NCBI GenBank assembly: GCA_027083925.1
Contig: JALWMK010000164.1
Location: 1-33,730, forward strand
Reading direction: 5' to 3'
Length of the DNA stretch: 33,730 bases
Source of the DNA: Sedimenticola sp.
GTDB taxonomy: Bacteria > Pseudomonadota > Gammaproteobacteria > Chromatiales > Chromatiaceae
This document shows positions 1 through 33,730 of the stretch, one piece after another. Each line of letters begins with the position of its first letter. Within the stretch, counting starts at the first letter, position 1. The position numbers and the translations under genes are program-made. Under the pieces are notes generated by a model. It made no database searches and had not been told where the DNA came from. It saw only the letters and a program-made list of their open reading frames with translations.

Positions 1-346
1 TGACATTGTCTTTGATGACATTGAAGTTACCACGCACCTGCACACCGGAATCTATATCATTGGCAGACTCGCCGGAATTGGTCAAATGCAGGTTTTTCAG
101 GGTGGCCCCATCGGTTTTCAGAACCACCACAGAGCCTTTTCCACCGGCATCAATGGTTGCCTTGCCCTGCCCATCAACAGTAATGGGACGAGTCACAACA
201 ACCGGCCCGGCATAGGTGCCGGGCGCCAGCGCCAGGGTTTCGCCATCCGGCGTCTGGTCAATCAACTCCTGCAGGGCCAACTGGCCGTCGGCAACACAAA
301 GCCCCGGCAACAGCAGCAACAGCAAGCCCCACAGGCGCATGGCCAT
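1..346 (-). CDS. nosD: NosD, periplasmic copper-site maturation protein (5' part, runs off left edge)
   Basis: The first 115 residues are visible; the rest lies beyond the left edge. It opens with a signal peptide (MAMRLWGLLLLLLPGLCVADG) and continues into a carbohydrate-binding/sugar-hydrolase (CASH) type right-handed beta-helix, with typical phrases such as LAPGTYAGPVVVTRPITVDG and LKNLHLTNSG. NosD works with the NosF-NosY ABC transporter in assembling the copper centres of nitrous oxide reductase in the periplasm. Its start codon overlaps the nosB stop by one base (TGATG), so the two are probably translationally coupled; an in-frame ATG six bases further in is an alternative. nosF, nosY and nosL, if present, would lie outside the window. 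Identity is inferred from domain type plus position after nosB and nosZ. Confidence 0.88.
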   Translation of the reverse strand, partial: MAMRLWGLLLLLLPGLCVADGQLALQELIDQTPDGETLALAPGTYAGPVVVTRPITVDGQGKATIDAGGKGSVVVLKTDGATLKNLHLTNSGESANDIDSGVQVRGNFNVIKDNV

Positions 347-1593
347 CACTTATTGCGGGCATCTTTGCGCCGCATCAACGCGGCCACCGCCAGCAATGCC
401 GACATCAACAGCATCATGCCAAAGCCGATACTGGGATAAGAGTGGGTGGTAAACTGCGCCACCTTGCCCTGGCCAAACACCGTGGGCATGAAGGGCTTGA
501 CGGTAAATGCGCCCATATCATTCAGGTTGTGGCCATACCACCACAGCCAGGCAGAGTATTCGATGAGGAAAAACACGGGTAGCGCCATGGGCACCAGGAT
601 CAGTAACCAGTACAGGGCACCGCTGCTTTTGCGCGCTCCCCAGACCATCAATACCATAGCGGCGACAATGCCCCAAAATACCACATGGGATGCTGTGGTC
701 ATGGTCTTGACCAGCGGCTCGATCTCTTCCGGAACATTGAAATACCGGCCCAGGCTTTGTTCATAATGCCAACGCATGACTTGCAGATTGCTGCCCGTCC
801 ATTCCTCACGCTCATTGGCGGGTTTCTTTTTCTGATCGATCAGGAACAGGATTTTGAGCATTTCGATATTGGCTTCCTTGTCACCGGTATCTGCTGCTTT
901 TCCAGCACCCTTGCCCAGCTGCACCTGCATACCTTCAGAGCTGACCAATTCACTACCCAGACCAGCCAGTTTGCGGGTAATCTCATCTTCACTGGCTTGT
1001 TGTTCCACGATCGACAGATTGTCTTCGGGAAGAGCTTCCTGCATGCGCTTGATGACGGTATCACCCGCATCTGTTTCGCCACCCCGTTCGGCATCCTGAT
1101 CCATGGCGCTCACCAGGGCGCGTACATAGCCGGCGCTTTGGTATTTCAATCCGTCAGCCCCATACCAGGTCATGTACATCCAGATGGCAATGGCGGCGAA
1201 ACCCACCGACATCAGCGGCACGCGGATCTTCGGCTTGGTGCAGGCAAAACCCAGCAGCATCACACCCAGAAATGACATCAGGAAAAGGGAGAATGGGCGT
1301 TCGACCACGCCACCCGCTGCAATGGGATACATGCCCACATAATGGTTGATGGTATCCATCTCATGTACACAGTCCAGTGCTTCTTCTTCTGTAATTTCTT
1401 CCTTTTCAATTTTCTTGCAGCCATTAAACACGCCATTCATATGAAAGTGAATTCTCACCCCATCCGGAAAGGCATCCTCCGGATAGTTTGGAGCGGTAAG
1501 AGAGACCCACCATGCTGGCGCGAAATAGATGATTACCAGCAGTACAAGACTGGCCAGAATCAGCAGATTGGAGATGATTACACGCTTGGACAT
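346..1593 (-). CDS. nosB: NosB-like multi-pass membrane protein of the clade II nos cluster
   Basis: This 415-residue protein has an N-terminal membrane segment (about 8-30, ILASLVLLVIIYFAPAWW), two more near 100-145, a long charged and probably periplasmic stretch (about 170-285), and three hydrophobic segments towards the C-terminus (about 300-325, 330-355, 385-408). This layout and the position between nosZ and nosD fit NosB, a membrane protein found with Sec-exported NosZ in organisms such as Wolinella. NosB is thought to take part in electron transfer or NosZ maturation, but its exact job is unsettled. No heme motif or iron-sulfur cysteine motif is seen. A terminator precedes the gene, so it may have its own promoter in 1594-1710; I could not pick one out. 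Confidence 0.82.
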   Translation of the reverse strand: MSKRVIISNLLILASLVLLVIIYFAPAWWVSLTAPNYPEDAFPDGVRIHFHMNGVFNGCKKIEKEEITEEEALDCVHEMDTINHYVGMYPIAAGGVVERPFSLFLMSFLGVMLLGFACTKPKIRVPLMSVGFAAIAIWMYMTWYGADGLKYQSAGYVRALVSAMDQDAERGGETDAGDTVIKRMQEALPEDNLSIVEQQASEDEITRKLAGLGSELVSSEGMQVQLGKGAGKAADTGDKEANIEMLKILFLIDQKKKPANEREEWTGSNLQVMRWHYEQSLGRYFNVPEEIEPLVKTMTTASHVVFWGIVAAMVLMVWGARKSSGALYWLLILVPMALPVFFLIEYSAWLWWYGHNLNDMGAFTVKPFMPTVFGQGKVAQFTTHSYPSIGFGMMLLMSALLAVAALMRRKDARNK

Positions 1594-1710
1594 GACAATA
1601 CCTGTTGGATCGAAAAAAACTGAAGGATAAAACTATGTGTTTTCACCATGGAAGGCTATGACGATTCGCAATCGAGCCCCCAGGGGAAATCACCACCTGC
1701 CGTCAAAGTG

Positions 1711-1746
1711 AAAAACTCCCCGCCGAGACACCATCCCGGCAGGGAG
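1711..1746 (-). terminator. Rho-independent terminator after the diheme cytochrome gene
   Basis: Read on the minus strand, CTCCCTGCCG and CGGCGGGGAG form a 10-bp stem (one G-T pair) with an 11-base loop, followed directly by TTTTT. It lies about 50 bases after the stop of the diheme cytochrome gene and about 115 bases before nosB, so it should separate the cytochrome transcript from nosBD. Confidence 0.85.
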
Positions 1747-1795
1747 AAACATCTGATTGCCTATGTCTATTCAGGCCAAAGCCTGATCCGACGAA

Positions 1796-2512
1796 TCAAT
1801 CGTAATCAGGGTTCAGCCATTCCTTGGAAGGCGCCAGGTCTTCCTTGGGCACGGGAAGCCGGGAAGCATAGTTGATTACATGCAACGCATCATCATGGGT
1901 GAAGCGCTTGATCTGCTCGACCATCTCCGGATTGGCGTTGCGGCGCTTGCCGTCACGAATCCACTCGAACTGGCGCACCATGTACTTGTAGTGCTGTCCC
2001 TGGATCTTGGGATAATACTTTTCTGCATCACCTTCACCGTTTTTGCCATGGCATTTTACGCAGTTATCCTCATACAGCTTTTTCCCCTTCTCATAATCGG
2101 GGGTGCCTTCTTCCCACTCTCCTTTGCCGTTATCCGGATTCATGGGCAGCTTGGCGATGTAATGCGTTACATCTGCCATGGCCTGGGGACCGCCGATGGA
2201 TTCCGGCTTGGCAAACGGATACATGGTCGGGTTGTCCCGGTTGCCTTCGCGAATATCAGCCAGTTGTTTGACCAACACCGCCTGATGTTGCCCGGAAATC
2301 TGCGGGAAAGTACCGTCTTTGGATCCCCAGCCTTCTGTCAAATGACAGGCTGCACAGACCTCATACACCTCGATGCCGTTTTCATGATCCGGCTTCAAAT
2401 GCAAGGCTTCATCTCTCTCTCCCCCATCCGTCATCCATACCGCAAAAGCGGAGCCACTAACCATTACAGTGGCGGCAATACCAAGCATGGATACCATCAA
2501 ACGTTTGTTCAT
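1796..2512 (-). CDS. Periplasmic diheme cytochrome c (c4-like) of the nos cluster
   Basis: This is a 238-residue protein. The start at 2512 is chosen because GGAGA lies just upstream and it gives a clean signal peptide (MNKRLMVSMLGIAATVMVSG, then SAFA). Two CXXCH heme motifs follow: CAACH near residue 54 and CVKCH near residue 150, each in a repeated class I cytochrome half with similar phrases (YPKIQGQH, FPQISGQH, LVKQLADIREGNR, MVRQFEWIRDGKR). The tandem halves suggest a cytochrome c4-like fold. Its likely role is to carry electrons in the periplasm from the NapC-type quinol dehydrogenase encoded upstream to NosZ. It has its own FNR-type promoter and a strong terminator, so it is probably a separately expressed unit. 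Confidence 0.85.
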   Translation of the reverse strand: MNKRLMVSMLGIAATVMVSGSAFAVWMTDGGERDEALHLKPDHENGIEVYEVCAACHLTEGWGSKDGTFPQISGQHQAVLVKQLADIREGNRDNPTMYPFAKPESIGGPQAMADVTHYIAKLPMNPDNGKGEWEEGTPDYEKGKKLYEDNCVKCHGKNGEGDAEKYYPKIQGQHYKYMVRQFEWIRDGKRRNANPEMVEQIKRFTHDDALHVINYASRLPVPKEDLAPSKEWLNPDYD

Positions 2513-2585
2513 AATCTGTTCTCCAAAAAACAAAGCCACGGCTTGGCGGCACAGCGTCATGCCCATCCAAGCCCACATTAAAAAA

Positions 2586-2634
2586 CCACAAAATAGTAAC
2601 ATTCAAACCACGCTCCACACTTGAGCCATATCAA
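2586..2634 (-). promoter_or_regulatory. FNR/DNR-type class II promoter of the diheme cytochrome gene
   Basis: On the minus strand TTGATATGGCTCAA (2634-2621) matches the FNR-family consensus TTGAT-N4-ATCAA in nine of ten positions. A -10-like TACTAT lies so that the box is centred at exactly -41.5 from a start site near 2586, the standard class II activator position. Start codon is at 2512. Binding by FNR, DNR or NnrR cannot be told apart from sequence. Confidence 0.72.
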
Positions 2635-2699
2635 GTGCAAAGCCATAAGCCCTTGAAAGTAAAACAAACACTTTCTATAAGGTTTTTCTTCACATCCAC

Positions 2700-2732
2700 A
2701 GCTTACCGAAAAACATGGCTTTTCGGCAAGCT
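2700..2732 (-). repeat. Perfect-in-RNA 13-bp hairpin in the cytochrome gap
   Basis: On the minus strand AGCTTGCCGAAAA pairs fully with TTTTCGGTAAGCT (one G-U pair). Read from the plus strand one pair is a mismatch, which suggests that the minus-strand RNA is the functional form. It has no U-tract, so it may stabilise or process the upstream message rather than end it. Confidence 0.55.
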
Positions 2733-2819
2733 GCACACAATGTGGCAGAACTTGCCATTTTCATTGAGTGTAGCTCATTGAAAATACCAGGAACACGGAA
2801 TTGCACTCCCTGCTCCCGG

Positions 2820-2850
2820 GCTGAAAAGCCCTTCTATGGCCTTTTTCAGC
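2820..2850 (-). terminator. Hairpin directly after the NapC-cytochrome c gene
   Basis: On the minus strand GCTGAAAAAGGCC and GGGCTTTTCAGC form a roughly 11-bp stem with a short loop, beginning a few bases after the stop codon at 2857. The tail is not U-rich, so it is a weak intrinsic terminator or an mRNA 3' stabiliser. Confidence 0.55.
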
Positions 2851-2856
2851 ATCCTG

Positions 2857-4050
2857 CTAGTCATCCTGATAGGACAACCACGCCAGAATATCTGCGATTT
2901 CAGCATCACTAAACTGTTGAAATATCTGTTGATCCCTGGGGTCATCATGGATGCGCTCGCCCTTGCGGAATCTTTCCACCTGGCGCAACAGATATTTGCT
3001 GTGCTGCCCGGTAAGCATGGGAATGGTCAGCATGCGGTTGCCCTCCCCTTTCGCCCCATGACAGGTAGCACATTCCTTGCGGTACAAGCGGCCTCCTGCA
3101 CCCGCATTTCCCGGATAATGGGGAATATTCAGGGATCTCTTGCTCTCTTCCAGGCGCGCCAGGGCATCAAAGCCTTCATCCTTTACCACATCCTCTTCAT
3201 CGATAACTGCAATATGGGTTGGCAAATCGATGCTGGCCAGATAGGAGGTAATAGTATGCAAATCCGTGCCGGGCAGCTCCCGGTCATTGGAAAAGGGAAT
3301 CATGGGAATATTAATGCGTTTGCGGTTCTTGAAGTACTCCAGTTGCCGAGCCAGGTATTCGGGATTCATGCCCGCCAAACGGGGATATTCGCCATCCGGC
3401 GTTCCCTGGGCATAGATTCCGTGACAGGAGGCACAGGTTTGCATGATATCTTCGGCATCTTCCGGGTCAAATTCCGGTATATCGGCCTTCTCCGTATGGG
3501 AACGCGGCAGACGATGGGCAATCCCCTTGTGGCAGTCGATGCAGGTTTTACCCTCCTCCATTGCATCCTTGTGGGCGCGGGCAGGGAAGCGCGCCTGTCC
3601 AGGCAAATCCATGATCGAAAAATCGTGGCAGTTACGGCACTCTCTGGAATCTGTCTCTTCCATGACCTTCCATACCCGCTCCGCCAGTGCCGGGCGCCGC
3701 GCTTCAAATTTTTCTTTGGTATCGATGCTTCCCATAAGCCAGTGATAGACCTCACCGGAGGCCTGTACCTTACGCAATAATTTTGGGATCCATTCTTTGG
3801 GGACATGGCAATCCGGGCAGCCAGCCTGCACGCCCGATGGATTGGAAAAATGTACGGATGTCTTGTATTCCTGGTACACATTGTCGTGCATTTCGTGGCA
3901 GGAAATGCAAAAAGACATGCTGTTGGTTGCCTCCATGGCGGTGTTGAAGCCACCCCAAAGCAGCATGCCCAATACCACCAGGGCAATGCCACTCCAGAGC
4001 GAACGACGCTTGTACACGGTCTTTGCTGAAGGGCTTTTTGTTTTCATCAT
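2857..4050 (-). CDS. Hexaheme NapC/NirT-type quinol dehydrogenase fused to a diheme cytochrome c
   Basis: This 397-residue membrane-anchored protein has one N-terminal transmembrane helix (about 17-37, SGIALVVLGMLLWGGF). A NapC/NirT tetraheme domain follows with four CXXCH motifs (CISCH near 48, CPDCH near 79, CRNCH near 138, CIDCH near 170). The C-terminal half adds two class I cytochrome c domains with CASCH near 207 and CATCH near 325. NapC/NirT proteins oxidise quinol and pass electrons to periplasmic reductases, and the added domains could let this one hand electrons directly to NosZ or its cytochromes. Usual NapC proteins are about 200 residues, so the fusion doubles that length. Its place between nosZ and nosB ties it to N2O reduction. 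The quinol specificity is inferred. Confidence 0.85.
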   Translation of the reverse strand: MMKTKSPSAKTVYKRRSLWSGIALVVLGMLLWGGFNTAMEATNSMSFCISCHEMHDNVYQEYKTSVHFSNPSGVQAGCPDCHVPKEWIPKLLRKVQASGEVYHWLMGSIDTKEKFEARRPALAERVWKVMEETDSRECRNCHDFSIMDLPGQARFPARAHKDAMEEGKTCIDCHKGIAHRLPRSHTEKADIPEFDPEDAEDIMQTCASCHGIYAQGTPDGEYPRLAGMNPEYLARQLEYFKNRKRINIPMIPFSNDRELPGTDLHTITSYLASIDLPTHIAVIDEEDVVKDEGFDALARLEESKRSLNIPHYPGNAGAGGRLYRKECATCHGAKGEGNRMLTIPMLTGQHSKYLLRQVERFRKGERIHDDPRDQQIFQQFSDAEIADILAWLSYQDD

Positions 4051-4064
4051 CTACTCAATAAAGA

Positions 4065-4093
4065 GAACGGCCTGGCACAATGCCAGGCCGTTC
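4065..4093 (-). terminator. 13-bp perfect hairpin between monoheme cytochrome and NapC-cytochrome genes
   Basis: GAACGGCCTGGCA and TGCCAGGCCGTTC form a perfect 13-bp stem with a 3-base loop, filling most of the 63-base gap. On the minus strand it is followed by TCTTTATTG, only partly U-rich, so it may attenuate rather than fully terminate. Confidence 0.65.
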
Positions 4094-4113
4094 GATTGGT
4101 ACCTGCTGCCTAA

Positions 4114-4455
4114 TCAGGGAGCGAGCTTGGACACATAATCCGCCAGTGTATCCAGGTCTTCATCACTGAAGCGCGGCTTGCCTTCCGGCGTCACCATCAC
4201 GCCTTTCATGGCGATGGACTGCCCATTGGCGCGGGCACCGCTCATGATGTCCTTGATCTGTTGCAGTACATATGCCTTGTTCTGGCCGGCAATCTTTGGG
4301 TAGGCGGGCATCAACGGTGTTTTTCCATCCTTTCCGTGACAGGCGGCACATGTCATATACAGCCTTTTTCCGGAAGCTGCGGACGCAACGCTGCCAAAAG
4401 CAAAAGCGGCAAGAACCGCGGACAGAACAATTGTTCTACTGGATAACCTAATCAT
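4114..4455 (-). CDS. Small periplasmic monoheme cytochrome c next to nosZ
   Basis: This is a 113-residue class I cytochrome. I use the start at 4455 rather than the longer frame because it has AGGAG upstream and opens directly with a signal peptide (MIRLSSRTIVLSAVLAAFAF, cleaved after ASA). A single heme motif CAACH occurs near residue 37. Possible distal methionines lie in the MKGVMVTPEGKP segment. The fold is like the short c-type cytochromes often encoded beside Sec-type nosZ (nosC1/nosC2 in other organisms). The likely job is final electron delivery to the CuA site of NosZ. Calling it NosC would be a positional guess, so no symbol is given. Confidence 0.85.
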   Translation of the reverse strand: MIRLSSRTIVLSAVLAAFAFGSVASAASGKRLYMTCAACHGKDGKTPLMPAYPKIAGQNKAYVLQQIKDIMSGARANGQSIAMKGVMVTPEGKPRFSDEDLDTLADYVSKLAP

Positions 4456-4478
4456 TACTTCACATTCTCCTAAAAGAA

Positions 4479-4498
4479 GGGGGTGAGCAATCACCCCC
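4479..4498 (-). terminator. Intrinsic terminator between nosZ and the monoheme cytochrome
   Basis: On the minus strand GGGGGTGA and TCACCCCC form a perfect 8-bp GC-rich stem with a 4-base loop, followed by TTCTTTT. It sits directly before the ribosome-binding site of the cytochrome gene, so only readthrough from nosZ would reach the next gene. Confidence 0.75.
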
Positions 4499-4519
4499 GT
4501 ATATTACATCCTGAATGAG

Positions 4520-4561
4520 GTTTCCGGCGCCTTGCCTTTAACCAAGGCAGGTGCCGGAAAC
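4520..4561 (-). terminator. Long hairpin just after nosZ
   Basis: A stem of about 17 bp with one bulged T and one G-T pair (arms 4520-4538 and 4544-4561) starts seven bases after the nosZ stop. It lacks a U-tract. Together with the terminator at 4479-4498 it makes a tandem structure that could protect the nosZ message and lower expression downstream. Confidence 0.7.
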
Positions 4562-4567
4562 AGGCGC

Positions 4568-6880
4568 TTATTTGACTTTCTTGGCGCCGTTCTCTATCAG
4601 ATAGGTCTTGGCGCGCAGACCCATGTCTGCGGTCTTGACCTGATACTGCCACCACTGGTTGGCCCACAACATGGCGTTGTTCCAGTCTTTCTTGGCGGCA
4701 GCCGCCTCAGACTTGGCTTTGGCTTCCTTGGCGAAACCGAGCTGGTCGGTAGCATCCTCCACCAGAGCAACTACAGTCGGGAAATCCTTGTAGTTGTGGC
4801 TGGTAATGAAGCCTACCACCTCGTTGATTACAGCTTGGGTATCGATGTTGGTCTGAACCTGCTTCTTGTAATCAGCCTCGGTGTAGTTGGTGCCCGCAAC
4901 CAGGCCACCTGCTTCTGCCTTGTATCCTTTTGGCTGCACCAGCAGATAACCCTGCATCTCCAGGTGAAGTGCGGAGCAGAACTCGGTGCAGTAGTAAGGA
5001 TAGACGCCAGCTTTTTCCGCTACGAAAGTAGCCGAAGCCGTCTTGCCCGGCTCGATGGAGAGCTGGACATTCTGGCCGTACAGGGCGAAACCATGGGTTT
5101 CGTCCTGGGCACGTTCGAGGTTGGTGATATGGATGGATACGGTATCACCTTCGGTAACCTCGATGATTTCGGGCGTCAGATGAGAGCGGATCGCTGTGCC
5201 ATAGACATGAACGGTACACTTGCCGTCGGCATCGCATGTGCGTTCGACCTTTTCACGACCAGCACGAGTTTTCCACTGGGAACGCTTGTCGAGGCGGCTG
5301 TTCCAGCCAGACTTGTAGCGAATGCCAGGCTTCAGCTTGTCAGCCTTGATGGCAACCACATAATGCGGCTCACCCAGAGGGAGAGGCATGTCGTACAACA
5401 GTTGCATCTTGTCGCCACTGATATCGATGAGCTGGTGGTTCTGCGGATGCAGCGGACCCACGGGATTGAAACGGTCGATGGCCAGCTTGTTCAACGCCAC
5501 CAGATATTTGCCATCTGGAGTAACGGAGTCACCTTCCATGGTCATCAAGTGACCAACGTTATAGTGAATCGGCAGCTGATCCAGCACCTTGCCTTCACAG
5601 TAGTCCCACTTGGTAACCATGGAATCCACATAAATGGAGGTGTAAACGATACATTTCTTGGAATCATACTGCGTATGCAGCGGTCCCAGGCCAACGGCGA
5701 CAGATTTGTGCAGGGTATCCTTCAATGCAATGATGGGAATACCATAAGGATCTTTGCCTTCGAACTTCTTGGCTTTGATTGCAGCCTGAATCTTCTTCCA
5801 GTCATAAACCCAGGCATGGCTGTCCAGCTTGCCCGAAACAATGATCTTGTCGCCAGTAGGCGCCACATCAACACCGTGCGGGCTTTTTGGTTCAGGAATC
5901 AGATACAGCAACCCGTTGTCTACAGCTTCTTTGATGCTGATCAATGTCATACCATTGACTTTCTTGCCGATTTTTCCGGCCTTGACCAGTTTTGCGGCCT
6001 TCTGCCAGTGTGTGATATGCATGAAGTCGGTATCTTTGGCGGAACAACCAGCCTCAAATGGAGGACGGCCACGCTCGATACCGCCGACATAACGCTCGGT
6101 ACAGAAAGAGTTGGTGAAACCCCAGCCCATGGATGGCCCCTTACCCGCATCAGAAAGATCCTGACTATAGGGAGGAAGCTCAAAGGTAAAGGAGTTTTCA
6201 GGCTCGATCTTGCCCTTCTCCATGTTGAATTTCCAATAGGTCAAACCACCGCGGTATTTGTCGTTGAATTTCTCCAGCGGCACAAAACCACTACCTTTGT
6301 AGGGTGACGCATACTGTGCCGCATCCATCACATACTCGGTATTCGGGGTGACGAAGGCGCCGCCATGTGCATTCTGAAACAGCGGATTGACTACGATCTG
6401 CTTGGTTTCAAAGTCATGCAAATCGATAACCGCGATACGGGGATTGGCTTTATCGTTAATAAACAGGTACTTGGCATTATATTCGCCATTGGTTTCCGAA
6501 AAAGCGGGATGGTGGGTATCACCAAAAGTAATATCCTTGCCCTCGATGCGTCCCTGAGCCAGTACCGCCTTGGATTCATCGTCAAACCCATATGCCTGCC
6601 AGGGTTCCGGGGTAAAGACGCCGATATATTTGAGAATGCGCATGGACGGAATGCCATACACGATGACCTGCCCGCTCTGGCCGCCGGAGGCAAAGGCCAT
6701 GTATTCATCACGGCCACCGCTGGGGGTATAGGTTTTCGCTGCCGCCAAGATGTCTTTTTCAGTCAGCCCACGTTTTTTCATCACGTCTTTCAACGTGTCC
6801 TGAGACCAAGCATGGCCTCCGGCTGTGAGTCCCACTGCCAAAGCAACAAGGGAGGCAAGCATAGGCTTGCGTATATTCAT
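4568..6880 (-). CDS. nosZ: Nitrous oxide reductase, Sec-exported (clade II type)
   Basis: NosZ reduces N2O to N2 in the periplasm. The start at 6880 has AAGGAG seven bases upstream and gives a 770-residue protein with a plain Sec signal peptide (to about residue 26, HAWSQ) and no twin-arginine motif; Sec export marks the clade II group. Copper-site histidine motifs of the beta-propeller are visible: DTHHP near 121-125, then NAHGG, HITHW, PHGVDVAPTG, GPLHTQY, HYNVGHLMT and HPQNHQ. The C-terminal cupredoxin domain carries the CuA motif CTEFCSALHLEM near residue 630. After it come about 110 extra residues, helical and Lys/Ala-rich, with no CXXCH; some relatives (Wolinella) instead carry a heme domain there. 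Regulation is probably through the FNR-type box at 7031-7044. Confidence 0.96.
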   Translation of the reverse strand: MNIRKPMLASLVALAVGLTAGGHAWSQDTLKDVMKKRGLTEKDILAAAKTYTPSGGRDEYMAFASGGQSGQVIVYGIPSMRILKYIGVFTPEPWQAYGFDDESKAVLAQGRIEGKDITFGDTHHPAFSETNGEYNAKYLFINDKANPRIAVIDLHDFETKQIVVNPLFQNAHGGAFVTPNTEYVMDAAQYASPYKGSGFVPLEKFNDKYRGGLTYWKFNMEKGKIEPENSFTFELPPYSQDLSDAGKGPSMGWGFTNSFCTERYVGGIERGRPPFEAGCSAKDTDFMHITHWQKAAKLVKAGKIGKKVNGMTLISIKEAVDNGLLYLIPEPKSPHGVDVAPTGDKIIVSGKLDSHAWVYDWKKIQAAIKAKKFEGKDPYGIPIIALKDTLHKSVAVGLGPLHTQYDSKKCIVYTSIYVDSMVTKWDYCEGKVLDQLPIHYNVGHLMTMEGDSVTPDGKYLVALNKLAIDRFNPVGPLHPQNHQLIDISGDKMQLLYDMPLPLGEPHYVVAIKADKLKPGIRYKSGWNSRLDKRSQWKTRAGREKVERTCDADGKCTVHVYGTAIRSHLTPEIIEVTEGDTVSIHITNLERAQDETHGFALYGQNVQLSIEPGKTASATFVAEKAGVYPYYCTEFCSALHLEMQGYLLVQPKGYKAEAGGLVAGTNYTEADYKKQVQTNIDTQAVINEVVGFITSHNYKDFPTVVALVEDATDQLGFAKEAKAKSEAAAAKKDWNNAMLWANQWWQYQVKTADMGLRAKTYLIENGAKKVK

Positions 6881-7006
6881 GGTATTCTCCTTCTGGTAAC
6901 TACAATAGTGATCGAAAAAAGCCAGCACTTCCCCACCCCTTTCGATCATAAAAAATTATGACCAGCGATTACTGGCCAGTTGTCGAGTATATAGACCTTT
7001 GTAGTG

Positions 7007-7022
7007 TGTGTCATTTCACACA
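7007..7022. promoter_or_regulatory. CRP-like dyad between nosZ and menC
   Basis: TGTGTCATTTCACACA is a 16-base dyad matching the CRP core TGTGA-N6-TCACA in eight of ten positions. It lies nine bases from the FNR-type box. A second Crp/Fnr-family regulator could bind here, but the match alone is weak evidence. Confidence 0.4.
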
Positions 7023-7030
7023 GACCTGAT

Positions 7031-7044
7031 TTGACTTAAATCAA
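7031..7044. promoter_or_regulatory. FNR/DNR-type box upstream of nosZ
   Basis: TTGACTTAAATCAA matches TTGAT-N4-ATCAA in nine of ten positions. It is about 150 bases before nosZ (minus) and 37 bases before menC (plus). In the nosZ direction the best -10-like sequence (TACAAA) puts the box near -46.5 rather than -41.5, so the exact promoter is unsure. Low-oxygen or NO control of nosZ is the likely meaning. Confidence 0.65.
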
Positions 7045-7080
7045 TAACAGCGCAGGATTTTGGCAGGAAATTGTCCGGCA

Positions 7081-8154
7081 ATGGCTCTTTTGATTCGACA
7101 CCATCCTTATTCCCTGCCTCTGGCATCCGCCTGGCCGGGAGCACGAAACACCAGGCTGATGCGGCGTGAAGGCTGGATCATCAGTATTCATGACAACCAA
7201 ACCATTGGTTATGGCGATTGCGCGCCACTTCCTTATGCCGGCACGGAATCCAGTGCGGCAGCGCATAAGCTGTTGCAGCAGTTTTCCCGTAGAACCTGGG
7301 TCGAACCCCAGGCATTGCTGGCGGAGCTAAAGCAGCAGCGCCAAGGCTGCCCGACCGCCTGTTATGCTCTGGAGACCGCCACCCTGGATCTGTGCAGCCG
7401 GAATGCCGGGATCCCCCTGCGCAACTATCTCAGCGGCTCTGCCAGCAAGCGGGTTCTGGTAAATGCCATGTCCGGATCAGTCTGCCGGGACAGTCTTCCG
7501 GATGCCCGGGATCAGGGATTTACCATCATCAAATTGAAAGTCGGCCAGCGCCAGTTACGGGAGGAAATAGGCTGCCTGCAGAAACTGGGGGCCGGACTGG
7601 CGCCGGAAATTCGTTTACGGCTGGATGCCAACGGCAGCTGGAACCTGGATGAAGCACGCTATTTCCTCGATGCCGCCGCCGGATTGCCCATAGAATCCCT
7701 GGAAGAACCACTACGCAGTCCCAGCCTGTCTGAATTCTCCCTGCTTCAGTCCCAAACCCTCATCACGCTGGCGCTGGATGAATCGATACAGCGGATTAAC
7801 CAGAACGAACTGCTGGCAAACCCGAACATCCGCCGTCTGGTATTGAAACCCGGCGTACTGGGCGGCCTGCAATACAGTTATTCTCTGGCAGAAAAGGCTG
7901 CCGCTGCGGGCAAGGAATGCGTGATTACCTCGCTGGTGGATTCTGCCGTGGGCGTGCATGCCGCCTGCCAGCTTGCCGCCGCTGTGGATGGGCTGTCTCC
8001 CGGGCTGGCGCACGGACTGGCAACCTCCAGCTGGCTGTGCAAAGATGTTGCCCGGCCGCCTGAAATCGAGGCGGGATATACTTCTTTACCCGACACCCCC
8101 GGACTGGGCATCGATGAAATCTTTTACGCGAATCTTTCAGGTACCTTTTCATGA
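7081..8154 (+). CDS. menC: o-Succinylbenzoate synthase (menaquinone biosynthesis)
   Basis: This is an enolase-superfamily enzyme of 357 residues that dehydrates SHCHC to o-succinylbenzoate in menaquinone synthesis. All expected catalytic elements are seen: the KxK pair (IIKLKVGQ, about 147-154), the three metal-binding acidic motifs (LRLDANGSW, ESLEEPL, LALDESI) and the second lysine (VLKPGVLGG, about 255-263). The ATG at 7081 is preferred; an in-frame TTG at 7060 would add seven residues. It is transcribed away from nosZ and overlaps menI by 41 bases. Related dipeptide epimerases share the fold, but the neighbouring menI and menE genes make MenC the best call. Confidence 0.9.
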   Translation: MALLIRHHPYSLPLASAWPGARNTRLMRREGWIISIHDNQTIGYGDCAPLPYAGTESSAAAHKLLQQFSRRTWVEPQALLAELKQQRQGCPTACYALETATLDLCSRNAGIPLRNYLSGSASKRVLVNAMSGSVCRDSLPDARDQGFTIIKLKVGQRQLREEIGCLQKLGAGLAPEIRLRLDANGSWNLDEARYFLDAAAGLPIESLEEPLRSPSLSEFSLLQSQTLITLALDESIQRINQNELLANPNIRRLVLKPGVLGGLQYSYSLAEKAAAAGKECVITSLVDSAVGVHAACQLAAAVDGLSPGLAHGLATSSWLCKDVARPPEIEAGYTSLPDTPGLGIDEIFYANLSGTFS

Positions 8155-8521
8155 GCTGGATCCCGGTGGCGTCATGTTCCATGCTCATTTGTTCAGCCAT
8201 GCCCACAATGCCTATTCCGCCCTGCTGTCAGAAGCAGGTTATTCGCTGAAAGCCATTCTCCTGGCGGGCGATCACCTGGTTCCAGTGGTGCATGCCGAGG
8301 CAGATTATCTGCATCCGCTGTTGCTGGATGACGAGGTGTGCGTCACCGTGTTTCTCACATCCGCCGGAAACACCTCCCTGAGCTTCTCCTACAAATTTCA
8401 CAAGGATGACATGCTCTGCGCCACAGCCGCCACTACCCATGTATTCCTGCGCAGGGACAGCAGGACTCCCGTGGCCATCCCGGAAAAACTGCGGCAAGGA
8501 CTTCAGGTATATTCCTCCTGA
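8114..8521 (+). CDS. menI: Hotdog-fold thioesterase, probably 1,4-dihydroxy-2-naphthoyl-CoA hydrolase
   Basis: This 135-residue protein is of the 4HBT/YbgC hotdog family. The N-terminal motif FHELDPGGVMFHAHLFSHAH carries the catalytic Asp region; VVHAEADYLHPLLLDDEV and LSFSYKFH are the typical central strands. In this setting it most likely removes CoA from DHNA-CoA in menaquinone synthesis. The frame is open further upstream, but the start at 8114 gives the normal family N-terminus, so the true gene overlaps menC by 41 bases. Its 3' end overlaps the convergent menE end by 19 bases. Another acyl-CoA substrate cannot be excluded from sequence, so the symbol rests partly on context. Confidence 0.8.
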   Translation: MKSFTRIFQVPFHELDPGGVMFHAHLFSHAHNAYSALLSEAGYSLKAILLAGDHLVPVVHAEADYLHPLLLDDEVCVTVFLTSAGNTSLSFSYKFHKDDMLCATAATTHVFLRRDSRTPVAIPEKLRQGLQVYSS

Positions 8522-9894
8522 AACAACTTCTGCACAAGCCTTTTCACCTCGGTACGCAACAGCTTTCCCATCGCATTTCGCGGTAACGCCTCTACCCTGA
8601 AAAACCGCCTGGGCAGAAAAACTCCCTGCAAATTCCTCTGCGCCCAGCCAGTCACCTGCTCGGCACTTGCCGGCCCGCAATACAGGGCGGCCAGCGCATC
8701 GCCCCATGTGACATCGGCAAAGGCGCTGACCGCAACCTGTTCCACCCCGGGGCAACGAGCCAGCGCCTGCTCCAGTAACTGTGGGTGAACATTTTCCCCG
8801 CCGCTGACGAAAACATCATCATTGCGCCCGAAGACGTACAACCGCCCCTCACTGTCCATGCACCCCAGATCCCGGGTGTTCAACCACTCTTGCTCATCCG
8901 TCAGTTTCCAGCGGCCGCCACCCATGCAGCGGGCATGGGTTGCTATGGAAGGGCCACGGACGAAAATAACATCAGTATCTTCACAGAGTTTGATTTCGAC
9001 ATGCTCCAGGGGGAGGCCGGCACAACCTGGCCGCCATCGCTGTGGCGGCGGGAACAAAGTAGCCACCTGGGAAGCGGTTTCCGTCAATCCATAGCTGGGA
9101 CAAAGAGGCCAGCCCAGTTTCAGAGCTGCCTCCACCAGTGTTGGCGTGGCGGATGCCCCGCCCAGCACTACGGCTTTCAGTGCTGCAGGCGGCCGGAAGC
9201 CACTATCAGCCTCCAGCAGGCGATGCAGCATGGCGGGCACAAGGGATAAATGACTCACCCGGCCTTTCCCCAACGCTTCCTTCAGAACCCTGGGATTGCC
9301 ACGATCCACAAGTACCGCTTTGGCTCCCCCATGGGCGCAGCGCAACAATATGCTGAGTCCACCAATGTGATGGAGGGGAAGGCAGGCCAGCCAGGTATCG
9401 CTTTTTTCAAGCTCCAAACGCTTGCAGGAAGCCAGTACGCTGGCAGCCAGGTTTCGTCCAGTGAGTTCCACGATTCGGGGCTGTCCCTGGGTGCCACTGG
9501 TCGCCAGCAGCAAACGTACAGCATCCAGCCCCAATTCCCGAGCCGGAAAGCGGCTGGCTGAGTCCTCGTTCAGCTTCTCCAGGCAGGCATCATCCACCAG
9601 CACCATGTCCGCCCGCGCCGCCTGTAGCTGCTGCCGGCGGCTATACTCGGGCAAAGCAGGATCCACAGGAAAAAAAATACAGCCCATCCTCGGCAGGGCA
9701 AACAGCAACAGAGCATTCAGCCAGCGTTGCCCACCCACACTGGCCAAAACCATGCCAGGCGCAAGCCCCATGGCCTGCAGGCGCAGACACAAGGCGTCCA
9801 GCAACTGTTCCAGCTTCTCACCGGAATAGTGTTTTTCGCGGTATTCTATACAAAAATTCCGGTTCGGCTGCGGCAACTTTTCAGGAACCATCAT
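8503..9894 (-). CDS. menE: o-Succinylbenzoate-CoA ligase (menaquinone biosynthesis)
   Basis: This is an AMP-forming acyl-CoA synthetase of 463 residues. Visible motifs are the P-loop-like LLLATSGTQGQPRIVELTGR (about 130-150), LPLHHIGGLSIL, SYGLTETASQVAT (about 268-280), the NTRDLG hinge aspartate region, GRNDDVFVSGGENVHP and the C-terminal PRNAMGKLLR with the catalytic lysine. The GGENVHP and LPLHHIGG forms are typical of MenE. It activates o-succinylbenzoate made by MenC. It runs opposite to menC-menI, 28 bases after mobB in a probable two-gene unit. At 463 residues it is of normal length. Genes menD, menF, menH, menB and menA are not in this window. Confidence 0.88.
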   Translation of the reverse strand: MMVPEKLPQPNRNFCIEYREKHYSGEKLEQLLDALCLRLQAMGLAPGMVLASVGGQRWLNALLLFALPRMGCIFFPVDPALPEYSRRQQLQAARADMVLVDDACLEKLNEDSASRFPARELGLDAVRLLLATSGTQGQPRIVELTGRNLAASVLASCKRLELEKSDTWLACLPLHHIGGLSILLRCAHGGAKAVLVDRGNPRVLKEALGKGRVSHLSLVPAMLHRLLEADSGFRPPAALKAVVLGGASATPTLVEAALKLGWPLCPSYGLTETASQVATLFPPPQRWRPGCAGLPLEHVEIKLCEDTDVIFVRGPSIATHARCMGGGRWKLTDEQEWLNTRDLGCMDSEGRLYVFGRNDDVFVSGGENVHPQLLEQALARCPGVEQVAVSAFADVTWGDALAALYCGPASAEQVTGWAQRNLQGVFLPRRFFRVEALPRNAMGKLLRTEVKRLVQKLFQEEYT

Positions 9895-9922
9895 CAGTTC
9901 AGAAAAACCTGAAGCAGGCCGC

Positions 9923-10450
9923 TCAGGCAGGATTCAGCCAAGACAATACAAAATCGGATATTTCCCCGGGCTGGCTCAGTGCCAGCAAGGGAACCGGCAC
10001 TTCCTGGCTCGGGCGCCGATCAACCGCCACCGCTATCACCTGGTCATCTTCCAGGCAAAGCAGCGGCTTGCCCAAAGACGGCCGGTGGATCTCGATCTTG
10101 GGTATGGGCTCGTCCCGAAAACCTTCCACCAGCACCAGATCCAGCCCCCTGGTATCCAGTCGCGTCAGCAATTCCGCCAGGTCAGGCTCTGTTTCACCAT
10201 CCCCCTCCCGGATCCAGGCACTACGATATTTTGACGCCAGCAGGATTTGACCTGCTCCCGCCTTGCGCAAACGGTCGCTGTCCTTGCCCGGCTTGTCCAT
10301 TTCAAAATCATGATGGGAATGCTTGATCAAAGCCAGCTTCAGGCCCGAACCCCTGAGCAGCGGGATCAGTTGCTCAAGCAGCGTGGTCTTGCCACTACCG
10401 GAAAAAGCGGCGAAACCCAACACGGACAAGGAAAAATCTGATAGATTCAT
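9923..10450 (-). CDS. mobB: Molybdopterin-guanine dinucleotide biosynthesis protein B
   Basis: This is a 175-residue P-loop GTPase. The Walker A motif is at about 12-22 (GFAAFSGSGKTTLLEQ), followed by the family signature KHSHHDFEMDKPGKDSDRLR (about 43-62) and LDLVLVEGFRDEPIPKIEIHR (DLVLVEGF, about 105-112). MobB helps MobA attach GMP to molybdopterin, making the bis-MGD cofactor used by enzymes such as the NasA-like protein encoded further right. It lies just upstream of menE with no obvious promoter between; the co-transcription with a menaquinone gene has no known biochemical reason beyond supplying anaerobic metabolism. Confidence 0.92.
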   Translation of the reverse strand: MNLSDFSLSVLGFAAFSGSGKTTLLEQLIPLLRGSGLKLALIKHSHHDFEMDKPGKDSDRLRKAGAGQILLASKYRSAWIREGDGETEPDLAELLTRLDTRGLDLVLVEGFRDEPIPKIEIHRPSLGKPLLCLEDDQVIAVAVDRRPSQEVPVPLLALSQPGEISDFVLSWLNPA

Positions 10451-10590
10451 GTTGCTATGCAGTTGCGAAAAGAATCAACTTTATCAAAAACTTCCTTTTA
10501 CCGTACACAATCATTTCCAGGTTGCAGAATCTTGGTTTCCACAAAAAATACGCCCCCCCTGTTTTGCCCAGACGCAGACCGCGTTCCATC

Positions 10591-13017
10591 ATGATCTTCA
10601 AGGATAATTTCAGCACCATCAGCTACGCCTTCGTGCTGGGCATACTGTGGAGCGCCAGTATCGCAGCCATCACCCTGTGGACCATCACGGAGGAGAAAAA
10701 AAGCACACTGAATCTGGCGAAAGCCGAAGCCAGGGCCTATTTCAACAAGGATCAGGCCGTGCGCCTGTGGGCTACAGAACATGGTCGCATCTATGTACCA
10801 ACAACCAGCAACTACCCTCCGGATCCCAATCTTTCCCACATCCCGGAAAGAGACATCAGCACACCTTCCGGGATCACGCTGACGCTGATCAACCCCGCCC
10901 GCATCATTCGTGAGCTGGATGAAAACTTCGGATCCCTCTATGGCGTCACCGGCAAGGTCACCAGCCTGACCCCCCTGGCCGTGGAAAACACGCCTGATGA
11001 ATGGGAAAAACTTGCCCTGTACCGCCTGGCCCTGGGAGAAAAAGAGGTTATCGAACTGACCAGCATCGACGGGCAGGAATACCTGCGCCTGATGCAGCCG
11101 CTGATCGTAAATGCCGGCTGCCTGCTGTGCCATGCCGGCCAGAATTTTACACCTGGAGAACCCGGCGGGGGAATCGGCATCGCCCTTCCCATGCAGGAAC
11201 TGCGCACACAGGAAACCATCGCTATTGCATCCAAAGCAACCATTCTGCTCATCCTGTGGCTCCTGGGTATTGCCAGCCTGATTGTCGGCGCATGGATCAT
11301 CGCCCGCCAGGTGACTGTGCGGCAGCGTATGCTGCGAAAACTGCAGCGCAGCGAGAAGCGCAAGAGCGCCATCGTGGAAACCGCGCTGGACGCCATTATC
11401 ACCATCGACAAGGATGACCGCATTCTGGAATTCAACCCGGCGGCGGAAAAGATTTTCGGCTATGTGGCGCAAGAGGTCATGGGAGAAAAAATGGCCGAAC
11501 TGATTGTTCCCGAACCACTGCGCCAGCAGCACTACGAAGGATTCCGGAACCATCTGCAAACCAACAAGGCAACCATCATAGGAACCCGCATCGAAACCAC
11601 AGCCGTACGCGCTGACGGTACCGAATTTCCGGTTGAACTTGCAATTACCCGCATTAACCAGAAAAACACCCCGCTGTTCACCGCTTACATCAGGGATATC
11701 ACCGTAAACCGGGAAATGGCGGAGCAGCTGATGCACCAGGCCAGCCACGACCATCTGACCAATCTGCTCAACCGCCACAGCTTTGAGCAATCCCTGCGAA
11801 ATCTGCTGGACGGTATGAGCACCCATTCGCAACACAGCCTCATGTATCTGGATCTCGATCGGTTCAAATTGATAAATGACAGCTGTGGCCATGCAGCTGG
11901 TGATGAGCTGCTGCGCCAGCTGGCGATCTTACTGGATAAAAATACCGGCAACGACGATATTCTGGGGCGACTTGGAGGCGATGAGTTTGGCCTGGTGGTA
12001 AAAAACCGCACCCCCGAACTTGCCCTGCAGACCGGCCGAAAGCTACTGGCAGACGTTCAGAATTTCCGGTTCTACTGGGACGGCAAGATTTTTTCCCTGG
12101 GCATGAGCATCGGTCTGGTGAACATCACGGACTCCGGGCAAAGCGTGACCGACCTGTTGCGGCTGGCAGATGCCGCCTGCTACCAGGCCAAGGAGGAAGG
12201 CAGAAATCGCATCATCGTAACCAGCCAGTTCGAGGGAGAAATGCTGCAGTTGCGGCGGGGGGAGATTGACTGGATCACGCGTATCGAATCCGCCTTTGAA
12301 CAGCAGCAGTTCATTCTCTACCAGCAACCCATACGCCGGATAGAGAACACAGAGACGCCTCCTGTCATTGCCATGGAAATCCTGCTGCGCATGCACGATT
12401 CCGAAGGAAACACAGTCACCCCTGACCGATTCATCCCTTCTGCAGAACGATACAATTCCATGGCAGCTATCGACCGCTGGGTACTTAGCAACACCCTCCA
12501 CTGGCTAGCCGCTCGTCCTGACAAAAAGCGCATACCGGCACTTGCCACCATTAACCTCTCCGGTGCCTCGGTAGTGGATCCGTTGTTCCTGGATTTTGTC
12601 ATGGAGCAGCTGCAACTAACCGGCATCCATCCCGGCTCCATTTGCCTGGAAATCACCGAAACCGTCGCAATCACCAATCTGTCCAGGGCCCGCCATTTCA
12701 TTACCGAATTACACCATGCCGGATGCCTGTTCGCCCTGGATGACTTTGGTAGCGGCATGTCCTCCTACGGCTACCTCAAGGATCTTCCCGTGGACTTCCT
12801 GAAAATAGATGGCCAGTTCGTTCAGGGTATGGACAGGGATCCAATCAGCCTGGCCATGGTCAAATCCATCAACGAGATCGGCCAGCTGATGGGCAAGAAA
12901 ACCATTGCAGAACATGTGACCAGCAAGGAAACCCTGGCGCTACTGGCGGAAATCGGGGTGGATTACGCCCAGGGCTACTACCTCGGCAAACCCACCCCTC
13001 TGGACGAATTAAACTGA
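10591..13017 (+). CDS. Membrane sensor with heme-binding DUF3365-type domain, PAS, GGDEF and EAL (cyclic-di-GMP turnover)
   Basis: The protein is about 808 residues long. A transmembrane helix (about 10-30) and a second one (about 215-240) bracket a periplasmic domain of the DUF3365/Tll0287-like type with a c-type heme motif CLLCH near residue 177. Then come a PAS domain (about 265-375), GGDEF (about 390-545, motif RLGGDEFGLV near 460, no obvious RxxD inhibitory site) and EAL (about 555-805, motifs AMEILLRM, EITETV, DDFGSGMSSYGYLKDL, FLKIDG). Both output domains keep their key residues, so it may make and degrade cyclic-di-GMP. The heme suggests redox or gas sensing. The start at 10591 removes a basic 23-residue lead-in; no strong ribosome-binding site is seen at either start. 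Confidence 0.88.
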   Translation: MIFKDNFSTISYAFVLGILWSASIAAITLWTITEEKKSTLNLAKAEARAYFNKDQAVRLWATEHGRIYVPTTSNYPPDPNLSHIPERDISTPSGITLTLINPARIIRELDENFGSLYGVTGKVTSLTPLAVENTPDEWEKLALYRLALGEKEVIELTSIDGQEYLRLMQPLIVNAGCLLCHAGQNFTPGEPGGGIGIALPMQELRTQETIAIASKATILLILWLLGIASLIVGAWIIARQVTVRQRMLRKLQRSEKRKSAIVETALDAIITIDKDDRILEFNPAAEKIFGYVAQEVMGEKMAELIVPEPLRQQHYEGFRNHLQTNKATIIGTRIETTAVRADGTEFPVELAITRINQKNTPLFTAYIRDITVNREMAEQLMHQASHDHLTNLLNRHSFEQSLRNLLDGMSTHSQHSLMYLDLDRFKLINDSCGHAAGDELLRQLAILLDKNTGNDDILGRLGGDEFGLVVKNRTPELALQTGRKLLADVQNFRFYWDGKIFSLGMSIGLVNITDSGQSVTDLLRLADAACYQAKEEGRNRIIVTSQFEGEMLQLRRGEIDWITRIESAFEQQQFILYQQPIRRIENTETPPVIAMEILLRMHDSEGNTVTPDRFIPSAERYNSMAAIDRWVLSNTLHWLAARPDKKRIPALATINLSGASVVDPLFLDFVMEQLQLTGIHPGSICLEITETVAITNLSRARHFITELHHAGCLFALDDFGSGMSSYGYLKDLPVDFLKIDGQFVQGMDRDPISLAMVKSINEIGQLMGKKTIAEHVTSKETLALLAEIGVDYAQGYYLGKPTPLDELN

Positions 13018-13029
13018 CCCGGCAATAAT

Positions 13030-16000
13030 TCAGGCCTTCACCCCAGCCTCTTCCCCTCTGCCCACCAGACCAAAATCTTCCATAATACTGTAGGAAGCTG
13101 GCAGCACCAGCATGATCAGCAGGGTGGAGGTCAGCATGCCGAATACGATGCTGGTAACCAGGGGCACCAGAATCAGGGCCTGGGAGCTGGTCTCGAACAG
13201 CAGGGGTGTCATGCCCGCTACGGTAGTTACCGAGGTGAGGAAAATGGCGCGGAAACGATCCCGCACCGCCTGGCGGGCCGCATCATGAAACACCATGCCT
13301 TCACGCACCCGGTACTTGACGAACTCTACCAGCAGAATGGAGTCGTTCACCACCACGCCCGCCAGGGAGACAAAACCGATCATGCTGGGCAAAGTGAAAT
13401 CCAGCCCCATGATCAAGTGCCCCCAGATCGCCCCAATCAGCGCCAGAGGGATATTCAGCAGCACGATAAAGGGTTCACGGTAGTTGCGAAACTGCAGGCT
13501 CAGCAACAGGAACACACCCAGTGCTCCCAGGCCGAAGCCACTGAGAATGGACAACTGGGTTTCCGCGCCATTTTCCACCTCGCCTTTGAGGTGGACGCGG
13601 ATATCAGGATAACGCTGCTGCAGCTGCGGCAGGAAGTTCTTCTGCAATCCGCCAATGATTTCAGAGGTGTTGGCAAGCTCCGCATCCACATCCCCAAAAA
13701 TATTCACGGCACGTTGATGATTCACATGGCCGATGCGGGCGAAATCCCGGGTTTCCACCACCTGGGCAACACGGCTCAGGGGGATGGCGTCCCCCTGCCC
13801 GGAAAACACAAAGAAGCTTTCAAAATCATCCAACTGCCGCCCCCGATCCCGATCCAGTTTGGCGATGACTTCATACGCTTCGCGCCCGCTATAGACATCC
13901 GTAATTTTCAATCCCTGATAGGCCGCTCGCAGTTGTGAGGAAATGCTGCGCGCATCCAGTCCCGCATTCAGCGCACCAGGCAGCAACTGCACGGAAAACT
14001 GGGGTTTGCCCGGTCGCAGGTCATCCAGCAGGTTGGACACGCCATCATAGCCCCGCAGCCAGTTCTGAATTTGCCAGGAAGCCCGGGACAGGGTTTCCAG
14101 GTCTTCGCCAGTGATGCGGACATGGATCGCCCTCCCCGCCGGCCCCACCTTTGGCTCGCGGAACTGAACGCTGATCACATTGGGCAGATCCCCGCTGTTC
14201 TCCCGCCAGCGCCGGGTCAGCTCCATCATGGGAGTCTTGCGAATTTCGGTATTGAGCACATCCAGGGTGATGGTCGCCAGGTGCGTGCCATTTTCCGGCA
14301 CATCGGCATGGACACCAAAAGCCACCTGTACATTTCTTACCAAAGGCTCGGGTTCCTTCTCGCTCAGTTCGGCATTGGTTTTCGACAAGGCGGCAAGCAG
14401 GTGTTTCACCACAGCCTGGGTTTCCTCCAGGGGCGTGCCCTGGGGCAGCAGCACCCTGGCATCCACGGTATTGCCTTCGAGATCAGGAAAAGCCTTGAAC
14501 TTCACCGTGCCCGTGGCAATCAGGCCGACGGAAAAAACCAGCATGGCCAACGCCAGCCCAAGGGTGAGGTAACGATACGCAATCGCTTTGTCAGCTGCCG
14601 CCCCCACGCCTTCACGCATGCGCAGAAACCCTTCTTCCATCTTGTCACGCCACGCGGGCCGGGTCTTGTTGTGCGCATGCTCCAGGGAATGCTTCAAATG
14701 ATGGGGCAGTACCAGCAAAGCCTCGATGAGAGATACGGTGAGCACCGACAGCAGCACCACCGGCAGCACACCGAGTATCTGGCCGATATCCCCCTTCATC
14801 ATCAGCAGGCTGCCGAACAGAAAGGCCGAGGTGAGATAAGAGGAAAATACCCCGCGAAACACCTTCTTCGTGCCGTCGATGGCCGCCTGGCCCGGCGTCT
14901 TGCCCTTGGCGTATTCGTGTTCGATGCTCTCGGAAATCACGATGGCATCGTCCATGAGAATACCAATGGCCATGAGCAGGGCGATCATGGAAATCATGTT
15001 GATACTGACACCAAACAGCACCATCAGCGCCAGACCGCCGAGAAAGGAAATCGGCAATCCCAACGCCACCCAGAAGGTATAGCGCCAATTGAAGAACAAA
15101 AACAGCACCAGGCCCGCCAGCAGCAGACCCTGCCAGCCGTTTTCCAGCAGCAGCCGTAACCTGTCCCGTACCCCGGTAGCCACGTCCTGGGTTATGGTCA
15201 GCCGGGTGCCCTGGGGCAGAATGGCATTTTCCCGCTCCACGAATTCGGCAACCGCATCAAATACCTTCAGGGTATCGTCAATTGTGTTCTTGCTGACCAC
15301 CAGAACAGCGGCGGGCTTGCCGTTGAGTTCGATGTATTCTTCCCGGTTCTCGAACCTGTCCTCCACCCGGGCGATATCCCCCAGGCGTATCTCGCCACCT
15401 TCTTCGGTGCTCAGGATCACCAGATCACGCAACGCCTCGGCGCTATTGCGGGCATTGTCGAAGCGAATCTGATAATCCTTATCCACCGTTTCCAGGGTTC
15501 CTGCAGGCAGTTCAACGGCCTGGGCGCCCACCAGATTGGCGATGTCCTGCACACTGAGCCTGTACTTGCGCAGGCTTTGCGCCGACACCAGCACCTGCAG
15601 CTGGTGAGTGGAGAAGCCCGTGACCCTAACCATGGGAATACGCAGATCTTCAAGCATGCGCTTGCGGTAGTATTCCGCCAGATCCTTGAGTTCGGATACC
15701 GTCAGTTTCTCGGCGGTAATGGCCACATTGACCACCTGGCTGGTGCGTCCAAGCTGAATGATAATCGGATCTTCCACCGCATCGGGGAAGTTCTGAATGC
15801 CATCAATGGCAACCTTGATGTCATCGGTAAACAACTGGATATCACCCTGTTCCTGCATTTCCAGGGTAAAGATGCCCATGTTGTCCCGTGCGTCGCAGAC
15901 CTGCTCCTTGAGAAAGCTGATGCCGTCGGTGGCGTCTTCAAGGGGATTGCAGATGCCTTCTTCCACATCCGCCGGGCTGGCTCCGGGGTAGGCCACGGAA

Positions 16001-16134
16001 ACCTGCACCTTGCTCTGCTTGAGGGTGGGAAAAGACTCCTTGTTCAGGTGCTGCACAGAAACCATGCCGATGGCGACAATCGCCAGCATGAGTATATTGG
16101 CGACCGTGGGGTGAGAGGAAAAATAGCGGATCAT
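13030..16134 (-). CDS. RND-family efflux pump, inner-membrane permease
   Basis: The protein has 1034 residues, the usual length for AcrB-type (HAE-1) pumps. It begins with the first helix (ANILMLAIVAIGMVSV), has a large periplasmic domain, and the TM4 proton-relay pair appears in GILMDDAIVISESIEHEYAKG (about 398-418). A second set of helices starts near 525 (YRYLTLGLALAMLVFSVG), with FVSLAGVVVNDSILLVEFVKY near 930-950. It exports small molecules by proton exchange; the substrate cannot be read from sequence. It overlaps the membrane fusion gene by four bases (ATGA), so the two form one operon. No TolC-like outer-membrane channel is encoded nearby. The gene ends 12 bases from the convergent GGDEF-EAL gene, with no clear terminator. 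Confidence 0.93.
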   Translation of the reverse strand: MIRYFSSHPTVANILMLAIVAIGMVSVQHLNKESFPTLKQSKVQVSVAYPGASPADVEEGICNPLEDATDGISFLKEQVCDARDNMGIFTLEMQEQGDIQLFTDDIKVAIDGIQNFPDAVEDPIIIQLGRTSQVVNVAITAEKLTVSELKDLAEYYRKRMLEDLRIPMVRVTGFSTHQLQVLVSAQSLRKYRLSVQDIANLVGAQAVELPAGTLETVDKDYQIRFDNARNSAEALRDLVILSTEEGGEIRLGDIARVEDRFENREEYIELNGKPAAVLVVSKNTIDDTLKVFDAVAEFVERENAILPQGTRLTITQDVATGVRDRLRLLLENGWQGLLLAGLVLFLFFNWRYTFWVALGLPISFLGGLALMVLFGVSINMISMIALLMAIGILMDDAIVISESIEHEYAKGKTPGQAAIDGTKKVFRGVFSSYLTSAFLFGSLLMMKGDIGQILGVLPVVLLSVLTVSLIEALLVLPHHLKHSLEHAHNKTRPAWRDKMEEGFLRMREGVGAAADKAIAYRYLTLGLALAMLVFSVGLIATGTVKFKAFPDLEGNTVDARVLLPQGTPLEETQAVVKHLLAALSKTNAELSEKEPEPLVRNVQVAFGVHADVPENGTHLATITLDVLNTEIRKTPMMELTRRWRENSGDLPNVISVQFREPKVGPAGRAIHVRITGEDLETLSRASWQIQNWLRGYDGVSNLLDDLRPGKPQFSVQLLPGALNAGLDARSISSQLRAAYQGLKITDVYSGREAYEVIAKLDRDRGRQLDDFESFFVFSGQGDAIPLSRVAQVVETRDFARIGHVNHQRAVNIFGDVDAELANTSEIIGGLQKNFLPQLQQRYPDIRVHLKGEVENGAETQLSILSGFGLGALGVFLLLSLQFRNYREPFIVLLNIPLALIGAIWGHLIMGLDFTLPSMIGFVSLAGVVVNDSILLVEFVKYRVREGMVFHDAARQAVRDRFRAIFLTSVTTVAGMTPLLFETSSQALILVPLVTSIVFGMLTSTLLIMLVLPASYSIMEDFGLVGRGEEAGVKA

Positions 16135-17513
16135 TTTTCCATCCCGCGCAGGGCGGATTCGTCCCCGGCGGCAGCAGCGACAAACTTCCGCACGAATTCC
16201 CGGGCCGGAACCGGCTTCAGGGGCAGTCCTTCGATGACGGGAATCACATCACTGACAACGATACTTTCACCCTCTTCAAGCCCCTGCTTCACCACCACGA
16301 ACTCGCCCTGGCGATAGAGAATGCCGACGGAACGAATTTCCAGGCGATTGTCCCCGCGCGCCACATACACCCGCCCCTGATGCACCGCCTTGCGGGGGAT
16401 GACCAGCATGGGTCTTTCCGGTGCATAAAAGCTTACCGCGGCGAACATGCCCTTGAGCAATGGCGGGCGTTCGCCGGGAATCACCTGGGCATAGGGCTTG
16501 TCCACCTGCACCACCAGCCCCACCGTGTCCCGCTGCGGATCGATGGATTCACTGATGCGCAGCAATTTACCCTGCCAATGCGCCGCCTCGGGAAATCCCA
16601 CCAGGCGCACCCTGGCTTCCAGGTTGACGGTATCGAGGACATTCCACAGGTTCTCCGGCTGGTTCAGGTCGACACGTTCATGTTGCTGATTGGCAAACAG
16701 CGGGCGGAACAGGCGCGTGGGCAGCTCTGCGGTAATTTCCACGGCATCTGTCCCCAGGGCTTCAAAAAGAACGGCGCCCGCTGCGGTAAACTCTCCTTTC
16801 TCCACAAACACTTCACCAATGCGCGCATCGATGGGCAGGCTGATTTCCGTGCGCCCCAGGGTATCCCGGGTCTGGGCCACCTGGCTTTTGGACTGGTTGA
16901 TCTGCGCCTGCAGCGCCGCCTTGCGGCTCTCATAGCTCTTCAGCTTGCCTCCAAGATCAGCAACCTGTTGCTTGAGCTGCAGCACCTTCTGCTCCTCGGC
17001 ATCCACGCTGGAGCGAGCGACCAGCTTCTTTTTCCAGATATCCAAAATGCGCTGGTATTCCTTCTGTTGCACCTGCAGATTCTTGCGCACGATGCTCAGC
17101 AAGGCCCTGGTGCTTTCTTCTTCTGTCTCCAGTTGCCGCAAGCTGGATTCGCTACCGGACAAACCGGCCTTGCTCTGTTCCAGAGAAAATTCAAAAGCCG
17201 TTGGCTCGACGCGCAACACCACGGTTCCCTTGGGCAGGCTGGCGCCTTTGCGCAGCTGGGGATGGATATAGACGATCTTGCCGCTCACCTCGGATTTTGC
17301 CTTTACCAGCACCCGCGGCTCCACCGTGCCATACCCCGTGGCATGAGACCGATAGGGAATCTTCTTCACCACCATCACTTCCACAGCCCTGACGGGATAT
17401 TGCAGATCTTCATGGGCGACAGGCGGCTTGGTCTTCACCCTGAACACCACCAGGGCTACGGCCACGGCCACGATCAGCGGCAGAATGTATTTCTTTTGCA
17501 GGATATTTTTCAT
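16131..17513 (-). CDS. RND efflux membrane fusion protein (HlyD/AcrA family)
   Basis: This 460-residue periplasmic adaptor has an N-terminal membrane anchor (about 9-26, YILPLIVAVAVALVVF), a split biotinyl-lipoyl domain (AKSEVSGKIVYIHPQLRKG and the later ISLPIDARIGEVFVEKGE), a long coiled coil (about 115-220, rich in Leu, Glu, Gln and Lys), and beta-barrel and membrane-proximal regions (GERPPLLKGMFAAVSFY). It links the RND pump, with which it overlaps by four bases, to an outer-membrane channel that must be encoded elsewhere. The 240-base gap upstream probably holds the operon promoter, but no clear -35/-10 pair was found there. Confidence 0.92.
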   Translation of the reverse strand: MKNILQKKYILPLIVAVAVALVVFRVKTKPPVAHEDLQYPVRAVEVMVVKKIPYRSHATGYGTVEPRVLVKAKSEVSGKIVYIHPQLRKGASLPKGTVVLRVEPTAFEFSLEQSKAGLSGSESSLRQLETEEESTRALLSIVRKNLQVQQKEYQRILDIWKKKLVARSSVDAEEQKVLQLKQQVADLGGKLKSYESRKAALQAQINQSKSQVAQTRDTLGRTEISLPIDARIGEVFVEKGEFTAAGAVLFEALGTDAVEITAELPTRLFRPLFANQQHERVDLNQPENLWNVLDTVNLEARVRLVGFPEAAHWQGKLLRISESIDPQRDTVGLVVQVDKPYAQVIPGERPPLLKGMFAAVSFYAPERPMLVIPRKAVHQGRVYVARGDNRLEIRSVGILYRQGEFVVVKQGLEEGESIVVSDVIPVIEGLPLKPVPAREFVRKFVAAAAGDESALRGMEK

Positions 17514-17580
17514 GGGCTACCCGGCTTCTTGCGCAAACGGGATCAATAACAGGTCATTCGGATCCGAGCATACTACAATA

Positions 17581-17638
17581 CTATGGGTAGAGAAGAACCT
17601 GAATCCGTGTGGGTTCAGGTTACTTGAGATCCCCATAG
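17581..17638. repeat. Nested dyad containing a copy of the CCTGAATCC palindrome
   Basis: The inner hairpin CCTGAATCC-GTGT-GGGTTCAGG (17598-17619) is a variant of the palindrome at 19695 and 29249; its changed base still pairs as U-G in plus-strand RNA. An outer dyad CTATGGG (17581-17587) and CCCATAG (17632-17638) surrounds it. It lies in the gene-free stretch 17514-17753 between the DmsBC-type gene and the efflux operon. Confidence 0.7.
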
Positions 17639-17753
17639 CATCTCCTACCACCGTATTTTCATCTTTCACTTCCCCGGCCGGAATAATGGACTCACCGCTG
17701 TGAGCGGACATCTTACGCTGGCACAGGGGCGCACTCTGGCGCTGCTGCATCAC

Positions 17754-19643
17754 TTACCCGGTAAAGATACGCCTGAACTGGCCCATCTTATCCTTCAGAC
17801 TGGTTTGCCGAATGGTTTGCAGTAATTCACTCAGTTTGAATTCATGATGGCGCTCATAGGCCACGCCCAGTTGGGGCATTTCCGCCAGCCCGCTCTCCCG
17901 GGCATGTTCCGCGAAACCTTTGTTCTTCCAGAAGAAAGCGCCGGGCATGGTGGTGGGAACAACCAGGACGTAGAACATGGCGCGGCCGAGCGCGGCGCTG
18001 CCCAGGGCCAACAGCGTCAGCAGACCAAAGGTTGCCGGTCCGGTCAGGCCCAGGCCGGCCATGGCCAAAGCCAGAACCACGCCAATCGACAGCAAGGCAT
18101 TCCGCAGCCAGTAGGAATAGCCAAAGGCAGTGCCTTGCTCATAGAAAGATACTGCCGCTTCGCTTTCGCTGTGACCGAGGTTGCGGTAGTGAAACAGCAA
18201 CCCCATGCCTTCCAGGAACATGCCCACCGCAGCCACGGCCGCCAGCATCCTCCCCTGATCCATGCTCAGGGAACCGAAAACCAACGCCATGACCGCCAGC
18301 AACAATGACCCCAGGGTCAGGCCGGCGCCGATGAAAGCCGCTGCCGTATGCCAGTGATCCCAGTAGGGACGCGCCGGGATCCGGTAGAGCTTGTACATGT
18401 AGTATCCACCATACCCCAAGCCAAGCAGACCCGCTGCCGCCAGCAGGTTTGCCGGCACTTCCGCCCAACCAGCATCGAACAGGCTGAACAAGGTGTAACC
18501 CGTCAAGCCGATGAAGAACAGGGTCACGCCAGCAATCTCCCGGCTCACCGGGGACATGCGCAGATTGTAGAAGCCGCGATAGAAGCGATGAGGCTTGCCC
18601 AGGTGCATGTTGAGCTTGAGCATGCCAAAACCCAGCAGGATCACCATCAAAACCAGCGCGGGAACGAGCGCCGCGCTTTGCCGGTAATCCGCCAGAGGCG
18701 CAACACCAAACCAGCTCCCCAGCACCAGCAGGGCAAAGGCCCCCATCACCGCCTGGGCGCTGAGAGTGAAGGCGACATGGGCATTCTCATGGGAACCCAG
18801 CAGTTTCTTCAGGTTCCACTGGCGTTTGAAACCTGGCTTGGGATCCAGCACCGGCTTGAACTTTCCTTCCCTGTCGTCCTGGTGATATTTCAGGGGCATG
18901 CTGTCTACCCGCTTCATGTCTCGCGGCAGGGTGCGCTTCTGCTGGAAGCGGATATTGGGATGGGTGATATCCGTGCGTGGGAAACCGGGAATTCCGGTCT
19001 TGGCCTGCTCCCGTCCTGCGGGGATATTTTCGATCACGCCAAATTCCAGGGCCTTGCCCAGGCAGGCAGATACGCAGGCAGGTTTGAGGCCTACTTCCAG
19101 GCGATCCACGCACATATTGCACTTGCTCACCTGGCCCTTCACCGGATCGAGCTGGGGTGCATTGTAGGGGCAGACCCAGGTGCAATAGCCACAGCCGAAA
19201 CAGATCTCCGGATCCTGCAGCACCGCGCCGTATTCGGCAAACTTGGTATAGGCCCGGGTGGGACAGCCCTTGAGGCAGACCGGGTTATCACAATGGTTGC
19301 AGGCCATGGAGATGTTGATGCGCCGGTAGTCCGGATAGCTGCCGCCCTCCACGAAGCCCACGGAACGGAAGGCCAGGTGCGCCGGGTTGTCGTTTTTCTC
19401 GGAACAGGCCGCCTCACAGGCATGACAGGCGATGCAGTTGTCCGCCGTAAAGAAGAAGCCATGCTGCTTGTAGCGGTTGGGGTTGATCCGTTCCTGGGGT
19501 TCGTCGTTGATGACGAAATCATCCTGCCGCCGGGGATCATTCCGGGGCACTGTTTCGACAGGCTTGCCGTAGCGGTTCACCAGTTGGGTTTCCGGGTCAT
19601 TCAGCAGGGCATACTCGGGTTCGTTCTCTCTTCTCGGAAACAT
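17754..19643 (-). CDS. DmsB-DmsC fusion: four-cluster ferredoxin plus membrane anchor of the nitrate reductase
   Basis: The N-terminal third is a DmsB-type ferredoxin with four cysteine groups: CIACHACEAAC near 71-81, CNHCDNPVCLKGC near 115-127, CFGCGYCTWVC near 148-158 and CNMCVDRL...CVSAC near 174-194. From about residue 295 it continues as a DmsC-like anchor with about eight hydrophobic helices (e.g. AVMGAFALLVLGSWFGV, ALVLMVILLGFGMLKLNMHLG). DmsC-type subunits oxidise menaquinol, so this protein probably wires the quinone pool to the NasA-like enzyme encoded upstream. GAGAAG lies seven bases before 19643, so that start is preferred over one 30 bases further out. The final tail (about 570-629) is soluble and probably cytoplasmic. 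Confidence 0.85.
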   Translation of the reverse strand: MFPRRENEPEYALLNDPETQLVNRYGKPVETVPRNDPRRQDDFVINDEPQERINPNRYKQHGFFFTADNCIACHACEAACSEKNDNPAHLAFRSVGFVEGGSYPDYRRINISMACNHCDNPVCLKGCPTRAYTKFAEYGAVLQDPEICFGCGYCTWVCPYNAPQLDPVKGQVSKCNMCVDRLEVGLKPACVSACLGKALEFGVIENIPAGREQAKTGIPGFPRTDITHPNIRFQQKRTLPRDMKRVDSMPLKYHQDDREGKFKPVLDPKPGFKRQWNLKKLLGSHENAHVAFTLSAQAVMGAFALLVLGSWFGVAPLADYRQSAALVPALVLMVILLGFGMLKLNMHLGKPHRFYRGFYNLRMSPVSREIAGVTLFFIGLTGYTLFSLFDAGWAEVPANLLAAAGLLGLGYGGYYMYKLYRIPARPYWDHWHTAAAFIGAGLTLGSLLLAVMALVFGSLSMDQGRMLAAVAAVGMFLEGMGLLFHYRNLGHSESEAAVSFYEQGTAFGYSYWLRNALLSIGVVLALAMAGLGLTGPATFGLLTLLALGSAALGRAMFYVLVVPTTMPGAFFWKNKGFAEHARESGLAEMPQLGVAYERHHEFKLSELLQTIRQTSLKDKMGQFRRIFTG

Positions 19644-19694
19644 GATTTTCTTCTCACGGGCCTGGCCCGGCATATTCGATATTCTTTACAAAAT

Positions 19695-19714
19695 CCTGAA
19701 TCCGTGGATTCAGG
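19695..19714. repeat. Palindromic repeat CCTGAATCCGTGGATTCAGG
   Basis: This is a perfect 9-bp inverted repeat with a 2-base centre, in the gap between the NasA-like and DmsBC-type genes. The same sequence is at 29249-29270 and a variant at 17598-17619. All three are intergenic. Confidence 0.85.
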
Positions 19715-19723
19715 AAAATTCCA

Positions 19724-19783
19724 TGTTGGGCACGTGATGCTTTGCCCAACCTGCAGGTCGGGCAAAGCGCAGCGCGCCCGACA
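19724..19783. repeat. REP-like extended dyad after nasA
   Basis: A core dyad at 19739-19768 pairs GCTTTGCCC with GGGCAAAGC around CCTGCAGG. An outer arm TGTTGGGC (19724-19731) pairs with GCCCGACA (19776-19783) with one G-T pair. Its GGGCAAAGCGCAGCGCGCCCGAC part resembles the REP-type intergenic repeats common in gammaproteobacteria. A degenerate relative may lie near 23040. It begins a few bases after the nasA stop codon and could act as a 3' stabiliser. Confidence 0.65.
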
Positions 19784-19789
19784 CCCGGT

Positions 19790-21994
19790 TCAGAACTTGC
19801 GCATTTCCATGCTCAAGCGCGCGGCTTCCTTCTGATCCGCGATCTTTTCAATCCGCACCGCCGACTGCTTGTATGCCGGTTGACGGGAATGGGGGTCGAG
19901 CAGCCCCAGGGTCAGGCGGTTGGCGCAGTCATGGAAATGAAACGGCAGGAACACCATATTCTTCGGCACCCTTGCCGTGGGTTGGGCCATGGCGATTGCA
20001 TCCGAACGGCGTGATACCAGGCGCACATACTCGCCACGCTGAATTTTCAGCTCCGCACACAGATCCGGGTTGATCTCGATGAAGGGAATGGGGCTGTACT
20101 TGTTGTTGTTGCCAATCTTTCCCGTTTTGGTGCGCCCGTGCCAGTGTTCAATAAGCCGCCCGGTGTTGAGCCACACGGGAAATTTTTCATCAGGCACTTC
20201 ATTGTTGTCGATGAACGGCAGGGGAATCAGTTTGGCCCTGCCATCCTCATGGCGGAAGCTCGCGGTTTCAGTATAAAGACGTTTGCCTCCCCTCGGCGGT
20301 GGCTGGCCACTGTTCTTTTCATCTTTGGTATAGGGCCACTGTATGCCCCGGCTCTTTTCAATCAGTTCGTGATTCATGCCGGAGATGTCGGAAAGACGGC
20401 CCCGGGACAGCTCCGCCATTTCCAGGAAGATGTCTGCCGCCTTTTCCGGAAACTTCACCTTGCCTTCCTTGTTGAAGCGTTCGGCCATGCGATTGAAGAT
20501 CCACAGATCCGGTTTGGCCTGGCCTGGCGGCGTGGCGATGGGTTTGACCACATTGATGCGCCGCTCGGTGTTGGTCATCACCCCATCCTTCTCCGCCCAG
20601 GTGCCGGCTGGCAGGTAGACATGGGCATACTGGGCGCTTTCCGTATCCTCATAGCAGTCCTGCACGGCGCAGAACTCCAGTTTTTCCATGGCCTTGCGGA
20701 TGCGCGCCGTATTGGGCAGGGAGGACATGGGATTGGTGGCGATAAGCCACAACCCCTTGATCTGGCCGGATTCGATGGCGTGGTAGATATCCGTCTGGAA
20801 CATGCCACGCTTCTTGGGGAAGAACTCCACATCGATGTTCCAGAACTTTGCGATCTCTTCCCGATGCTCGGAAACCTCCAGGAAACGGTAGTTGGGCAGG
20901 CCGGAGCAGGACGACCATTCCCGGGTGCCCATGGCGTTGCATTGGCCAGTGATGGACAAACTGGTGCCGCCGGGCTTGCCGATGTTGCCGGTGATCAGAG
21001 CCAGGTTGTTGATGCCCACCACGCCGTCAGAACCATGGGTGGACTGATTGATGCCCATGGTCCAGATCTGCATGGACACCCCGGCATTGGCAAAGCGCCT
21101 TGCCACATGGCGGATACTGTCCTCGTCGATGCCGCAGATCTTCGCCGCCGTAGTGGGATCGTATTTCTCCACCTCGGCTTTCAATGCCTCGAAGCCATTG
21201 GTGTTGGCGTCAATATAGACTTGATCCTGCAGGCCTTCCTTGATGATGACGTGCATGAAGGCGTTTTGCAGCACCACGTCCGTACCCGGCGTAATGGGCA
21301 GATGGATATCGGCATTCTGCGCCAGCATGGTGACCCTGGGATCGACGACGATGAGGGGAAAGCCTTTCTTCTCCTGGGCTTCCTTCAAGCGCCAGTAGAT
21401 GATGGGGTGCTGCTCCGGCAGGTTGGAGCCCCAGGCAATGAGCAGATCCGTATGCTCGAAATCCTCGTAACAGCCCGGCGGGCCGTCGGAGCCGAAGGAG
21501 CGTTTGTAGCCGGACACGGCGGACGCCATGCACAAGGTGGTGTTGCCGTCGTAGTTGTTGGTGCCGACAAGGCCGCGGGTGAGCTTGCCCAGGGTGTAGA
21601 ACTCCTCGGTGAGCATCTGCCCGGTGGAAATGATGGCGAAGGAATCCCGGCCATATTTTTCCTGGATGCGGCGGATCTCGTCGTGGATCTTGTCCAGGGC
21701 GCTATCCCAGTCGGTTTCGCACCAGTCATCGTGCCAGCGCTCTCGCATCCTGGGCACGGTACCCCGCCCGGCGGAATCGAACAGCTCATGCTCAAAGATG
21801 CCCTTGAGACACAGCTTGCCCCGGTTCACGTCCGCATCAGCCACACCCCGGGAAGATACCGCCTCGCCCTCCGGGTTCAGGCCGACTTCAATGGAACAGC
21901 CAGTGGAGCAGTAACCGCATGTTGCGTATTTCCACTCCACCACATTCTTGTCGGCTATCTTTACCGGATTCTTCTTGCTTCGTCCGAATAACAT
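19790..21994 (-). CDS. nasA: NasA-like molybdopterin nitrate reductase, catalytic subunit
   Basis: This is a 734-residue Mo-bis-MGD oxidoreductase. An N-terminal 4Fe-4S cluster motif is seen at about 26-62 (CGYCSTGC, then the fourth cysteine in GKLCLKG). The cysteine in TTLCMASAVSGYKRSFGSDG (about 153) fits the molybdenum ligand of the assimilatory NasA/Nap-type group, and the C-terminal MopB-type domain includes VWLNTGRLIEHWHGRTKTGK. There is no twin-arginine signal, so it is cytoplasmic. NirB, NirD and a nitrate transporter in the same locus support nitrate assimilation. Unlike usual NasA (about 850-900 residues) it lacks the extra C-terminal BFD-type cluster domain, and the downstream gene supplies a DmsB-DmsC electron input instead. 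Confidence 0.85.
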   Translation of the reverse strand: MLFGRSKKNPVKIADKNVVEWKYATCGYCSTGCSIEVGLNPEGEAVSSRGVADADVNRGKLCLKGIFEHELFDSAGRGTVPRMRERWHDDWCETDWDSALDKIHDEIRRIQEKYGRDSFAIISTGQMLTEEFYTLGKLTRGLVGTNNYDGNTTLCMASAVSGYKRSFGSDGPPGCYEDFEHTDLLIAWGSNLPEQHPIIYWRLKEAQEKKGFPLIVVDPRVTMLAQNADIHLPITPGTDVVLQNAFMHVIIKEGLQDQVYIDANTNGFEALKAEVEKYDPTTAAKICGIDEDSIRHVARRFANAGVSMQIWTMGINQSTHGSDGVVGINNLALITGNIGKPGGTSLSITGQCNAMGTREWSSCSGLPNYRFLEVSEHREEIAKFWNIDVEFFPKKRGMFQTDIYHAIESGQIKGLWLIATNPMSSLPNTARIRKAMEKLEFCAVQDCYEDTESAQYAHVYLPAGTWAEKDGVMTNTERRINVVKPIATPPGQAKPDLWIFNRMAERFNKEGKVKFPEKAADIFLEMAELSRGRLSDISGMNHELIEKSRGIQWPYTKDEKNSGQPPPRGGKRLYTETASFRHEDGRAKLIPLPFIDNNEVPDEKFPVWLNTGRLIEHWHGRTKTGKIGNNNKYSPIPFIEINPDLCAELKIQRGEYVRLVSRRSDAIAMAQPTARVPKNMVFLPFHFHDCANRLTLGLLDPHSRQPAYKQSAVRIEKIADQKEAARLSMEMRKF

Positions 21995-22070
21995 CTGCTC
22001 TCACTCTGATGCGGCTCTGAACCGAGTTGTTCAGGTCTGCAATTTTCTCAGGAACTGCAGCCAATCCTGA

Positions 22071-22511
22071 TCAAACCAGGCTCTGGTGAAAAATTGCCTT
22101 GTGAATATCACCCAGGCTCAACATGCCTACCAGTTTGTCGCCTTCTGCCACGGGAATGCGGCGGAAACGGTTGTTAGCCATAATGATCGCCGCCCTTAAC
22201 ACCGGCATATCCGGTGATACAGTCTTGGCGCCATGAGTCATCAGGTCTGCAACCTTGCCACTCATAAGGGACTTGTACTCCCCGACCTTTTTCTTCAAAT
22301 CGATGGTTGCCATGTTCTCCATGGCGTCTTCCACGCTGGGAAACAGCTGCGCCAGCACATCCTTTTCGGCGATAAAGCCGATGATCTTTTCGCCTTCCAC
22401 CACCGGCAGTCCGCTAAAGCGGTACAGGCACATCAGGGAGGCTACTTCCTGAACCGGGGTATCTTTGGTGACGCTGCGTGCGCCTTTGGTCATGATGTCT
22501 TGTACAAGCAT
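22071..22511 (-). CDS. Two-CBS-domain protein inside the nitrate assimilation operon
   Basis: This small protein of 146 residues is made almost entirely of a CBS pair: VQDIMTKGARSVTKDTPVQE (about 3-60) and VADLMTHGAKTVSPDMPVLR (about 87-140), each with the end phrase of the family (GFIAEKDVL, GMLSLGDIH). CBS pairs bind adenine nucleotides and report energy state. It sits between nirD and nasA with normal spacing and a GAGGAG ribosome-binding site, so it is co-expressed with both. A role in tuning nitrate or nitrite reductase activity is an inference from position; no partner is known. Confidence 0.85.
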   Translation of the reverse strand: MLVQDIMTKGARSVTKDTPVQEVASLMCLYRFSGLPVVEGEKIIGFIAEKDVLAQLFPSVEDAMENMATIDLKKKVGEYKSLMSGKVADLMTHGAKTVSPDMPVLRAAIIMANNRFRRIPVAEGDKLVGMLSLGDIHKAIFHQSLV

Positions 22512-22595
22512 TTTCCACTCCTCGCATATATAGCATTTCGGCAGCCTTCTGTGTGCTGCTTGCTTGGGATCCGGTTATCCGGCCCGGACGGTGAC

Positions 22596-22610
22596 GCCGG
22601 AACATCCGGC
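22596..22610. repeat. Short GC-rich hairpin after nirD
   Basis: GCCGGA-ACA-TCCGGC is a perfect 6-bp stem directly after the nirD stop codon. Further CCGG-rich sequence follows to about 22569. It resembles a REP-type 3' structure, and no U-tract is seen. Confidence 0.5.
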
Positions 22611-22919
22611 CTACAATTGAATATACACCATACCGTCTTCAACTTTTGCGGCATAGGTATTGGTACAGCCATCGTCCGGTGCCAGGGCTTCCCCGGATTC
22701 CAGGTTGATCTTCCAGTTGTGCAGGGGGCAGGTTACCGTGTGGCCAGCCACGATGCCCTGGGACAAGGGACCCTGTTGGTGGGGGCAGGCATCGCGCACG
22801 GCAAACACCTGATCATCACTGGTGCGAAACACGGCGATACTGCCGTCTTCCACCTCCACCACTCGCGAGCCCTGACGGGGAATATCTCCCAGGGGGGCAA
22901 TCTTTTTCCAATCACTCAT
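22611..22919 (-). CDS. nirD: Nitrite reductase small subunit, Rieske type
   Basis: This 102-residue Rieske-fold protein pairs with NirB. Unlike the E. coli NirD it keeps all four cluster ligands: CPHQQG near 45 and CPLHNW near 64. It could therefore bind a real [2Fe-2S] cluster and transfer electrons. It is encoded downstream of nirB after a gap of about 160 bases that contains a degenerate REP-like sequence, and directly upstream of the CBS gene. The start codon gives the usual NirD N-terminus (DWKKIAPLGDIPRQGSRVV). An alternative, a general Rieske ferredoxin, is unlikely given the nirB neighbour. Confidence 0.9.
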   Translation of the reverse strand: MSDWKKIAPLGDIPRQGSRVVEVEDGSIAVFRTSDDQVFAVRDACPHQQGPLSQGIVAGHTVTCPLHNWKINLESGEALAPDDGCTNTYAAKVEDGMVYIQL

Positions 22920-23083
22920 TTCTTTGCTACTCCATTGCCGGGATCAAATCCGGCTTACGTTCACGTTCAGGTGGTTTCACAGCGCCTGACAATAGTTGCA
23001 GGCCGGGAAAAGCCTAGCGTATCCACCACCCGCCATACCTGTGTTGGGCGCGTCGCCCTGCTTCTTTTGCCCAGCCTATGCGC

Positions 23084-25519
23084 TCAGGCTGTGATTTTCA
23101 GGGGGGTGAATTCATGGGCTGCCTCACCTTCGGCACGTGCTTTCCAGGGATCAACCTGGGCGACCTCCTGACCAACCCTGAAGCGCTCAGACAATGCCTT
23201 GCGCCCGACTTCGTCTTCCAGGATGCGTTGCTTGATATACGACAAACCCACCCGCTCTACCCATGGAGCGGTACGCTCCAGATAGTGGGCTTCTTCCCGG
23301 TACATCTGGGTGAAGGCGCCGCAGTATTCCAGCACTTCTGCTTCCGTATCCACCTTGCACAACAGATCGGTGACGCGCACCTTGATGCCACCATTGCCAC
23401 CGATGTGCAGCTCGTAGCCGGATTCTACACAGACCACGCCGAAATCCTTGATGGTGGCTTCCGCACAGTTGCGCGGGCAACCAGACACGGCCAGCTTGAA
23501 TTTGTGGGGCATCCAGGAACCCCAGGTGAGCTCTTCCAGCTTCACCCCCAGGCCAGTGGAGTTCTGGGTACCAAACCGACACCAAGTCTTGCCAGCACAG
23601 GTTTTTACGGTGCGCATGGCCTTGCCATAGGCATGACCGGAAACAAAACCGGCATCGGTAAGATCTTTCCACATGGGCGGCAAGTCTTCTTTCTTTACAC
23701 CAAACAAGTCAATACGCTGCCCGCCGGTAACCTTCATTTCCGGCACATCGTACTTGTCGCAAACATCGGCAATGGCGCGCAGATCGGATGGCGTACACAA
23801 GCCGCCGAACATGCGCGGCACCACGGAGTAAGTGCCGTCTTTCTGGATATTACCGTGGGCGCGCTCATTGATGAAGCGCGACTGGGCATCATCCTGGTAT
23901 TCTTCCGGCCAGCGTGCCAGCAAGTAATAGTTGAGGGCAGGGCGGCAGGTGGCGCAGCCGTCGGGGGTCTTCCACTCCAGGCGCTCAAACACTGCGGGCA
24001 TGTCCTTGAGTTCGTGCTCCGCAATGGCCGCAATCACGTCGTCATGGGAGTGCCCGCTGCAGCCACATACGGGCTTCTTGCTGGGCTTGGCATCATAACC
24101 CTCCCCCACGGTGCTGGAGAGAATGGCCTCCACCAGTCCGGTGCAGGAACCACAGGAGGCAGACGCCTTGGTGTGGGCGCGCACATCATCCAAGGTGAAC
24201 AGGCCCTTGGTCTGGATGGCGTTGACGATATCGCCCTTGGTGACACCGTTGCAGCCGCAAATCTCCGCATCATCGGACAGCGCCGCCACTCTGATTTCAT
24301 CACCGTGGCCGGCATCGCCCAGGTCATGCTGACCAAACAGGATGGTGCTACGGAAGCCGGAAATATCCGTGCCTTCGCGCAGAAGTTGGAAGTACCAGGT
24401 GCCGTCCATGGTATCGCCGAACATGACCGCACCCTTGATGCGGCTGTCCTTCACCACCAGTTTCTTGTAAACATTCTGTGCCGGATCCTGAAGAATCAGG
24501 GTTTCATCACCTTCTTCCTCATTGAATTCCCCGGCGGAGAACAAGTCAATGCCGGTTACCTTGAGCTTGGTGGAAGTCACCGAACCCTCATAGCGGGCGA
24601 TGCCCATTTTCGCCAGATGGTTGGCAGCCACCCTGGCTTGCTCAAACAGGGGTGCCACCAGGCCGTAGCACTGATCACGGTGCTGTACGCATTCACCCAC
24701 AGCATAGATACGCGGGTCATAGGTCTGCATGGTGTCATCCACCACCACACCACGATCGCAATGCAGGCCTGCCTTCTGCGCCAGCCCGATGCTGGGGCGG
24801 ATACCCACAGCCATAACCACCAGATCCGCTTCGATCTCCTCGCCATTGACAAAGCGCAGGCCGGTAACATGATCCTCACCCAGCACTTCTGCAGTCTGGG
24901 TTCCCATGAGAAATTTCAGGCCTTTCTCTTCCAGGGATGTCTTCAGCATTTCCGCGGCAAGCTTGTCCAGCTGGCGCTCCATGAGAATGTCCATGAGATG
25001 CACCACGGTGACATCCATGCCGTTGCGCTGCAGGCCATTGGCTGCTTCCAGACCCAGCAGGCCGCCACCGATGACTACAGCTTTCCTGCCTGTCCTGGCT
25101 GCTTCCAGCATGGCATCCACGTCAGCAATATCACGAAAACCGATGACGCCCGGCAGACCGGAACCTGGTACGGGAATGATGAAGGGGTCGGAGCCTGTGG
25201 CCAGCAATAAGCGATCGTAGGATATTTCCAGGCCGGACTCGGCCACCACCTTGCGCTTCACCCGGTCGATCTCCACTACCGGGTCGCCGGTGTGCAGGAT
25301 CACACCGTTCTCCTCATACCAGGCGCGGTCATTGAGAATGATATCATCGATGGTCTTTTCACCAGCCAATACCGGTGACAACATGATGCGGTTGTAATTG
25401 GGGTAAGGTTCTGCGCCAAACACGGTGATGTCGTACTGTTCTGGTGCAAGCTTGAGCAGCTCTTCCAGGGTACGCACGCCCGCCATGCCGTTTCCTACCA
25501 GTACCAGATGTTCTTTCAT
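23084..25519 (-). CDS. nirB: Assimilatory NADH-dependent nitrite reductase, large subunit
   Basis: The enzyme reduces nitrite to ammonium in the cytoplasm. From the start at 25519 (AGAGGAAACTC just upstream) it is 811 residues: an FAD/NAD(P)H module (LVLVGNGMAGVRTLEELL at about 4-21; AVVIGGGLLGLEAANGL at about 146-162), two BFD-type [2Fe-2S] regions (CGCNGV...CGSC and CGCSG...CATC), and the siroheme/4Fe-4S half with CAGKTWC near 640 and CPRNC near 680. It is the first gene of a five-gene minus-strand operon running nirB, nirD, CBS, nasA, DmsBC. A sigma-54 promoter lies 50 bases before the start. The length is normal for NirB, and no frameshift is seen. Confidence 0.95.
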   Translation of the reverse strand: MKEHLVLVGNGMAGVRTLEELLKLAPEQYDITVFGAEPYPNYNRIMLSPVLAGEKTIDDIILNDRAWYEENGVILHTGDPVVEIDRVKRKVVAESGLEISYDRLLLATGSDPFIIPVPGSGLPGVIGFRDIADVDAMLEAARTGRKAVVIGGGLLGLEAANGLQRNGMDVTVVHLMDILMERQLDKLAAEMLKTSLEEKGLKFLMGTQTAEVLGEDHVTGLRFVNGEEIEADLVVMAVGIRPSIGLAQKAGLHCDRGVVVDDTMQTYDPRIYAVGECVQHRDQCYGLVAPLFEQARVAANHLAKMGIARYEGSVTSTKLKVTGIDLFSAGEFNEEEGDETLILQDPAQNVYKKLVVKDSRIKGAVMFGDTMDGTWYFQLLREGTDISGFRSTILFGQHDLGDAGHGDEIRVAALSDDAEICGCNGVTKGDIVNAIQTKGLFTLDDVRAHTKASASCGSCTGLVEAILSSTVGEGYDAKPSKKPVCGCSGHSHDDVIAAIAEHELKDMPAVFERLEWKTPDGCATCRPALNYYLLARWPEEYQDDAQSRFINERAHGNIQKDGTYSVVPRMFGGLCTPSDLRAIADVCDKYDVPEMKVTGGQRIDLFGVKKEDLPPMWKDLTDAGFVSGHAYGKAMRTVKTCAGKTWCRFGTQNSTGLGVKLEELTWGSWMPHKFKLAVSGCPRNCAEATIKDFGVVCVESGYELHIGGNGGIKVRVTDLLCKVDTEAEVLEYCGAFTQMYREEAHYLERTAPWVERVGLSYIKQRILEDEVGRKALSERFRVGQEVAQVDPWKARAEGEAAHEFTPLKITA

Positions 25520-25568
25520 GAGTTTCCTCTGCTTCAGGATCTTCTGCATACGCAATTCCCACTACAGA

Positions 25569-25584
25569 AGCAATTACCTTGCCA
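25569..25584 (-). promoter_or_regulatory. Sigma-54 promoter of the nirB operon
   Basis: On the minus strand TGGCAAGGTAATTGCT fits the RpoN consensus TGGCACG-N4-TTGCW with one main change and correct GG-N10-GC spacing. The start site would be near 25558, about 39 bases before the nirB ATG. Confidence 0.82.
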
Positions 25585-25812
25585 ACATTGACAAGCAACT
25601 GATTTATCGTGACTTTTTTCGGGGCTGTTTCTGCTCGAAGGAAAGCGGGCTATATCTCCGGCCTGCGCCCGCACCAGTTTGGTGCCTCCTCGGAAACGGC
25701 ATGCGCGATTATGTATCAAAATAGATTTATGCACTTCCTGTGCGGTTAATTTGTATATAAATATACCCACACTGAAAGTAGATATACCTTATATATTGGG
25801 CCGGTTTTTTTC
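25585..25812. other. Centre of the nirB-narK divergent control region
   Basis: The gene-free stretch 25520-25866 holds two opposed sigma-54 promoters and one NtrC box, each listed separately. The sequence near 25740-25800 is AT-rich (TATATAAATATACC, TATATATTG), possibly an IHF bend region. No small gene is evident. Confidence 0.6.
25671..25685. promoter_or_regulatory. NtrC-type enhancer box between nirB and narK
   Basis: GCACCAGTTTGGTGC is a perfect 6-bp dyad matching the core of the NtrC consensus TGCACCA-N3-TGGTGCA. Its centre is about 120 bases upstream of the nirB start site and about 160 upstream of the narK start site, normal enhancer distances for sigma-54 promoters. One box could serve both directions. 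Confidence 0.8.
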
Positions 25813-25828
25813 TGGCATGGCACTTGCA
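25813..25828 (+). promoter_or_regulatory. Sigma-54 promoter of the nitrate transporter gene
   Basis: TGGCATGGCACTTGCA matches the RpoN consensus TGGCACG-N4-TTGCW, with GG and GC exactly ten bases apart. Start site near 25839, then GGAGG at 25853-25857 nine bases before the ATG. Confidence 0.87.
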
Positions 25829-25866
25829 GTAGTACTTCCAGCGTTATTAAACGGAGGTTTTATCTC

Positions 25867-27333
25867 ATGTCAGAAACGAAACTCAATCTGCTTGCGTTCA
25901 GTGGCAAAACCAGAACCCTGCATCTTACCTGGTTTGCCTTCTTCATCAGCTTCATGGTGTGGTTCAGCCATGCACCTTTGCTGGCAGCCATACAGGAGAC
26001 ATTCAGCCTGAGCCAGCAGGAAGTAAAGGCATTGCTCATCGTCAACGTGGCGCTGACCATACCGGCGCGCATCATAATCGGCATGCTGGTGGACAAATAT
26101 GGCCCACGATTGATTTTCTCCGGATTGCTGTTTATTTCCAGCATTATCTGCTTCTTCTTCGCCATGGCGGATTCCTACGAAATGCTGCTGGCCACCCGCT
26201 TCGCCCTGGGCTTCGTGGGCGCGGGCTTCGTCATCGGCATCCGCATGATCGGCGAGTGGTTCCCTGCCAGGCAGGTAGGCTTGGCCGAAGGCATCTACGG
26301 AGGTTGGGGCAACTTCGGCTCCGCCGCTGCTGCCATGCTGCTGCCCACGCTGGCCCTGATGTACGGGGGCGAGAGCGGCTGGCGCTATGCCATCGCCACC
26401 ACTGGCGCCATCGCCCTGGTGTACTCCTTCGTGTACTTCAAGCTAGCACGCAACACGCCCAAAGGCTCCACTTACTTCAAGCCGAAGAAGACCGGCGCCA
26501 TGGAAGTGACCAGCAAGGGGGACTTCTTCTTCTACCTGCTGATGAACATCCCTATGTATGCAGCCCTGGCTGTGCTGGCCTGGAAGCTGAGTCCTTCCAA
26601 TCTGGGCATCATCGGCACCGTGGCCACTGACAGCATTTATGTGGGATTGATCGCACTCTATATCTATCAAACCTCACAGGTATGGCGCATCAACAAGCAT
26701 ATATTCAAGGAAGAAGTACCGGAAATACACCGCTACAAGTTCAAGCAGGTGGCCATACTGGATATCGCCTATTTCGTGACCTTCGGCTCCGAGCTGGCGG
26801 TAGTTTCCATGCTACCCCTGTTTTTCAAGGAGACTTTCGACCTGTCCCTGGTGCAGGCGGGCCTGCTGGCCTCGGGGTTTGCCTTCATGAATCTGGTCGC
26901 CCGCCCTTTTGGTGGTCTGTTCAGTGACAAGTTCGGGCGCAGGAAGATGCTCTCCATCCTCATCGGTGGCCTGACTGTGGGTTATCTGGTATTGGGGCAA
27001 GTTGATTCTGGATGGCCCCTGGCTCTTGCGGTCATCGCCACCATGGCCTGCTCATTCTTCGTGCAGGCCGGCGAAGGCGCAGTATTCGCCATCGTACCTC
27101 TGGTGAAGCGCCGCATGACGGGGCAGATAGCTGGCATGGCGGGCGCCTATGGAAATATCGGGGCGGTCACCTTCCTTACGGTATTCTCCTTTGTTTCACC
27201 GCAGATGTTCTTCATGGTCATTGCGGGCGCTGCCCTGGTGGCATTGGCTGCCGTCCAGTTCCTGGATGAACCCAAGGGCCATACCGCCGAGGTGATGGAA
27301 GATGGTACGGTACAGATGATCAAGGTAGACTGA
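25867..27333 (+). CDS. narK: Nitrate/nitrite transporter of the NarK family (MFS)
   Basis: This 488-residue major facilitator protein has about 12 hydrophobic helices, a cytoplasmic N-terminus and a soluble tail. The conserved nitrate-signature glycine region [17 protein letters not shown] is near 140-156, and the second-half equivalent [15 protein letters not shown] near 422-436. The loop after TM2 contains [10 protein letters not shown], and [13 protein letters not shown] is the matching motif in the second half. It imports nitrate for the reductases encoded divergently. The position and the NtrC/sigma-54 promoter favour an assimilatory role (the NasA transporter sense) over respiratory nitrate exchange. 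The PP2C-kinase gene follows after 44 bases. Confidence 0.92.
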
Positions 27334-27337
27334 AACA

Positions 27338-27369
27338 TTCCCCAGGCTGGAGCCATCCGGCCTGGGGAA
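27338..27369 (+). promoter_or_regulatory. Hairpin covering the ribosome-binding site of the kinase-phosphatase gene
   Basis: TTCCCCAGGC (27338-27347) and GCCTGGGGAA (27360-27369) form a perfect 10-bp stem with a 12-base loop. The right arm includes GGGGAAG, the best Shine-Dalgarno match, seven bases before the ATG at 27378. Translation would then depend on opening the stem. Confidence 0.65.
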
Positions 27370-27377
27370 GCAATATT

Positions 27378-29081
27378 ATGACCAATACGCTGGAAATCGA
27401 CTACGCCGTCGTCTCGGAAAAAGGCGCCAAGGAAGAAAACGCTGATGCGGCAGATGCTCTGGTGCCCACTGGGAGCGCCCTGCTGAACAAGGGCATCGCT
27501 GCGGCCGTTTGTGATGGCATGAGCAGCTCGGAAGGAGGTGTGATCGCCGCCCAGACTTGTGTGCGCAGCTTCATGGACGACTACTTCAGCACCCCCGATT
27601 CCTGGACAGTAAAGCACTCGGCAACCAAGGTACTGGGGGCACTGAACCGCTGGCTCTGGTCTCAGGGGCAGGTGCGCTATGACTCCGCCAGAGGCATGGT
27701 CACCACTTTCACCGGCCTGATCATCAAATCCACCACTGCCCACATTTTTCATGTGGGAGACTCCCGCCTGTATTTATTCCGCGACGGTGAACTGGAACAG
27801 CTCACCAACGATCACCGCGTATGGATATCCAAAGACCAGGATTTTCTCTCCCGAGCCATGGGCATCGACGCCCACATTGACATCGACTACCGTTCCCTGG
27901 CGGTGGAACCCGGCGATATTTTCCTTTTTACCACCGACGGGGTTAGCGGCTACCTTACCGACAATCGCCTGCGCCAGCAGCTGCGTGAACATGACGGGCA
28001 GCTGCAGGCCAGCGCCGCCAGCATCATGGAAGAGGCCCTGCGCAATGGCAGCCATGACAATGTCACCTGTCAGCTGCTGAAGATCCTCCAGCTGCCGCAA
28101 AAAACCGAAGACGATATCCTGCAAAAGATCACCGAGCTGCCATTTCCACCTCCAATGCATGCGGGGGTAAAAATAGACACCTATAAGATTTTACGCGCCC
28201 TGCATGCTTCCAGCCGCAGCGAGGTATTTCTGGCCAGGGATATGGAGAGTGGCCACAGGGTTATCCTGAAAACCCCTTCGGAAAACTTCCGTGATGATCC
28301 TGCCTTTCTGGAGGGATTTCTGCATGAGGAATGGGTAGGCAAGCGCATCAGCAACCCCCATGTACTCAAGCTGCTGGAAGTACCCCGGCGGCGCTTTCTG
28401 TACAACATCGCCGAGTATGTTGAGGGTCAATCCCTGCGGCAATGGATCAATGATCACCCCCAGACCCACATCAACACCGCCCGGGAATACCTGACGCAAA
28501 TCGCCGACGGCCTGCGCGCCTTTCACCGGCTGGAAATGATCCACCTGGATCTAAAGCCGGAAAACATCATTATCGACAAGGACGGAGAACTGAAGATTAT
28601 CGATTTTGGCTCCACTCGTGTTGCCGGAGCCATTGAAATGCACTCCAGCTACGCCAGCGATACGCCCCAGACCACCGTGGACTATGGCGCCCCGGAATGC
28701 CTCAAGGGACAGTACAGCAACCGCGCCGACATATACTCCCTGGGTGTCATCGCCTACGAACTGCTCACTGGCGCCCTGCCCTATGGCGAACACGACAAGC
28801 CCGTATCCGCCAACAGACTGCGCTACACGCCAGCTGCCCGGCACAACCCCAATATCCAGCCCTGGGTAGATGGCGCCTTGCGCAAGGCCTTGCACCCAGA
28901 TCCGTCAAGACGTTATGACACCCTGTCAGAATTTCTCTACGACTTGTCCTATCCCAATCCAAAGTTCATGCAAAATACCAGTCAGCCGCTGATGAAACGC
29001 AACCCTCTTGGATTCTGGAAAGGATTGTCAGCACTGTTGCTGCTTGCAAATCTGGCGCTGCTGTACCTGTTAAGCCGCTGA
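27378..29081 (+). CDS. PP2C phosphatase-Ser/Thr protein kinase fusion, membrane-tethered
   Basis: This 567-residue fusion has a PP2C domain at about 5-235 (ENAD near 20-24, AVCDGMSSSEGG near 49-60, HVGDSRLYLFRDGELEQLTNDH, FTTDGVSGY, SHDNVTCQLL) and a protein kinase at about 265-530 (VILKTP lysine near 296, HLDLKPENIII catalytic loop near 390-400, IDFGS, APECLKG). A C-terminal hydrophobic helix follows (about 545-565, ALLLLANLALLYLLSR). Phosphatase and kinase residues both look intact. Similar fusions are found next to nitrate transporters of nas loci in other proteobacteria, so it may control transport or reduction of nitrate by phosphorylation; its target is unknown. Probably in one transcript with narK. 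Confidence 0.9.
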   Translation: MTNTLEIDYAVVSEKGAKEENADAADALVPTGSALLNKGIAAAVCDGMSSSEGGVIAAQTCVRSFMDDYFSTPDSWTVKHSATKVLGALNRWLWSQGQVRYDSARGMVTTFTGLIIKSTTAHIFHVGDSRLYLFRDGELEQLTNDHRVWISKDQDFLSRAMGIDAHIDIDYRSLAVEPGDIFLFTTDGVSGYLTDNRLRQQLREHDGQLQASAASIMEEALRNGSHDNVTCQLLKILQLPQKTEDDILQKITELPFPPPMHAGVKIDTYKILRALHASSRSEVFLARDMESGHRVILKTPSENFRDDPAFLEGFLHEEWVGKRISNPHVLKLLEVPRRRFLYNIAEYVEGQSLRQWINDHPQTHINTAREYLTQIADGLRAFHRLEMIHLDLKPENIIIDKDGELKIIDFGSTRVAGAIEMHSSYASDTPQTTVDYGAPECLKGQYSNRADIYSLGVIAYELLTGALPYGEHDKPVSANRLRYTPAARHNPNIQPWVDGALRKALHPDPSRRYDTLSEFLYDLSYPNPKFMQNTSQPLMKRNPLGFWKGLSALLLLANLALLYLLSR

Positions 29082-29093
29082 AGAAAATCTGAA
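29082..29093 (+). other. Left flank of the MITE in the gap 29082-29391
   Basis: The 310-base gene-free stretch after the kinase-phosphatase gene consists of this short left flank ending in TGAA (29090-29093), a 158-base palindromic element, the rest of a palindromic repeat, and about 120 bases of leader before the aldolase gene. Confidence 0.6.
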
Positions 29094-29251
29094 GGGCACC
29101 TCTATTAATTCATGATTGGCATCTACGCACATGAGGGCAGCGATAACTTCGTTGAAAATCTTGCAAATAGCCTGCTATTTGCTGCGATCTTCGCCTTGTT
29201 CTCACTGCCCTCATGCACGAATCTGCTCAAACAGAATTAATAGAGGTGCCC
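29094..29251. mobile_element. 158-bp MITE-like palindromic element with 18-bp terminal inverted repeats
   Basis: The ends GGGCACCTCTATTAATTC (29094-29111) and GAATTAATAGAGGTGCCC (29234-29251) are perfect inverted repeats. The interior is also largely self-complementary (ATGAGGGCAG with CTGCCCTCAT; GCAAATAG-CCTG-CTATTTGC at the centre), so the whole element can fold as one long hairpin. TGAA flanks both sides (29090-29093 and 29252-29255), a likely 4-bp target duplication. It encodes no protein of note and would need a transposase in trans. Confidence 0.82.
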
Positions 29252-29270
29252 TGAATCCGTGGATTCAGGG
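29249..29270. repeat. Palindromic repeat interrupted by the MITE
   Basis: CCCTGAATCC-GT-GGATTCAGGG now has its left arm partly formed by the MITE end. Removing the MITE and one TGAA restores AAAATCTGAATCCGTGGATT, whose flank matches the intact copy at 19691-19714. Confidence 0.75.
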
Positions 29271-29391
29271 AAAAGGAAAGGGAACCACAGGCGTCCCTCA
29301 GCGCAGACAAAACAGCTTATCCAATGTATGATTTGCCAAACCAGGAACCTGAATCTAGCCCTTTTTATACAGTCATCTGAGGTAACGCACC
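29271..29391 (+). other. Leader region of the aldolase gene
   Basis: It has no recognisable gene. A half-copy of the palindrome (CCTGAATC) occurs near 29348. GAGGTAA lies eight bases before the aldolase ATG. I could not define a -35/-10 promoter with confidence. Confidence 0.5.
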
Positions 29392-30573
29392 ATGCCAATT
29401 GTCAATATGAAAGACATGCTCCACCATGCCTATGATCATGGTTATGCGGTTGGCGCATTTGATCTGGTAAGCCTGGATTTTCTGCAGGGCATTCTGGATG
29501 CCGCGGAGCGGGCACAGGCGCCTGTTATCCTGAGTCTGGCGGAATCCCATTTCGATGCCTTTGATTTCGCGCTGCTAATGCCTGCGGTGGAAGCGGCTGC
29601 AATACGGGCCACTGTGCCGGTAGCGATACATCTTGATCATGGCGCCAGCTTTGAATCGGCAGTGAAGGCTATCAACCTCGGCTGCAACGCGGTGATGGTG
29701 GACGCTTCCGAAAAGCCCTTGCAAGACAATACCGCCATCACCAGTACGCTGACGGAAATGGCCCATGGCTGCGGCATTCCGGTAGAAGGCGAACTGGGAT
29801 ATGTGCCCGGTGAGGAAGGTGAAGATGCCGAACGGCACCCTGGTAAGATATGCTACACCACGGTAGCGGAAGCTCAGGCTTATGTAGAAAGTACCGGGGT
29901 GGATTTTCTCGCTGTTTCCATCGGCACCATACATGGTCGCATGCGGGGAAAACCCGAACTGGATTATCAACGCCTGCAGCAGATTAACGAAGCAGTGGGC
30001 ATACCACTGGTTATCCATGGCGGCACCGGCCTTTCCGATGACCAGTTTCAACAGCTGATCAGCAATGGTGTATCAAAAATAAACTACTACACTGCCCTGT
30101 CGGACGCCGCCGCAAGGCAGATCGCCCAGAACAGCGCCACCTCTGCAAATAGCGGCTATACCGGGTTAGTGAAAAACCTGCGTGGCGTGATTGGCGCTGA
30201 AACAGAGCGCTGTATACGGCTGTGGGGGGGGGCAGGCCGTGCCGAAGAGGTATTGGCGCGATGCCGGCCATGGACAGCCGTGGAACATTTGATCGTCTAC
30301 AATGTTGAAGGCCTGGATTCCATCGGCGCAAAAAACATGATGGCCGAGGGCCGGCGGGTGCTTTCCGCCATCCCCGGAGTGCGCGAAGTGTTTACCGGAG
30401 AGGCCATGAAAGAAGATGACAAATATCGCTACACCTGGCTGGTGCGCTTCTGCCATCCATCGGTAATCGACAGCTACCGGGAACATCCTTCCCATGTTGC
30501 CTTTGCCGACAATCATTTCCGCCCGGTTGCAGGGGAGCGCATCAGCATCGACTATCTTGCCATTGAAAACTGA
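29392..30573 (+). CDS. Class II (metal-dependent) aldolase fused to a Dabb-like domain
   Basis: This 393-residue protein has an N-terminal domain (about 1-285) of the FbaA/GatY class II ketose-bisphosphate aldolase fold. It keeps the catalytic and metal-binding motifs HLDHGASFESAVKAI (about 80-95), VEGELGYVPGEEG, IGTIHGRMRGKPELD (about 179-193) and VIHGGTGLSDDQF. Instead of ending there, it continues through about 100 residues (VEHLIVYNVEGL...GVREVFTGEAMKEDDKYRYTWLVRFCHPSVIDSYREHPSHVAFADNHF, shown here only in part) that look like a stress-responsive alpha/beta-barrel (Dabb) domain. The aldol substrate is uncertain: fructose- or tagatose-bisphosphate or another phosphosugar. A GAGGTAA ribosome-binding site supports the start. 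The neighbours do not point to a pathway. Confidence 0.85.
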   Translation: MPIVNMKDMLHHAYDHGYAVGAFDLVSLDFLQGILDAAERAQAPVILSLAESHFDAFDFALLMPAVEAAAIRATVPVAIHLDHGASFESAVKAINLGCNAVMVDASEKPLQDNTAITSTLTEMAHGCGIPVEGELGYVPGEEGEDAERHPGKICYTTVAEAQAYVESTGVDFLAVSIGTIHGRMRGKPELDYQRLQQINEAVGIPLVIHGGTGLSDDQFQQLISNGVSKINYYTALSDAAARQIAQNSATSANSGYTGLVKNLRGVIGAETERCIRLWGGAGRAEEVLARCRPWTAVEHLIVYNVEGLDSIGAKNMMAEGRRVLSAIPGVREVFTGEAMKEDDKYRYTWLVRFCHPSVIDSYREHPSHVAFADNHFRPVAGERISIDYLAIEN

Positions 30574-30595
30574 GCCGACAGGGATGCTCCTGCAT

Positions 30596-30623
30596 GGGCA
30601 CCGGGGTTGACGCCCCGGCACCC
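30596..30623 (-). terminator. GC-rich hairpin after the catalase gene
   Basis: In minus-strand RNA GGGTGCCGGGG pairs with CCCCGGTGCCC (11 bp with two G-U pairs, 6-base loop). On the plus strand the same positions are mismatched, so it most likely serves the catalase transcript. There is no U-tract. Confidence 0.6.
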
Positions 30624-30636
30624 GGCAGAGGAAGAA

Positions 30637-32112
30637 TTACATCGGCGAACCCAGCTGCTTCATTACTGATCTCACCCCTTCGGCATAACCGGCATCGGCT
30701 CTGGAAAACTGCTCCAGCATGCGTTGCTGAGCCGATTCACTTGCATGCACCAAACCTTCTGCAATGGTGGTGACAAGCTGGCTTTTCTGCGCATCGTCCA
30801 TCAGGCGGAACAATGCTCCAGCCTGGCTGTAATGATCCTCATCATCAGCAACCCCATGGCGGCTGATCCAGGCATTTTCCAGTACCGGCATGGGAGGTTC
30901 CGACACTGATGGCTCGGGAGCAGCCGCCCCGGAATTGACCCGGTCATTCGGGTAGAAATTCACCCCGGATCCCTGGTTATTGCTGCCGCCATGCACGGGA
31001 CACATACCCGCCATGACGCCGTCTCTCTGGTAATGATGCACGGGGCATCTGGCAGCATTTACCGGCAACTGGCTGGCATTGGCTCCAACCCGGTAGCGGT
31101 GGGCATCCTGATAGGCCAGCAGGCGCCCCTGGAGCATTTTATCCGGCGAAACGCCGATCCCCGGCACCAGGTTGCTGGGGGCAAAGCAGGCTTGTTCTGT
31201 TTCGGCAAAATAGTTCTCTACATTGCGATTGAGTTCCAGCTGCCCGACTTCGATCAGGGGAAAATCCGCATGAGGCCAGACTTTGGTAAGATCGAAAGGG
31301 TTGATACGGTACTCTCTGGCCTGTGCTTCCGTCATAATCTGCACCTTGGCAGTCCAACCAGGAAACTCTCCCCGGTCAATGGCATCCACCAAGTCCTGTT
31401 GCGCGCCAAAGGGAGACGCCTGGGCGGCTTGCTCGTTGGTCAGGCATTTGATGCCCTGATTGGTCTTGAAATGCCACTTGAACCAGAAGCGTTCCCCCTC
31501 CTTGTTCCAGAAGCTGAAGGTATGAGAGCTGAACCCGTGCATATTTCGATAGGAAGCGGGAATGCCGCGATCTGACATCAAAATGGTAATCTGGTGCAAG
31601 GACTGGGGGTGGTTTGCCCAGAATTCATACATGGCAGCCGGGTTCGGCAAATTGCTGCGCGGGTCTTTTTTCTGTGAATGAATAAAATCCGGAAACTTGA
31701 TTGCATCGCGCAAAAAGAATACCGGCGTGTTATTGCCCACCATGTCGTAATTGCCTTCCCGGGTATAGAATTTGATGGAAAAGCCTCGTGGATCGCGGGC
31801 ATAATCACTGGAATCCTGACCCCCACCAACGGTGGAGAAGCGCAGGAACACCGGCGTTTCGTCTCCTTCCTTTTGCAGAAAACTGGCGATGCTGTAGTCA
31901 CTCAGCGAACGGGTCACGGTGAACTTGCCATAAGCGCCCGTGCCCCGGGCATGCACTACACGCTCCGGAATGCGTTCACGATTGAAGTGGGCGAGCTTTT
32001 CAAAGGTGTAGTGATTGTCGAAAGTCAGAGGGCCACGTTCTCCAACGCTGATGCTGTTGTCGTCATCGGCAACCGGGCTGCCTGTTGCTGTAGTAAGGAT
32101 ATGTTTGGTCAT
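30637..32112 (-). CDS. katA: Monofunctional heme catalase (small-subunit type)
   Basis: Catalase of 491 residues that breaks down hydrogen peroxide. The distal histidine is in RVVHARGTGAYGKF (about 52-65), the distal asparagine in MVGNNTPVFF (about 125-134), and the proximal heme-binding tyrosine in GRLLAYQDAHRYRVG (about 330-345). The size matches clade 3 catalases. The start at 32112 is favoured because GGGAG is correctly spaced and the usual N-terminus (MTKHILTTATGSPVADDDNS) follows. A His/Cys-containing tail (CPVHHYQRDGVMAGMCPVHG, about 357-376) is a modest peculiarity. It is transcribed divergently from the DUF302 gene across a gap of about 410 bases. A clear OxyR site was not recognised. 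Confidence 0.95.
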   Translation of the reverse strand: MTKHILTTATGSPVADDDNSISVGERGPLTFDNHYTFEKLAHFNRERIPERVVHARGTGAYGKFTVTRSLSDYSIASFLQKEGDETPVFLRFSTVGGGQDSSDYARDPRGFSIKFYTREGNYDMVGNNTPVFFLRDAIKFPDFIHSQKKDPRSNLPNPAAMYEFWANHPQSLHQITILMSDRGIPASYRNMHGFSSHTFSFWNKEGERFWFKWHFKTNQGIKCLTNEQAAQASPFGAQQDLVDAIDRGEFPGWTAKVQIMTEAQAREYRINPFDLTKVWPHADFPLIEVGQLELNRNVENYFAETEQACFAPSNLVPGIGVSPDKMLQGRLLAYQDAHRYRVGANASQLPVNAARCPVHHYQRDGVMAGMCPVHGGSNNQGSGVNFYPNDRVNSGAAAPEPSVSEPPMPVLENAWISRHGVADDEDHYSQAGALFRLMDDAQKSQLVTTIAEGLVHASESAQQRMLEQFSRADAGYAEGVRSVMKQLGSPM

Positions 32113-32524
32113 TTTGCACGCTCCCGCAATATCTGGATCAATTGGCAGCAAGCTGATCGCCTGCCCTTGAGAACAAGTCTAGACGCTATGAGGAGACAAC
32201 TGAAATCAATTATTCCTACTGAGGAGATAGCAAATAACTAATTCAGAAAAAAAGCAACCGCGAGTGTTATGCAGAAACAGCGGCCCCGAAAGCTTTGCGT
32301 AAGACAGGAAGAAGCAACTGATTGACGGCGAAGAGGATATCTCCTCCGGCATCAGCAATAAAATCAGCAACCATTACCATGGTTACTCCGGCAACTCGAT
32401 ATTTTGCACACATTGTTCATCGGATTACTCCTAGCAAGAAAAATTCCTTTTGTTGCGGATTTTCAATGCACCCATGCCAACTTGCCGGTACACTTGCACA
32501 GATAAACCCCGACGAGGAAAAACC
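32113..32524. other. Divergent gap between katA and the DUF302 gene
   Basis: This 412-base stretch contains one possible 48-codon reading frame on the minus strand (listed separately) and the leader of the DUF302 gene. Promoters for katA and DUF302 must lie here, but I cannot assign them. Confidence 0.55.
32267..32413 (-). CDS. Possible 48-residue small protein
   Basis: The frame encodes MCAKYRVAGV and continues with a hydrophobic stretch (VMVADFIADAGGDILFAVNQ, LLLPVLRKAFGAAVSA). An AGGAG lies 14 bases upstream, too far for a good start; a better placed ATG next to it is in another frame and gives only 18 residues. It could be an old gene remnant or chance. No family recognised. Confidence 0.2.
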   Translation of the reverse strand: MCAKYRVAGVTMVMVADFIADAGGDILFAVNQLLLPVLRKAFGAAVSA

Positions 32525-32914
32525 ATGTATGAAATGAATCTGACTCTGGATCTACCATTTGATGCGGCACTGGAGAAAGTAAGGAAAACGCTGATGGACA
32601 ATCATCTTGGCATCGTCAGCGACGTGGACGTGCAAGCCATTTTCAAGAACAAAATGGACAAAAGCATTCCCGCCTACCACATCTACGGCGCCTGCAACCC
32701 CAAACTGGCAGACCGGGTGATCTCTGCAGAGCCCAATGCAGGCACCCTGCTACCCTGTAACTTCATCATGCGTGAAGAAGATGGTAAGACTGTTGTCAGT
32801 TTCATGGATCCCGTGCCGGTACTAGGGCTGTCACAATCCAGCGAAGTCCATGCGGTGGCTGCGGAAGCAAAACGTATGATTGAAACCGTTATTGCACAGC
32901 TGGAAAGCGACTAG
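32525..32914 (+). CDS. DUF302 domain protein
   Basis: This 129-residue protein is formed by a single DUF302 domain: LDLPFDAALEKVRKTLMDNH at the start, then VDVQAIFKNKMDK, YHIYGACNPKLADRVISAEP with its cysteine near residue 57, GTLLPCNFIMRE and FMDPVPVLGL. The function of this domain is not known. It has no signal peptide and is probably cytoplasmic. GAGGAAA lies correctly before the ATG at 32525. It is monocistronic here, divergent from katA and convergent with the beta-helix gene at the right edge. Members of the family often occur in sulfur- or nitrogen-metabolising bacteria, but this gives no job. Confidence 0.85.
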   Translation: MYEMNLTLDLPFDAALEKVRKTLMDNHLGIVSDVDVQAIFKNKMDKSIPAYHIYGACNPKLADRVISAEPNAGTLLPCNFIMREEDGKTVVSFMDPVPVLGLSQSSEVHAVAAEAKRMIETVIAQLESD

Positions 32915-32987
32915 CCCTTAAGCTATTGAAGAAAATCAGCGGCCTGGTGCAATTTCCGGGCTAGTGGCCTCATATCACACATTCGGC

Positions 32988-33730
32988 CTATTCAAAGCTA
33001 TCGCCAAACAATGCATTTTCAGAATATTTTGGTATGCTGCTCCCAGCGATTCCGTAATGAGGGCTATCTTTGGTTGTAATTACCCCCTTGAGCGTCTTTT
33101 GCTTTGGCTTACCCGTAAATCTTTCATAAACAAATGCATAGTCAGTCATCCTGCCTTCCTCTGCAGTCGCATACATTACCTCACCCTCGCCACCAAGGGT
33201 GGCACCCGTATGATTATAGTACCAGTTGTTCTTTCGCGTATGGTTTCCGATTCTCCCACCCATCTTTTGCGTATCAATGAACAGGTTGTTTTCCAGAAAA
33301 CTTCCCTCAGCATTCTGGTGGACACTGACGGTCCTTCCGCCGCCAGTTACTGCATTCAAATGCTGCCGAACAAAAGTGTTATTGTTATATTTCACAAGAA
33401 AAGGAGCTTGCATATCCGGGCTGGCAGAAATATAGAGTGCATAAGGATTGCGTCCCTGCGGATAAGCACCGGTTGGCGGGTTGAGCCTGCCTATGTCGTA
33501 CAGGATATTATTGGTAAATTCCGTACCCTCATAATATAAATGCGTTGCCCCTATACCATTTTGGGAATCAAAAATTATATTACTGTCTATCTTGAGATTA
33601 TAACTATGCCTGGTAATCGATATTGCTGTCCCGGCCCCTCCGGCATTGGTGGGCGTAGTATCATCCGCCTGCCGATACCCCCACATGATGTTACTCTTGA
33701 CAAGAACCGGAGCATCCGGATCATTTGAAG
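32988..33730 (-). CDS. Right-handed parallel beta-helix protein (3' part, runs off right edge)
   Basis: Only the C-terminal 246 or so residues are in the window; the frame stays open to the edge, so an ATG at 33686 is internal rather than the start. Repeated short strands with Asn-rich turns (NLKIDSNIIFDSQNG, YEGTEFTNNILYDIGR, LVKYNNNTFVRQHLN, GSFLENNLFIDTQK, KNNWYYNHTG) are typical of parallel beta-helix folds, as in polysaccharide lyases and surface adhesins. No catalytic residues can be assigned. The coding sequence is clearly AT-richer than the rest of the window, which hints at transfer. It is unrelated by sequence to the NosD fragment at the left edge beyond the general fold. Confidence 0.75.
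   Translation of the reverse strand, partial: SNDPDAPVLVKSNIMWGYRQADDTTPTNAGGAGTAISITRHSYNLKIDSNIIFDSQNGIGATHLYYEGTEFTNNILYDIGRLNPPTGAYPQGRNPYALYISASPDMQAPFLVKYNNNTFVRQHLNAVTGGGRTVSVHQNAEGSFLENNLFIDTQKMGGRIGNHTRKNNWYYNHTGATLGGEGEVMYATAEEGRMTDYAFVYERFTGKPKQKTLKGVITTKDSPHYGIAGSSIPKYSENALFGDSFE

Follow-up and report, generated by a model that had tools for sequence, protein, structure and literature searches.

A catalytic molybdoenzyme subunit (NAS) and its fused ferredoxin-anchor partner (FUS) from Sedimenticola sp. probably form a membrane-tethered, cytoplasm-facing quinol:nitrate oxidoreductase that serves nitrogen assimilation. Both are encoded in the window, the 33,730-nucleotide stretch of DNA that was analyzed, and the two open reading frames were confirmed on its minus strand. 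NAS, the Mo-bisPGD subunit, comprises 734 amino acids (positions 19790 to 21994), and FUS, a DmsB-type ferredoxin joined to a DmsC/NrfD anchor, comprises 639 (17754 to 19673). Since most relatives begin at residue 11 of FUS, its true start is probably at 19643 rather than 19673. The genes are arranged in the order nirB-nirD-CBS-NAS-FUS, with narK diverging from this cluster. NirB, NirD and a nitrate transporter had been named as neighbors in the first-pass annotation, and all three pass their family cut-offs: the large subunit of NAD(P)H nitrite reductase, NirB (23084 to 25555, minus strand), with 953 bits against TIGR02374 (cut-off 578); the Rieske-type small subunit of the assimilatory nitrite reductase, NirD (22611 to 22919, minus strand), with 106 bits against TIGR02378 (cut-off 75); and the NarK-family nitrate/nitrite transporter (25867 to 27333, plus strand) with 340 bits against TIGR00886 (cut-off 312). 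The position of a sigma-54 box suggests that nirB likely starts at an ATG at 25519. Between nirD and the pair lies a gene for a protein with two CBS domains (Pfam; 22071 to 22511, minus strand), which had previously gone unmentioned and occurs upstream of NAS in just four of 49 assessable relatives. A perfect 9-bp hairpin followed by TTTTG (19694 to 19715, minus strand) separates NAS from FUS and might act as a partial terminator or control their stoichiometry.

NAS was analyzed with Pfam and NCBIfam models, PDB alignments, active-site columns and trees. It contains the Pfam domains Molybdop_Fe4S4, Molybdopterin and Molydop_binding, and harbors the [4Fe-4S] ligands C26, C29, C33 and C62 as well as the molybdenum ligand C155, which is followed by M156. 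R358 aligns with R354 of Desulfovibrio desulfuricans NapA, the closest sequence relative in the PDB, which also ranked near the top in Foldseek; the predicted structure of NAS is mediocre (mean pLDDT 70). C155, M156 and R358 are invariant in NAS and, together with K64, match conventional NasA and NapA in the active-site columns, where formate dehydrogenases have His or Gln after the cysteine and Cys or Ser at the arginine position. With its Cys-Met pair and arginine, NAS has active-site residues of the nitrate reductase type, and nitrate is the presumed substrate. The protein stays below the cut-offs of curated NasC (NF047855, 469 bits, cut-off 1100), haloarchaeal NasA (NF041323, 467 bits, cut-off 1000), NapA (380 bits, cut-off 931), dmsA_ynfE (132 bits, cut-off 778) and Fdh-alpha (TIGR01591, 545 bits, cut-off 666). 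The last is its top NCBIfam match, but an assignment as formate dehydrogenase was ruled out by the Cys-Met pair and R358. The N-terminal 60 residues of all 65 family members examined are free of twin-arginine motifs, in agreement with the earlier statement that the catalytic subunit lacks such a signal. This absence and the family score speak against a periplasmic NapA, which shares a nitrate-type active site and a similar fold with NAS, but has NapB/NapC or NapGH as partners and belongs to a separate clade. DMSO reductase DmsA was likewise rejected on family scores, active-site residues and the missing Tat motif.

Like NasA, NasC and NarB, NAS is a cytoplasmic Mo-bisPGD enzyme encoded beside nirBD and a nitrate transporter, with the same [4Fe-4S], Cys-Met and Arg residues, but it shares at most 41% identity with them and falls into a separate clade. 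In trees rooted on formate dehydrogenases, NAS formed a clade of its own (SH-aLRT 100); its sister group comprised the NapA and conventional NasA sequences sampled, joined by a node with a support of 91–94. The trees did not include Bacillus NasC, cyanobacterial NarB or a broken NasA locus from a Klebsiella plasmid, and the second one also omitted a Deinococcus sequence on a long branch. The designation "NasA-like" in the first-pass annotation therefore holds for the retained nitrate reductase residues C155, M156 and R358, but not in the sense of a conventional NasA: the catalytic subunit lies outside both the NasA and the NapA clades while remaining sister to the two together. NAS also differs from NasA in its partner, a DmsB-DmsC fusion, in the absence of the C-terminal Fer2_BFD [2Fe-2S] domain, which Pfam detected in all three conventional NasA proteins scanned, and in the family-specific residues T153, C352 and W360. 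Position 153, two residues before the molybdenum cysteine, is threonine in every aligned NAS, but the NasA, NapA and formate dehydrogenase sequences sampled all have arginine there; position 352 is cysteine in every aligned NAS and proline or serine in NasA. Because of the differences at T153 and C352, an altered chemistry of NAS is possible.

The description of FUS as a four-cluster ferredoxin fused to a DmsC-like anchor of about eight helices was borne out. The protein contains Fer4_11 and DmsC domains (the latter PF04976, 56 bits, cut-off 22), with the ferredoxin half at about residues 70–217 and the anchor half, for which eight helices are predicted, at about 293–575. Sixteen cysteines (C80/83/86/90, C125/128/133/137, C158/161/164/168 and C185/188/200/204) are invariant in 32 aligned members, which is enough for four [4Fe-4S] clusters. 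Against the DmsB model TIGR02951 the ferredoxin half reached 157 bits, below the equivalog cut-off of 214. H357, S374 and E379 of FUS, also invariant in the 32 members, align with H65, S82 and E87 of E. coli DmsC. Replacement of H65 blocks quinol oxidation, E87 matters in quinol coordination, and the serine is common to all quinone-reactive NrfD-like subunits compared (PMC8076601). Structure prediction was good for the anchor and unreliable for the Fe-S half (pLDDT <50), and the anchor model matched ActC of alternative complex III (Z 22.6) and menaquinone-bound PsrC (Z 17.4). E. coli DmsABC shares the four-cluster DmsB and the eight-helix DmsC with FUS, but its B and C subunits are unfused, its periplasmic DmsA is exported via Tat and just 22–25% identical to NAS, and its membrane orientation is opposite. 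The inverted orientation of FUS is suggested by its loop charges: the termini and even loops hold 22.5 Lys and Arg per protein versus 0.8 in the odd loops, so that the Fe-S domain would face the cytoplasm, inverted with respect to DmsC and similar to SoeC. The sulfite dehydrogenase SoeABC likewise combines a cytoplasm-facing catalytic subunit with an inverted DmsC-like anchor and the quinone-site motif HLG...S..E, but it has another catalytic subunit, works in the opposite direction (quinone reduction) and keeps its B and C subunits separate.

Based on this topology, the quinol and nitrate sites would both lie on the cytoplasmic side, which makes the step probably electroneutral. The energy coupling that had been considered possible is therefore not supported. 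Quinol as such was retained: we infer it as the electron donor from H357, S374 and E379, the NrfD/PsrC fold, the near-obligate pairing described below and the lack of a C-terminal [2Fe-2S] domain in NAS. The genome encodes both MenD and UbiG, so the quinol could be either menaquinol or ubiquinol.

The pairing was surveyed in two genome sets. Among 398 Pseudomonadota, the six genomes with NAS (at least 67% identity) were the same six that contain FUS, and all six possess NirB; the next NasA homologues showed at most 41% identity and occurred in genomes without FUS. Among 369 evenly sampled Gammaproteobacteria, 59 genomes harbor both genes, two NAS only and one FUS only, so that NAS is accompanied by FUS in 59 of the 62 genomes with either gene. 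The two are adjacent on the same strand in 57 of the 59. Genome G410 carries them on separate contigs, and in G673 no FUS was detected next to NAS. Wherever the locus of a relative extends far enough upstream (64 loci), NAS lies directly 5' of FUS, which indicates that the adjacency is more than chance. The relatives include the methanotroph Methylomonas methanica. As to the proposed survey for the fusion beside nirBD, nirB lies upstream of the pair in 38 and nirD in 27 of the 49 assessable relatives. These same frequencies would fit a soluble NAS that receives electrons from ferredoxin or from NirB/NirD (NADH via the Rieske protein, as in Paracoccus NasB-NasG-NasC), with FUS as a mere tether or in another job, and conventional NasA systems often sit with nirBD. 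However, nirBD-linked conventional NasA lacks FUS and has the BFD [2Fe-2S] domain that is missing from NAS, FUS is near-obligate with its 16 cluster cysteines and three quinone-site residues invariant, and G410 retains FUS at another locus though nirBD stays with NAS. A soluble NAS is thus unlikely.

The intergenic region of narK and nirB points to nitrogen control. A perfect match to the sigma-54 -24/-12 pattern, TGGCATGGCACTTGCA, is located upstream of narK (25813 to 25828, plus strand), a second -24/-12 promoter, TGGCAAGGTAATTGCT, upstream of nirB (25569 to 25584, minus strand), and an NtrC-like palindrome, CGCACCAGTTTGGTGCC, between both promoters (25670 to 25686). Similar boxes occur on the narK side in 13 of 19 relatives. 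On the nirB side, a box is present in 21 of 37 relatives, compared with 0.5% of random 300-bp stretches, and was not seen in the other 16, which include most loci with a divergent, methanotroph-type NirB; the palindrome is present in 16 of 37, compared with 2.7% of random stretches. This recurrence far above chance indicates a role in nitrogen assimilation, and the operon is presumably controlled by NtrC. The predicted cytoplasmic position of NAS, its nirBD and narK neighborhood and these sites make the assimilatory role proposed in the first-pass annotation well supported. DmsABC-type modules are respiratory and NirBD can serve ammonification, which would suit a dissimilatory quinol:nitrate reductase, respiratory or redox-balancing, that supplies nitrite to NirBD. 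Such a role is quite improbable in view of the sigma-54 and NtrC-like sites, the same-side quinol and nitrate sites, which would conserve no energy here, and a genuine periplasmic NapA encoded as a separate gene on contig C80; no respiratory NarG was found in this genome. Activity on another substrate, as a reductase of DMSO or another S- or N-oxide, a formate dehydrogenase or a SoeABC-like sulfite dehydrogenase, is suggested by the relationship of FUS to DmsB/DmsC, by an Fdh-alpha score slightly above that of NasC (both below cut-off) and by the dmsABC reported for a Solemya symbiont, but is highly improbable given the nitrate-reductase-type active-site residues, the nitrate and nitrite genes nearby, the DmsA-family score of only 121 bits (cut-off 778) for the NAS gene of that symbiont and the separate SoeABC-like set on contig C116, which also led us to drop NAS-FUS as SoeABC itself.

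As a quinol:nitrate oxidoreductase, NAS-FUS would operate as follows. Under nitrogen limitation NtrC and sigma-54 would turn on the operon, and NarK would bring nitrate into the cell. Quinol would dock at H357, S374 and E379, in the DmsC-like part of FUS and close to its cytoplasmic side. Two electrons would then run through the DmsB-like part with its four [4Fe-4S] clusters and through the [4Fe-4S] cluster of NAS before they reach the Mo-bisPGD, with C155 as ligand, for the reduction of nitrate to nitrite. NirBD would then use NAD(P)H to convert nitrite to ammonium. As protons would be released from quinol and used with nitrate on one side of the membrane, no direct proton-motive force would arise. 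The likely benefit is the sparing of NAD(P)H, which is costly where electrons enter at the quinone level.

Textbook assimilatory nitrate reductases draw on NAD(P)H, ferredoxin or flavodoxin. Carriers of NAS-FUS, among them many sulfur-oxidizing and methane-oxidizing bacteria, probably draw the electrons for nitrate assimilation from the respiratory quinol pool rather than from NADH or ferredoxin. If true, nitrate assimilation in sulfur oxidizers, animal symbionts and methanotrophs would have a different electron balance. With slightly less confidence than for the function itself, we consider it likely that NAS represents a third deep branch of Cys-ligated nitrate reductases beside NapA and conventional NasA. 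This branch would have picked up a quinol:ferredoxin module as a fusion and developed into a widespread quinol:nitrate oxidoreductase that works electroneutrally and is devoted to nitrogen assimilation, sparing chemolithotrophs and methanotrophs the NADH cost of reverse electron flow for the first two electrons. No DmsC/NrfD-linked or quinol-linked assimilatory nitrate reductase was described in the literature searched; most subscription journals were outside its scope and an earlier description is possible. According to Wells et al. (2020), canonical four-cluster or anchor subunits are absent from all members of the NasA/NapA/AioA/cytoplasmic-Fdh clade, an absence on which these authors built an evolutionary argument (PMC7331816). 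NAS-FUS contradicts this statement, and with 59 of 369 Gammaproteobacteria the pair is common. If the function is confirmed, an annotation would also be corrected: a symbiont genome described as lacking an assimilatory nitrate reductase (PMC4287430) carries the NAS-FUS pair together with nirBD.

The first-pass annotation had described a NasA-like reductase beside a DmsB-DmsC fusion, and this was confirmed. In the 2.58 Mb genome holding the window, nirB (23084-25555), nirD (22611-22919), a CBS-domain gene (22071-22511) and the genes of the catalytic subunit NAS (734 aa, 19790-21994) and the fusion protein FUS (639 aa, 17754-19673) are located on the minus strand, opposite to a NarK-family transporter gene (25867-27333, +). 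The latter adjoins a PP2C phosphatase-Ser/Thr kinase fusion gene (27378-29081, +), which stays near narK in several relatives, e.g. L017, L025, L030 and L046. Gene order is kept in the nearest relative locus, a Sedimenticola sp. MAG with proteins 93-100% identical. Between NAS and FUS, a perfect 9-bp hairpin followed by TTTTG (19694-19715, -) might set the NAS:FUS ratio.

A Pfam scan identified three standard domains in NAS, and its NCBIfam scores (Fdh-alpha 545 bits, NasC 469 bits) missed all curated cut-offs. The type was settled by the active-site residues, not by these scores: C155 followed by M156, plus R358 (aligned with NapA R354), are common to every conventional NasA and NapA sampled, and the sampled formate dehydrogenases (Fdh) harbor His or Gln at the position of M156 and Cys or Ser at that of R358. 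However, NAS is not a conventional NasA. Trees were built from 48 and from 51 proteins, Bacillus NasC and cyanobacterial NarB not being among them; in these it forms a separate clade (SH-aLRT 100) outside NapA and NasA, sister to both combined when rooted with Fdh, and the NapA-NasA pairing was supported at 91-94. The NAS family is marked by T153, which takes the place of an Arg found two residues ahead of the Mo cysteine in every NasA, NapA and Fdh sampled, by C352 (Pro or Ser in NasA) and by W360. Each conventional NasA scanned ends with a Fer2_BFD [2Fe-2S] domain, whereas the Pfam scan found none in NAS. According to Wells et al. 2020 (PMC7331816), four-cluster or anchor subunits of the canonical kind accompany no member of the NasA/NapA/AioA/cytoplasmic-Fdh clade. 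No description of a NAS-FUS-like arrangement was found in the literature searched, which took in few subscription journals.

The two genes occur together. Wherever a FUS locus extends far enough upstream (64 loci), NAS lies directly upstream of FUS. Among 398 evenly drawn Pseudomonadota, with NAS counted at no less than 67% identity, the six genomes that carry NAS are also the six that carry FUS; NasA homologues next in rank reached at most 41%. Among 369 Gammaproteobacteria, NAS was found in 61, FUS in 60 and both in 59, side by side on one strand in 57 of the latter. The unpaired cases are three Gammaproteobacteria, two of them (G574, G657) at contig ends; in G673, FUS was not found after NAS. 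In G573 the genes do not adjoin and each lies at a contig end, and in G410 (L175 and L176) NAS with nirBD is on one contig and FUS on another, a natural separation of the pair. In L178 (G657:C162), NAS is directly preceded by another NasA-like gene that shares 34% identity with it.

According to domain and family profiles, FUS joins a DmsB-type ferredoxin to a DmsC-type anchor. Its 16 cluster cysteines are invariant among 32 aligned members, as are H357, S374 and E379, which align with H65, S82 and E87 of E. coli DmsC. Equivalents of H65 and S82 are quinone-site positions in NrfD-like proteins, replacement of H65 blocks quinol oxidation, and there is mutational evidence for a role of E87 in quinol coordination (PMC8076601). 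For the predicted anchor, fold matches were obtained with ActC (Z 22.6, 3.0 A over 283 residues) and with menaquinone-bound PsrC (Z 17.4); these matches cover the anchor, the Fe-S half of the model being unreliable. Lys and Arg residues are concentrated in the termini and the even loops, at 22.5 per protein versus 0.8 in odd loops, so by the positive-inside rule the ferredoxin domain and C-terminus would face the cytoplasm. This side is also required because NAS lacks a Tat signal, and the orientation is the same inverted one expected for SoeC, the sulfite dehydrogenase anchor (PMC8076601). With a cytoplasmic-side quinol site, protons released by quinol oxidation would be offset on the same side by those that nitrate reduction consumes, which makes the direct energy coupling once considered possible unlikely. 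The proposal of a quinol-driven assimilatory nitrate reductase appears largely right in direction, with its NasA identity and energy coupling revised. The genome encodes both MenD and UbiG, so the donor may be menaquinol or ubiquinol. Near the locus are genes for a MenC-like protein (7060-8154, +) and an AMP-binding enzyme, possibly MenE (8503-9894, -), of menaquinone synthesis, and for MobB (9923-10450, -) of molybdopterin-guanine-dinucleotide synthesis.

The assimilatory role, proposed earlier, now gains regulatory-site evidence. The nirB-narK intergenic region contains a divergent pair of sigma-54 promoter-like sites together with an NtrC-like palindrome. Upstream of nirB, sigma-54 boxes occur in 21/37 relatives (0.5% of random 300-bp stretches from the same loci) and NtrC-like boxes in 16/37 (2.7%); upstream of narK, 13/19 relatives have a sigma-54 box. 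These relatives do not count as independent samples, but the elements are retained between spacers that differ. Of 49 assessable loci, 38 have nirB upstream of NAS, and NirB is encoded in all six NAS-FUS genomes from the Pseudomonadota survey, in two of them away from NAS. This supports a function in nitrogen assimilation. In two genomes with nirB not beside NAS, a small gene (122-144 aa) directly follows FUS (L160, 11357-11791; L161, 11106-11474).

The best 80 relative loci belong to sulfur oxidisers and animal symbionts (Sedimenticola, Thiotrichaceae, tubeworm and Solemya symbionts, Thiobacillus), methanotrophs (Methylomonas, Methylobacter, Methyloglobulus, Crenothrix) and Gallionellaceae, Cycloclasticus, Azohydromonas and Caldimonas. 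This list gives the impression of an enrichment of organisms whose electrons enter at quinone level, which NADH saving would suit. For the Solemya velum symbiont, dmsABC but no assimilatory nitrate reductase was reported (PMC4287430). The gill symbiont genome (L073) harbors nirB-nirD-NAS-FUS, and of its genes NAS comes closest to the DmsA family (121 bits, cut-off 778); the reported dmsABC is plausibly the NAS-FUS pair.

The window's genome also encodes its own NapA and a SoeABC-like set. A nitrous oxide reductase with nos_propeller and cupredoxin domains (4568-6949, -) precedes a fusion of a NapC/NirT cytochrome with a cytochrome c domain (2857-4050, -); together with NapA elsewhere, this suggests partial denitrification. 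At 29392-30573 (+), a class II fructose-bisphosphate aldolase carries a stress-responsive A/B barrel (Dabb) domain at its C-terminus.
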